Of a DNA stretch of 64,000 nucleotides, positions 1-64,000 are shown piece after piece. The notes under the pieces were generated by a model. It had not been told where the DNA came from, searched no databases, and was given only the letters and a program-made list of their open reading frames with translations. The translations under genes and the position numbers were made by a program. Source of the stretch: Zymoseptoria tritici IPO323 (taxonomy: Eukaryota; Ascomycota; Dothideomycetes; Mycosphaerellales; Mycosphaerellaceae); contig NC_018215.1 of NCBI RefSeq assembly GCF_000219625.1, forward strand, positions 124,001-188,000. Direction: 5' to 3'. The first letter of the stretch is position 1. Every line of letters starts with the position of its first letter.

Positions 1-813
1 CTACAACGACTAGTACTAGTACTAGATTTACTAGTATTAGAAGAAAGGAGGTAGATAGCTAGTACGAAGGCGTCGGAGCTACTAGAGCTTAAGAACGAGC
101 GGTTTAGATTAACGTACGGTATAGTAATAACGAAGATAACGGAAGGGATAGATATACTACTCTATACTAATTCTGCGCCCTATATATATACTACTAGCCT
201 AGTACCTATCGTCCCTAGTATAGTAGCGTAGTAGAGCTAAATCTCCGTAATCTCTATAGAAGCGCTATTAAAACTAATAGCTCTATATTAATACTACGAA
301 TTCGCCTTATATATAATAGATTATATACGCTAGCTTAATAGCGATATAAAGCTATTAAACTACTTACTAGCTACTACGTACTAGAGTATACTAAGGTAAG
401 GTTAGTACCTTCGCTCTACGTACCGACCTTCTAATATCTAGTATATTAGTAATTACTATAGAAGCGAGTATTTAAGAGCCCTTATAGCCGCTTAAACGAG
501 CTAGCACTATGCCGGCTACTCTTAAACCGAGGATAGTACTATGCCGGTTAATTATACCTCCCTTATAGCTACTATATACTATATTAACCGACAACATAAC
601 TACTAATCGATCCGACAACGAGCCCTTACAACAGCGACTTAAAACGGCTAGCTACGACCGGCTACGCAATGTAACTGTAGCTTAGATAAAACGAACAAGA
701 CTAGGTCGACCGTCGTATATACCGACCCGTCTTATATAGTCCTACTACGTTCTAACATAGGTAAAAGTAGGGATAGAACGAACAGAGCTAGGTCGTATAT
801 ATAGACTATCTTA
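1..813. other. RIP-degraded repeat flank, unclassified
   Basis: This stretch is TA-rich and poor in CA and TG dinucleotides, like the transposons that follow, and has no long open frame. A short plus-strand stretch near 190-290 looks faintly like the RNase H end of a Copia polyprotein, but I would not defend that. There is a local direct repeat: two similar blocks containing GAACGAACA and CTAGGTCG near 688-710 and 778-795. It lies outside the left end of the Harbinger element. Confidence 0.4.
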
Positions 814-852
814 GGGCCAGTCCGGTAGATAAGTTAAGTAGATTAAACGCTT
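814..852 (+). repeat. Left terminal inverted repeat of Harbinger element (RIP-damaged)
   Basis: It begins GGGCCAGTCCGGTAGAT and pairs with 33033-33071 on the other strand. TGA in the right copy reads TAA here at several places, the RIP signature. Confidence 0.75.
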
Positions 853-899
853 AGGCTATGTCGTCGGCAATAGACTCGTAATAGTGTTGTTGTTAGTAG

Positions 900-1199
900 T
901 ATAAGGGGGGAACTTCTAAAGGTTCCGATCTCCCGCGGATAGTAGTAGTGCGGACGTACGGGGTAGCATAGGGGGCAAAAAGGTCGGTAAACTATATAAT
1001 TAGAGTAAAAGGTAGAGGGGCAAAAGAGGTAGTATTAAGTGCTCTATACTATTAGGCCTTGTGTGCGTGTCGAAGGTCCTTCCGGAGGTGCTAGTAGTCG
1101 GTGTCCTAATCCGTAGGTGTCTTCTATAATCCCCCGACCTGTACACGAAGCTAAAGCTAGATATAGACTACACGTAACAATGCGATATTCCCTACTACA
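900..1199 (-). repeat. LTR of element A (3' LTR)
   Basis: 300 bp, near-identical to 29687-29986. Confidence 0.9.
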
Positions 1200-1221
1200 T
1201 CTGTCCCCCTCCTATAGTGTC
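1200..1221 (-). other. Polypurine tract of element A
   Basis: On the minus strand a purine run (AGGAGGGGGACAGA) abuts the LTR. This is the plus-strand priming site in LTR elements and fixes the orientation. Confidence 0.7.
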
Positions 1222-1559
1222 TAACCTAGACACTACAAGAACCTAAACTATACTATTGTGCACGCTTAAAGCGTAAAAACCCTCTAGATCTAGTACTAGC
1301 GTCGTCCTTTTTAACTTGTTGCTAACGTAGACTGTCCCTATCCTCGGGTTTTGCACCTACTACGCATGTCTATCGTATGCATTATAGCTAAAAAGAAACA
1401 AAACAAAAGAAACAACAAAAAGAAAAAAGAACCTTAAAACAAGCGCTAGTATAGAAAACAGCCGCTCCTTATGTCCTGTTCGCACTAAAGGTTTCCTAGA
1501 CCCGATGCGGATTTTAGTCTAGCAAAGGCTATAAACCTATCGCTAAGTACTATCCTCCT

Positions 1560-2305
1560 ACTATATGTCGCGTCTAGGTACGCGCTTACTATCCTTGCCG
1601 ATAAGTAAGTCGGGGACTTCCTAGGGTACTACGATATCTATATCTCCCTACCTAAGTAGCTTACGTTCCCTATCGTCTATATCGTTAGGCGCGACTTTAG
1701 CTAGTAGAGGTTAGTACTTCTAGAAGTCGGTCGGATGCTTGTCCTTAGCGTTATAGTACGATCGGTTACCGAACGTATTCCTCTCCGCGTACTTAATGTC
1801 CTTATAGTTTACCTTTACTCGAGCTATAGTCGCATCTCGCTGCTTCTTAATCTATGCCCTTAGATTAACAATATTAAGGCGTATAAGCTTCTCTAATTCG
1901 ACGACGACTCTAGGGCTCTCCTACTTCTCGTAAGTAACAAGTGTAGTAGCGATATAGTTATTAGGTGTTAACGATATAGCCGTAGGGAAGGCGTAAGGAA
2001 TCTTGCCGTACTTATTAATAAGCCCGGAGGGTATCTTATCGGGGGCGGTTAGGTCTATGTAAGCTTTACGTAGCATCTCCTAGTTACCGGCTTCGGCACA
2101 TTCGAGAGAACTATCTATATACATAGCTACGAACTAGGGAAGAATCGTTCGACGTTCGGTCTCTACCTTAGTATCGACACTATATAGCAGATGCGGAACT
2201 GTAATGCGAACATTAAATGCCTTATAAGGAACGTGTTCCTACTTAAGCTTATAGCGATCTAGGAAGTGTTGTAGTAGCACCGTAGTATCGATCTTCTATA
2301 CTACT
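1560..2305 (-). pseudogene. Element A third ORF, C-terminal part
   Basis: This continues the frame of 17733-19770 once element B and one copy of its CTACT target duplication are removed (..CVDGVV then KIDTTVLLQHFLDRY..). Further recognisable blocks are PYKAFNVRITVPHLL, RRTILP, LRKAYIDLTAPDKIPSG and NKYGKIPYAFP. The total product is about 880 residues or more. The end is approximate. It sits between pol and the 3' LTR in the same sense as pol, so it may be expressed from the genomic or a subgenomic RNA. Confidence 0.5.
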
Positions 2306-2683
2306 TGTGAGGATCCCCTCACGTGAGCGCAGTCTGGCCTCATCTCCCCTAAGCTGGGCCAACCTAGTTTCGAAGAATATAACAACGAGCTATCCTAGTT
2401 ACGAAGAGCGCAACAGCGTACGGATTAAGGCAGTCCGATCTAGCTTGCCTCTTAATGCCCAACGATAAGGATCGAAGGGCCACGAAGGGACAGACGATCC
2501 TGCTTATGACGAGAGAAGTAAAGGATAGGGGAATAGAACCTAGCAGTAGCTGTGTATATAGCGAAGGAGGCTCTCCTCCTCTATTCCCTCCTTTAACGAA
2601 TCGAGTCGTTACATTCTAAAACCTATTGTTCGATACTTCCCTACTTTAGTCTTTCCCTGCCTTATTACGAGGCAATCCTAATA
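2306..2683 (+). repeat. 5' LTR of element B
   Basis: 378 bp, matching 17350-17727 apart from transitions. Confidence 0.92.
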
Positions 2684-2699
2684 CGCGATTCGTTTAAAC

Positions 2700-3895
2700 T
2701 TACGTACTACAGTATCGAACCCCCGATCGATATAGTACCTAAGGCCACTCGCAGACGCGAGGAATCTCCTTCCGACACCTCCGCTCGCTAGCAGGGTGCT
2801 ATACTAGCCGCTAAGTCCGACGCGGACGCCGCCGCCCACCAGCTAAGCGCTACCTCTATCGCGGAAACTATAGACGATGCCGGAACGACCTAGGAAGGCA
2901 CCGACTCGACTACTTAGGCTAACCTAGTTTAAGGGGACGCACTAACCCGTAAGAAACGGAACTAGGAAGCCCGGGCGGAATACGAATTCCTTAAACTCTA
3001 GCAAAAGATTAAGGAACTCTAGAGCGAACTGGCCTTACATAGCCTAATTACCCTAAGGAGGGAGAAACTTGCTAAACTCTTCGTAGAAACGGACTATTTC
3101 GACAAGAACAAGGACAGCCTCCCTAAGTCTAAGGAACTACCTATATTCGAAGGGAAGACCTGTGCCAATTACAAAGACTAGCTCCGCGCGGTAGAACGCA
3201 ACTTCCGCAGATACTATAGATTCTCTAACTAGGAGGACCGAAAGGTCGACTACGCCGCCGACTATATAGGCAAGCTCTAGTAAGACTACTAAGAGCGCTA
3301 CGTAGATTAGCTCGACAGCTAGACTACGCTAACCTAGACTATAATAAAGGGAGTTATGCTTAACTCTATAGGGACAGAGGCGGAACGCCGCGAGAAGGCC
3401 TACGAACAATTGCAGAAGGCCTCCCTCGGAGACCGTACCCTCGACTAGCTCCTCGAAGAGCTAAAGATCCTTTAGAAGGAGTTAGAAGAAGAGAACGAGG
3501 AGCGCAAGATCCTTAACTTTAAGGCCTCCTTGCTATAGAACTACCGCTCCCGCCTCTCTAACTACCCGGCTCCGGCTACTACGCTTATTAAGGCCTAAGA
3601 GAGGGTTAACAAAACCTACAGGATTATCGAGGGTTAGAAGCAGGAGTTAAGGGACAACCCGGGCCGTAGAAGAGGTAAGGGCAACCGAAAGAGACGCAGA
3701 AGCAACAGTATTAACAACTAGGACTCTAAGAAGTCTAAGTCGGAGGACGGATCGGACTAGAGGGGCCTATCTAAGGCTACTTGCTACGGTTGCTGCTAGG
3801 TCGGGCACATTAAGCGCGATTGCCCTAACCCTTCCCTCTAGAAGGACTCGGAAAAAGAGGCGCCCCCCAAGTAGACGCTGCTGTCTTAGTAGGCC
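2700..3895 (+). pseudogene. Element B gag relic
   Basis: One plus-strand frame with TAG/TAA interruptions. It is acidic and alanine-rich at the start, then has a Gag-like helical part (LPIFEGKTCANYKD near 3137). The end is basic and carries a CCHC zinc knuckle at 3782-3823: CYGCC, stop (probable Trp), VGHIKRDC, the CX2CX4HX4C spacing of nucleocapsids. It would package the element RNA. The exact start is not fixed. Confidence 0.7.
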
Positions 3896-6800
3896 AGGTT
3901 CTCTACACTAAGGAGCAGCGCAGGATAGCGGAGCCGGGTCGGCGCCGCTATAAGCGTAGGCGCCTTATCGAAGTTACGCTAACCTTAAATAGTCCAGGGA
4001 GGACTAGAACAGTCGCGGGACTAATCGATAGCGGCGCGCAGGATAACTTCTGTAACTCCTTGTTAGCAAAGGACATAGACTAGGTTATCTAGGAGCCGCC
4101 CGCTAGGGTCGCGTACAAGACGCTAAACAGGCAAAGCCTTTAGGTCCTTGGCGAAACGCGGAGCTTATATAAGGCCCGGGACGACTTAGGACGAATGCAC
4201 GGATGCGTCGACACCTTTAGAGTAGGGCGCATCTATAGCTATAAGGTCGTCTTAGGGATGCCTTAGCTCGAGAAATACAATCTAAACGTAGATTTTACCC
4301 TAAAAAGGGTTAACTAGAGAACGAAGCCCCGAAAACGACAGGCGATAGCCGTCGTTAGGCCAGAGAGGTTCTACAGGGAGTACCTTAGCGAAGTAAATGC
4401 GGCACTTTATGTTATAACGATCCAGGACGCGTCGGAAGAAGCTAGTCCAGGTTAGGGGGGCGTTCCGAGCGCCTACTCTAACTTCGCGGATGTCTTCTCG
4501 GAGGAACTCGCAGGCGAGTTAGCTCCCTACGGTCCACATAATCTAAAGATCGAGCTAGTAGAAGGAGGAAAGGTCCCCTTTAGTCTAATATACGCCCTAT
4601 CCGAGGCAGAGATAGAGGCTATGCGGACCCAGCTACCCGAACACCTAAAGAACGGGTTTATCAGGCGGTCGACGTCGTCGGCTAGCGCTCTAGTCCTCTT
4701 CGCACGGAAGAAGGATAGTACCCTCCGCCTATGTGTTAACTACCGCGGTCTAAACGCGGTAATAGTTAAGAACAGGGGGGGTCTACCTCTTATTAGCGAG
4801 TCCCTCGACTAGCTAGCCGGTGCTAGGTACTTTACTAAGGTCGACCTACGCTATGCGTACTATCGGGTGCGTATTAGGGAAGGCGACGAGTAGAAGACGG
4901 CATTCCGGACCAGGTACGGCTATTTTGAATACACGGTAATGCCATTCGGGCTTTACAATGCCCCGGTAGTGTTCCAGAACTTTATTAACAGCATCCTAGT
5001 AGGACTAATTAATGTCTTCTGCGTTATATACCTTGACGACATCCTAATTTACTCTAGAACGCTTAAAGAGCACGAGGATCACGTCCGGCAGGTCTTAGAA
5101 CGGCTGCGACGGCACAAGCTGTACGCTAACCTAGCTAAATGCGAGTTCTACAAAAGCTAGGTCGAATACCTAGGCTACGTAGTTACCTAGGATAGGCTGC
5201 GGATCGACCTAGAACGCATTAAATCGGTCTAGGAGTGGCTAGTCCCTGCGTCTATCTACGATATAAGGGTCTTTATTAGTTTTGCTAACTACTACCGACG
5301 CTTTATTAAGGGCTTCTCGCGGCTAGCGGCCGCCCTAAACCGCTATACTAAAGGCAAGAAGGCGGCGAACTAGCGCCGAAGAGAGCGTGCTTATCTCGAA
5401 TTAGACGACAGGGCGATCTAGTCCTTCTATAAGCTGCGCCGCAAGTTCGCGGAAGAGCCCGTTCTGCGCTACTATAACCTAGAGCTCCCCTGTTAGGTAG
5501 AGACCGACGCATCGGGGGAAGCAATATCGGGCATCCTGTCCTAGCCTTATAACGAGGGGGGCAAACTACAGTAGTTCCCGGTCGCCTACTTCTTAAGGAA
5601 GATAATTGCGGCAGAAAGGAACTACGGAACAGAAGATAGCGAGCTCCTCGCTGTAGTAGACTCCTTCAAACACTTTAGGCACTACCTCGAGGGCGCCTGC
5701 TACTAAGTAGAGTTACTAACCGACTATGCGAACCTTTAGACCCTTATAACGACGAAGACCCTCTCGAGGAGGCAAGTCAGATAGGCTAAATAGCTGTCGC
5801 AGATCGATTTCAGGACCACGTATAGGCCGGGTAAGGCGAATAGCGCTGCCGACGTACTTAGCAGGAGACTAGACCTTACTAAGGAGTCGCATTCGGGCCG
5901 ATAGGCTACCGAGGAGGAAGCAGACGCTAGCGTCCGCCTCTTCCGAAAGGTATTTGCACCGCCGACAGGGCAGGATAGCCTAGTCCGGTACGTCGGGGCA
6001 GCGGTAAGGACCCCGAACCTTCTAGAGCGGCTTAAGAAAGCCCTTAGTAAGGACCCTACCTATAAGAGGATAGTCCAGGAGAAGGCTGTCGCTAAGCCTA
6101 CCTTCTAGGCGGAGAGGTAGTCCCTAGAAGAGGGCGTTGCGTACATAAATAGTAAGGCATACATGCTAGAAGGCGCTATAAGGCTCTAGCTACTCTAGGA
6201 ATGCTACGACGACCCCCTCTCTAGACATTTCGGCTTTGCAAGGACCCTAGAGTTGCTTTAGCGTAGTTTCTACTAGCCTAGGATGCGGAAGTATGTTAAG
6301 GAGTTCGTAAGGACCTACTAGGCGTGCGAAAGAGCGAAGCTACGAAGGCACAAACTGCACGGCCTACTGCACCCCGAACCCCCCTTGCTAACTCCCTAGG
6401 CCGACATTACGCTGGATTTTATTACTAACCTCCCGCCGAGCAAGTTCCTAAGCTAGTCTTACGACTGCATACTAGTAGTAGTAGACTGCTACACTAAGAT
6501 AGTCTATTACGTGCTATGCCGGAAAACGATTACGTTAGCTAACCTCGCTAAACTTATAATAAGAGAGGTTGTCCGCCTCTATAGCCAGCCGGCTACGATT
6601 ACGTCCGACCGCGGGCTAATCCTTACCTCTAAATTCTAGAGCACCTTCTGCTACTGCCTTAGGGTACGCCGGAAGCTAAGTACGGCGTTCTATCCGCAGA
6701 CGGATAGTTAGACGGAAAGACAGAACCAGATACTAGAGCAGTATTTACGGACGTACTGCAACTATAAGCAGGACAACTAGGCCTCTCTACTGTCGACGGC

Positions 6801-6929
6801 GGAGTTCGCCTATAATAACAGTGTGCATACGGCAACCGGGCTAACGCTGTTCTAAGTATACATAACGAGGGACCTACGAAGGTCCTACTAGCCCAGAATG
6901 CGCTAGAAAGATGGCGAGGCGCTAAAGGC
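3896..6929 (+). pseudogene. Element B pol relic, up to the integrase
   Basis: In order: aspartic protease motif DSGA (4027-4038); reverse transcriptase with LRLCVNYRGLN (near 4720), MPFGLYNAP (4939) and catalytic YLDD (5029-5040); RNase H with VETDASG (near 5500); integrase zinc-binding region (near 6220-6360); and integrase core starting ADITLDFITNLPPSK (near 6400). Stops are TAG/TAA. The frame is cut in the integrase at AAGGC by element C and resumes at 15391. Confidence 0.85.
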
Positions 6930-7231
6930 TGTAATAATGAGTGGTAGGGATGTATGAACAAGCGTACTACTCGGGTGTGCAACAGTGTGAGGATACCGTA
7001 CTATCTGGTGCAAGAGTAATTCTTGCCCTTTCGATCCGCCTACGGCGGCTACCTATTTAACCCTCGAGAGATGGACATGAGTCGGTACGGAATAGGTGCG
7101 GGACGCCTGCGACTCGCTACGCGACATCTGACTCGCACCCGCATGTGCATACCGCAACGATATTACAGGGACTTCGCAACGACCTAAAGGTCCCTGCGGT
7201 CCGCCTACGTTCAGCCTTAGCGCCTTTCACA
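6930..7231 (-). repeat. 3' LTR of element C
   Basis: 302 bp, partner of 15089-15390. The differences I saw are transitions. Confidence 0.92.
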
Positions 7232-7250
7232 CACGCCTCCTCCTTGTGCT
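7232..7250 (-). other. Polypurine tract of element C
   Basis: On the minus strand AAGGAGGAGGCG precedes the 3' LTR. Confidence 0.65.
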
Positions 7251-7676
7251 AATGTCCTTAGCAGTAGAGGCCCTAGCCATCCGCCTACGCCTTCTTGCGC
7301 TTTGTAGTCCTAACTCCCTTAGTATTTATTTCTTACTCCTCTCGGATCCCTTGCGATCCGCTACTGTTCACGTGCCTTTAGTTATCTCGGTTTGGTCGTT
7401 GCAGAGCGTCCGCGTAGCGACAGTCGCTAGGCGCAGCCCCGCGTTGTTATTCCGAATTTTCATTAACACTCTAGTTAATCCTCGGCGGAACGCCCGCGAG
7501 GTTATACCCTAAATATTTTCCTTACGAACGACTTTTTCTCGACGGGACATCTTCTTTTTATACCGCATTCGCAACCAAACTGCAACCGATCCGCAACTAA
7601 TATTACTAACTAATATTATTACCCGCACGCAAGCGTGCCGCGCGCCTCTACAGCTATGGGCTACTAGAAGGGCGCT

Positions 7677-7880
7677 ATGGCGGACTTCGTGTATCTAACG
7701 GACCTGCCAGAAGAAGCTGTCTATAAGTAGAGCGTAGACGACATAGCTCCGGATGCTCCTGCTACCTAGATCGATTGCTATAGGTACGCAAAGTCTATTG
7801 CGGTCGGCAGGGAATGCAACAAGCCGCCAAACAAGGCTTGCAAGTTTTGCAACTCTAACAACCGTAAAGGTTGCTATTAG
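7677..7880 (+). pseudogene. Element C antisense gene, exon 1
   Basis: Plus-strand exon starting at ATG 7677 (MADFVYLTDLPEEAVYK). It is 204 nt, 68 codons. It holds a cysteine cluster ending C-KF-C-NSNNRKG-C, the same CX2CX7C pattern as the antisense gene of element B, and ends two codons after the last cysteine, where a GTACGC donor follows. It starts about 445 bp inside the 3' LTR, opposite to gag-pol. Interruptions are TAG only, so it was probably intact before RIP. Function unknown; the cysteines suggest zinc binding. Confidence 0.7.
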
Positions 7881-7931
7881 GTACGCATGCGCTTCGCTAT
7901 AACTTGTTAACTTCAGCTAACTACATCGCAG

Positions 7932-8303
7932 GTGCTCGGCGGTATGCAGGGTAGAGTTAACAAGATCTATTCCCTCTTTAATATCTACCGCGAGGAAATT
8001 AACCGCGTCCGCCGCGAAATGGAGGAGGAGGGCATCCTATTAGATAACTTAGAGGAGTATGTCCGCGAGGATAACGTAGCTTTTACGGCTAGCCTTAACC
8101 TGTCTCTAGCTGCAAAGACGCATAACTCCGAGATCTAGCAGATAGAGGCGAATGCGTCTTGCTAGGGACACCGGTTGTTTGGCCTAACTTCGAAGCCTCG
8201 TTCTAACATAGAGGCTACTCTCCTCGCCAACGAGGCCGCTGCGCGCCTTAATAGCACACACGCCTCGCAGGTAGCTAGCATGTTTTCTTCTGGCGCGTCG
8301 CGC
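7932..8303 (+). pseudogene. Element C antisense gene, exon 2
   Basis: 372 nt, 124 codons, phase 0 at both ends. It follows a 51 bp intron (7881-7931; branch GCTAAC, acceptor CGCAG). It encodes a charged helix likely to form a coiled coil (EEINRVRREMEEEGILLDNL) and then an alanine/serine-rich part with two TAG codons. It ends at a GTATGT donor. Confidence 0.7.
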
Positions 8304-8361
8304 GTATGTTGTCCTGTAACTATACCGTAACAACCTTTTACTGACTTTTTGCTTTCTTTAG

Positions 8362-9774
8362 ACTCCCCGCTCTAACGGAGTGATCGAACTACATCTCGCC
8401 GCACGCCCTTTCGCCTCTAACGAACAGGGTGCGATTACCTTTAGCTCTAGCCCTGCCGATATGCATCTCCTATCCAACCGTAAGGCCCCTAGCACCCCCT
8501 CGACTCGCGTTAACGACTGTAGCGCCTCTGGCGCAACCGCGGCTGCTAGTGGCGACTCAGAGGATAAAGGCGATAGAGACTACAATAAGGATGCTAGCTT
8601 AAGCAAGGTGTCCGACACCGAGGAATCGTCCGAGGACGAAGAAGAGGAAGATGTCGTCTACTCCCCTACGGTCCGCCGTAGTCGCAGTCGCGGCTCCTCT
8701 AACAACGGTAGGGCTTCTAGTAGCCGCGTGCTAAAGAGCAAGTCGCCTCGCAAGGGCGGCAGTGCTCTCCGCCTCGCGAAGGAGAAGCGTACGAAAGCAG
8801 CGCATAAGGCGGCTCGCTAGGAGTAGCATGCCTGTTACGATAAGTAGCGCTGTGCTATCCGCTCGGCTAACAAGCGCACCCGTTCTCGTAGCGGAGGTGT
8901 TTCTGTTCCTGCCGCGCAAGGCAGCCGCACCGGTGCCGCCGGCGACGACTTTATCCGCAACCGCTCGGTTAACTGTATAACCTTTGATAAGAACACCCTT
9001 CTAGGCAGCCCGGAGGGTACTCCTACTCGCGACAACCGCGGTCGCTAACCTCTTACCGAGATCGATCCCGCAATAATAAGTAGCGCTCTTCTAAACTCGG
9101 TAACTAAGCAGGACCGTCTTCGCCGCCAGATCGCCGACAACTAAGCTAAAGCTCTGCGCCTCGATTAACAGCTTGCGGAGCGCACCTAAGAGGACCTCGA
9201 TCGTAAGGCTAGAATATTTAATAGTACCGCCGGTGGCCGTCCTGCTACTCTATTCAACGCTAGCTCGGCTGATCCACCTCTGAACCTTACTACGCCTACG
9301 GCTCGCACTAACTCTGCATCAACTCCCTAATCTGCTCGTCTTACCCTCCTTCGCGAGCGCTAGCGCATCTGCGAGGAGTAAGTCCAAGAGGCTCGCTAGC
9401 GTAAGATTAAGCGCACCGCTATGATCTAGCGCGAGCGCGACTAGCGCTAAGCACGAGAGGAGCAGGCCCGTGTGGCGGAGGAGGAGTCCCGCGAGATTAC
9501 CCGTACTGCTGTCGCTAATGTAGTTCTTTGTATTAAGGCTAACCGCAACGCACCCGCAGGTACTCCGCTAAGTAGTAACTATATCCTCGGAGGTCTTTAG
9601 ACTCCTAGGACTTGTAGCGACCCGACGGCGGCAAACCCTAACCTACTGCCTCGCTCCGTTCGAGAGGAGGTGTACCTTTAATTCCCTGCTAATCCTAACT
9701 ACCGCAATCAAATTATGCAGGCTTATCTAGCGGATTACTTAGAGGATCTGGCGCGTAAGAACGACGCTCTATAA
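8362..9774 (+). pseudogene. Element C antisense gene, exon 3
   Basis: It joins in frame after a 58 bp intron (8304-8361; donor GTATGT, branch TTACTGAC, acceptor TTTCTTTAG). About 470 codons lie in one frame with only TAG/TAA stops. It has a serine-rich part, an acidic run (SSEDEEEEDVVYSP), a basic SR-like part (RRSRSRGSSN, KSKSPRKGG), a charged helical region and a final block ending YLEDLARKNDAL. The total product is about 660 residues. No family recognised; the layout suggests a nucleic-acid or chromatin binder. The stop may be at 9774 or about 40 bp later. Confidence 0.65.
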
Positions 9775-10029
9775 AGAGTAGATCTCCGCACCGACTCCGC
9801 ACCTATCTCGTAACGACTTGTTATCGTGACTGCAACTCGCAGTTACTACTATAATAACTTCTCTTCTTTAACATAGCGCATTTTCCAGGCGCGGGCAATT
9901 AGTTAGATTAGAGTCTCGAATGCGATACGCATAGGACGACACCGACTTGGTAGTTCGACAATACTAATATGTTTAATCGTAATCTATGTTCTCCTAGTCT
10001 TTTGCTGTAACTTCGCAGTAACTTCCTAT

Positions 10030-13000
10030 TCTTGTAACAGCTCGTCTATATCTTCGAAATTATTAGCGGTTTGCTATGTATCACAAGTCTCGTCATAGTC
10101 TTTCTATCTTAATCGATACTACATCTCGCCGTCGCGAGTCCGCTAGTCTACAATTCTTTCGACCTCGTATACCTCGTTGCTATCCGTAGTAACATCCGGT
10201 AGCTTAACATTCTTTAGCTCGAAGCTAGGTCTGATATAGTATAGTTGTAGTAGTAAGATATGGAAGACGTTATAGATCTGCTATAACGAAGGCAGCACTA
10301 GGCGGTACGCCTACGCCTTCTCTCTAATTACATCGTCTACTCGGAAAGGTCCTACGAACCTAGGTAATAGCTTCCGGCTTGGCTTCTTTAACTTCAGATT
10401 TTTCGCACTTAGCAATACTAAGTCGCCCCTGCGGAACGCATAGTTGCGATGCTTCTTATCGTACGCCCTTTGCTAGTACTTCTAAGAGGTCTTAAGCTTC
10501 TTCGTAGCTAATTCGCGTGCGCTTTGCATCTCCTCGAACCGCTCGATTGCTACCGGCGCCTCCCCTTTGTAATAAACGGCCTCGTTTATATCGTTCTATC
10601 GTGGATTCTCTCTATATACTAGGAAAAAAGGCGTTTTCCCTATACTTAAATAGTCCGAGTTGTTATAAGCGAATTTAGCGTATAGCAACAACTTAGCCCA
10701 ATTATCCTGTCTTTTATTACAGAATGCTCTTAGGAATCCTTCTAGCGTCTGGTTCTAACGCTTAGTTTGACCATCTGTTTGCGGATAGTACGCGGTACTT
10801 AGTCTTCTTCTTATCTAGTATTGAAAACACAGCTCTATCCAAAATGCAGATATAAAGAGTGTACTACAGTCGGACATAATGCCTTTAGAGAAACCAAATT
10901 TGGACGCTACCCGATCTATGAATACTTTAGCGAAGTCTGAAGCTTTCTAAGTTTCTTTTCCTAGAATATACAATACTATCTTTAATCGTCTGTCCACGAT
11001 TACAAGTATAGAATCGAATATATTATCGTTACGCTTCGACGGCGGCAACTTTACGATAAAATCTAGGGTAATTTCTTCCTAATTCTTTCCTAGAATTAGC
11101 AGGCTGGATAATTTGCCCAAGGGCAACAATCTCGGAGCCTTTATTCGTTAGCAGACATTACATGTCTTTACGAAGTGCTTAACATCCGCGTCCAGTTCGG
11201 GCTAGTATAAGGACCTCGCAATAAGCTTAATAGTCTTGTCGGCGCCGAAATGTCCTACAAGCTTAGAGTCGTGGTAAACCGCTATAACTTCGTTCCTTAC
11301 AGCCGGTTTATTTAGTACATACAACTTGCCGTACCTACGGAGCAAGTTGTCGTCTCCTAAGCTCTATACTTAACTCCCGCGCTTCTTTCGACTCTCTATC
11401 TATACCTCTTCGCCAGATCTCTATCGCTTAACAAAGTCGTTACGATCCTGTAGTAAAGATACTAGCTTAAGGAAAGGTTTTAAATCTTCCGAAGATGCAG
11501 TTGCGCTAGTAAGTAGGACTTTTGCTACATAGCGTGGCACGATCTGCATACATTTAGAAGTGCTAGCGACGGGGGATTTCGCAGAGACTGCGTCGCTTTA
11601 GTCCGGGAGGTCGTTGCGATCTCCCTACGGTATTATACCGCAATCGGGTCCCTAATCCTTTTCGGTTGCAATCCTGGCGAACGCAACTATTATGCTCTGA
11701 CTTGCTAACTTCAGCTTGTTCTACAGAGTTAGAAGTAGTTCGTTTACAGCCGAATTTTTAGTCTAGTAATCCGGTCTGCGAGATAGTCTATCTGCTAGGT
11801 TCGATTTCCCTGCTTAATAGAAAATCTCGAAGTCGAATAAGCCTAGGTATAGTGCGTACTGCGCTTGCCTCGCATTCAACTTCTAAACAGTCTGAATGCC
11901 TTTTAGATTGTTGTAGTCCGTGTAAACCTAGACCGGGTTTTCCGAACTACTAAAATAGTGCCTCTACACCTTAAAGCAGTGCACTATTGCTAACAACTCC
12001 TAATCGTACGTCTAGTAGTTGCGCTCCGCAGGCTACATCTTCCGAGACGTAAACGCTACAGGATGCTATTTACTATCTAGATGCAGCTGCGACATAATAC
12101 CTAAGATACCAAAGTTAGAGGCATCCGTTTCTAGCTTAATCTTCCGTTTCGGATCGAAGTGCCTAAGAACAATATTGCTAGTAAACACCTCCTTTAGCTT
12201 TCTGAAAGCCGCGTTAGCTTCCCTGCCCTATACGAACTCCTTGTCTTTCTAGAGCAGGTCGGTAATCGGGCTGCTAATCTTTACAAATCCTAATACGAAG
12301 CGTTAGTAGAAGTTTGCAAAACCTAGGAAGACCTAAACGTCGTAGACGCTATTCGGTTGCGGCTATTCCTAGATCGTTGCGATCTTTTTAGGGTCGGTAG
12401 TTACACCTTTAGTCGTAATACAGAACCCTAAATACGAAACCTCCTGTACCGCGAAGGCACACTTCTTAAGGTTGACGTACAATTCTGCAATGCGCAAGCG
12501 GTCTAGGACCTTGCGAACCGCAGCCTAATAGTCTTCGATATCCTTACTGTAGGTGTAAATTAATATATCGTCGAGGTACACTATATAAAGGTTATCGAGA
12601 AGGCCCGCTAGGGTACAGTTAATATAGGCCTAGAATGTGGCCGGAGCATTGGTTAAGCCGAAGGGCATAACCTTATACTCGTAATAGCTATACCGCGTGC
12701 GGAACGCAGTCTTCTATTTATCGCCCTTACGAATGCGGATGCGATGATATGCTTTCTTAAGATCGAGGGTAGTAAAGAACTTCGCACCTATTAGGCGATC
12801 TAAGGTTTTATTAATTAAAGGCAGAGGGCATCTGTCTTTGATAGTAATAGAGTTAAGTGCTCGGTAGTCGACGCACAAGCGCAGCTCGCCGCCCTTCTTT
12901 GGAACAAAGATAACTAGTGCACCCGTAGGGCTAATGCTGTGTTGTATACGACCCGAGGCTAACTCCTTTTCTAGGTAATCCCGAAGGATACCTAACTCTT

Positions 13001-13700
13001 TCTCCGAGAGATTGTATAGGGAGCTATATAGTAGTTCCCGGCCCTTAACTAAGTTAATAGCATAGTCGGTAGCTCGATGCGTTAGCAACGCAGAAGCGGA
13101 GTTAGAGTTAAATACGTCGGTATAGTCTAAGAGAGCCGTAGGGATTTTAACTACCTTCACTTCAGCTAAGCCGACAGTGTATACGAGGCGCACGGATCCC
13201 GCAGGTATTACTATAATCCACCCGACGACAACAAGCGGAGTCTTGTCGTTCCTTAACTCTTTCTTTAACCTTTTGTACGAGATCCTGCCGATAGTTTCGG
13301 TCCCCAGACCCTATCGCCAGGTTCCTATACCGACCTGGATGTTAATTCCTTTCGTCGTTATAGTATGTTGTCTAAAGAGGATCTCTAGTCCATCCTTGTC
13401 TACCCTATACATAAGTATAGTGTGTTCTTTGACGATACTATTGTCGTCTATTATCCGAATAGGAACATTATACGCGCTATAACAGGTTATGCTTTAATCT
13501 TAAAGCTAAACCAGAGATAGGAGTTCGGCCTCGACCGTTGCGAGGTCGTAGCGAACTGTAAACTTCTGGTCGATTAGGGTGATTTGCGACCCTGTATTAA
13601 ACGTGGCGGAGACTATGCGATGTCCCTGCGACAATATAATATCGACCTATCGAGTAATAACCTGTCTAGCTTCGACAGGCCGCACTAATTTCGGCTTCGT
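10030..13700 (-). pseudogene. Element C pol relic with chromodomain
   Basis: The longest intact part (13193 to 12714) is the start of the reverse transcriptase with ELRLCVDYRALNSITIKDR and TTLDLKKAYHRIRI. Catalytic YLDD is at 12567-12578. The integrase core reads ITLDFIVKLPPSK near 11050, with the downstream YYPQTDGQTKR block. The end has a chromodomain-like YEVERIVD...YRLR-stop-KDYDET near 10080-10160. Stops are TAG. Confidence 0.8.
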
Positions 13701-13849
13701 TACACTTTGTGCAGTTGCGACGAAGCCTATCCTTTTCCCAAACCGATTAGGGCTCGGTTTGGATTTCTACCTCCCTGTCCTTTCTAGGGACAGGTAGTTA
13801 AGACATAACCAGCTTTTCCGCATGTCTAGTAGCTAACAGTAGAGGATAA

Positions 13850-14980
13850 ATCGGCGGGGCGCGAAGGGAGATTGGAGCCTCCTCTAAAGCCCCTACGATT
13901 TCCTCTACTACGATTGTTACCGTTGCCTCTCTGGCCTCCTCTACGGTTATTCCTATTAGAGTTTCGGCCCTAGCTGTTATTTCTTAGCTCGCGGTTGCGA
14001 GGCGCTAGCGTCTTAGAAGGTTCTGGAGGTTTCTAACTAGTGCTTGTAGAGGGAGCTTTTACATCCTTAATGTTCTTCTCTATGCGAGACGCAAGGTCCA
14101 CAAGCTCTGTGCGAGTAGTTAGTATTATATTATAATCTATAATCTTAATGCGAACATCCTTACGGAGTCGCACATAAAACATGTACAACGACCATTCCTC
14201 CGAAGGTAATAGTGGAAGCTGAGCTTCGATGCTTTCCAAGTATGTAAGGAACGAGCGTACGGACTAATCCTTGCCTTGTACCGCGACGCGATGCTTTTCA
14301 AAGGACTCGAGCTTACGAGCGTCCAGATCGTCTAGCAGGTTGTTAAGGAATTCCATAAATCCTACCTAAGTTACTGCGGTACGCAGGTTAGGGTTGTTAG
14401 CCTACCAGCTGTACTAGCGTTCTCTTAGATCGTAAGAGTGCGCCAGGTATTACATAGACTATATGACCTTCTGAGAATTACTGCGGAACGACTACGGTGC
14501 ATTAGCAAATGCAAGCTCGCATTCGAAGCGCTAGTTACGCAGCTCCTTCACGCTCTTGCCCTTAAGGTCGAAAGGCTTCTTAATATCAATCTTGGCTCTT
14601 CCAACTCCGGCAAACTCTTCATCGGACCGCACCCTTTTGTGTCCGGTTACGCGACTGTGGGCGATATCGTCCGCTAAGTTCTCGTTAAGTTCCTTTATCT
14701 TTCTGAGCTTTTTCCGAAGGAAAGCTTTGGCAAGAGCCTCTTCCGCGGCAACGGCAGCCTGGAGGTCGACTATTTCGTCGATTTCGGCATTGTCGTCTTC
14801 GTTCCCCTCGGCGGGATCCGCCGGCAGAGTAGTTGCGTGCTCTTCCTTAGAGAGTGTCGAGGTAACATCGTCACCTTCCTCTTAGTCGGCAATAAGGTTA
14901 TCTTGGTCGTTATTAACAACTTCCTTAATGCGACCCGCATCGGCAGCAGCTTCGGCAGCAATGCCCTGTTTATCGGGCAT
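13850..14980 (-). pseudogene. Element C gag relic
   Basis: Minus-strand frame from ATG at 14980 (MPDKQGIAAEAAADAG), acidic and alanine-rich at first, then a basic helical part. A Gag-type region reads EAQLPLLPSEEWSLYMFYVRLRKDV at 14130-14230. It has few stops compared with element A. The gag/pol boundary is approximate. Confidence 0.65.
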
Positions 14981-15088
14981 AGCGCTACTTATAAGTAGCT
15001 CGTCTCTTCCTATAGCGACCCTAGTAGTTCGCTTAGGTAGCATCCTCGGACTGTTACCCTTGTAGTAAAGGTTAAGGAAGAATTACTA

Positions 15089-15390
15089 TGTAATAATAAG
15101 TGGTAGGGATGTATAAACAAGCGTACTACTCGGGTATGCAACAGTATAAGGATACCGTACTATCTAGTGCAAGAGTAATTCTTGCCCTTTCGATCCGCCT
15201 ACGGCGGCTACCTATTTAACCCTCGAGAGATGGACACGAGTCGGTGCAGAATGGGTGCGGGACGCCTGCGACTCGCTGCGCGACATCTGACTCGCACCCG
15301 CATGTGCACACCGCAACGATATCGCAGGGACTTCGCAACGACCTAAAGGTCCCTACGGTCCGCCTGCGTTCAGCCTTGGCGCCTTTCACA
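15089..15390 (-). repeat. 5' LTR of element C
   Basis: 302 bp partner of 6930-7231. Confidence 0.92.
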
Positions 15391-15958
15391 AAGGCTGTCT
15401 AACTCGCGGAGCAGATGATTACTAACTAGAAGAAGATGCGCGAAAGACTGGCCAAGACAAAGAAACAGATAGCTAAGTAGGCGAACAAGTATAGGAAGGA
15501 CGTCTCCTTTAACGTAGGTAACGAAGTCTACCTAAATACGAAGAACATTAAGTCCATGCGGCCGTTACCTAAGCTCGACTATAAGTACATCGGACTATAC
15601 AAGGTTAAGGCAATAGTTAACTACGTAACATATACACTCGACCTCCCTAGCTCGCTAAGCATCTACCCTACCTTCCACGTCTCGCTCCTTAAGAAGTCCA
15701 TCCCGGACCACTCTGGCCGCAAATAGGACAAAATAAAGCGGTACGACGTAGGGGACGGGGACGAATAGGAGGTAGAAGACATCTTAGATAAGAAAGAGGA
15801 TAACCTACACAACTTTAGTTACCTAATTAAGTAGAAGGGCTTCGGGGAGTACGAGAACTCCTAGGAGCCTAGATATAACATAAGCCCGGCGGCAATAAGA
15901 GCATTCCGCCGCAAGATAGGCTAGAAGGAGCTAAAAAGGCGTAGGAAGATGTAAGAAA
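15391..15958 (+). pseudogene. Element B integrase C-terminus and chromodomain
   Basis: This is the continuation of pol after removal of element C. It contains the GPY-like segment (VGNEVYLNTKNIK, then YKVKAIVNYVTYTLDLP and TFHVSLLKKS) followed by a chromodomain (EVEDILDKK, then YLIK-stop-KGFGEYENS-stop-EP, where the stops sit at tryptophan positions expected in chromodomains). Chromodomains steer integration to marked chromatin, which fits an insertion into an older repeat. Confidence 0.8.
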
Positions 15959-16074
15959 AATCCCGAGGATTTCTAAGGGACTTAGACAAAATCACTTAAA
16001 TTTGAAAATTCGAAGGGCGGAATCGGCTTTATTCTAGTCTAATCTGGTCTAAGTTAACTAACTCTGCGCTATTT

Positions 16075-16431
16075 AACAACTATCTAGGCCCCGCTATAGT
16101 CTTAATATGCTATGTCGACGTTATCTGTTATACCCCTAGTCCCGGAAGACCTACGCCCGCTATTCTAGTCTAGAATGGCTTAATTAAAGTCGGAGTCGCC
16201 CTAGTTCGGGTCCTCTACCTTACTACGGTCCTTAGCGGTCGTCGGAAAGACTATCTTGCGCAACTATCCCTTCTTTAGAGCCTGGTCGCTTATAACAATG
16301 CGGTTAAACGCCTCTAAGGTAGTGCTAACCGCGATCAGGCGATTCTCGGCCTCCTTAGCACGCTTACGGTCCGACTTGCGGCCGCGCACATCTATTAAGC
16401 GGCGCTTCTTGCTAGGGGTACTACTAGACTG
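16075..16431 (-). pseudogene. Element B antisense gene, exon 3
   Basis: It follows a 49 bp intron (16432-16480; GTATGT donor, TTACTAAC branch, TTATAG acceptor) that joins the frames at phase 0. It starts QSSSTPSKKRRLIDVRGRK, a basic stretch resembling a nuclear localisation signal, then continues as a helical KRAKEAENRLIAVSTTLEAF segment. The end is approximate. Confidence 0.6.
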
Positions 16432-16480
16432 CTATAAGGAATGTTAGTAAGGGCTAGATTAAGCTAGGGATAGTACATAC

Positions 16481-16801
16481 AGCCTTCGCTAAGATCGCAC
16501 TAGCCGAGCGGTCCCTCTTAGGCACCTTCTGTCTAGTATCCTCCTAGGTAGCAGTGCCAGGATACTAGGAGAGACCGTCCTCGCTACGGAAACTGCTATC
16601 TAACTTCCTATTTAACTATCCTAATTAGCTGCTAGTCTAGAACACGCTAGAAAGGGACACTTACGCCTCTACAGAGCCTGTGAAACACAGAACACGATCT
16701 AGCAAGTCTTCCTTCTTAGCCTTAGACTAGGTAGTGCGGCCGTAGACGGTGTCGATGTCCTGCTTAATAGCTTTCTAGGCGGGCTCCTAGTCGACCGGCA
16801 T
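16481..16801 (-). pseudogene. Element B antisense gene, exon 2
   Basis: 321 nt, 107 codons in one frame. It follows a 53 bp intron (16802-16854; donor GTAGGT, branch GCTAAC, acceptor CTTAG). The product is polar, with KAKKEDLLDRVL and KVPKRDRSASA segments. It ends at a GTATGT donor. Confidence 0.65.
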
Positions 16802-16854
16802 CTAAGTAGGACAGTTAGCAACAGAACACGCTAGAATTAACTAAACCGACCTAC

Positions 16855-17070
16855 CTAAAGACAGTCCGCATTCTTGCTAGTTAGGCATCCGGAACACTTA
16901 GCCAGGATGTTGCCGGGTAGGGGCTTCTCTGCCGCAATCTAGCAGATCTTAGACAGGTCCTAGCCCTCCTTAACGCTAGAGAGGCATAACGAGCACGGAT
17001 TCTCGTTCCACCTGCCAGCTCGGACTTTCTTGTAGTACTTGTCGCGAAGATAGTAGAGTGCGCCGGACAT
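16855..17070 (-). pseudogene. Element B antisense gene, exon 1
   Basis: Minus-strand exon starting at ATG (17070-17068): MSGALYYLRDKYYKKV, then cysteine pairs CSLC and CSGC, and the motif CX2CX7C (C-SG-C-7 residues-C). It is 216 nt, exactly 72 codons, ending two codons after the last cysteine. A GTAGGT donor follows. It lies 280 bp inside the 3' LTR, opposite to gag-pol. Interruptions are TAG only. It is the counterpart of 7677-7880 in element C. Confidence 0.7.
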
Positions 17071-17333
17071 TATGCTAATCTAGTCGCAATGTTAGCTAAT
17101 CTAGCGCTAATCTAGACCGTTCTAGAGCTAGCTGCTAGTACTTACTTTTAGTAGGTGTTTGTAAGAAGAGAAGAATTCGAGGGCGAGAAAGAGTGGTATA
17201 TGCGCGAGGGACCTACTTTTATTTCCTAATCGGGACACCGAGCAGCTGGCCTAGCAACGTTAGCAGTTGGTAAATTAAACCTGCAGCTGAACGCTACTAA
17301 AGATTCGCGCACGCAACTAAGGTTAGTCGCACC

Positions 17334-17349
17334 GGGGGGAGGGGGGCAA
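17334..17349 (+). other. Polypurine tract of element B
   Basis: A G-rich purine run (GGGGGGAGGGGGGCAA) immediately before the 3' LTR. Confidence 0.8.
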
Positions 17350-17727
17350 TGTAAGGATCCCCTTACGTAAGCGCAGTCTGGCCTTATCTCCCCTAAGCTG
17401 GGCCAACCTGGTTTCGAAGAACACAACAACGAGCTATCCTAGTTACGAAGAGCGCAACAGCGTACGGATTAAGGCAGTCCGATCTAGCTTGCCTCTTAAT
17501 GCCCAACGATGAGGATCGAAGGGCCACGAAGGGACAGACGATCCCGCTTATAACGAGAGAAGTGAAGGATAGGGGAATAGAACCTAGCAGTAGCTGTGTA
17601 TATAGCGAAGGAGGCTCTCCTCCTCCATTCCCTCCTTTAACGAATCGAGTCGTTACATTCTGAAACCTATTGTTCGATACTTCCCTACTTCAGTCTTTCC
17701 CTGCCTTATCACGAGGCAATCCTAACA
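17350..17727 (+). repeat. 3' LTR of element B
   Basis: 378 bp partner of 2306-2683, preceded by a polypurine tract and followed by the CTACT duplication. Confidence 0.92.
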
Positions 17728-17732
17728 CTACT
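17728..17732 (+). other. Right target-site duplication of element B (CTACT)
   Basis: It matches 2301-2305 exactly. Removing element B rejoins the third ORF of element A in frame. Confidence 0.85.
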
Positions 17733-19770
17733 CCGTCTACGCAGTTGTTAGCCTTTATCTACTAGTACTATTCCTAAAAGATCTCCTTCTCGTACATCCT
17801 CTTAACGAGCACCGTACAGTCCTTCTTACCCTCGTCTGTTAAGGAGACCGTACCTTAAATCTAGTTAATACCGCGATTCTCCTCGACTATACGGCTAACC
17901 GTAAGGTCGATATGCTTAAAGGTAGTGTTGTCGCCCTTCTTAGTGCTTTTAGCGTAGTATAGGTACGACACTAGCCGGTGCTTATAGTTACCTCGCAGAA
18001 GAATATATAGCAGCTAGTATAAAATGTCCTAGCGGATAAGCTACTAGATCTAAGAGTAGCATATCGTGCGAAGCTATCCGTAGTTAGGCTAGCTATTAAT
18101 TTCGCGCTAATGCTACAAGTACATATCTATTTCCTTATTAATAATCTTGCAAAGGGCCTTGTCCTGTCCGATCTACGCGAAGAGGGGAATATTAAGCGTG
18201 CCATTTCTCTTAAACTCGTGCTCCTCACCGGGCGTTAAGTATATCGCTTAGCGAGCCTTATTAAAGAAGCCGTTAAAGTTAAGCTAGCCGAGTTCTCTAC
18301 GTAGGACGTTATTGTCGAAGCGGTACGGCCTAAGGAAGTCCGATAGTCGAGGCGGACGAGTATCCTTAAACTACATCTTATACGTCTCGGAACCTGTCTT
18401 TAGCTAGCTAAGCTTATACGTATCGTACTTAAGGGTAGTAAGTCTAAAGAGCGTATTGTTCTTTGCTATTATATTCCCGGTCTTTACCTTAATTCCGAAG
18501 TACCGAAGTAGGTCCCTCGCATAATTGTAGTATAGGAACGTGCACTTATCCTTTAGCTTCGTACTGTCCGGATATAGTAGCTATAGGCATCGAAACAGCT
18601 AGTTCGGGGTAGCAAGACGTTACGAAAGCGGAAGCCTCCTTAGGCTATTAATTGTAGCGATAATTTAAGGTAAGGCGTCCTTATAATTATAGGTCGTGTT
18701 CGTAGGTTCCGTAATAGGCATGCCGAGAGCGATCTATGTTTTAGTTACTGCCTAACTTACCGAGCGAGCCCTTCCCGTAGTGCGAATAATAGGAGACGCG
18801 TAGATACTCCCTCCGAGACTAGGGCTAGAAATAGATCTGCCGGAGTATAGTATTTAGGGGCGGCCGGAGCTACTCTCGGAAGGGGTACCGCGTATAGGAA
18901 GACTGCCGAGATTAGCTAGCTTTTCCTTAGTTTTAGACCGCGTACTTATAGCGGGAGGTGCTTCGATCTACTTCTAAGTGTTAGATCTAGACGCAATTTC
19001 CTTCTTCTTTCCCTTAGGCTTATAGGGCACTATCTACCTACGACTATCTATGCGCCGGTTATATATGTTACGCACGATATTAATCTACTCCTATATAGGG
19101 CGATCGATTCCTCCTACTTTAGCGACTATAGCGAAGTCCTTAGTAGTGTACTTAGTCCCTCTCGGATCCGAATAACCCTGTCCTACGCCCTAACTATACC
19201 GACGAATGTATTCTCGTAAAATAAGTATAGCTACTATCGTACCCTTATCGGACTACGTACTATACTTCGAAGGCAGCCTTCGAATCTCTTTTGCTATGTT
19301 CTCGGATTTATATACGTATTACCTTAGTTCCGGGTTTGTATCTATTACCTCCTGTCCCTATTCTTTTATAAGGGCCTCGTAAATAGCCTTCTTACGGTTA
19401 CGGGTCTTCCTACTATCCGTAGCTACCTACACTAGCCTCGGATAAGTAGCTGCAATACTGTCCTGTCTAGTAATCTTCCCGGTTCCTAAGGTAATAGGGA
19501 CCCGGTTTATCCGCACGAAATCCTATATACCTACTATAAACTCTACTACTTTTTCTAATCCTAATTCTAAGGTATTAACAATATCTAATACTACTCGCTC
19601 GCGGTCCGCGTCTAGTATACTCTTAAGGAGACTCTCGAGTTTTCCTAGCTCTCTAGTGTTCTACGTAGTCGAGAAGGCTATACGCATTTCTTTATTGTTT
19701 GTTAAGGGTGCGCTCCGGAGGCGAGCTAGGATGTTGTCTATGTCGGTAGTAGTATATATAGTTGCGCTCG
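17733..19770 (-). pseudogene. Element A third ORF, N-terminal part (HxD-motif protein)
   Basis: A single minus-strand frame reads through about 2 kb with only TAG/TAA interruptions. It contains RPYRFDNN, then a conserved-looking block (NGTLNIPLFA, IGQDKALCKIINKEID, LRGNYKHRLVSYLYY, then TTFKHIDL). The HID triad, a downstream MY that could be a RIP-mutated MH, and a later ERRTILP arginine segment are arranged like the HxD...H...R of Fe(II)/2-oxoglutarate dioxygenases. This assignment is inference and needs a profile search. The frame is broken at 17733 by element B and resumes at 2300. The start is not fixed: an ATG exists near 19,680, and the frame is open to about 19,770. Confidence 0.5.
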
Positions 19771-19774
19771 TTGT

Positions 19775-20340
19775 AGAGGTATATTATGTGCGCTCGGTGC
19801 GCTTGTATCGTTTCGAAGCTGTTTTTGCGCTAATGCGCTTAGTTAGTATGTATGTTATATACGCTCGGCGCGCTCGGTGTTGTTTTACGCTAATACGCTC
19901 GGTTAGTAAGTATGTCGAGGGGGGAGGTGTAAGGAGATAGGAAAGAAAGAAGATGTAGTAGATGTTGTAGGGAAGTCGGAGATGTAGAGAAGATTAAGGC
20001 TGTTAAGTAAGGCGAGTAGGTAGAAAGCGGGTCCCTTACTTGTTCGTAAATTGTATGTTCGTAAATTATATACGTACTTATGCTCGTAATTATTAGAAGA
20101 GCTCGTAATTGTTAGGAAAGGCCTATAATTGTTATGTCGGTAATTGTTGTGTCGGTAATTGTTACGTCGGTAATTGTTACGTACGTAGGTGCTCGTATTA
20201 GTAGTCTCGTAATTGTAGCAGAATGTGCATAATTGTCTAGGAAAAGGTAGCCTAGCCCCTAAATGTCCGAAAGGGCGACTAAGCTTCGTAAATTGTAACT
20301 CCCTCCCCTTTAGGGTAGAGAAAGTATGTTTAGTACGCTC
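19775..20340. repeat. Short-repeat spacer between pol and ORF3 of element A
   Basis: At 19780-19920 a block with GCGCTCGGTGCGCT and GTTAGTATGTATGT occurs twice in degenerate form. At 20040-20240 a motif like GTCGGTAATTGTTA is repeated, with three close copies about 16 bp apart and several looser ones. There is no credible coding frame. It lies directly upstream of ORF3 and could hold its promoter or a structured RNA region. Confidence 0.45.
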
Positions 20341-20403
20341 TAAACAATAGTAGATTAGCCGTAACTAGTAGAGACACCTAGGTAATGTTCTATCCTTCGC
20401 AAA

Positions 20404-20442
20404 TGTTTACTAGACCCCTTTTTCTAAATAGTCTAGCAAATA
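20404..20442. repeat. Palindromic element copy 1
   Basis: TGTTTACTAGAC, a 15 bp spacer, then GTCTAGCAAATA. The arms are inverted repeats; the final ACA is now ATA. Confidence 0.6.
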
Positions 20443-20641
20443 ACTAGGCCTATCCGGCAGCACTAGCCTTTAAAAGATGTCCTATACTTGTTTAGCTATG
20501 TCGGTAGGTAGGCGTCGAGGACGGAGATAAGGTCGTGCCGGGGGAGTCTTATTGTAGGCGAAAAGAGCTCCCTTTAATACAAAGAAATATATATGTCTCT
20601 TTAGGTAATAATAATGTTTACCCGAGAGAGCGAGCGGAGCC

Positions 20642-20668
20642 TTTGCTAGACTACCGGTCTAGAAAACA
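20642..20668. repeat. Palindromic element copy 2 (diverged)
   Basis: TTTGCTAGAC, 5 bp, GTCTAGAAAACA. Confidence 0.5.
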
Positions 20669-20698
20669 ACTATAGTAAGCCGAGAGCATACGTCGCTA

Positions 20699-20727
20699 TG
20701 TTTACTAGACCCTTAGTCTAGGAAACA
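20699..20727. repeat. Palindromic element copy 3
   Basis: TGTTTACTAGAC, 5 bp spacer, GTCTAGGAAACA: 12 bp arms matching except at one central position. Confidence 0.65.
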
Positions 20728-20799
20728 TTTTAATGCGAATTATAGCCGCACTTAGATTCTTAAGTACTATAATCGTTCTTCCGGGGACAGCGAGGATTC

Positions 20800-23700
20800 C
20801 CTTACCCCCTATACGATATTCGGAGGTCCGGGAGCCGGTTCTCTATACTATTTAGCGGTAGGGTCGTCGCCCTAAGCTAATGCCGGCTCTTTATCCTTAC
20901 TCTTAACACTTATAAGCTATTTAGGGTTTAAGTCCCTGCGTGTTAGCTTTTCGAGCTTATTAATATACTCGAGGTAGTCTGTAGGGACTACCCGAAGCAT
21001 GTCCCTAGACTATGTACCTTAGAGCTCTGCCTCGTCTAGCTCTATAATCTTATAGGTACCGGTGTCTAGGCTTATACTTATTACTCGGTAGGGCCCCTTC
21101 TATCGAAAGGACAGCTTCTCGTAGGTAGACTTTCGCTCGCCTCTTTTTAATAGCACGAGCTACCCCTTCTTAAGCGGCTTATTGTCGACATTATAGTTTA
21201 TATCCTAGTACTCCTTCTAGGCATCTCGTAGCCTACGCTATAGGGCGGTAACTTCTCTAACATCCTTCTTAGAGCAGAAGATCTGCCTTACTCGAGCGGC
21301 TAGTAAGTCTTCGGTCGTACGAACCGTCTTCTAGTTAATCGTTTTCTAAGTGTCGTACTGTAGCTTAATAGGTAGGACAACATTAAATGTATAAAAAAGA
21401 CTTGCTGGCGTACATCCCGTAGACCTACGAACAGTAGTGCGGTCTACCTATAGTGCTACGTAGAAAAAGGATCTCTAGCCCTTTAGCTTGCCCTACGTGC
21501 ACTTTAAGAGGACGTCTAGGATGTTAGGATGTCTACGCTCGACTAGACCGTTCGCTTTAGGGTAGTAGGCGGACATACGACTAAGGTTTATATCTATTTA
21601 AGCTAGCAGTTTAGGTACATCGCCGTAGTTCTTAGGCCCTCTATTAAAGAAGATCCGGTTATAGGCTCTAGTGCGTAAGAAGACGTCCTTAAAAAGAAAC
21701 TTCGCGACCTACTTTAAGCTTACACCTTAATTCTGCCCCTTATTTACGATCCTTTCTTCCGGCTATCTAGAGAGAGACTCCCTAGCTATAATAATGCTTC
21801 CGGAGCTATCGACATAAACGACGTCTATATACTACGACTCGCTAATATAGCTATTATATCTTAGGTGTAGTTCCGATATACTCGCTAGTCCGGACGATCG
21901 AAGAAGACACTTAGGGCACTTTCCGACGAAATCTCGGACCTACTTATATAGTCCCTACTAGTAATACCGACAAGCGATCTTTATATAGGTCCCTTTACGC
22001 CCTCTATAGCCGGAGGTAGGGTCCCTATAGAGGGTACGGATAATCGACTTCTACTTAGACTCCTTATCGATAACTCTATATAGCGGCTTATTAATTCTTT
22101 TCTAATACTATAGGCAGCGCTCCCTAACTAAGTAGCGAGATGCCCGTTTCTTAAAGGTATACTAGCTATTCCTGTTTACTCCTACCGGTCGTCGAAGGGT
22201 TAGGAGGTAGTATATTATATCGCGGTAGAAGTCCGAGAGGAAGCCGTTAATACTATTCCGAACAAGTTCCTCTTCTAGAGTAGGGGTAATCTCTTCGGCC
22301 TCGACACGATTCGCGTACACTATATATAGCGTACTATTAATTATTTCTTCGTAGTCCTACTTATACTCCTCGTCGATGTTATCGGACTAAGTACGCGGTC
22401 GTCGAGACAGCGCATCTGTAGCACTATATAGTCGGCCGGGAACATACTTTACATCGAAATTAAACAGTCGTATCTATAAAAGCTACCTTATTATTACTAC
22501 GTTAGGTAAGTCGGTCGGTAGTCGGTTTAACTAATAGACTAGAGTATTCGCATTTAGCTTAAGTAGGAAGTAAATACCGTAGAGATAGTGCTTTAGCTTT
22601 TTTAATGCCTTTAAAACACCGAGACACTTAAGTTTCCTAGTATTAAACTTTCGCTCGTTCGGCTTCTAGATGCCGCTTTTATACCGAGATAGGTATCTTG
22701 TCTTATAGTTGTCGATACCTCGTTACATAAGGACTGCTCCGAACCTATCCCCGGATGTATTAATAGTAAGGATAATCTGTCCTCCCGAAACGTAGTCTAT
22801 AGTCTTAAGAGCCGGTGTAGTAACGAGAGCCTTCTTTAATTTCTCTATCAATACGTTATGCTCGGCGGTCTAACACTAGCACACATTAGGCTTTAGTAGA
22901 TTGTATAGCGGAGCTAACACCTATACATACTTCTTAATCTAGATGCGGAAGTATACGACTACGCCTAGGAATACTCGAACCTCCTTAGGGTTGTCTAGAG
23001 TAGGCTACTCGGTAATCTTAACGACTCGTACTTTATTAGGGTAACGGCTATACACATCGTAAACGTACCCGACAATTAGTACCCCTATCGAGAACTATCG
23101 CGACTTAAGAGCTAATATAGTAAGTCCGGCTCTCTTAATGTCGGTAAGGACTATGTTAAGGTTCGTAACATATTTAGCAACCTAACGTCGGATGCCGGGC
23201 TCGGTTTCCTCGTTATCGTACGTAGTGCGGGGACCTTTAACTCTAATGTCGTCTAGAAAGGGGCGAGCTCGGTAATTTATATGCTCCTAAAGGATAGTAG
23301 TTATAATCCTTTAGAACTAAGCGACCGAATTCGTTCCGCCTATAGGAATCCCTATGTGCCTAAACAGCCCGAGCAGTATATAAAAGGAGGTAAGGTCCCG
23401 ACAGTACTCGGCTAGGGGTATTTAGTCGTATCTAGAGAAGAGGTCTATAAGCGAGGTAGTAGTGCACCCTACGAAGTCTACGGAAAAGGAGTCTACGTCC
23501 GGTAGCATATTAGCATCCCTTAGCGTAACACGGTTTACTTCTATAGCTAAGTTAATAAGTCGGTACTTCTTCTCCTCCTTCTTTTCCTAAATACGCTCCC
23601 CTTCCGGTATAGGGTCCTTAGCTTTTAGTAGCTTTAGGTTGTCTAGCTTCTTTTATACGATAAACTAGGGGTTCCGGTATGCACTATAGGATAGCTCGAT

Positions 23701-25400
23701 TACTCTATTACGGGCTCGCTTACTAACTATCTATATTACTACCTTCTCGAGGGCTACGGGGATAGGGAAGTTCTTACACTACTAGGCCTTATATGGAATC
23801 GTACGGATCTCTACTAGTAGGGAAACATCCTCGTTAAGGCGACCGACATATAAGAAATCCTAAGTAAGAGACTTCTCTCGTCGGAAGAGACAGGCATAAA
23901 AAAGCTCAAGTTCTTTCGCCTTTAGTTCGATCGTAGTCTTAAAGCTGTTTATGCGTTTAGGGGTAAGTCTCGAACCCTTCTCGATGTCGGAAAACTTAGG
24001 GATAAGGTACTTATTGTCCTAGGGGTACGTGCTCGGTATAAGTTTAGCCTTATTTTTAAGACATCTCTACCGCTAGTTAAAAGTACTACTAGGGGGCTTA
24101 CTACTAGTGTCGTAAATACTACTATTAACGGGTCTAATCTTGTCCGCCTTACGTTTGTATATAGTATATACATTCGGAGCGGATCCTTCCTCCTATTCCG
24201 CTTTACGCTAGAGGTAATCTAACTAGAGAATATCCGCCTACTTAATAAGCAGCGACGCTACTCGAGCTTATAAGGTAGTTTCCTAGACTATATCCGAGGG
24301 ATTAATAGTATATTTTGTCGAAGTAATAGTCCGGAACTCCTCCTAAGCCCTTACTTTATCCTAGGTGCTAAGGAAATGTTTACTAGACCTAGGGTCTAGG
24401 AAAGGTTTCGGGTCGACTTCGACTAGTAGTCTCGTTCCGGACGACTATAAGTAATCCTCCGGATAGTTAAATAATGCTACCGCGTTACCGGGGTGTCGGT
24501 AGCCTACTCGTTTCCCGACTCCTCGGGCTTAGTCGTATAAAATGCCTCGGTCGGACCGTACCTATCTCCGTATCCCTTAACTCTAGTAAAGGTAATCGTT
24601 ATTCTATCCGGTGTCGCGATTATACACTCGAGGGATCCGTCGTCGTAGTTTATAGATCTAAGCCGCACCTGTCTAGTCTATAGTCGGCCGAGAAGGAAAG
24701 GTGTAGTCCGTATAATAAGAAACGACGAGTAGGTAAGAACTCCTATAACCTCGATCGGTACCTACTCTATAATACCTAGGAAATCCGCATAGCTACTAAC
24801 CGTATTTATCTATATTAGCCGGCAGGTGCGTATACTAACACCCGCTCGCTTTACCGTAGACTAGCTTATAATGTTCCCTTTAGATCCCTTGTTAATTATA
24901 GTACGACGCTCCTTATATCGTTTTAGACCGACAATATATTCTACAACGGGCGAGGGTATAATAATATAGTCTCGGTCGTTAAAGGACAATCTCGCGTCCC
25001 TAAGGTCTTCGTATAGGTCCTACATTAGTCTCGGGGGCATCGTAATATATAGCTCCTTAACTATAGGACCGAGGAAAGTAGGGTTATCGTCTTCTATCTC
25101 TTCTACGAACCTATTACGTACATAAAATCTAGAGGGCAGGATATGCTTAGCGGTAGTACTACTAAGTTTAAACTCGACTCGCACCCTATAAGAACGAAGC
25201 GGCTCGTCTATATCGTACTAGTATGCTGTAGTAGCAGTAATGTTGTCCTCCTTAACGATAATCGACAGCCCGGCTTCCTTAGTAGCTATTGCGAAGTCTT
25301 CTTAGTTCCGAGCATAGCGCTTAAGAAGTCCCCTAGCTACGGTAGGCGAGGCAGCGAGAAGCTCCCTAATAGGGATATTAGACGGCTACGCTAGTATCCT
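20800..25400 (-). pseudogene. Element A pol relic (protease, RT, RNase H, integrase)
   Basis: The reverse transcriptase catalytic motif is FLDD (23248-23259), followed by DNIRVKGPR-like residues and then by RNase H and integrase blocks. The integrase core is seen around 21500-21900 (DVVYVDSSG, then RGPKNYGDV, then GLVERRH), and its C-terminal region (KLSFRWKGPYRVISI) around 20950-21150. No chromodomain was recognised. FLDD in place of YLDD and the KGP context set this family apart from B and C and match relic D. Many in-frame TAG codons make it non-functional. Confidence 0.75.
24377..24405. repeat. Palindromic element copy 4
   Basis: TGTTTACTAGAC, 5 bp, GTCTAGGAAAGG. It lies inside the pol reading frame between the protease and RT regions. 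Confidence 0.6.
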
Positions 25401-25449
25401 ATCGAGTAGTACCTTTTCTATATTAAGCCGCTCTCGAAGGTAAATGTCC

Positions 25450-27716
25450 CTTCTCTAAGCACCCTTTCTAGTCGTAGTAGGCTTCTAGTTCTTCTTTTTC
25501 TTTAGTAGCGGGGGGTTAACGAAGCCCTAAGAAGGAGGGGTAGGATCTAGATCTATGCTTCTAGTAGGGTCCTAGGTCTAGCTGTCGTTTACGGACTACG
25601 GCTAGTTACCGGTATCAAATGTACTATTACTAGTAAGAGTGCCCTATGTCGACTACGAGCCTTCTTCGACTACCCTTATATACTCTTCTATATTAGGGAT
25701 CTAGCGGGCATCGATCTTAATAGACACTGTCTTCTTTAGCTTTATAACACGACTAGTATTATTGCTCGGCTTAGCGGCTAGCTCCTTTCCCTTAGTCGTA
25801 CTCGTTGGCCTAGTCGTAGCGTTCGTAGACAGAGAGTTAGTACGGATCTAATTTATATAGGGGGCACGAGGGTCTCGCTTATTAATATATACTACATTAT
25901 TAGGGACCGTACTTCTAGCGACGATGTTGCACTAGTTTCTATTTATGTTCGTCGCTAGTGCGGGTCCTATAGGGGGACCTAAGCCTTAGCCTAGGTAACT
26001 AGGTTAAGCTAGTAACGAGGGTGCAGATTTTAAGGTTAGTAGAACAGGGCTAGGAACAAGTGCCGGGTTAAGAGGTATACTCGGTACACGTGTCCGAGGA
26101 GCAAAGGCAGCTATAGGTAGTTTATAAGCCGGCTAGTACTTCTTAGTATCCTCGAGATTCGTATCGGTAGGCTAAGTAATAGCCCTCCCCTATACTTTCT
26201 CGATAGCGGGAGCTATTATCCGGAGCTTAGGCTAATCCGCCTAGTTCCTAAACTATACCTTTCGTCTGTTAATATTACCTTCTCGTCCGATATACTACTT
26301 CTTTTCGCTGTCGCGGTATGTCTAGCCCGCACTTAGGAGGTAGTTTATGTACTTACATTCTTAAACACTATAACCGGGTTTAAAGTAATAAAAGTATGTA
26401 TACTTAGAGGCTTCCTAGTAGAAGGGGTTCGAGCTACTAGACGACTAATAGGGCACTAGTCTAGGTCTAGCGACATTGTACGAGTAGTACTCGGGAGAAT
26501 TAGGGGTGTTATTAGTATATAGTATAGCTATATAAGACTTTAGAAAGTCTCTAGGTAGATTAACAGCTACACGTACACTTCTCTTAGCTCTCGTACGCTT
26601 AATCTTAGCAATAGTTATCTTAGAAAGCTTTTTAGACAGGTCCTCTATGTCCGGTAGCTTCTCTTTTAGTACGCGTAACGACTAGACTCTATCGTTCGAT
26701 GCATCTAGCTTCGGATACCTCTTCTTAGTCTAGTTAACAAGCTAGCTAGTAACCTGGCTCTTACCCTTGCCGTACAACTCCTAGTAAGCTATGCGGCTTA
26801 TAACGTACTTAAGTGTCGCATCGTATAATAGAGGAAGCTAAGTATAGGAGGCTAGGTTCGAGACGTCTACTTCGAGCTTGTTTATAATTTCCTACCCTAC
26901 CTCGGAGGGCAAGCCTTTAAGGAAGAGGTAGTATCGAGCGACTTCGTTATACTATTTAAGAGGTATCCTTTTCGAGACTGCTTTAAACGTTATAACGTAC
27001 TAGCGCAGGTTATCCTTCTGTCCGGAGACATCCTAGACTCTTTCCTTTACGTATAGTTCTTCGAGGAAAGGGAGGCTTTACTTATATACCTAGCTATTAT
27101 AGCACCGATAGTAGGAAAGAGCCTCTTCCTTAAAAGCTTCGTAGTTTTCGCTGTCGAAGCCTAAAAGACTCTTAAGCTAAGCTCGAACATCCGGCACCGA
27201 GTGTCGAGTAGTAAGTCGGATCCTTTCCCTATTAGGAGTGCGTAATCCTTTAAAGTAAGAATCGAAGAAGTCGGCTATAGTCTAGAAGAAAGTCGACGCA
27301 TCCTTGCCGTTAAAGGATAGAGCACTAGGCTCTCTAGGGAAGGGTACGCGACTACGGTAAGTAGGGGCTCTATTATTATAAGTAGCCGCGGTAAGGGCAG
27401 TAATAAGATCTACGATGTTTATATTAGTAGGCTAGGGAGCGGGAACTATACTATAGGTCGCTATAGTAGTAATCCCTTCGGCTTAAGGGAGAGCCTTATT
27501 AGTCGACCCTTTAGTCGAATTAGTCGCAAAGCGAGCTGCTAGAATCCTATTACTATCGCGGAAGGCGCGAGCATCGGAAGGTGCCTAGATAGGGCTATTA
27601 GTTCCGGAAGCCTCGCCGGTACTTAGGGTATTACAGAGAATCTCCGAGGGAGTATTAAGATAGCTACGACGGGAGGGTCCGTCCGGGCCGTTATTAGGAG
27701 TGTTATTAGAAGACAT
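25450..27716 (-). pseudogene. Element A gag relic
   Basis: The frame starts at an ATG (27716-27714) with residues MSSNNTPNNGPDG and runs left with many TAG/TAA stops. A Gag-like helical region lies around 27000-27350. A CCHC zinc knuckle can be recognised near 26340-26400 as FKPGYSV...ECKYIN, where the first cysteines are now tyrosine (TGC to TAC) and the histidine is tyrosine (CAC to TAC), both RIP-type changes. The left end is approximate because the gag/pol junction is not resolved. Confidence 0.6.
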
Positions 27717-27862
27717 CGTAATAGCGATATATAGCTTAGTGTCGCAAATAGGGAAATAGGAAGTAAGGAGTATAGATACGTGTTCGGAAGGCGTATAGGA
27801 AAAGGTTAGTAAGTCGTCGTCGATACCGGGGCGGCGGGAGTAGGCTATTTAAAGCTCTCGAG

Positions 27863-27891
27863 GGTTTACTAGACTATTAGTCTAGGAAACA
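27863..27891. repeat. Palindromic element copy 5
   Basis: GGTTTACTAGAC, 5 bp, GTCTAGGAAACA, about 150 bp upstream of the gag start of element A. Confidence 0.6.
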
Positions 27892-28138
27892 TTGTTACTA
27901 CTAGTAGTATACTACAGCTAATTATGCCGTTTATATATAGCCTAGGGCTATATTCGATAGTCTCCTTAGTACGGGCAGGGTATAATCGTACGTTCCGGGC
28001 ACGTAGAACGGCTAAGTATCTAGAAACTCGAGAATAAGGCGGGATCGCTTCTCGTGCGGTATAAAAGAGTCTAGGGTAGGTCTAGGGTAGGGGAATAAGG
28101 ACTAGGGATGCGTCTAGGGTCCGTAGCTTAGTATTATT

Positions 28139-28177
28139 TGTTTACTAGACCCTCTTCCTAATTTAGTCTAGGAAACA
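28139..28177. repeat. Palindromic element copy 6
   Basis: TGTTTACTAGAC, 15 bp, GTCTAGGAAACA, in the untranslated leader of element A. Confidence 0.65.
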
Positions 28178-28495
28178 TCGCATCCTCGAAAGGTCGCATC
28201 TCTTAGACTATCCTAGCTAGCTAGAGCCGAGTACTACATATCGCATTCTCGTACCGAGAACCTAGTGTCGGTAGATCTAGGCAGGGCTTATGTGCTCCCT
28301 AGTTCTAGTATAGGGTTCGTAGCGATATTATCTACTATTGCCTCGGAAAGTAATACCGAAGAGCGGTCGGGCGATCGGTACGATAGGGCGACGTTTCTTA
28401 GGGTATTTGCGACGCCTACGCTATAATAGCTAGTTAGTCTCGTTTCTTATAGCTATTCTATCGAGAGCACGGGACAGCTTACGTAACCGAGTATT

Positions 28496-29153
28496 CTCTA
28501 ATGTCTAGCATATCTATTATAGCTACTACGGCGGTCGGTAAAGTTCTCTAGGTACTAGAGGGCTCTTTTTCTACCCTGTTTCTCTTTCCTTTCTTTACGA
28601 GCGCTACGTATAGGGTGTGCTACACGCCTAGCCTACCTGCCTCGGTAGGTAGTCGGGCATAGGAAAAGCTATAGCTGTACGATTTTGGCCCTAAGAGGCT
28701 TGTTTTTACCCTATTTTGTATCCGCTAGAATCGATATTATCTCCGTAGTAGTGTCGCGTTTTAAAGGCGTGCAGCTAAGCTCGGTAGCGTAGTCGCTCGT
28801 ATAGGCGTAGGAGCGATAATCTCTAATGTCTATTATATCTATTATAACTTCTACCGCGACCGGTGCGATATTCTAGGTACTTAAGGGGGCATATTTACTC
28901 GTTCGTCCTTCTTTTCGGAGCATAGAGGGCACTACGGGCCGCCAAACAAGAGATAAAATGCGGTCGCCGTACGCCTAGCCTACCTGCCTCGGTAGGTAGT
29001 CGGGTATAGGAAAAGCTATAGTAGTGCGATTTTGGGCCTAGGAGGCTTCTTTTCGCCCTAAATCGCGCTTATTATAGTCGATATGCTCTCCGCTATAGCG
29101 TCGCGCTTTAAGGGCGTACATCCGAGTCCGGTAGCGCGGTTATATATATTAGT
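28496..29153. repeat. Two ~325 bp tandem units in the 5' leader of element A
   Basis: Units starting at 28496 and 28821 share CTCTAATGTCTA, then CCTAGCCTACCTGCC with GGTAGGTAGTCGGG, then a GCGATTTTGG-like block and a GTAGTGTCGCG-like block in the same order. They lie between the 5' LTR and gag. Confidence 0.6.
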
Positions 29154-29323
29154 GCGAGAGTACTTTATACCGAGCCTCTATACGATGTTAGTGTCCCTTT
29201 TTTATATACTCTTTTGCTCCCTCGGTTTCTTCCTTCTCCTTCTTAGGCTATATCGACGCGCTACTCGGCGTAGGGTATATAGCTCGGTAGGGTATAGGGA
29301 ATGTGTCTATATGTTCGTATATT

Positions 29324-29438
29324 TAGGGTGTATTTAGTAGTAGATCTAGCAATGTATATATAGCGATTTGTGTATTAAGGTAGGGTGTATTCGGTAGTAG
29401 ATCTAGCAATATATATATAGCGATTTATATATTAAGAT
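29324..29438. repeat. 57 bp tandem duplication near the 5' LTR of element A
   Basis: TAGGGTGTAT...GTAGATCTAGCAA occurs at 29324 and again at 29381 with a few substitutions. Confidence 0.6.
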
Positions 29439-29686
29439 ACTTTATATTTTAAACTTAGACTTTAATCTTAGGTACTTAAGCCTACTGCCCTAGCTAAGGG
29501 GCAGAGGTATATCGTAATCCTTTCTTCGAGGGAGGGTATTCGTCGTATGCGTCGTAAGTACTCGTAAGGCGACCGGCGCTATTGTCGAGGTCGTAGCCGC
29601 TCCGTACTTCCGCACTGCTACCTATCCTTTATATATCCTCCTTCTCCGCTTTCGCGAAGGAAGGAGTCTTATATCGTCTACTAAAA

Positions 29687-29986
29687 TGTAAGGGGGGAAC
29701 TTCTAAAGGTTCCGATCTCCCGCGGATAGTAGTAGTACGGACGTACGGGGTAGTATAGGGGGCAAAAAGGTCGGTAAACTATACAATTAGAGTAAAAGGT
29801 AGGGGGGCAAAAGAGGTAGTATTAAGTGCTCTATACTATTGGGCCTTATGTACGTGTCGAAGGTCCTTCCGGAGGTGCTAGTAGTCGGTGTCCTAATCCG
29901 TAGGTGTCTTCTATAATCCCCCGACCTATACACGAAGCTAAAGCTAGATACAGACTATACGTAACAGTGCGATATTCCCTACTATA
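29687..29986 (-). repeat. LTR of element A (5' LTR)
   Basis: 300 bp partner of 900-1199. It differs by scattered C/T and G/A transitions. Confidence 0.9.
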
Positions 29987-30180
29987 GTAGAAGGTTAATC
30001 TTACTCGGAATTAGCTAGTTGTTTAGTAGATGCTATAAGTAAGGGTTAGTTAGCTAGCACTATGTTTATAGCTACCTCGCGTAAGAGGTGTTGTTATAAT
30101 TAACGCGTATATATACTACTATAGCTTCTTAGTCTTCTCGTTTTATAGCTTCTTAGTCGTCTTAATTTATAGCTTCTTAA

Positions 30181-31526
30181 GCCGGTAACATAGCTATTAA
30201 TCCTTCGCTCTCGGATGCACTATTTACGTAGTTAGAATAGCCTCTATTACCTACCCCCTCTATGTTTAAGACACCTGCTCTACCTTCTCGAATAATAGCT
30301 CTAACGCTATTACGAACGCTATTACGAACGCCTTCGCTAGCCTTATAGGCTATAAGATCCTTATCGGTATTGTCTAGTATTAAGGGGAATAAGGGATATA
30401 AGGGATATAAGGGAACGCCGGAAGGTACACCGGCGCTAGGTATAGAGCCGCGATTCGTATAGGAAGATAAGGAGATTAAGGCCTTAATAAACGAGGTAAA
30501 TAAGTAGTATAAGGCCGGCATACGTACTAATAGTAGTATTAAACTATAAGTATATCTATTTATAGTAGAGGCGGTAAAAGCTATTGCTCCGGTTAGTAGG
30601 CATAGGTTCTTTACCTTGTCGCCGTATATAACTAAGTATCGAGGCTTAAAGTAAGACTAGAAGATATAGAATAAGCTCTACAACTTATTAGGGTAGAACA
30701 AAGATCCGGTAACTAGCTGCCCTTATATAGCGCCGGAGGTTATAAAGGCCTATTAGGTAGCGTATAAGGGCTCGAAGAAGTTTATAACGAAGCGATTATA
30801 GTTCGAGGCTACACTAGATTAGTTATTTGCTAGTACTACTACTACCGGGGTTTATACTTAGAGTATTAACTCCGTTGTTAGTAGAAGCGGCGACATAAGT
30901 ATAACGTAGGACGAGTCTTAAGGCGCCGTAGAATAAACTACTAATCGTCGCCGAGAGGCTAGTAAGCTAGCGAAGGCTAATAAGAGGCTTAAGGCGTCTT
31001 TAGCCTCCGACAAGTTATCTAGTCGCTTTAACTCTCTCGTCGATGCTATTCTACTTACCGGCGAGCGCTTAGTATAGCCTATAGCCGAGGATTCTATTAA
31101 GAGATTCGTATAGTCGAAGTCGAAGGTAGTCGAGGGGCTAAATGTTTAGTAGCGCTCTATAATCGTAAAGGAGATAATAAGGTAGGGCATAGACGGCGTA
31201 TAGTTACCGGCGATCGAGGAGGTTTAGAAGGAGGCTATAGTTAAAGGCGTAGTTAAAGAGTTAAAGGAAGAACGGTCGTTTAGAAGAGCTAGATTAAGGA
31301 AGAAATCGAGTAAGTCTATAGGAAGTAAGGTCGGTAATAACTTAGCCGGTAGTAATTAGAATAAGTGCTAAGGATTCGGGAGTCTAGCGTTAAAGTTGTC
31401 CTTCGAATCCGCTAAGAATGCGGTATAGCCCTATATTTAGTAGTAGTTTATACTAAAACTAATGCTAAGAACATTTCTAATAGACTCGTACTATAAGAAC
31501 GTCCCGATTGTTAAGCATCGGCTATA
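30181..31526 (+). pseudogene. Harbinger-associated Myb/SANT-like protein relic
   Basis: One plus-strand frame with TAG/TAA interruptions and an apparent start codon ATA (ATG by G-to-A). A mid-protein block KLYNLLG, NKDPVTSCPYIAPEVIKAY, AYKGSKKFITKRL, FEATLDQLF-like resembles the Myb/SANT-like DNA-binding domain that accompanies PIF/Harbinger transposases in fungi. The C-terminal half is lysine/arginine-rich and helical. It would bind transposon ends and recruit the transposase. It converges on the transposase with about 30 bp between stops. Family assignment is from memory of such proteins. Confidence 0.55.
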
Positions 31527-31556
31527 AACCGGTGCCCGTACCGTAAAATTCGTTAA

Positions 31557-32820
31557 TTATACCGTAGATTCGTCCTTATCGCTATTAATACTACTACTCT
31601 CTTTTAACGCCTCCTTCTCTATTAAGTGCTCTTAATATAATACCTACATGTCCTCCGCTATCGCCTCGCGCCGTAATACTATCGAATTCTTTACCTCTCG
31701 ACTCTCCTTAGCCTTAGTAACCTCGTCGTCGAACGGCCGCTAGTTCGTATCGTCTTCTACTAGCTCTACGCGCGGCATACTAGTACTAAAGTCTATAAGG
31801 ATATTATAAAGAGCTACATAGGTATATACTAACTATACCTACGTCGCGATATCGAACGGTAGAGTAGTCTCGAATATCCTAAAGCGCCTCTTAAGGACAC
31901 TAAAAGCCCTCTTAATAATATTACGTAGCGACGAGTACCGGAGATTAAACAACTCCTTCGCGTTCTACGGCTTTATACTAACTAGATACTACTCTCTTAG
32001 ATAATAGCGTACACCGCGATATAGTACGAGAGTTATTAGTATATTCGAGTAACCGGCATCTACGAGGTAATAATACCCTTCCGGCGCGGTAAAGCTATAT
32101 ATTAAACGAGCACTAGTAAGCACTCGACTATCGTAAGTAGAGCCTTCCTATCTAGCTAATATAAACGTAAACCTTATTCTAAAGTCTACTACTACTAATA
32201 TGTTCTACGATAGTATCCCCTTCCGATTCCGCTATAGTGCTTACTTACTACGTACGTATACGAAGATATAAGAGCCGTCGAGCGCTCTAACGTACTTGTT
32301 AAAGGCTAGCTAGTATTTGTATCCCTTACTCTTAAGCTCCTTATAGTCTATAGCCTACGCCGGCCTTACAACCTACTAATAGATATAATAGATAGCTTCT
32401 AGCACTTTATAGAATACTATACCGACCGTCGTTAGTAAATAGTAGAAGTCCTCTAAGGAGTCGCGGTATCGATCGTTATACGCTATAACGTAAAGGAACA
32501 TAATTAGCTTCTCTTACTAGTTAATTAACCTATACTTAATAGTTATATAAGGCTCTACGAGTCTATATAACCGATTAAAGGTACGCTAGCTAAACCGCGT
32601 ATATCGATATAATCGCTTGTTGTTAAGGAGTAGCCTATACATAAAGGCTCGTCCTTTATCGCTGTCCTTATATATTAACCGTACACCGGCTAATATAGAG
32701 TTAGTATAGTTCGAGAGCAGTACTACTATAATACTAGCCGCTATAACGACTCGATTCTACGTAATACGCTTCTGCTCGTCGGCTATAGTAAGGATAATAA
32801 TAAGGAAGTCGTATATTTAC
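31557..32820 (-). pseudogene. PIF/Harbinger DDE transposase relic (HARBI1-like)
   Basis: The minus-strand frame contains VRALDGSYIFVYV, then RNRKGILS, VVVDFRIRFTFI, GYYYLVDAGYSN, YRGVRYYLRE, NAKELFNLRYSSLRN and FSVLKRRFRI. These are the ordered blocks of DDE_Tnp_4 transposases: first Asp in ALDG, second in LVDAGYSN. The third acidic residue, normally in an IERVFGVLK-like segment, is lysine here (IKRAFSVLK), a GAG-to-AAG change that fits RIP. About 15 TAG codons make it inactive. Length of about 420 codons is normal for the family. Confidence 0.75.
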
Positions 32821-32985
32821 GCGCGCGTAACGCGACTTACTTACGTTACTATAAGCCCTAGGGCTTATGTTAATATAAGCGACTTCTTAATTAACGCTAT
32901 ACCTTATAGAGTCTATTGCCGGCTCCCTATGTACTTGCAAACCTTGCTTTCACTTACGCGTAATTAAGAGGTTACTCTACTTACA

Positions 32986-33003
32986 ATCTACCGGACAATA
33001 GTG
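32986..33003 (-). repeat. Subterminal copy of the TIR core
   Basis: On the minus strand this reads GTCCGGTAGAT again, followed by a similar GTAAGTAGA stretch. The segment GGCAATAGACTC is also shared between 866-877 and 32909-32920 (inverted). This is either a repeated transposase-binding site or the trace of an older end. Confidence 0.55.
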
Positions 33004-33032
33004 TAATTTAGAGCCAAAATTGGATTACGTCA

Positions 33033-33071
33033 AAGCGTTCACGCCACTCAACTCATCTACCGGACTGGCCC
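33033..33071 (-). repeat. Right terminal inverted repeat of Harbinger element (undamaged)
   Basis: Reverse complement of the left repeat, keeping CA and TG dinucleotides. A second TIR-like copy lies about 75 bp further in, at 32986-33003. Confidence 0.75.
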
Positions 33072-34048
33072 TCATACAGCCCTGCCACGTTCCAGGAGCC
33101 GCCCTTCTGGATACAGGAATCAAATCCATCGTCAAGGATCGTGCGGATACCTCTGCTTGAGTGAGTCGCGCTATTTTACCCCCTGACTTGGCACGGAAAT
33201 GTCAGTATTACCCTCAAGGTCGGGCACCACTTCTTGCTTCGGGCAGCAAATCCGTACGTGACGAACGCAGTTCTACGCCATGGCTCGGAAATTCTACATG
33301 GAGCGGACAGACAGGATGTGGCATTGTCTATGGACTGCTGGGCGTTGGTAATGATCATCAGGGAGATGTCAATGCGCACAGCAACAGTACATCATATCCG
33401 ACGACGATCGCATGCAGGTTCAGCTGCAAATACAAGCTCGGCAGGCCAGTCAGTACCTGATTTCCGGATACAGACGTTGGCAGCCTGCCGCAGAAACAGT
33501 CCGGAGATTTGCGTGTAATCCCAGCAGAGCAGCGGCTCTCTGATGTCTATTGCGGCACGGACAGAGTGCCGAGCCTACATCGGCAATGGACATCTCTACC
33601 CGGTCAATAGCGACTTACCCGAGCGGCATTGGACACTGACAGGACTTTGGAAGTGGAATCGATCGCCATCTTTGGGTAGGTATCACGAAACTCCCGCTGC
33701 GCCTTCGCACCCTGGTGAATGCGGAGAAAAGTCCGATGGCGCGATCATGACCGCTTACCGTCAAACGTCCATCAATGTTCACAATATGCGCGATATTACG
33801 TGTCGTGTTCGGCCTGATGGTACAGAAGTCCTTATGCGTACAGGAAGTCGATGCAACAGGAAATACGGCTGGAGCCGATTACCCCCTTTGGTCTCTTTGT
33901 CCATCTTGGTCCAGGATACCTCGAATCCATCTTGGTTCGCCATGCCAGTTGCACTGCCGCTACACTGCCATTGCGGCAGAATGTCTGGTCTGAGCGATCA
34001 TCAATGTGTCTGCTCCGCTCCGCCATGAGTGTCATACGCAAAAGCAGA
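33072..34048. other. Undamaged sequence with no supported gene
   Basis: Base composition is balanced and CA/TG dinucleotides are normal. Several overlapping frames of 60-160 codons are open on both strands, but none shows a domain, a signal peptide, intron signals or consistent frame. It may be a decayed gene. Confidence 0.4.
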
Positions 34049-34056
34049 TATATAAA
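34049..34056 (+). promoter_or_regulatory. TATA box of small secreted protein gene
   Basis: TATATAAA, 147 bp upstream of the ATG at 34203, followed by a CA-rich leader (runs of CAACA and ACCATCAACC) typical of strongly expressed fungal genes. Confidence 0.55.
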
Positions 34057-34202
34057 CGCCCAACCTGTCCACCGTACAACTTTCTTTCCACATCCAAACC
34101 AAACAACAGCAAAGCAGCAAAAACAAAATCATCAACACATTCACGACCATCAACCTCTTTCAACACCACATCCTCCATTTCTACGACCCATTCAACGAAA
34201 AC

Positions 34203-34389
34203 ATGAACTTCTCAATCATCTTCGCATCGGCTCTCCTTGCTCTCTGCGCTTCGGCAAACCCACTGCCAAATTACTGCCAGGACCACTGCGAAGGCACCGT
34301 GTTCCCTTGTTCCGAGGTACGATCCTCTCGACCGTGCAGAAATGAGACGTGTACTGACTTTGCGTGAACAGTGCCCTCCTAGTCGTTAA
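34203..34389 (+). CDS. Small secreted cysteine-rich peptide (effector-like), two exons
   Basis: Exons 34203-34316 and 34372-34389 encode 43 residues. Residues 1-18 are a clear signal peptide (MNFSIIFASALLALCASA), leaving a 25-residue mature part with cysteines at 25, 29, 36 and 39. The 55 bp intron has a GTACGA donor, a TACTGAC branch site and an AACAG acceptor. If unspliced, the frame ends 16 codons further with different cysteines. The start has a clear upstream TATA box. The gene lies about 1.1 kb from the end of a large transposon nest, a common setting for plant-pathogen effectors. No family is recognised, and it could instead be a secreted pheromone-like or antimicrobial peptide. Confidence 0.6.
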
Positions 34390-36582
34390 GCGACCATCTC
34401 CTGGCAGGATGGTCCTCAACGATCAGGACTCGGCGTTCCTGGACCATCAGATCGTACATGATCTCTGAACCCATCCGCCACGAACGCAACTCGACCGCCG
34501 CTGCTCTCCTCTGCGTCCTCTATTATTTGCCACTTCCGACAACGATCGTTCCTTGCTGCTTTCCCCACGAATCATGATGCAATTCAACAATACCCACCAA
34601 ATCTTCCAATCCAACAACCGCCCACCGAATACAACAATCAACCCACCAAGATGTCCAGCAAAGCTTCTCCATAATCACCACCATCCCGATATCGCCTGAG
34701 CCTTCCACGGTCTGCACGTCCCGCAGATCCAACGACCGGACGATGCGACCAACTCTTGCAAGGAGTGGGAGGAGAGATGCAGAAGGCTTTGCTTCCGAAT
34801 GCTTGTGCACTGCCTTTACACCGCTCGAGAACTGCATAGTACTTTGAACCCAAAAATATACAAGAGCCGATAATATACATTTGGATGCGGCATGGAGTAG
34901 AATAGACGGACGCTGCTGTTGCAGTGCCACCCAAAAGTTTTATAGCAATAAAAGTTCTTTGTCTTTTCGAAATGCTTCTGTTCTTCTACACGCTTCTCGC
35001 TAGTATATCGCCGAACCTGAAATGCTAGAAATTGCCTAATCTGGACGTAAAGACATCGTGCATGTGGATCCTATTGCGAGCCTTGTTTGCTTTATTCTTC
35101 TATCGTCAATGGTCTTCCGGTGTGCACGATCTTGCACTGTGCTAATTGTATCAACATGCTTCGCTGCCATAGAGGATATCTACTAAAGCCTGTCCCGTTT
35201 TTAAGCAGCATGATGGCTCAATTTATGGACTGGTCACTTCTGGCAGCTTTTCCTAGCATCTATGTACGGTGTAATCTGATCAGCGCCAACCAATCATATG
35301 AAAGCATGTCCGTTGTGGTCTAGGTAATTAGCGCCCTTCTGCACCGGTCTTTGCCAATTGCTAACATTCCTCAGTGGCTAGGATTTCTCGCTCTCACGGT
35401 GCTTGCACTCAAATTCCGAGGAGGCCGGGTTCGTCTTGTCCAGAAACACTCCTTCTCGTTGATCAGCTGCTAATGTTATCATTAGGGTTCAATTCCCCGC
35501 AACGGAAATACATTCCAGAATTTTTGGCCTTGTTTTGGTCTATAAGCTTGGCTTTCCTAGCTGGGTGGTCGTCATTATTTTGCCAGCCTTGCCGAAGCTA
35601 CAACAACATGTCGGATTCAACGGGACGCTTCAAACAGCTCTGTTGCAGACAAAGTACAGAGCATCGCACGTCGAAGTCGAAGTAGTCGAGGTCCTACTTG
35701 TCTTGATGAATTTCTTTCAGGTGGTCAGCGTCCGTAGTGGCTTCCAGTTGTTTATCCAACTCGTATCGCCTCTTGCTCGTGGACGTGCGGTATTGCCGGG
35801 TCGGAAACATGATGCCACTCGCGTGATTCGAATATTTAAGGCAAGGAGACTTCGAGGTGAGGTCGTGGTCGAGTCTGGAATGCGAAAGGGCACGGACGTC
35901 CCCTTACTCTCTCCCGACCTCACCTCCTGAGACGTCACCTCTCGACACCTGTCCTCACACAGGATCAAGCATTGTGCGCACCTTCTGGGCCGTGCCGGCA
36001 CAAAGGTCGACTGCTGGATCATCGCCAAGAGAGCAGCCGTTCCAAGACCACACAGTCCCTGCGGTACTATGTTATGCGCCGCAAACAGCAACAGACAACG
36101 ACCATTGCCTTTGGCCCGAAATGCCTAACGACGAGAGCCAACGGAATACTGCATCGAGAGTAGTCGACATGAGCGGAATGCGATGACTGTGCTCAACATA
36201 GATCTTGTGGACCTTCCGATGACTGTGAACCTGTATTGAGAGGACATGGCACTGACAGTCGTTGCAGTCCCTGGAGCATGACACGCCCATGCCAGGACTT
36301 GCGTACAACTTCTCGTCTTGATCTGTGGTCTCGAACAAGCGTGCCTTTAAAGAGAGCTCGTCTCCCATCGTCGATATGGCGACTTGACGACAGGTGATTA
36401 CCGAGGATGGATTGACGAGCAGCAGAAATTGCCGGTGGCATGTTGCAGAAAGAGCTACAATACCTGGTGAGGCACCTTTTTCGCTGTCCAGGCCTGCGAG
36501 CATTTCCATTTTCCTGGCCTACCCTCTGTAGTGTCTCGTCAGGCAACGGATGCGGTATGCCCTCTGCCGCCATTCCCAAGCC
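34390..36582. other. Intergenic stretch, no supported gene
   Basis: There is no RIP signature. Open frames up to about 145 codons overlap on both strands without recognisable domains. A 12 bp inverted repeat (GAGGTGAGGTCG at 35854-35865, CGACCTCACCTC at 35915-35926) could form a stem with a 49-base loop. Confidence 0.4.
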
Positions 36583-37591
36583 TCATGGGTTCAATTCCCG
36601 CCAGTATTCCAGAGCCAGCACCTGGTCCATCGTGAGCCGGGCTTTGGGATCGAGGTTGGTCATCCCCGAAAGCAACTCCATCGCCGAATCGCCCAGCTCC
36701 TGTCCCCAGAGACGGAATCGAAGTATTGGCCGCTCCTTCACTTCTGCTTCGGCCATTTCGGAGGCGCTCCGTAGTGCGGTCCTCCAATTTTCATCCCTGA
36801 TCTGCTGGTACAAACTTTCCGGAACTGGACCGAAGTAGCAGAAATGCTTGGTGATGATTTCTTGCTCTGGTGTGATTCCTGCCTTCACGAGATCCTGGTA
36901 ATTCCTGAGGACGAGGAGCTCTCCTGCTCCCAAGGTGTAGATGTACTGTGACTCGTGATCAGACGACGGTGGTTGCTTTGCAAGTCTGGATGCCCTTACC
37001 ACTAGTCCCAATGAATAGACGTCCGAAGCCCTGGTAGAAATGCCCGTTTGAGCCTCAGGACTGCGCCACATGGCATTGCCCACAGCGTGCGGCGTTAGGC
37101 GAGTCTCGCCTTCTTTGAGCTTACAGGCGATGTCAAAGTCACCTAATGCGACGTTGGTGACTGTTTTGTTGCCCTCGCTATCACTCTCCCAATCAACCAA
37201 GACATTGTCTGGCTTGATATCTTCCGCAGACCGTGTCAGCTCTGACAGTGATTGAAGTGTGCGTGCAGTACATACCGGCATGAATCCAGTCTTGTGCGTG
37301 AAGTTCCTGAACTGCCTCTGCAACACGTCGCATGATTCTTACTCGCTCATCTGGTGGAAAGGCGGGATCATTTTGGAGGAGCGCGAGCAATGTATCTCGA
37401 AAGTAAGGATAGACGAGGATGCACTCTTTGCTGTTGGAGTCCACGTGCATGCGGAGCGATGGAGATGCTGGTAAGTCATGTGCCATGCGTTGCGACAGAT
37501 CAAAGAAGGGCTTCAATACTCGTTTGTAGACGAAGCTTTTGCCATGAGATCTGAACCAGCCAGTTAGGGAGCTCCAGAGTGGCCATTCGGT
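36583..37591 (-). pseudogene. Protein kinase, N-terminally truncated
   Basis: Two exons on the minus strand (37591-37276 and 37220-36583) are joined over a 55 bp intron (GTATGT donor, GCTGAC branch). The frame gives a partial N-lobe (SFVYKRVLKPFF, where Lys may be the ATP-binding lysine), an alphaE-like VAEAVQELHAQDWIH, the catalytic loop HADIKPDNVL, GDFDIA in place of DFG, WRSPEAQTG in place of APE, SDVYSLGLVV, and a normal C-lobe end. No glycine loop and no in-frame ATG are present, and an in-frame TGA lies just upstream. Undamaged sequence ends about 30 bp further, at the repeat block, so the 5' end was probably lost to the transposon cluster. It may be a pseudogene. Confidence 0.65.
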
Positions 37592-37620
37592 TCAAAGTCG
37601 GGAAACACTTTAGCGTAAAA

Positions 37621-40600
37621 ACAGAATTTCAAAATCTCCGTTATAGACTACCTTAGAAGGCCTACGAGCACGAATACACCGCGAACACTACTAAGGACGA
37701 CTCGTCAAATTTCTTAAAAATCTTCCGCGCGGATTTAGTAGAATTCTTAGTATATTTTTACTTTACTTTATCGCTATTAGCTAATGTCGTCCTACCGTCG
37801 CTATCCGTTCGTATTATATCCGTAGCCTATTCGTAAGTAATATTTAGGTTAGTACTCTTATTATTAGATGCCCTTATTATAATACGGCGGTTTCCTTACT
37901 ATTATCGTTACTTTTTAGTATATTAGCTCTTAAAACAAATACCGCGCGCGCTCGGAAACCTCTCTCGAATAATATTACTACCGCTATTACTATTACCGAC
38001 CGTTCTAGTATTGCTCTATCGTCTTCGTCTATATCTACCGTATCTTTATTACTCGCCGCGCGCTACGCGCCTACCTTTCCTACTATCGACCTTATTACCG
38101 CTATACGAGATATCGACTAAGGCGTAGGTTTAGACGATTTTAAATAGGTAAGGAGCGCTTCTAGGCGGTTTATAGAGCGTTCGTAGTACTAATTCGGCTT
38201 ATAGCCTCTTATGTCCGTAGGCTAAAGGTATCGGTAACGCGGTTTAGTAGTCGTACTCGGATAAGAAGTAGAAGGCTTAGGAAGTAGAGGTACTAGCTAT
38301 TAAGAATAGTCCGACCTCGAAGCGTCTAGTAATTAATACTCTATATATTCGCTATCTAGTCGTAAAGCGTTCGTAATACTAATATATATATATAGTACTA
38401 ATCTCCGCCGCCTTAACTACGCTCGACGCTTAATAGAAGGTAACGAAGGTCGCATTACGCCGTCCCCTTACCCGCCGTAAGTTAGAGCTTCTTCTCCTCC
38501 TTTATAGTCTATTACTAACTTAATAAAGCTACGTAAAGATTAAGAGCGCTTATATAGTAGAGTTATAGGGTATAGGCTTATACGCTTACTACCGTTTTAG
38601 TAAGTTCTCGGTACGTTCTTAGCCTATTTATAGCTACGTCCGTACTCTAGACTAACTTTTTATAGTACTACTATACTACCTTCGAGTATAATAACGAGGA
38701 GGAAGATATCTCGAGCTTATACGACGCTATACGTAACTTAGAGGCGAGAGTTAAGAGCTTAGAGAATAGCCGTAGTAGGTTCGCTACTACGTTCGCGAAG
38801 TTCTAGGCTATCGAGGTACGCTATTAGTTCCTCCTATACTAGAAGTAGCTTAAGTACTTAATAAGGACGACTAAGATATATATAGCGGATATAGCGAATA
38901 TATAGTATAAGCTAAACCCGGAGGAGGGCTACCTAAGTATTCTAGATGTCGTCGCCGACGATCTTAAGGCTAGCTTATAGGGAATTAAGGCTACGTACGC
39001 TACTAAGGAAGCTACTAAGGTAGCTACTAATATAGCTATTCTAGGGGGTATAGTAGTATCTATAGATTTATAGATACGTTCGGAGCTCGTTTAAAGGAGG
39101 CATTCGCGACGCCTAAGGTCGTTAGGTAGTATAAAGTAGGCTAACGGTTAAGTTATAGTAATTCGATTAATTCTACGCTCTTAAATTAGCTATAGAGGTG
39201 TTTATTCGCTATTCGGAGTCTGTCCGTAGAGGGTTCGTAAATACTATATCTCCGTTTAGGGTTACGAATTAGGGTTATAGGTCTCTTATATATATAATAT
39301 CTACTATTTAAGGGTATTATAACGGCACTTATTAAATATAATCTATATATTTAATATACTTAGACTAGCTAGAGAGGCGTTTAGCTATTATTCGGGGCTC
39401 GTTCGTAGTACTATTCGTATATATAATATCTTATAGTTTATAGTTAGCTAACTTCTATATATCTCGTAACTTATAATCGACCTTCTATATATCTACTACC
39501 CTTTACTTATCCTTCCGATTATACTATATAGCCCTATAGTTATTTAGTACCGGTCCGTAACCTACTAATACTTACTTGTCCCCCTAATCGATTAGTAGTT
39601 ATTAGTTATTCGATATAGTATAATAGTTAGCCTATAGGTTATTCGGTATAGCTTATTTATATATTTACCGTCGGCTAATGTTTGCTAGGCTTAATAACTC
39701 CGTACTACTACTATCCTTTTCTTATATATATACCGGCTAACCTCCCTATCCTTTATTCCTTTTTCTCTTATACCGTATCTAATATACTAATCTTCTTATA
39801 TCTTAACTAATAAAATAATCCTTATATAGCTCCTTTACTAAATTATTAACACCCTTTATACTATCGCTAATATATAGGCTCCTTCGTAGCCCTACCTTAT
39901 CCCCTCGGCCGATCCTCGCTATAGTACCTCTATCCGTCGCGGTAACGGTTAGTATTTATAAATACTATATCTCGGCCGTAATAGCTATACCGACTTCTAC
40001 TATACTTAACGCCTTAATGCCGAAGGTAGCATCGAGGGATATATCCTCTTCGACCTTTAAGATCTAGGTACTAGCTTTAGGGTCGGGGTAGCGTAGTTCT
40101 AGTAACTTAGCTAGGGAGGTAAGTATTATCCGCTAGACGAGGTTAAGCTAGAGCTTAAAGACTAATACTACGAGAACGGCAACTATACTATTTAGAAGGA
40201 TATTAATAGGCTAGAGCGTTACTATACGTAGCTCGGACTTTAGCTATAGCTAGCTAACGTAGCGTTAGTACTAGCTATTAGCCTACCGTAGGATAATAGT
40301 ATATCGACGTAGGCAAACTAGATTACGTCGAAGAGAGATAGTTAATCGAAGGGGCGGTTCGGAGGGAGGTTCGGAGGGAGGTTCGGAGGGAGGTTCGGAG
40401 GGAGTAGTAGTAATAAGCTTTAATTTAGGGGTTATATATCGTCTACGAGTACGGAGGGAATAATTATAACGAGCTTTAATTAAGAGACCGTCTATCGTCT
40501 AGTAGACTACTAGTTCTTTATTAAATAGTATACGTATATTGTCGGTAGTTACCTTTATAGCTACGCCGAAAGCCTTAAGCTTCTTAGCTATGTCTACGTA

Positions 40601-42320
40601 GAACTAGAGTACTTCTTCCTTATCGAAGTTTACTACGTAGGTACGAATTTTATTAATACTACTAAAGGTGTTACCGTTATATTAGATAGGGGTAATTAGT
40701 ACGCCTTATAGTATAAGCGCGAGCGCCTATAAAGTCGAGTCGGCTATCGAGGCCGGTTATAAAGAGGGTAGTAAACGAGGATGTTAATAAGGGGGTTATA
40801 GTCGTAAAAAGTAACTCGAGAAAATGTATAAGAACTACTAGTAGGAGAAAATAAGGCTAGCCGGCTACTCCCGATTAAGGCGGAAAGTAGTAGTTAGTAT
40901 ATACCCGCTATAAGTATCGATGTTAAGTACGAACGGTTGCGCTTTAGTACGCATATTAAAGAGCGCGGTTAGTTTAATAGTTCGCTATTTCTAGATAATC
41001 GCGCCGGTATTAGTTACTACCTTAATACGGCTATTTTCCCTTAATTACCCCTAGGGGTAGCCCGGAGTAATACCGGGGCGGGGTAGCGGGGACGGCGGTA
41101 GTAGCCGCGATATAACAATACTAGTCGTAGCGATAGTTGTTAGTAAATTCTAGATGTTTATAAACCTTCTATTAGAGGCAAATCGCTTCTAATTATTAGA
41201 AACTACTTATAATTATTCCGGAAGCGTAGCTAAGCCCCTAAAAAGCTTTACTACTTACTGTTCTTTCTCTTCTTCTTCTTTACTACGCATCGCAGTTAAT
41301 AGTAGTGTTCTAGTAGCGATAATTCCGCTTATTAAACTACTCTACTCGGTCGAGAACCTATAGGCGTAGACCGGACCGCCTCCCGGCCTCTCGGAGTAGG
41401 AAGAAGCGCGCGGTGCTACCTAGTATTAGTAGTGCGAGTTTACTACTATATACGACGGACGGCTTTAGGAGTTCTTTAACGTAAGTATTTACGGTAGTAG
41501 AGAGTAGGCTTATTACTAGCGCGCTAATCGGATACGAATATAGACTAATACCGGTATTGTCTTAACTTACGACGAATTCGAGACATTCTATAAGGTTTAC
41601 TACTAGGCGCTAGCTAGCGAAGAGCCTAATTATAATAACTTAGTAATAGCCGTCGAGGAGGTATATAACCTATCCTTATACCTTAACATACTAGTATCCG
41701 GCGAAGGTAGAGAAGGTATAAGCTTCCGCTACGTATAGAAGAGGTTTAAAGATATCGGAATACGCGATATAGTAGTATAGGCTATTATAGGAATCTAGGA
41801 ATTCGGCACCGTCGGTACTAAATTAGTTAGTATTACCGGGTAGTCTAAGTCTAAGTAGCCGGAAGAAGAAGGCTCCTCGGAGTCTAGCTCGGAGGTAGCT
41901 TAAGTAAAGGTAGTACGGATACCGGTATCGCGAGCTTAGTATAGAGAATAGGCGCCTTTCTTAAATTTAAATATATCCCGGCGTAGAGGCTTCTACGCCT
42001 TAGTCCTATATTTAGTAGTATTAGTAGGTCGGTAGGATAGCGACTAATCGGCTAATTAACTTCTTATACGGAGGTACGCCCTATCTTAGGCTATAATGTT
42101 ATAGATGTTATTTAAGCCGGCATTTATTATAGTCGGGTAAGGGTAGTAGTATAGGCGCCCCTTAAACTTTATTCCTATATTTAGTAGTGCTAGTAGTAGA
42201 TAATTAGCGGCGGGGACGGCGATACTATAGGCGAAAGATCTTACTTTACTACTTTAGGCGATCTATATTAGTGCACTTAGTATAGATATAAATAACGAGG
42301 TCGAGCAAATAACGCCGTAT
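37621..42320. other. RIP-saturated repeat block with unclassified coding relics
   Basis: CA and TG dinucleotides are almost absent. Plus-strand relic frames, interrupted only by TAG/TAA, can be followed at 38650-39110 (coiled-coil-like: AIRNLEARVKSLENSRS), 39990-40430 (ending in an RFGG repeat) and 41560-41910 (LTYDEFETFYKVYY-like, EEVYNLSLYLNIL). I recognise no family. They may belong to one or more transposons whose ends I could not define. Confidence 0.4.
40357..40404 (+). repeat. 12 bp tandem repeat, four copies
   Basis: GTTCGGAGGGAG repeats four times without change, giving an RFGG repeat in the relic frame. It lacks CpA sites, so RIP would leave it intact. Confidence 0.8.
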
Positions 42321-42324
42321 ACTC

Positions 42325-42346
42325 TTCCCCCCCCCCCCACCCCCCC
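42325..42346 (-). other. Polypurine tract of element D
   Basis: The plus strand is a cytosine run broken by one adenine (C12 A C6). On the minus strand this is a G-run next to integrase-end sequence. Confidence 0.55.
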
Positions 42347-45300
42347 TAAAGGCTATTATACGATACCTACGGGGACGGTAGTAGACTATCGTCTTCGTTA
42401 CTTAGATTATGCCCTTCTTTAAGCTCGTCCTCTAGAGGTATAGTAGATCCGACCTCCGGTAGTAGTATATATATAGAATCCTACTTAGGTATAGGGCGGA
42501 GCATTCGGTATAGAAAGGTCGTAGTAAGTACGGTACTAGTAAACTCCTTAATCTTATACGTCGACGTAGCTTCTAGGTATAAGTTTATACGATATAGCCC
42601 CTTCTACCGGAACGATAGCTTTTCCGTAGTTACCTTTCTTTCTCCGCGGCGTATAAGAATAGTAGTACTAAGAGGGATTAGTATATCGTCGGTATTATAG
42701 GTATTATCCTAGTATTCCTTAGTAAGCTCTCGAAGCCGTAGGCTACGAAGGCGGGCTTCCTTAATATCTGTTTCCCTTATAAGGATCTACTCGGTACGTA
42801 GGGCGATAAGATCTTCTTCCGTACGAATGTTGTTCTAAGCCGTAGTATTCTAAGTCTAAAACTTAAGCTCTACCGGAAGGATAATATTAAAGGAATACTA
42901 GAGTTTAGAAGATATATAGCCGGTATTTCTTTAAATAGTAGATCGATTAGCCTATAGCGCGGTATAGAAATACCGGCGCTATCCTTTTATAGTTCCGTTC
43001 GTATACTTAGTAAGAACATCGAGTATATTCGGGTACCCTCGCTCTACTATTCTATTTCCTTAAGGGTAATAGGGCGATACGCGACTAAGTCGTACGTCTA
43101 TTTATACGAGTAGAGTAAGCACCTTACCGAAGTTCTTACGGCTACTATTAAGCCGGATTAATTTTATAACACTATACCTATAAAAGAGCATCTCGTATAT
43201 AAAGCTAGCAATTATAGTAGAGCTAATACCGTTAGTGCTAATAAGGTTACTTTTGTTTATAATACGCGCCTCCGGGAAGCCGCTAACTAGCTCCCTTACT
43301 ATAATAATACTTATAGTTAAGTCGATATTTATAGTATTAATCGCCTAGATCGTACTAGGCTCCGGATTAGGTATATATAGTAGAGCATTCGCGTAGTTAC
43401 CCGTACTACGTAGGTTGTACTACGGGCACCCCTTAATATATCGCGATACGTCCTTATATATACCCTTCTAGAAGTACCTACTAGAGAGCTTATAGAATAC
43501 TACTTCGCGACCGCGGTAACCGGTATCCGGGAAATTATAGTAGTGCAAAAGTATAGTCTTACGCTTATTCTTATTATCGATTACTCGAGCTAGTAGCGCA
43601 TTAATACGCTTTTAGCGGTATAGAATCCTATCGCGAATAAGATACCGCCTTAACTTCTTCTTAAGGGTATAGAACTCCGTTAGATCTACCGAGGGCGGTC
43701 GTAAAAGTATAGCTAGGTAGTATATAATCTTCTAGTAGAATTCGGATAGCTTACCTTCTATAATGTCCTTAATATTAATATTGCCGGTATGCACCTATAC
43801 CTAAAAGAAGTTACGGTTAATTATATTATCCGGGTCTATATTATGTTCCTTATCTACGGTATTAGACGGAGTCTAAGGTTTCCGTAAAAGGCTATTAGCG
43901 GCGCTATACTTTCGGCTAGGTACATACTTAACTATAAAGTCGAAGAGCCGAATCTAAGTAATCTATTAAGCCGTAACTAAAGTCGGAAGGTCGTTCGCCG
44001 GTATATTAAGTTAATAAACTAGCGTATTCGTATCTACTTCTAGTACGAAGTAAACACCGAACATATATACTTTAAGCTTCTTAAGAGCGTAGAGTATACT
44101 ACGACACTCTCGTTTGCTAGCATCGTATTTAGCTTCTTCCTTAGTCTATAAACTACTTTTAAATCGAACCGGATACTTACGGCGATCGTTGCCCTTTACT
44201 ACCTATATTAGTACTACTCCCTAGCTAAGACTAGATATATCTACTACTACGATTATAGCCCCTCCGTTAACGTAATCGATTATAATAAGGGCCGGTGCCG
44301 TAATAAGTACCTCCTTAAGCTAATCTATCGTATACTGTTCGAGCGGCGTCTAGACGAAGATACTACCTAGCTTAGCTACTACGTAGATAGGGCGAGACAG
44401 AATAGCGAAGTCCGGAATCTAGATTCGGAAATATACTATAACTCTAATAAATAAGCGGGCTTTAGTAGTATCTATAGGTAGTCCCTACTCGGTAATCTTA
44501 ATAACCTTAGCGGTGTCCGGGTAGCGACTAGCCGAGTCGTAGACGTAGCTAATAATGTTTATACTAGTCGAGAACTAGAATGTCTTACTTAGATTAATAG
44601 TTAGCCCTACTCTTTCTATGTCCGTAAGAACCCCGTTAAGGTTCTAAATATACTCGAGTACGAATCGACGAATACTAGGTTTAGCCTCTTTATTATTATA
44701 CCGAGACCGAGGGCCTTTAATACTAATATTATCTAGATACGGTCGAGCCGCGTAGAATATATAATCCTTAAGAACTCGGTATATAATTCGCTAAAACTAT
44801 ACTACCGAGTTCGTAGCTCCTATTAGAATGCTAGTCTAGCGGAAGTAGCCGATCGGCGTATTAAATCTAGTTAAGTCTCGGTCTTGTTCGTCTAGTAGGA
44901 TTTAGTCGTAGCTAGAGAAAAGGTTAATTAGTGTTATAACTTAAAGACCTATAAAGTCTATAGAAAATCTATTAGTGTCCGGGGGCATATATACGTCTTT
45001 AAGAGTAACTCGGTTAATTTCTATTGCCGTATTAATAAGCCGGTACTACTTTTGTCCTTTCTCGTTAAGATCCTTTTTACTAACTAAGAACTAAGGATTC
45101 TTATATACTCTATAGTAGGGTTCGAGGGTTCCGCGATCTAGTCGCTTCTTAATTATCTTAGATACTATATCTCGAAGGCTATAAGTAATATAGAAGTCCT
45201 TTAATTGCTAGAGAATATAAGGCATAGTTCGTATTCGTTATAGCGGTACGACCGAGGGTTTAAGGCGGCCGTATTTAGAGAAATCGAAGGAAAGTGTAGC

Positions 45301-46771
45301 CTCCCTATTATATAGGCATTCTATAAAAAGCTTACGCTCTTTATTAAAAAGATCTATCCTAATGTTTAGTATCTTAACTCTCTCCGGTATTAATCTCGTC
45401 CCCCTCTTAAGCTCGGAGAACTTCTAAATTAGATATTTATTATCCTACTAGCGATCCGACTACGGTAAAGATACTTCGAACTTAAGGCTAGCTTCTTTCT
45501 AATTCCCTACCTTATTAGTAACGCTCTTCGTATTATAAACTAAAGCTTCTACTAGCTTAACTTTGTCCGCTTTCCTCTTATATAGTATATAGTAGTCGAC
45601 AGAAAATTCGGAAAACTATAAATTCCTCCCCCCGTATAGTAATCTCTTTCTTTCTTCGTAGTAGCGGAGGTAGTAAGCGGTAGCCGCGAGCTCGAGTAGC
45701 TTATTATATTTATTATCGATATTATTAAGTTCGAATAGAAGGGAGCTAGGGCTTAGCGTCGATGTAAGGTAAGGTTAAACATCGCGATATTAGCTAGTTT
45801 CGGGGATAAGTAAATTCGCCGAGTTTTCTTCTAAAGTTTCCCCGGCCTAACCCTAGGGGTAACCCGAGGCGCTAAGATTTTTAGGAGCGGCTAAACTTTC
45901 GGGATAGCCCGCTTTATTTCGACCTCGTCTACTAAATACGGATTCTCGACTCGAAGTCCTTTTTATACTTAATTCTTCCGGAAATAGGTACTAGATCGCT
46001 CGAAGTAGGACCTCTAACGGACTACTAAGTAGCGAGGAGGTAGTTAGTAGCTTAACTCGGCTTTTCCCGAAGCGCTAGTAGGTATAAGGACTCGGTACGT
46101 TAGACCGTATAGTTAAACTCTAATAAAATTAATTATACGACCGTTTATAGCCGTAATCGTACCCTACTAAGATCTATTATCGTAGTTAGTTAAAGTTAGG
46201 CGGACCCGACGATACTACGGTCGCCTAAGAAGAGTCGGTATATCCGAGTCTATAACTAAGAAGGGAACGTAAACCGTAATACCGTAAACCGATACCCGTA
46301 TACTAGTAGATAGCTAAGGAAAGGTAGAATACTAGAAGCCGTCTTTATTAAGACTTTAATTCCTATACCGATCGGGACGCCGGTACGGCGAGCTACTATA
46401 GTAGACATAATATAAGACTCGGAGCCTTTATTAATTACCGCGGCAGGCTCTTTATAATTAAAATTGCTAATTATAGCCGAGACTCTTAGCGACGGTATAG
46501 TTATATAATCGTAGTTATTAAATATAAACCGGGCTTTAGCTAGATCCTCGTATAGGTCGGAAAGAAGTATTATACCTTCTTCTATAAGGTCGGCTCGAAA
46601 CGCTATTATTATAAATTGTAGTATACCGGAGCGGACTTCTACGGTAAAGCTATCCCTTAGTATCTCTTCGACCTTATTATCCCCTTAAACGGAGTTTAGT
46701 TTTACTACGTTATCGGATAGTAGTAGACCTACCGGCCTACCTCTTAGCTTATCTATAAATACCGGAGTATT

Positions 46772-46807
46772 GTTTGTTTGTTTGTTTTGTTTGTTTGTTT
46801 GTTTGTT
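46772..46807 (-). repeat. (AAAC)n tail of the retroposon
   Basis: GTTT repeated, with one TTTT variant, directly at the target duplication. Confidence 0.85.
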
Positions 46808-47412
46808 CCATTTACGTCCTTTCGGAGTCCAAGACTATGTAGGACGGCTTTGCTATAAAGGCAAAGCAGTAGATCTAGTTACAATTAGATTTTTCGGTAT
46901 TCTTTAACCTTAGGGGAAACCCCGTGCCTAAGGCAGGACCTGCAAGCAGAATCTGCCGAAGGACTTCAAAACAGCAAAACAGCGCAAGACAAAGGAAATC
47001 AAACGAGTGTCGTTGTCTGCAGCCCAAGGCTGCAGAATTTTCGCGCCAAGCTTTTGCAGAATTTTCAGCGGATCCTTCCGCTTCGCACACACGCTGCGAA
47101 TTCGAAAGAGATGCAGCTGTCCAACTCGCTATCTTCTCTTGTCCTCAATATGCCTTTGTGGTATCGTAGTAGCAGTTCTATCTACGACAACGCAGGTTGA
47201 TCGCAGAGTTGTAGATTCCACCGAGTTCCAGCTCTTTGAAGTGCATGTATGCTTCCTTTCGAGGGCGACGAAGTCTCTAGAGAAGGGACATACGATTTCG
47301 ATTCGGATTTCGAGGAGGTGCGCGTATAGGGCAGAGTGGACTACTTCTTTCTTCTTTCGTAGCGTAGAGGGCTATTCGTTCGAATCGTGCTGTTGTTCTG
47401 TTGTAGCTCGTG

Positions 47413-47490
47413 TTTCGAGGCGGATTTCGAGAAGGATTTCGGGCGGATTCGTTTCGAGGCGGATTTCGAGAAGGATTTCGGGCGGATTCG
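47413..47490. repeat. 39 bp tandem repeat, two copies, within the retroposon
   Basis: TTTCGAGGCGGATTTCGAGA... occurs at 47413 and 47452 without change. Related GATTTCGAGGAGG motifs lie at 47306 and 47500. Confidence 0.85.
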
Positions 47491-48408
47491 AGAGGTTTTC
47501 GAGGAGGTTTCTTCCAGACTGTCTTAGTTTCCCTTCCAAGGAAGGTACTTACGACGGCCACCGCGTGAAGGTGCAGTCTGTTCGGCCGTTAATACCGGAG
47601 TATTTTATATACGACCGAAGAGCTTCTACGATATTAACTTAGAGAGTCTAAGAAGCTCGCTAAATAGAAGGGATACCGGAGCCTTCTATATCCGCTTAAC
47701 TAGTACTTCGTTACTATCTAACCTATCGCGGATATAGTTGTCTACTCGCTAAGTTTTAGGAGGGGTCCTTCTCTTCTTAGCTAGCTCCTTTAGAGGGTAC
47801 TAGCCTAACTTCGGTATCCGAGTCTACGTCTTCTATATAGTCTTTAGTAACTAGCTAGCGCTAAGAATCTCGCTCGATAGACTCTACCGGCGGTTCCGAG
47901 AAGCGAACAGATAATAGCGAGTTCGTTCCTTAGATCGTTTAGCTATTAGTAGGTAGTATAGACTAAGAACGAACTATATCCGCGGTATAAGACTTTAGGG
48001 TCTTAATCTTAGCTGTAGACTAGTCTACGATAACTCGCCCTTTTAGTACTCGGTAGTTCTTATTATATAGTTTTAAGATACTACCGACTACTAGGTTCGC
48101 CTTCTTAGGAACTACCGCGGCATTTACTAGAACCTCGGTATTATAAACCGGCACTAGAATAGGGCACCTATCTTCTTTAATATAGAGGATGTTATTAAAG
48201 TAGGAGCTCGAAGTCTGTCCTTAGCGGCTACTAACCGGGGTTATATTAGAGCTAGTCGTAGGCGCGGGCACCGGGGGTACTAAAGAAACCGCATCCGGAT
48301 CTAGCTTAGAAGGGCGACTATACTTAAGTGTTCTAATAGGCTTCTAGCCGAGTTTACGAGCACTAGTAATCGGACCGCTAATCTAGCTTATATTACGAGA
48401 GCTCTAAG

Positions 48409-49359
48409 ATCGCCCCATGATTCGTCTTGACGTCCGTCGCGAGCAGTCCGCCATGTAGAATCCTCTGGTATATGCCCGTCGCCACCGTGCAGTTGTGTGG
48501 CCGCTAGCGCGCCAACGTGTCGTGTATGCGCTGGCCCCCTCACCGTCTGCCGGCAGCCTCTCACACAGCACGACAACACCAGGGTCGGTCGAATGTCAGC
48601 GTGTCATCGACAATGTGTAACTTGTGCAAGCATGGGTTCCGACCATGATGACAGGAAGGTTCCGCAATGCTGCTGATGTGGCAACTCACTCGGTGCCGTG
48701 CTATACCCCATGGCCACACACTGCCTTGCAGGCCGACCGGATTCGTCCAGACGGCGAGGTGGCACGGCGGCACGCCCGTTCCATAGCCAGAAACCGGGTG
48801 GATCCATACCTTGAGCGGCGTACGTAGGAGGCGGCCAGCGACCAAACTCTATCTAGCATTCAAGCAATGGCAGATCGAGCCCTGCATCGGCTGTGGGACT
48901 TCCTCATCGGGGCATGATCGACACGTGACAAACACGGCCACCTCCTCATTTGTACGTACAGCATCTCTACGCCTCTGCAGGGTCTTCGGATGAGCGCGAC
49001 GTTGCGATATGTTTGGGCAGAGGCGGGGCTGATATCGCCTCAACAAGCGGAGCTGTCTGAGCACGAACGCTCAAATCCGAGGAGACGTTGAGATGGAGCT
49101 CGTAAGCGAGTCGGATGATGTGTCGAGCACGAAGAACGGACCTCGTCGAAAGCTCGAAGCCGTAGGTACCTTCTATCTGGTGCGGACAGCACTGATTATT
49201 GGAGGCCAGTCACAGGTTTGGGTCTCCAAGACGTCAAGATGCTGTCCACGATTGGGAAGCCTCCGCCCACCGACCGCATCGAGTTTTTGTCAAGCAAAAT
49301 GTCCGTTGATCCACCTCCGTGTCCCCCGAAGGAACTCTCACGGACTCAACACCATGTCC
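48409..49359. other. Repeat/gene-space border, no supported gene
   Basis: Composition changes sharply to normal at about 48409. Frames up to about 106 codons are open on both strands, but none has a domain or signal. It includes the 3' flank of the transporter gene. Confidence 0.45.
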
Positions 49360-50889
49360 TCAAGCCCGATTCTGCACCACAACCGGCGCCAACCTCATCC
49401 TCCCCTTCATTAACACCACCGCCCAGCCACCCAGCACAACCAAAACACACCCCAAACTGAACACCACACTTCCCCCAAAGATAATCGAATGCCACTTCCA
49501 CGCACTTCCCTCATCCAAATCTTTCCTCGTCGCCACTACCGCCCAAGGCAAGACCCACAACAGATTACTCGCCAACGACTGATACAAATACCAGCGCGGT
49601 CTAGTCGCCAGCAATATCGTCGCCAGCTGCGTGGATATCGCGTAGCAGATGTAGCACCAGTCGATGGTCTTCCACATATGTTCCGTGATAGCAGCTACTT
49701 CATCGTCAGCGGAGATGAAGAGGGCGAATCGGCGGGCGGCGTAGAAGGAGAGGAAGAGGCATATCGGTACCTCCGCCGCCAACGCAATGGCAGAGGACGT
49801 CAGTGCTGGACGGACGATTTTGAGGAGGTCGTTCCTCGTGACGCGAGGACGGTTTGAAGTGGAGTTGACGGCTCGCCAAGATCCCCACGCATGAGCGACG
49901 AAGACGAGAGACGTCGCTTCGAGAGCTTGCACGGGAACCATGACTAGACCCCAGCGGATGGTGTTGAAGACGCCCCATGCTGTGGCGTAGGTTGAGCCGA
50001 GAGCGACTACGCCACTGACGAGCCAGAGGTAAAGGGCGTTCCGTATGGCGGACTCGGCGAAGGTTGAGAAGCCTGGACGGGCGAGGATGAGGAGTGCCTT
50101 GAATGAGGGTAGGACTGACTGAGTTGCAGATTGGTTGCCAGTTCGCAGTTTACGCTTTGTCGTACAGATGAAGTAGGCCAGACCAGCGAAAGAAGCGACG
50201 AGACCGCATGCCAGCTGCGTTGCGGCTTGAATGTTGACAGTTGGAGTGATGCCCGGAACATGGAATTTTGAGATCACGATCATGTCCAAGATGATGTTGA
50301 CAGCGAACTTGACCGAGCTGATGATGAGTGGCACGTCAGGCTGATCCAGCGCTCTCGTAGCAGAAGCCACAGCCGTCTCGATCGCAGACGAAAGAGCCGA
50401 GAAAGCAGAAATCTTGACATAAGTGACAGACGCTTCTCGAACTTCCCCCGGAACAAAAGCGGTTGCAAATTGTTGCGCTGCAGCGACGAGGGCAATGGAC
50501 ATGATGCATCCCAACACACTCTGGACCAGAATCAAGGTGTATGACAGACCATGCCGATCCGAGAGTGTACGATTCGACTTGTCGCCGATGATGTTCCACG
50601 CTGCGCGCGGCAGACCTTCGTTGAGGACTTCAGTGATGACGCCAATGTAGGTGTAGACGTCCGTAGTGACAACCATGGATGAGTCAATGTTGGCGACCCA
50701 TAGCTTCGCGAGCGTGGAGTAGAGCGCCGGCAGGAGGAAGGCGGCGAGGTTGAAGAGAAGGGTGCCGGAGTAGGTTGACCGGCTCGGATGAGACCGTGGA
50801 GGAGTCTTGTCATTGTTGTCGGTCTCCGGATCGGTTGAAATTGGGTTGATAGGGGTGGTCTGCACCGTGGAGGCGTCCTCGGGAAGCAT
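49360..50889 (-). CDS. MATE-family multidrug/toxin extrusion transporter
   Basis: 509 residues from the ATG at 50889 (MLPEDAS). The frame is open further upstream, with possible starts at 50949 and 51051, but a TATAAAA motif at 50950-50956 argues for the downstream start. After a polar, proline/threonine-rich N-terminus there are about 12 hydrophobic segments in two halves (first [17 protein letters not shown], last [18 protein letters not shown]). The helix pattern and motifs such as [16 protein letters not shown] and [18 protein letters not shown] fit the MATE/MVF fold, which exports organic cations by ion antiport. I see no metabolic cluster that would suggest a substrate. It is on the same strand as HIS4 and 463 bp downstream of it. 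Confidence 0.7.
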
Positions 50890-50949
50890 CGTGTAGTCTG
50901 TGCACAGGTTGGGTGAGGGGAACAGGACTCTTCGTGCCAATCGCAGCAT

Positions 50950-50956
50950 TTTTATA
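50950..50956 (-). promoter_or_regulatory. TATA-like box of the MATE gene
   Basis: TATAAAA on the minus strand, about 60 bp before the chosen ATG. Confidence 0.4.
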
Positions 50957-51094
50957 TGAAAGAGATTTCCTGAGCTGCGTTGCAGTGTTTGCATGTGGGG
51001 CAGCGCATGTTTTCGCTGCTTCGCAAACTTCCATGCGAGTCTGCATGGCAATCAGTCTTGGTATGCCCGAAGCTTCCGAAGAGGCAGGTTAAAA

Positions 51095-51121
51095 ACCCGT
51101 ACGGGTGTTTGAACAAACACC
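51095..51121. repeat. Palindrome and adjacent hairpin
   Basis: ACCCGTACGGGT (51095-51106) is a perfect palindrome. It overlaps GGTGTTTG-AA-CAAACACC (51104-51121), an 8 bp stem. It lies between HIS4 and the MATE gene and could be an operator or a transcript end. Confidence 0.4.
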
Positions 51122-51352
51122 AGTTTTCTTGGCGCACTCCGCGGCGGCGAAGACTGCACCCAGGACAATCGAGTGCCTCGCGAGAACAGCGCCACGAAGG
51201 ATCGAAAGACTCGAGGGGTACCGCACCAGGACCAGAAGAGGTCTGAATGTATACGGATAACGTGTACATGAATGCTAAGTCAATTAGACAACACATCAAC
51301 ATCATCCTCCCTCGATTGCAAGTTCTGTCACTCCCTTACATCGACTCCGACA

Positions 51353-54016
51353 TCACCTCCCTTGCTGCTCCAACCAATCCAGCCGAATCCTGACCGCCCG
51401 CTCGTGAGCGTGCAACTCCTCAACGCTCGCTAACCTCATGACCGCGGTCCCAACATTCTTCAATCCCTGCTCCGTCAACTCGGAGGACGTAATGTGCTTG
51501 ACGTAGCTCGACAAGTTCACACCGGAGTACTGCTTCGCGTAGCCGTATGTCGGTAGACTGTGGTTGACACCGGCAGAGTAGTCGCCTACACTCTCTGGCG
51601 TCCACGGCCCACAGAACACTGAGCCAGCGTTGAAGACAAATTTGTCACGTACCGTGGCAGGCGAGTCGACCTGCAAGATTAGATGCTCAGGCGCGTAGTC
51701 GTTCGATAGACGCATGGCCTCTTCGATGGTGGGCACAACGAGGGTAGAGCTGTGGGAGATGGCGCCGCGGACAATGTCGACACGAGGAAGAGCCATCGCC
51801 TGGTTATGGATTTCGTCGTCGATGGCTTGGAGATGAGATTCAGAGAGACCGACGGCAATGAGGATAACTTGAGAGTCAACGCCGTGTTCGGCCTGCGAAA
51901 GAAGATCGGATGCGACGAAGGAGGGAACGGAGGTGCTGTCTGCAATGACCATCACTTCGGAGGGACCTGCGGGCATATCGATGCTGACGTTGGCGGATGT
52001 GTCATTGGAGACGATCATCTTTGCGGCAGTCACAAACTGATTGCCGGGTCCAAGGATCTTGTCAACCTTGGTGACGTTTTCTGTGCCGTAGGCCAAGGCA
52101 GCCACGGCTTGAGCACCACCGGCGAGGACGATGCTTTCGGCGCCAATCTTGTGAGCAATGTAGACAATCTCAGGAGTGATGGAGCCGTCTGATCGAGGTG
52201 GTGATGCGAGAACAATCTTGTGGCAGCCGGCAACCATGGCAGGGACGCCCAGCATCATTGCAGTTGAGGGAAGGACGGCGGTACCGCCGGGAACGTAGCA
52301 GCCTACACGTTCGATGGGACGGACGAAGCGGGAGCACACAATGCCAGGCATGGTCTCCACGGAAAGCGGCTTCTCTTCCTTTTGCGCGGCGTGAAATTTG
52401 CGAATGTTCTCATACGAGATGTCAATGGCCTCCTTCGTTTCTGGAGTAAGCTGCATCAACTCTGCTCGGAATGGTGCTTTGAGGACGGGTGATGTGAGAG
52501 AGGTGGCCTTTTCAAACTTGTGCGTATACTCCAGTAATGCCTTGTCGCCTCGCTCGCGGACGTCCTTGATTATAGGCTGTACGATGCCCATGATCTTGTC
52601 GGTTGAACGCTGCGAAGGTCGTTGCAGCACTGAAGCAATTGTCTCTGGTGACTCCTGGCTGGCGAAGTATTTGCGCATCTCGATACGGCCGTCTTTGCTC
52701 AGTCCAGCAGGATCGTCTTTGGATTTTGGTGTCGATTGTGCCTCCTTGACCATCTCCTTGGTTGTGCCGTTGGTTGTGCCATTGGTGGTGCCATTCACGC
52801 CGAACTTCTCAGCGTATGGTCCCTTCGCATCGCCCTTCCGTCTCTTCACCTTGACGCTCTTGGCATCCAGATTTCGCTCGATGTCCTCCAATGTGACGCC
52901 GGCTGCAATTGCCTTCGTGAGGGTGAAGTACAGCACATCAGCAGCCTCCGCCGCGATATCCTCCTTCGACTGTGCCTCGCAGAGCTCTGCCGCCTCTTCC
53001 ATGATCTTCGCATGGACCATCTTCGGGTCGTTGAAGAGACGTGCCGTGTATGATCCCTCCGGTGCTGACCTCTTCCGACTTTGCAGTGTCTTTTGCAATT
53101 TCGACAATCCTCGGTATGATCCAAAACATGTCGCGGTCTGCAAATGGCAGAATCCAACACCTTGCTGCCGTACGACGAAGCTCAAGCAGTCCTCGTCACA
53201 GTCAGCCTCGACTCGCACAAGCTCTTGCCAGTCTCCACTCGTGTCGCCCTTTCTCCACAATCCTCTCTTCCTGCTGTGGTATACTCCTCTTCCTGATCGC
53301 AAACTCTCTGCAACACTCTCCTCATTGCTGTAGACCAGTCCCAAAGCAATGCCTCGCTCGTCCGTGACCAATGTTGTGAAGAGTCCATCCGGTCGGTCGC
53401 TCTTCGCACGTGCCAACAGCAAAGGAGCAATGCGAATGTCGCCTTCAGACGCCTCCGCATCCACTGTAAGTTGCTGAGCAGGTATGATTGGGATGGCATC
53501 TTGCTGGCACAGCTCCAATGCGTCTTGCTCGGACATGTCTGCCTTTGAAACGTAGACCGGCGGCCGGTCCTTTCCAAGCTCTTTCAAAATGAGGCTGACT
53601 GCATGCACGCTGCCAACATTCTGGAGGAAGAGTCCGAAGCTTGTTCCTTCCAAAGCGTTGGCCTCGTCGCCGGAAGAGGCGGTCGGATGGTAAACAATGC
53701 GATTGAGATCGAGGTTCGGGACGTTCTTCAGAGTAGCAGCCTGCTGGCCAGCTACGAAGACTTTGGCGGCGCCGGCGTCCAGAAGATCGATGACATCCTG
53801 CTGTGAGTCCAGACCGGACACCTCCAAGTGGACGGCATATCGGCCGACGGTGTCCTTTAGCAGTTGGAATGCGGTTTCGATGTTCGCGGGAGTGACAGTT
53901 GTCGCGAGGCCGCCAGCGTAGGCCACTTCCTTTGCATTTTCGATCTGTGCAAGGCCAGTGTATACAGCCAGGTCGACGGCGGCCAAATATGGCGGTGCGC
54001 GCTCTGGGGTAGCCAT
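51353..54016 (-). CDS. HIS4: Trifunctional histidine biosynthesis protein HIS4
   Basis: 887 residues from ATG 54016 (context CCACCATGGCT); a longer frame upstream is less likely. The protein catalyses steps 2, 3 and 10 of histidine synthesis. Residues 1-205 are the divergent N-terminal region of fungal His4. Residues 210-315 are phosphoribosyl-AMP cyclohydrolase (RKGDTSG, DCDEDCLSF, CHLQTATCFG). Residues 320-395 are phosphoribosyl-ATP pyrophosphohydrolase (EEAAELCEA, EAADVLYF). About 430-887 is histidinol dehydrogenase (GPGNQFVTAAK, GPSEVMVIAD, QAEHGVDSQ, APEHL, GDYSAG). The linker holds an in-frame NGTT repeat (three copies, 12 bp period). It is divergent from the hydrolase over a 165 bp spacer. 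Length and order match other Pezizomycotina proteins. Confidence 0.95.
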   Translation of the reverse strand: MATPERAPPYLAAVDLAVYTGLAQIENAKEVAYAGGLATTVTPANIETAFQLLKDTVGRYAVHLEVSGLDSQQDVIDLLDAGAAKVFVAGQQAATLKNVPNLDLNRIVYHPTASSGDEANALEGTSFGLFLQNVGSVHAVSLILKELGKDRPPVYVSKADMSEQDALELCQQDAIPIIPAQQLTVDAEASEGDIRIAPLLLARAKSDRPDGLFTTLVTDERGIALGLVYSNEESVAESLRSGRGVYHSRKRGLWRKGDTSGDWQELVRVEADCDEDCLSFVVRQQGVGFCHLQTATCFGSYRGLSKLQKTLQSRKRSAPEGSYTARLFNDPKMVHAKIMEEAAELCEAQSKEDIAAEAADVLYFTLTKAIAAGVTLEDIERNLDAKSVKVKRRKGDAKGPYAEKFGVNGTTNGTTNGTTKEMVKEAQSTPKSKDDPAGLSKDGRIEMRKYFASQESPETIASVLQRPSQRSTDKIMGIVQPIIKDVRERGDKALLEYTHKFEKATSLTSPVLKAPFRAELMQLTPETKEAIDISYENIRKFHAAQKEEKPLSVETMPGIVCSRFVRPIERVGCYVPGGTAVLPSTAMMLGVPAMVAGCHKIVLASPPRSDGSITPEIVYIAHKIGAESIVLAGGAQAVAALAYGTENVTKVDKILGPGNQFVTAAKMIVSNDTSANVSIDMPAGPSEVMVIADSTSVPSFVASDLLSQAEHGVDSQVILIAVGLSESHLQAIDDEIHNQAMALPRVDIVRGAISHSSTLVVPTIEEAMRLSNDYAPEHLILQVDSPATVRDKFVFNAGSVFCGPWTPESVGDYSAGVNHSLPTYGYAKQYSGVNLSSYVKHITSSELTEQGLKNVGTAVMRLASVEELHAHERAVRIRLDWLEQQGR

Positions 54017-54181
54017 GGTGGATGTTGTGAATGTCCAAAGTTGAAGTTGAGTCAGACCCAAAAGATTGTCAAAGTTCAGTTCATTGAAAAGTCCCCTCCA
54101 CATCGTCATCAATTTCGGTCAAGATCAGCATTCAACTGTCGCGACGACAAGACACAAATTTCATCGCAAAATGGACGTGAG
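54017..54181. promoter_or_regulatory. Bidirectional promoter region between HIS4 and the hydrolase gene
   Basis: 165 bp between divergent start codons. I did not find a clear TGACTC-type general amino acid control site; GAGTCAGAC at 54047 is the closest. Confidence 0.4.
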
Positions 54182-55411
54182 ATGTACCTATGTCGAAGCG
54201 TCTCATCGAGGCGAGCACATGCATCTTTCGCCAGGCTGAGATGGTCCGCCAGTGACTTCCGATGGCTTCGAACTCCTCATCCAAGAAGAGCAAACTTCCA
54301 CTCCACGAGCAGACATCGAGACGACTCCGGCCGTGTATCATCACTCTTGGCTGATACTCTACCGTCATATCTCGTTCCTCCGGTCGTCTTCACTGGCTTA
54401 CTGGTGGCACTATGGACCTACAAAGCCTTCATGACGGTCATCGGCCAGAACAAGATCATCTATATGCCGTACATGCCACCTTTCACCCGCAGTGAGGAGA
54501 TGGCGGACTACACGAACCTGTGCAAACCGGTCGAGTGGCGGCATGGGAAGATTCGGTCGCTCGATGGTACCAAGTTGTCTATCTGTGTCGGTGAGATTCC
54601 TCCGGCAGTTCAAGGACCGGCTGCGGTCGCGAGGAGAAAATCGAGACACATTGTGATTGTGCACTTCCATGGAAATGGTGGGTCTCTGCCGCCACGTCTG
54701 CCGCTCATGTCGAGATTCTTGAAGGCCATCCGGCAACAGGCCGACACCGCCGGTGCGGGAGTGAAGTTGACAATGGTCGCTCTGTCACCGAGAGGCTATT
54801 GGAAGTCGTCAGGCCGTGCTTCGCAGAAGGGCATTGAACGGGATGCCCAAGCCCTGCTGCGCTGGATCCCGAGCCATCTGAAGTTCGATGATGAATGCGA
54901 ATTGGAACTCATACTCTGGGGACAATCGCTCGGCGCTGGCGTTGCGACAACAGCTACTGCAACATATTTGACCGAGGCTCACAGCACTGCCTCAATGCCT
55001 ACCATTCTGGGATTGCTCCTCGAAACCCCGTTCACAAGTATCGAGTCAATGCTTTTGACTCTCTACCCGCAGAAATGGCTGCCTTATCGACACTTGCATC
55101 CGTTCCTCTGGAACCACTGGGACAGTAGGCAGGCACTAGCGACGATCGGAAAACACTTCACTTCGCCAGGCAAAGCTTCAAAGGCACCCAAAGTGCTTCT
55201 CATGATCGCGGAGAAGGACGAGGTTGTACCAGCCGAGGAAGGAAAGAAACTCGAAGAGGCATGCGAGCAGGCAGGGCTTGATTGGCAGCGGAAGGATGCG
55301 GCAGGAGCATTGCATGTCGACGCTCTGGCGAAGAGTCAGGGCAGAGATCAAGCCGTGCAATGGATTCTTGAAGTCGTGGAAGCAAAACGGGTGTCGAACA
55401 CAGGCTCGTGA
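54182..55411 (+). CDS. Alpha/beta hydrolase, Bem46/ABHD-like, probably membrane-anchored
   Basis: 409 residues from ATG 54182. The frame is open upstream into HIS4 but that part is not credible. Residues 1-45 are rich in Arg and Ser with almost no acidic residues and contain RRANFHSTSRH, resembling a mitochondrial presequence cleavage region. One hydrophobic segment follows (about 62-83, YLVPPVVFTGLLVALWTY). The hydrolase fold has HFHGNGG (oxyanion region, near 161), nucleophile elbow GQSLGAG (Ser249), acid Asp346 in EKDEVVP and His378 in ALHVDAL, a complete triad. The likely role is a serine hydrolase or thioesterase at a membrane; substrate unknown. No intron. Confidence 0.75.
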   Translation: MYLCRSVSSRRAHASFARLRWSASDFRWLRTPHPRRANFHSTSRHRDDSGRVSSLLADTLPSYLVPPVVFTGLLVALWTYKAFMTVIGQNKIIYMPYMPPFTRSEEMADYTNLCKPVEWRHGKIRSLDGTKLSICVGEIPPAVQGPAAVARRKSRHIVIVHFHGNGGSLPPRLPLMSRFLKAIRQQADTAGAGVKLTMVALSPRGYWKSSGRASQKGIERDAQALLRWIPSHLKFDDECELELILWGQSLGAGVATTATATYLTEAHSTASMPTILGLLLETPFTSIESMLLTLYPQKWLPYRHLHPFLWNHWDSRQALATIGKHFTSPGKASKAPKVLLMIAEKDEVVPAEEGKKLEEACEQAGLDWQRKDAAGALHVDALAKSQGRDQAVQWILEVVEAKRVSNTGS

Positions 55412-55936
55412 CCTGCCAGTCAGAGTCCATCTCTACACAACTGTGGGCCCAATCTGACTTCAGCTTGGACGACGATCAAATTGAAGTCTCGACACCGACA
55501 CTCCCTTCTCACTAACATCACACAATGTGTTCTTGGCTTCGTTCGATTGTCCATTCTGGCCGCCGTGGTAACCTCTGCCGTAGCAGCGGTAACAATGAAA
55601 TGCCGCCCGCGAGGCCAATGGTCCCAATTCTGCACCCAGTTTATCCCTGCCAAACTTCATCATGTTTTCGCTGCGCCTCTTCCCCGCTGCTGACAGCTCT
55701 GATAAATCGAAAACTCTCCGCATATACCAGGATGCAGGCTGTATCTTGACCGCCTGACCGGCGCGAGAAGGCGAATGGCAAGTGGGAAAATGACAACCGG
55801 GTGCTCGGCGTCAGCGACAAGCCTGTCAACTTACTCAAACACCTTGTCGTTCATCGCATCTCTGCCGGAGCCCATCGTCTTCCGGATCCGCCTTCTCACC
55901 GCTGCTGACGGGTACCGGAGGTGCAATTGCTCAACT
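55412..55936. other. Intergenic stretch with no supported gene
   Basis: 3' flank of the hydrolase and promoter of the next gene. A hydrophobic stretch near 55535-55590 looks like a signal peptide, but it has no upstream ATG in frame. Confidence 0.45.
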
Positions 55937-55942
55937 TATAAG
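55937..55942 (+). promoter_or_regulatory. TATA box of second small secreted protein gene
   Basis: TATAAG, 157 bp upstream of ATG 56094, followed by a pyrimidine- and CA-rich leader. Confidence 0.5.
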
Positions 55943-56093
55943 CACACCCGTCGTCTGTCCTCTCTTGCTCTCTTTCTTCCTCCACATCCCCATTTGCTCT
56001 TACTCCATCCGCAGCACATCTACACCATCACCAACACTTTCCACATCGCCGAATACAGCCACACCATCTCCACTACACAACATCACCGCCACC

Positions 56094-56252
56094 ATGCAAT
56101 TCTACACCAACACCCAACTCATGGCTCTGGTCGCTCTCTTCGCCACCATGGCCCTCGGCGCCGCCGTTCCGGAAGCTCGTGCCAACATTGGCGGCAAGGC
56201 CTCCCCTGGGGGCTGCGAGCCGTGCCCGTGGGACCCAAGAGAGTGCTGCTAG
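56094..56252 (+). CDS. Small secreted cysteine-rich peptide, 52 residues
   Basis: The start ATG lies in ACCGCCACCATGC, a strong fungal context. The frame is open upstream, but the 129 bp before it read as untranslated leader. Residues 1-24 form a signal peptide (hydrophobic core LMALVALFATMALGAA). VPEAR may be a short propeptide. The mature end is about 22 residues with four cysteines: CEPC and a terminal CC (positions 41, 44, 51, 52). No family recognised. The plan resembles the gene at 34203: TATA box, leader length, signal peptide and four cysteines in a very short mature part. It may be an effector, a pheromone-like or an antimicrobial peptide. Confidence 0.6.
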   Translation: MQFYTNTQLMALVALFATMALGAAVPEARANIGGKASPGGCEPCPWDPRECC

Positions 56253-57738
56253 ACGAGCAGTCGCGAGCGATTCGCCGTCCAAACCCCGCCGATGGGGAGA
56301 CTGTTTTTGTGCGTCTTCGATATTCTGTGCATTCACAAAGGTATACTTTTGTGCTAAAATATTGATATATCAATACATGTCACTGTGCATGTACTAAGCC
56401 AAGTACGGCAAGGCGTGGACACGCTACCAAGCCCAGTGGGGGGAATAAATATTTGTTTTCGTCCTCCAGCGGACCCTCCACCCTTCCTCCCACTTGTTAC
56501 ATAAATTCGAATTTGCACTTCGTCTCCAACCTCTGCATCGTCGCCAATGCACATAGTCTGATCAATTCTACTTACCTCGCCAACTGCTCCGAGCCAGAGT
56601 CGAACCCCTAAATACGATAGCTATCAAAATACATGAAAATTTAAATTGTCCGTGGACATATCGGTACACATAGAAGAGCGTGGCGACAAGACTACGATCG
56701 GACGATGTGGATGTTCCTTGTCGTAGCTAAAGAGGCGACTAAGAATTAGATGCGACTGTTACGGGAATCCTATCTAGGAAGTGGAACAAGCTACTAGGTT
56801 TTACTTGCCGTAGCTAAATAAAAGTAAGTACATCGCAAGCTATACTGTTGTGTACGGTCGTCTAACATCGGAGCGATTAGTTGTTACCTTGCCCTTTCTT
56901 GTCGTAGGATCCCCTATCGACGACGATCACATTCACTCGTTCGCTTATAAAAGACGACCGAAAGCAAAACACGATATTCGAACGGAAGATGTCGTCTTAA
57001 GACACTCGACTTCGAAAGGACGATAACATCTTCGACAATCGAGTACGCCTCGTGAATGCGAGTGACAGCCTCGACATCCGTCTTGACTTTTCTCGGCGAC
57101 AACGCGTTCGCGTTGGAGTCCCTACGCTGGTACGTTCTGCCGAGCACACTGCACCAATTGACTCCATGGAGCTCATTCACTTCCACGTCTTGAGTTTGGC
57201 CGGCTTACTGTTGCACACTTGCACAAGGAACGAAGCAAGTGAGGTTGCTTTAGCTTTCATTGGGCAATAGCACGGGCTCTGGCTGACTCTTATCTTTCGT
57301 AGGTCACTCGCAGCATTGCAGAGTTGAGACGAAATCACAACATTCACAGTGAGACCGCAGAACGAAGGACCGCATGCACTGATGCGTCCCTGCTGTTGCC
57401 ATCACGATTTGACCCTTGGAAGGAGTGCTTCACTCTAGCGCGCTAGGCTTCTTTCCGCCACTTCCTTTTGAGACAACAAACAACAACAACTTCGCCGCTT
57501 CGACACAAACAACGTCACAATACCTTCCAATACCTCACAATACCTTACTCCACCATCGCCGCGGCGAGTCGGCGGCGAACAAGCCCGACGGCGGCATTGC
57601 CATTCTCATCAATACGAAAGGAGGCACCTCAACGTCGCATCGAACCCAACACTATCACTTCATCATTGACACACACACCGCGCTCTTCTCTTCATACCTA
57701 TCCGCACCATATCGGTGCGCAAGTAGGAGGTATTCAAG
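56253..57738. other. Intergenic stretch with a mildly RIP-like patch
   Basis: 56590-56900 is AT-richer, with TCGTAGCTAAA-type motifs repeated (near 56720, 56812 and 56900), and may be a small decayed repeat. 57290-57738 is a CA-rich leader to the next gene. No coding region is supported. Confidence 0.4.
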
Positions 57739-59769
57739 ATGGGTGCTGAGATTTCAAAGACCGCGCTCACGCCGGAGGAAAAAGCGTGGGCCTTACAGAA
57801 AGCTCACGACGACATCCACGGCACCGCCGCGGCTGCTGCACCACCACAGCGAGTCAATGCCGCAAGCTTGCCCCGCAACGACAGTGTTATAGCTGTTGAC
57901 GGTAGACGGCCTCCGGAACGTCAGCCGTCTGGGCAGACATCTCTCTCTGTCGTACGCGAAGCCCAGCGAGATGATGGAGCGGAGGGGCTACTCCGACAAG
58001 AGCGATTGGAGCATGACCAGTCAGTCAAGGCCCAATCCGAGAAAGAGCGTCTCGACAATGACCGTAGTGTGAAGTCGCGTCTTGCCGCAGGGCGAGGAAA
58101 GCAAGTTCGTTTGAACGTCTCCTGCCCAAATAAGGAAGCTGCTAATGATCCCGTCAAGCAGGAGCGAGACCGCCACCCTGGATTCCCGTCGCACCAGCAA
58201 ACCAACTCTCAGATGATTCGCGACAAGGAGAATGCGGAGAAGCACCGGCTTAGAATTGAGCGGACAAAAAAAGAGCGGCTAGAGAGAGAAGCCGCTGAGG
58301 CAGCGAAGCGAACTCCAACTCGGCAACCACACGCTGGCGACGAGAACGCAATGTGGCAGCAGACCAAGGCCACTAGCCAGGCCAACGCTGCCGCACTGCA
58401 CAAGAAGAAGCTGGGAGAACAGGCCGCGGTGTTGGAAGCTGAAGCCGAGAAGAATCGTAGGGCCCTCCAGGAGCGCGAGAAGGCGAGACGGGAGAAAGAG
58501 CAGCAGAAGGTCGCCGGACCACCGGTAGAGACTACGGAAGAAGGAAATAATAAGCGTTCCTTGTCAGTTGCTGGCTCCTTGCGGGGCGACAAGGGTACAG
58601 CTATGGGGGAGCAATCTCTTCCAACACGAACACAACGACCGCAGAGCATCGCCAACAGCTCAAAGCGTCCAGCAACCGAGCCGGTAGGAAGAATACCCAA
58701 GCGCTCGCGTCTGAGCATCTCGTCTGCTTCTCCAGTCTCTCCAATGTCGTCTGGCAGCGCAGATGGACAGCGCCAGCCTCCGGACTGGTACAAGGCCCTG
58801 AAGCGGGAAAACAGCCGGAACTCGGACGAGTCTGGAGCGGATACAATGATGAAGAGTCTGAAGGACAAAATCGCAAGATGCAAATCCGGAAACACCAACG
58901 ATGCCGATTTCAACGCCGTCCGTAGATGCCTTCACGGACTCGTCTTCCAGAAAGTCCACGGCAAGCTCCTGCGCAACAACATGATGCTTCACAACGAAGA
59001 CGGTCTACCGCAACTTTTCGATGTACGTTACTCCAACGGCGTGGATTACCCCTTCGATATTCGCGCCGACGCTGAAGAGCTATATAACAAATGGTCCCGT
59101 CAAATCTTCGAGACTGACCTCCTTCGCGGCATTATCGCCAAAGGAGGAGCAGCGGGAGCAGACCGCAATGCTGACAGTATTGACCCCAAGTGGCCGACCG
59201 TCAGCGCTCGGTATCACGGCAATGGAAAACTGCTCAATGGCCAATGGTGGCCCACGCAGCTGACGACCTTCCGCGATGGTGCACACGGCGTAACTCAGGG
59301 AGGCATCTGCGGCGCGACAGGCCATGGTGCGTATTCCTGCATCCTCTCTGGAGGACAAGATTACGCCGACGAAGATCACGGGGACTGGCTTCTCTACTGC
59401 GGCACGGATTCCAAGACCGGCGAACCGACCGACTACACCAAGCACATGATCGAGAGCGTCTCTTCCGGCCTTCCGGTGCGGCTCCTACGGTCCCACAATT
59501 GTCACAGCCAGTGGGCACCACAGCACGGCTTCCGTTATGACGGTCTCTACGATGTCGTCTCGATGGAGAGATTGGATCCGCCGGGTTCCTTGCGTCAACG
59601 TCACCGCTTCAGACTGGAGAGACGGCTCAATCAGGACCCGATTCGAGGTGGCCAGGGCCCGGCAACTCGTCCGACACAGCAGGAGGTCGAGGCGTACACG
59701 AAGGGTCAGCGTTTCCGTGGTATTGGCGTCAAGGGCAAGAAGGGAACGGTGTTTCCGACCTTCGGTTGA
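57739..59769 (+). CDS. SRA/YDG-domain protein with long disordered, charged N-terminus
   Basis: 676 residues, no intron; the start has A at -3. About residues 1-370 are low-complexity: Glu/Arg/Lys-rich, with repeated KERLxxD and EREKARREKE segments likely to form coiled coils. KRSRLSISSASPVSPMSS resembles a nuclear signal with phosphosites. Residues about 370-460 are a helical block. About 480-620 match the SRA/YDG fold: DGAHGVTQGGICG, GAYSCILSGG, YADEDHGDWLLYCGT, then VRLLRSHN and FRYDGLYDVV. In UHRF1-type proteins this fold binds methylated or hemimethylated CpG by base flipping. No RING, PHD or SET domain is present. A possible N-myristoylation start (MGAEIS) is seen but fits poorly with a nuclear role. 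Confidence 0.75.
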   Translation: MGAEISKTALTPEEKAWALQKAHDDIHGTAAAAAPPQRVNAASLPRNDSVIAVDGRRPPERQPSGQTSLSVVREAQRDDGAEGLLRQERLEHDQSVKAQSEKERLDNDRSVKSRLAAGRGKQVRLNVSCPNKEAANDPVKQERDRHPGFPSHQQTNSQMIRDKENAEKHRLRIERTKKERLEREAAEAAKRTPTRQPHAGDENAMWQQTKATSQANAAALHKKKLGEQAAVLEAEAEKNRRALQEREKARREKEQQKVAGPPVETTEEGNNKRSLSVAGSLRGDKGTAMGEQSLPTRTQRPQSIANSSKRPATEPVGRIPKRSRLSISSASPVSPMSSGSADGQRQPPDWYKALKRENSRNSDESGADTMMKSLKDKIARCKSGNTNDADFNAVRRCLHGLVFQKVHGKLLRNNMMLHNEDGLPQLFDVRYSNGVDYPFDIRADAEELYNKWSRQIFETDLLRGIIAKGGAAGADRNADSIDPKWPTVSARYHGNGKLLNGQWWPTQLTTFRDGAHGVTQGGICGATGHGAYSCILSGGQDYADEDHGDWLLYCGTDSKTGEPTDYTKHMIESVSSGLPVRLLRSHNCHSQWAPQHGFRYDGLYDVVSMERLDPPGSLRQRHRFRLERRLNQDPIRGGQGPATRPTQQEVEAYTKGQRFRGIGVKGKKGTVFPTFG

Positions 59770-60195
59770 GCGAGACGCAAACACATATGCCCTCTCTCTC
59801 GTCGACGAACGAGAAATCACAAGGACCACACGATTACGAACGCTTACGAAAGGTCACGATGTTTTCCGAAGGTTCACGAAGGACCACAGAATCTTATCAG
59901 AGTGGAATGGAGACGACGAAGCAACGAACAGCATGTGACAGCATGTGAAAACATGCGATGCCGATCACGAAGCGAGCGAGACGGTAGCGGAGCATTAGCC
60001 GTGCTACTCGCGTGAATCTCATGATGCACAATGCTGCGCACAACGATCACGTTTGTTTGCAACGTTGGCTCGCAGGTTTGCTTAAAGCGCGATGGAGCTA
60101 TACATACGCATGGGACAGCCTTTTTTCTTTGGGCCGCGGGCACAGATATGTCACGGTCTCTATGTGTTTCTGGCTTTAGTCCCTTCCGGCATAAA
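59770..60195. other. Intergenic between convergent genes
   Basis: There is a short CACGAA-type motif repetition near 59815-59885 and nothing coding. It lies between the ends of the SRA gene and the aminotransferase gene. Confidence 0.5.
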
Positions 60196-61511
60196 CTACG
60201 ACGAAACGATGCCATCAAGCACTTCCACAAATTGCTTCACTTCCTCCACTGTGAACTTGTCAGCGGAGTCTCGTGACTCAAAGTGAAGACCAACTCACCA
60301 GTGTTGTAAAACACCATGCTCACTCTCAGCACACCGCCAGCGTCCTTGATACCCAACACTTCCTCCACACAGCGGTCCGAATAGAATGCTCCCCATCGAC
60401 ATCCAATGTGACTTTTCTCCTCCACCTTCTTCACCACATCTTCATTGTTGAAGCCCTTGATCCCAAACGTCACAACAGGGACTCTCTTCTTCCTGTCAGC
60501 AGTCGGCTCACCATAAATCGTGAACAGATCCGGCTTCGAAAGCAAGTAATCAATCAGAACCTTTTGAATATCCTCTTCATGCCTCGCAATCTGCTCCCAA
60601 GATTGTTGCGCCAGCCAGCCTGTGACGGTGGGGATGGAAGCAGCCAGTTCATACGACGCAGCAGCCAGCCCAAGCTGATTCGTAAGCGTCTCCGTGCCAT
60701 GGAAGTAATGTCCAAGAGAGGTCAAATTCTTCCTCGCCGCAGCTGAACCGTAGAGAGTTGCGATATGCGGTCCGTAAACCTTGTACCAGCTGAAAGCATA
60801 AAAGTCGACTCTCAGATCTTCGACATTCACCTCTCGATGCGGAGCGAACGCCACGCCATCCACGCAGAACATCGCTCCGGGCACTTCATGCACCACCTCC
60901 GCCAGTGCTTTGACATCGTGAATAGTCCCGAGCACATTACTAACATGCGTACAGGCCACAAACTTCGTCTTCGAACTCATCAACTTCCTCAACGACTCGG
61001 TCGTATGCTGCGGGTTACTCGCATTACCACCGACGGACTCGCCTTTCCACCACTTCACCGTACAACCCTTCCATTTCGCAATCTGCAGCCAAGCGGAGAT
61101 ATTCGCTTCATGGTCGAGTTGAGAAAGGATGACTTCGCTATCGGCGTCGAGGTAGTCGAACAGAGCTTGGGATAAATTCCGGAAGAGTTGGGTCGTGGAT
61201 GGGCCGAGCACGATGTTGTCGGGAGTGGTGTGGAGATATTTGGCGACGGCGGAGTGGGCGGCTGAGGAGGCGTGCGTGGAGGCTTGGGAGATGGGGTAGC
61301 TGGCGCCGAGTTGGACGTTGGTGGTGGTGAGGTAGGTGGCGATGCTGGATGCTGTTAGCGGTGTGGCGATTCGTGGAAAGTGGGAAGGAGGATCTCACGA
61401 GTCGGCGACGGAGCCTAGAATCTGGCTTCCGCCGGCATTGTCAAAGTAGATTTGTTTCTTGTCGAGGGCGGGGAATTGCTTGCGGATTGCGGCGACGTCG
61501 AAGTCGGGCAT
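60196..61511 (-). CDS. Class V aminotransferase (cysteine desulfurase-like), three exons
   Basis: Exons 61511-61399, 61344-60299 and 60248-60196 encode 403 residues. Introns of 54 and 50 bp have GTGAGA/GTGAGT donors, CTAAC/CTGAC branches and AG acceptors, and the exon lengths sum to whole codons. N-terminal YFDNAGGSQ is the usual start of SufS/CsdA-like enzymes. HEANISAW, THVSNVLGT and CVDGVAFAPH match the PLP-binding core. SWYKVYGPH supplies the Schiff-base lysine (about residue 226). The last exon gives the typical YNTVEEVKQFVEVL end. Many fungal paralogues of this group have unknown substrates, so an actual desulfurase role is not implied. The monooxygenase lies upstream on the same strand. 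Confidence 0.85.
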
Positions 61512-61872
61512 TTTCTCTGAAATCCGGTCACAGGTTTAGTGTTGGGCAGAGGTTGCCCGTGGGATGTCGAAGAGTATACTGATGTCTTCTTCCTCTGACG
61601 ATGGATATATCTGCGGCCAGCGTCCAGATATGCAACGATGAAGGATCGATGGCGACCTTCCTAATCTGGCCGGGCTCCTCGGGTGAATGATGTCCCGAAG
61701 ACCGACGTACGTATATGCGAGCGCACGCACGATAAACACGCTGGGATGAATGGAAGAGGAGATCATGAGCGCAACATTTCACCTGTACAACGTGATCGCG
61801 TCCGCATGCTGATCGGACAAGACTGGCCTGAGGTCGACAAGGAGATCGAACCGATCGAGACAATCATCCTCA
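61512..61872. other. Intergenic between tandem minus-strand genes
   Basis: 361 bp that must hold the aminotransferase promoter and the monooxygenase terminator. No clear motif was identified. Confidence 0.5.
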
Positions 61873-64000
61873 TCACTTCCGCACCCCATCATTCACCTCC
61901 AAACCCTCCAGAACACCTCTCTCCCTCCACATCCGCAGCTCCTCCACGTACGCCGCGATACCCTTCATATACGCCGCTCCTCTCCTCAGCTTCATTCTCT
62001 CTTCCATCGGAAGCAAATTGATCTCTCCCTCTTTGTTGAGGTAGCTGGGCCCGCAGTCGGCAGCCGCGGCGCCGAGGTGGGTGTAGGAGACAATCTTCTT
62101 GACCCTGTGACGATATACATTAATTACTGTAGCTGCGAGGACGGGTGAGGATCATGGTTTCTGTCGCTTACCAGGCTTCTCCAGCTGCTTCGGTGGGCTC
62201 GACGACCGGTCTGCTCGAAACGACCTTTCGACTAGCTTCCGTGATGATGTGGGCGACATGAGTGGCCTGTTGGGTGAGGAGGAAAGTAGCATTGGCAGCA
62301 GCTGCGCGAAGTGTCAGTTATGCATAGATCTTGATTCTCAGACGCTCGATGTTCGACATCACTCACCTCCCGCCTGTCGCCCACCCGACCAGAAGAGATT
62401 CGGAAAGCCTCTGGTCATCAAACCATGCAAGGTCACCATTTCAGTCTCAAAGTTTCCATCGAGCGTTAATCCGTCTCGGCCGGCGATTTGAACGCCAGCT
62501 TTGACCTGAGTTCCGCTAGCCGGAGCCAGAAATCCCGTCGACCAGATGACTACATCCAGCTGGTAGGTCTGGCCGTTCGCGACAATGCCCCGGTCTGTCA
62601 TCCGCTCGATGCCTTGCCCATTAGTATCCACCAGCGTCACGTTGTCCCGGTTGAAAGTCGGCAGATACTCGTCGTGGAAACAGGGCCGCTTGCACCAGCC
62701 TGGGTACCAGGCTTGCAGCTTCCGGGCTGTTGCCGGATCGTGCACCTCCTCCATCACTCTCTGCCTCACTCGCTCCGAGCGTGGACGGTCCAGAGCGTAC
62801 AGTTTGGCAATGTAGTCGGCGATGCCAGTTGCGGGATCGACATTGTGGTCCGGCCCGCCGAGAAGGGAGGAGAAAGACGGGAAGCGAGTCCATGAGTCGT
62901 TGACGAGATTCGGAGAGGGTTTCTGGGTGTTGTTGTTGAGGAAAGCGACAAAGTTGAGATTCCGCTCGAATTGCCAGCCAGGTTTCGTGGCGATGGAGGT
63001 CTTCCAGGTGTCTGGATCGGTGTCGTAGTTGCCTCGTACATCGACTGATGCAGGTGTACGCTGGAAGACGTATAGGTCAGAGGCCCACTCGGCGACTTGC
63101 GGAACGACCTGGACGCCGGAGGCTCCTGTTCCGATGACGCCCACTTTCTTGCCTTTCAACCTTTCCAATTTAGGATCTTCGGGACTTCCTCCGGTGAAGT
63201 CATACCTCCATCTCGCGGTGTGAAACATGTCGCCACGATACAGCTCACTTCCCTCCTTCTTTGGCATCTTTGCTTCATTCAAGTTCCCATGAGCCACGAT
63301 CACGAAATCCGAGCAGAAGTTCAGAAGCTTGACGTCTCCACCCTTGGGCTTCTGGTGTAAAGAAACATCCCATTGATTCGAGGTCCCATTCCAGCGCAAG
63401 TCTTTGATCGTAGACTGAAACAAGCCTCGTGGTCGCAGGCTGTATCTGTCGACGATTGTCTCGAGATAGAGACGTATCTCCTCGCCGCTTGCGTATTTGC
63501 GAGTGGGCATGTAGTCCATTTCTTCCAGCAAGGGCATGTAGATGTAGCTTTCAACGTCGCACGTGAGACCGGGGTAGCCTGACGCATGTTGAGTCAGTAG
63601 TCGGTGCTCATGACAATGAGGTGGATGAGGACATACGGTTCCACCACCACGTCCCACCTGTCGTATTGTCAGCAAGTCTCCATCGCTCCGGAAGATAACA
63701 GAGCACATACCAAAACCGCCCGCCGAGTCAACGAGCACCAGATCTTCCGCCTTCCAACCTTGCTTGATCAAGGCCACGGCGAATGAGATACCACCAATGC
63801 CTGCGCCAAGAATGCAGACTTTGGTGCTCTCTCCTTCGCCCACGACTTGATTGATCGGCTCGCCCTCTGGAATCCACGGGTCGTCGAGGAGAGCTGCGTG
63901 CACTTCGCTGTGGCGAAGGTCGAGGTACTGTGCCAGACCACCGCCGTGGAGCCGTTTGTTGGCTTCCTCGGCGTATTTGGACTTGAGATCAAAGGTGGTA
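61873..64000 (-). CDS. Flavin-dependent Baeyer-Villiger-type monooxygenase, 5' end outside window
   Basis: Exons (minus) are 64000-63711 (partial), 63657-63637, 63578-62367, 62301-62172 and 62104-61873, with introns of 53, 58, 65 and 67 bp. The frame is consistent through all junctions to the TGA at 61873. Features in order: FAD Rossmann motif GAGIGG; GGTWWWNRYPG (assembled over the 21 nt exon), the usual substrate/flavin motif; CDVES; BVMO-type fingerprint YRGDMFHTARW (family pattern FxGxxxHxxxW, with Tyr for Phe); NADPH Rossmann motif GTGASG; and STGF near the end. The C-terminal exons encode a helical tail. It would insert oxygen into ketones using NADPH and O2. A possible functional link to the downstream aminotransferase is speculative. 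Confidence 0.85.

Follow-up and report, generated by a model that had tools for sequence, protein, structure and literature searches.

In the window (the whole stretch of 64,000 nucleotides of Zymoseptoria tritici IPO323 that was analysed), two Gypsy retrotransposons, B and C, carry gene-like stretches on the strand opposite to gag-pol. The question is whether these stretches are genes of the elements or accidents of DNA altered by RIP. Judged from its sequence, the antisense gene is a real and old accessory gene, and very probably a coding one. We believe, with a probability of about 0.57, that B, C and the related families B' and B'' carry a third protein-coding gene antisense to gag-pol, whose spliced mRNA would encode a regulator of the element.

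Antisense genes of elements B and C

B and C have the features of chromodomain Ty3/Gypsy elements, namely LTRs (376-378 bp in B and 302 bp in C), 5-bp target duplications (CTACT and AAGGC, respectively) and a chromodomain pol, whose chromodomain-like end was recognised by eye in B, B' and C and not by profile. C is nested in B as a complete insertion. The features are as follows.

Element B
2306-2683, plus: 5' LTR; target duplication CTACT at 2301-2305 and 17728-17732
15403-15960, plus: C-terminal integrase and chromodomain of pol, stopping short of the antisense gene
16075-16431, minus: exon 3, 3' end not fixed
16432-16480, minus: intron 2, 49 bp, phase 0
16481-16801, minus: exon 2, 107 codons
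16802-16854, minus: intron 1, 53 bp, phase 0
16855-17070, minus: exon 1, 72 codons, ATG at 17070
16861-16995, minus: six-cysteine region in exon 1
17080-17145, minus: probable 5'-UTR intron, 66 bp, GTAAGTA...GCTAACATT...CTAG
17313-17330, no strand: palindrome beside the polypurine tract, GCAACTAA-GG-TTAGTCGC in the window, one mismatch
17334-17346, plus: polypurine tract
17350-17727, plus: 3' LTR

Element C
6930-7231, minus: 3' LTR; target duplication AAGGC at 6925-6929 and 15391-15395
7677-7880, plus: exon 1, 68 codons, ATG at 7677, final codon TAG ahead of the intron
7776-7874, plus: cysteine region in exon 1
7881-7931, plus: intron 1, 51 bp, phase 0
7932-8303, plus: exon 2, 372 bp in 12 of 12 aligned copies
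8304-8361, plus: intron 2, 58 bp, phase 0
8362-9774, plus: exon 3, with acidic and basic stretches followed by a long helix-like one (judged by eye)
9775-10310, minus: chromodomain-like end of pol within this stretch, opposite the antisense gene without overlap
15089-15390, minus: 5' LTR

The first-pass annotation had placed both genes just inside the 3' LTR, and this was borne out: in B and in C, the gene occupies the interval between pol and the 3' LTR, runs opposite to pol and does not overlap it. The lengths of exon 1 and the sizes and phases of the four introns also agreed with its coordinates. The proposed ATG starts are present in the window at 17070 and 7677, but the start of C is ATG in the window copy only, and the 11 other aligned copies (n=12) read ATA. 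The exon and intron layout of B held, but its proposed 3' end at 16075 is not fixed, because stops made by RIP are indistinguishable from the true stop. The CX2CX7C motif was found in both genes, but it is part of a larger motif of six cysteines. Both antisense gene copies in the window are broken by RIP.

The B gene has a probable further intron in its 5' UTR. Of 33 rows, in which one copy appears twice, 32 have its donor, at -75 in B and at -72 in B'. Intron 1 of the C gene has a GT donor and an AG acceptor in all 12 aligned copies and is 52 bp long in one. For intron 2, the GT donor is kept in 11 of the 12 copies (one reads ATATAT) and the AG in all 12, and one copy is 57 bp long. The length of C exon 3 is 1413 bp in 10 of 11 translated copies and 1407 bp in one. 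Across the 12 copies, the sole exon indel is 6 bp, and the introns have two 1-bp indels. Eight of the 12 copies have Cys at a site where the window copy has Tyr. The palindrome next to the polypurine tract is perfect in many sibling copies; hairpin folding at the tract (z -1.5 and 0.02) and an Rfam search of window positions 1-20000 gave no lead.

Homologues and conserved layout in related families

The genome (39.7 Mb, 21 contigs) was compared for B, its sister family B', a third family B'' and C. Past the end of pol, antisense exon 1 is present on the opposite strand in 20 of 21 B copies, 1346-1359 bp away, and in 44 of 45 B' copies, 1362-1388 bp away in 40 and 1559-2982 bp in 4. For B'', exon 1 is at most 3 kb from pol in 43 of 53 copies and 6.6-8.7 kb away in 7 more, and 3 are without it. 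The pol ends behind this pairing were the best 150 of 217 candidates, and the 31 weakest matches (other Gypsy families) were left out. Among these pol ends, the gene is thus carried by most copies of B, B' and B'' rather than by one transduced copy, and it lies between pol and the 3' LTR opposite gag-pol, as in the plant aORF-3R kind.

A homologue search in other elements had been suggested in the first-pass annotation, and the absence of homologues that it allowed for did not occur. The B exon 1 query matched 66 places in the genome, 21 at 89-100% and 45 at 38-54% identity. The B'' exon 1 query matched 52 B'' places and, independently, 21 B' places at E 1.6e-4 to 0.022, while B'' exon 3 as query had no match to exon 3 of B or B'. 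The exon 1 matches show that the gene is homologous among B, B' and B''. In pol, B and B' share 70% identity over 1054 aa, and the best-matching stretch of B and C shares 49% over 198 aa; since the gene spans families as far apart as the latter, it is probably important to the elements.

The first-pass annotation had also named a lack of conservation between exon 1 of B and of C as a refutation, and this did not occur either. What is conserved is the layout, in the cysteines and the intron place, rather than the sequence: identity to a B' row is 18-20% for C rows and 49-52% for B rows. In all four families, intron 1 is in phase 0 two codons past the last cysteine, and intron 2 is in phase 0. 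Exon 1 of both B and C ends with C-X2-C-X7-C-X-(TAG) directly before the GT of the intron. For B and B' together, intron 1 reads GT...TAG in 31 of 31 rows, and intron 2 has GT in 25 of 31 and AG in 31 of 31; these rows cover 19 of the 21 B places, and the 45 B' places are represented by 12 rows; L046 and L065 are one copy, and L031 and L037 were omitted owing to 1-bp indels. In B'', where 12 of 52 places were examined, intron 1 has the donor GTA and the acceptor AAAAG in 12 of 12 and is 53 or 49 bp long. An extra 49-bp intron is present in 11 of these 12 places; exon 2 of B'' is in frame only with it removed, and is then 273 bp in 8 of 8 measurable cases.

The six-cysteine exon 1 is common to B, B' and B'', and the six-cysteine domain is also present in C. 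Its loops follow C-X2-C-X9-13-C-X7-21-C-X2-C-X4-7-C, a spacing retained across about 50% protein divergence. An intron that is antisense to the genomic RNA is not lost during reverse transcription, so this part of the first-pass reasoning is sound. Its proposal of separate antisense genes, predicted to be spliced and conserved between elements, agrees with the homologues in B, B' and B''.

Coding signal and competing explanations

The restriction of stops to TAG and TAA had been offered in support of the genes. This evidence was rejected: RIP turns TGA into TAA and clears TGA from every frame, so the pattern is uninformative. Element C has 53 TGA against 918 TAG/TAA (two strands, all frames pooled), and the claimed frame of RIPped copies is no poorer in stops than other frames; for C exon 3, the mean number of stops was 18.5 in the claimed frame and 14.3 and 17.5 in two other frames.

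The substitution pattern is more telling. Between C and L014, a non-RIPped relative, transversions by codon position were 6/12/22 (p 0.007) and the indels were 21, 3, 3 and 3 bases, and the result was identical by protein-guided and plain DNA alignment. The gapless comparison of C with L012 gave 11/6/18 by codon position, a third-position excess (p 0.044). By these alignments, change in the C lineage shows the coding pattern. The excess in two other comparisons was demoted, as it was significant only with protein-guided alignment: L014 against L015, a comparison of older fragments, gave 35/32/64 (p 0.0008) by that method and transversions of 24/22/32 (p 0.34) by plain DNA alignment, and B against B' gave 74/64/95 (p 0.040), with no exon at p 0.05 for transversions by DNA alignment. 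Exon 1 of B and B' scored 70 bits in the claimed frame and 40 in the best other frame.

We believe that the antisense gene would work as follows. An antisense mRNA would start from a promoter located between the 3' LTR and the ATG and would be spliced. The protein would fold around zinc and, with its basic clusters, enter the nucleus, where it would bind the element's DNA or RNA and may regulate in trans how the element is expressed or integrated, by analogy with HBZ for HTLV-1 and with what is proposed for plant antisense ORFs. The protein is thus predicted to be a zinc-binding nuclear regulator, and its recurrence in at least four related element families suggests that the elements use the gene. 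A bolder version, which we regard as rather doubtful, is that these are fungal retrotransposon-borne regulators, in which an ancient multi-intron antisense gene, common to four or more Gypsy families of this fungus, gives each element its own transcription factor, a zinc-binding protein acting in trans, perhaps via the GCAACTAA palindrome.

Could open-looking stretches and splice-like sites have arisen by chance in RIPped DNA? RIP leaves few TGA and many TA-rich words resembling branch and acceptor sites, and the stop counts fail to single out the claimed frame. Chance is nevertheless contradicted by the fixed position of the gene, by homology, by the conserved intron places in B, B' and B'' and by the C-L014 comparison, and we consider it extremely improbable. 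That the genes exceed chance is supported by the homologous copies beside pol in three families, the conserved splice sites, the codon bias of C against L014 and L012 and the in-frame indels between C and L014. It is also improbable, though less so, that the antisense RNA is what matters, via pairing or small RNAs, with the reading frame as a by-product. Spliced antisense long non-coding RNAs from transposons, including Ty3, are described for Blumeria hordei in the part of PMC10648671 available to us, and the codon-position bias depends on the alignment in 2 of 4 comparisons, those of the more distant pairs. However, antisense RNA is expected under the regulator explanation too, and a by-product frame fits poorly with the third-position excess and whole-codon indels that both alignment methods give for C against L014, the gapless excess against L012 and the cysteine spacing kept at about 50% divergence of the protein.

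Two further explanations accept the protein. One is that it binds nucleic acid to assist the particle or integration, as a zinc-knuckle-like chaperone or a targeting factor would, instead of regulating transcription, and a six-cysteine domain with basic stretches would suit RNA or DNA binding in general. An antisense promoter would, however, be unnecessary for a helper produced together with Gag, and the antisense protein of Grande is nuclear according to the part of PMC11963269 that we consulted, so we consider a helper unlikely. The other, a serious possibility that still falls short of even odds, is direct homology to brtn of the Boty-like elements, which would make the antisense gene an old one in Pezizomycotina chromoviruses. 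The two were compared by description only; excerpts of PMC4227169 and PMC7264820 put the Botrytis gene brtn at the same place and in the same orientation in an element of the same type (gag, RT, IN, chromodomain). Homology to brtn is compatible with a spliced regulator of the element, which remains our preferred explanation.

Comparison with known systems

The antisense protein matched no Pfam family at cut-off, and neither TRP28 (PF04195) nor any bZIP family was among the Pfam matches up to E 10. The Zn(II)2Cys6 profile (PF00172) gave 119 listed genome matches among the best 150 of 166 candidates, none of them within 1.5 kb of the 132 exon 1 places. Membership in the TRP28, bZIP or Zn2Cys6 families was rejected for want of a profile match. 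One C exon 1 matched Zn_ribbon_19 at E 0.073, a weak match that was not used. A PDB profile search matched no solved structure (sole match at E 6.4), and no homologue was found among about 5.8 billion proteins, a collection that may hold few fungal proteins. In viral contigs, 75 pattern stretches were found and none was confirmed.

Antisense genes in LTR retrotransposons are known yet unexplained, and a cysteine-rich gene with predicted introns, kept in several families of one genome, is a concrete, testable system. The introns would make antisense mRNA easy to distinguish from genomic RNA in existing stranded RNA-seq. Annotation expecting gag and pol alone would probably miss such a gene. In literature titles and abstract openings, no spliced antisense protein gene was described for a Zymoseptoria Gypsy element, and "antisense" occurs 0 times in the text available to us of the Z. 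tritici papers PMC10936205 and PMC9970103 and of the fungal LTR survey PMC3248453.

The protein shares with Zn(II)2Cys6 domains six cysteines in the same order, C-X2-C...C...C-X2-C...C, but its first-half loops are longer, and the PF00172 profile finds 0 of the 132 exon 1 places among those best 150 of 166 candidates. HBZ is a bZIP protein, whereas the fungal product has six cysteines and matches no bZIP family in Pfam up to E 10. HBZ has a spliced antisense transcript; on the fungal side there are conserved splice sites, known from the DNA. Both are antisense retroelement genes, and HBZ, also named in the consulted part of PMC11963269, has a nuclear regulator product, as predicted here.

The parallels with HBZ and plant antisense ORFs drawn in the first-pass annotation are apt. 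Plant aORF-3R examples include Grande gene23, RIRE2 and Retand TRP28 (PF04195), which, as far as the excerpts of PMC11963269 and PMC7264820 go, are antisense, sit between pol and the 3' LTR, occur in the majority of copies throughout whole lineages, are proposed DNA-binding regulators and are described with no mention of introns. In contrast, the fungal protein has no TRP28 match, and Retand elements are non-chromoviruses (PMC11963269, same excerpt), whereas B and C are chromodomain elements.

The closest precedent, which these parallels missed, is brtn, the antisense gene of Boty-like Gypsy elements in Botrytis cinerea (Zhao et al. 2011, Virology 417:248, as cited in the parts consulted of PMC7264820, PMC8365987 and PMC4227169). 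According to these citing papers, from whose descriptions alone the likeness is drawn, brtn likewise adds a gene to a fungal chromodomain Gypsy element, antisense to gag-pol and located between pol and the 3' LTR; the gene reported here has at least 2 predicted introns and occurs in four families of one genome. The kind is already known from plant aORF-3R genes, retroviruses and Botrytis brtn, and the gene in this study is a six-cysteine variant that is predicted to be spliced.

Elements B and C and their antisense genes

The left part of the window was rich in repeats with a RIP-like mutation pattern, and the retrotransposon C was nested within the retrotransposon B. The TA/AT ratio was 1.64 in C and 2.0-2.4 in both B parts and in 20000-33000, compared with 0.57 in 48000-64000. 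In both elements pol ended in a chromodomain-like stretch, as judged by eye.

Features of the window (bases 124001-188000 of contig 4)
2306-17727, gag-pol on the plus strand: element B; LTRs of 376-378 bp, 96.0% identical; duplication CTACT
6930-15390, gag-pol on the minus strand: element C; LTRs of 302 bp, 94.4% identical; duplication AAGGC
17070-16075, minus strand: antisense gene of B; introns of 53 and 49 bp
7677-9774, plus strand: antisense gene of C; introns of 51 and 58 bp

The first-pass annotation had proposed these two spliced genes, and all of its coordinates and intron lengths were confirmed in the sequence. Each gene lay between the pol end and the 3' LTR on the opposite strand, without overlapping pol. 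The annotation's use of frames interrupted by TAG and TAA only as evidence fails: in the RIPped elements TGA was scarce on either strand, and other frames had similar stop counts.

Elsewhere in the window, RIP was heaviest, among the stretches compared, in 20000-33000 ((CA+TG)/(AC+GT) 0.29), whose 13 kb held no TGA on the plus strand and four on the minus strand. Within the RIPped block, 28624-28789 and 28971-29136 formed a repeat of approximately 170 bases (80% identical). The direct repeat 902-1197/29689-29984 (96% identical, spacing 28.8 kb) probably represents the LTRs of an outer element that received B together with C.

Copies of the antisense gene in the genome

The genome searched comprised 39.69 Mb in 21 contigs, and all copy counts are lower bounds. 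Including the window's own copy, the exon 3 piece of C matched 16 places and the exon 1 piece 14 (one weakly), some of them fragments. The B exon 1 probe matched 66 places (weakest E 0.07): 21 were close copies, and the other 45, with 38-54% identity, belong to a sister family, B'. The B pol end was used as a second probe, for which 150 of 217 candidates were scored and the 31 weakest matches were left out. Of the 21 B copies, 20 had exon 1 on the opposite strand at 1346-1359 bp from the pol end; the remaining copy had it 8.3 kb away, beyond a B'' insertion. All but one of the 45 B' copies had exon 1 beside the pol end, and in 40 of these 44 the distance was 1362-1388 bp.

The pol-end probe also revealed a third family, B'' (53 places, 46-56% identity). 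Our first impression that B'' had no antisense gene was overturned by one copy, L067, whose antisense exon agreed in cysteine layout and in the position of intron 1, and then by a search with that exon, which found 52 B'' places and independently recovered 21 B' places. In the other B'' copy read, L066, which was cut off by other sequence, the exon was not found. Exon 1 was within 3 kb of 43 of the 53 B'' pol ends, at 6.6-8.7 kb from 7, and absent from 3.

At G000:C4:949008-957511, a B'' element inside a B element separates B pol from its antisense gene; thus, B'' moved later than that B copy. Short C-type antisense-gene fragments that escaped RIP (TA/AT 0.36-0.49) were found at L014 (G000:C6:647004; 0.36), L015 (G000:C7:2430694; 0.49) and L060 (G000:C11:376241), and the L015 fragment adjoins a same-strand reading frame that appears RNase H-like by eye. 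In the C copy L012 (G000:C7:1826783-1830238), exon 2 is broken upstream by an apparent non-LTR reverse transcriptase end (by eye), and 6.2 kb ahead of it, at C7:1822084, there is a C exon 1; the antisense gene of this copy was therefore probably hit by a LINE insertion.

Gene structure and coding evidence

Exon 1 cysteine spacing in the four families
B: 2-13-15-2-7
B': 2-13-14-2-7
B'': 2-13-21-2-4
C: 2-9-7-2-7

The window's C copy had five of the six cysteines, the second being Tyr. Among 12 aligned C copies (rearranged or cut copies L012-L015 left out), this position was Cys in 8 and Tyr in 4, a change as expected from RIP. In B, B', B'' and C alike, intron 1 was in phase 0 two codons past the last cysteine, and intron 2 was also in phase 0, followed directly in B, B' and B'' by a T-P-x-K-R-like stretch. 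B'' had an additional 49-bp intron within exon 2 (GT...AG pattern in 11/12 loci), and exon 2 was in frame only with this intron removed; it then measured 273 bp in the 8 loci, of 12, that allowed both of its ends to be located. B and B' carried GTAAGTA at -75 or -72 in 32 of 33 rows (GTGAGTA in one copy), with a branch-like GCTAACATT and AG 7-9 bases ahead of the ATG, so that a shared 5'-UTR intron is probable; inspection by eye showed none before the B'' ATG, and C had no clear one. Because L046 and L065 are one copy, these 33 rows represent 32 copies, and the splice-site alignment, with 31 rows, represents 30.

Intron indels were 1 bp in each C intron (single copies) and 4 bp in intron 1 of 3/12 B'' loci; the exons of C copies had one, of 6 bp. 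C exon 3 differed from L014 over 245 codons by 6/12/22 transversions by codon position (p 0.007), 34/14/77 transitions, and indels of 21, 3, 3 and 3 bases, with identical results under protein-guided and plain DNA alignment. The gap-free comparison of C with L012 gave 11/6/18 (p 0.044). In L014 the antisense frame was open for 245 codons, and each of the other five frames had 2-7 stops. These sequence comparisons show a coding pattern in the C lineage. L014 versus L015 (127 codons) gave 35/32/64 when protein-guided (p 0.0008) and 24/22/32 transversions in plain DNA (p 0.34). B versus B' gave 74/64/95 when protein-guided (p 0.040), and no exon reached p < 0.05 for transversions in plain DNA; position 3 was highest in all 228 B-B' row pairs, which were protein-guided and not independent. 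Both comparisons lean in the same direction and are insufficient by themselves. We believe that the antisense gene is real and coding, with a probability of about 0.92. Between B and B', its identity was 49% in exon 1, 30% in exon 2 and 28% in exon 3, against 70% in pol, which indicates a fast-evolving gene.

Possible function and known parallels

The place, conservation and splice-site conservation of the antisense gene are shown by the sequence. Because the sense RNA would be unspliceable at these sites, the gene should require its own antisense transcript, and a promoter would be expected in the roughly 200-450 bases between the 3' LTR and the ATG. At 17313-17330 in B, an 18-base palindrome, GCAACTRACCTYAGTTGC on the antisense-gene strand, adjoins the polypurine tract, and a RIP-tolerant pattern matched it at the same place in 27 of 33 rows of sibling B/B' copies (two rows being one copy). 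Its half, GCAACTAA, occurred once in C, at 7593, 84 bases upstream of the antisense ATG. The palindrome might act as an operator or form an RNA hairpin; no clear signal came from folding the RNA of the region.

Zinc binding is suggested by the six cysteines, which include two C-X2-C pairs, and nuclear entry by the basic clusters KKRR, KRSR and KKRDR (by eye). By analogy with HBZ and the role proposed for plant antisense ORFs (PMC11963269), the simplest reading would be that the protein regulates how its own element is transcribed or integrated; we regard a nuclear regulator as a tentative step, slightly below even odds. No homologues were found in the protein collection searched, which may contain few fungi, so this result does not confine the family to this genome. 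Boty-like elements of Botrytis cinerea are reported to carry an antisense gene, brtn (Zhao et al. 2011, as cited in PMC7264820, PMC8365987, PMC4227169 and PMC5987419). PMC8365987 notes that its genome's most recent annotation lacks brtn. An antisense gene of this kind is therefore not new; as far as the literature searched shows, what is new is the spliced form and the six-cysteine domain, common to four families of one genome.
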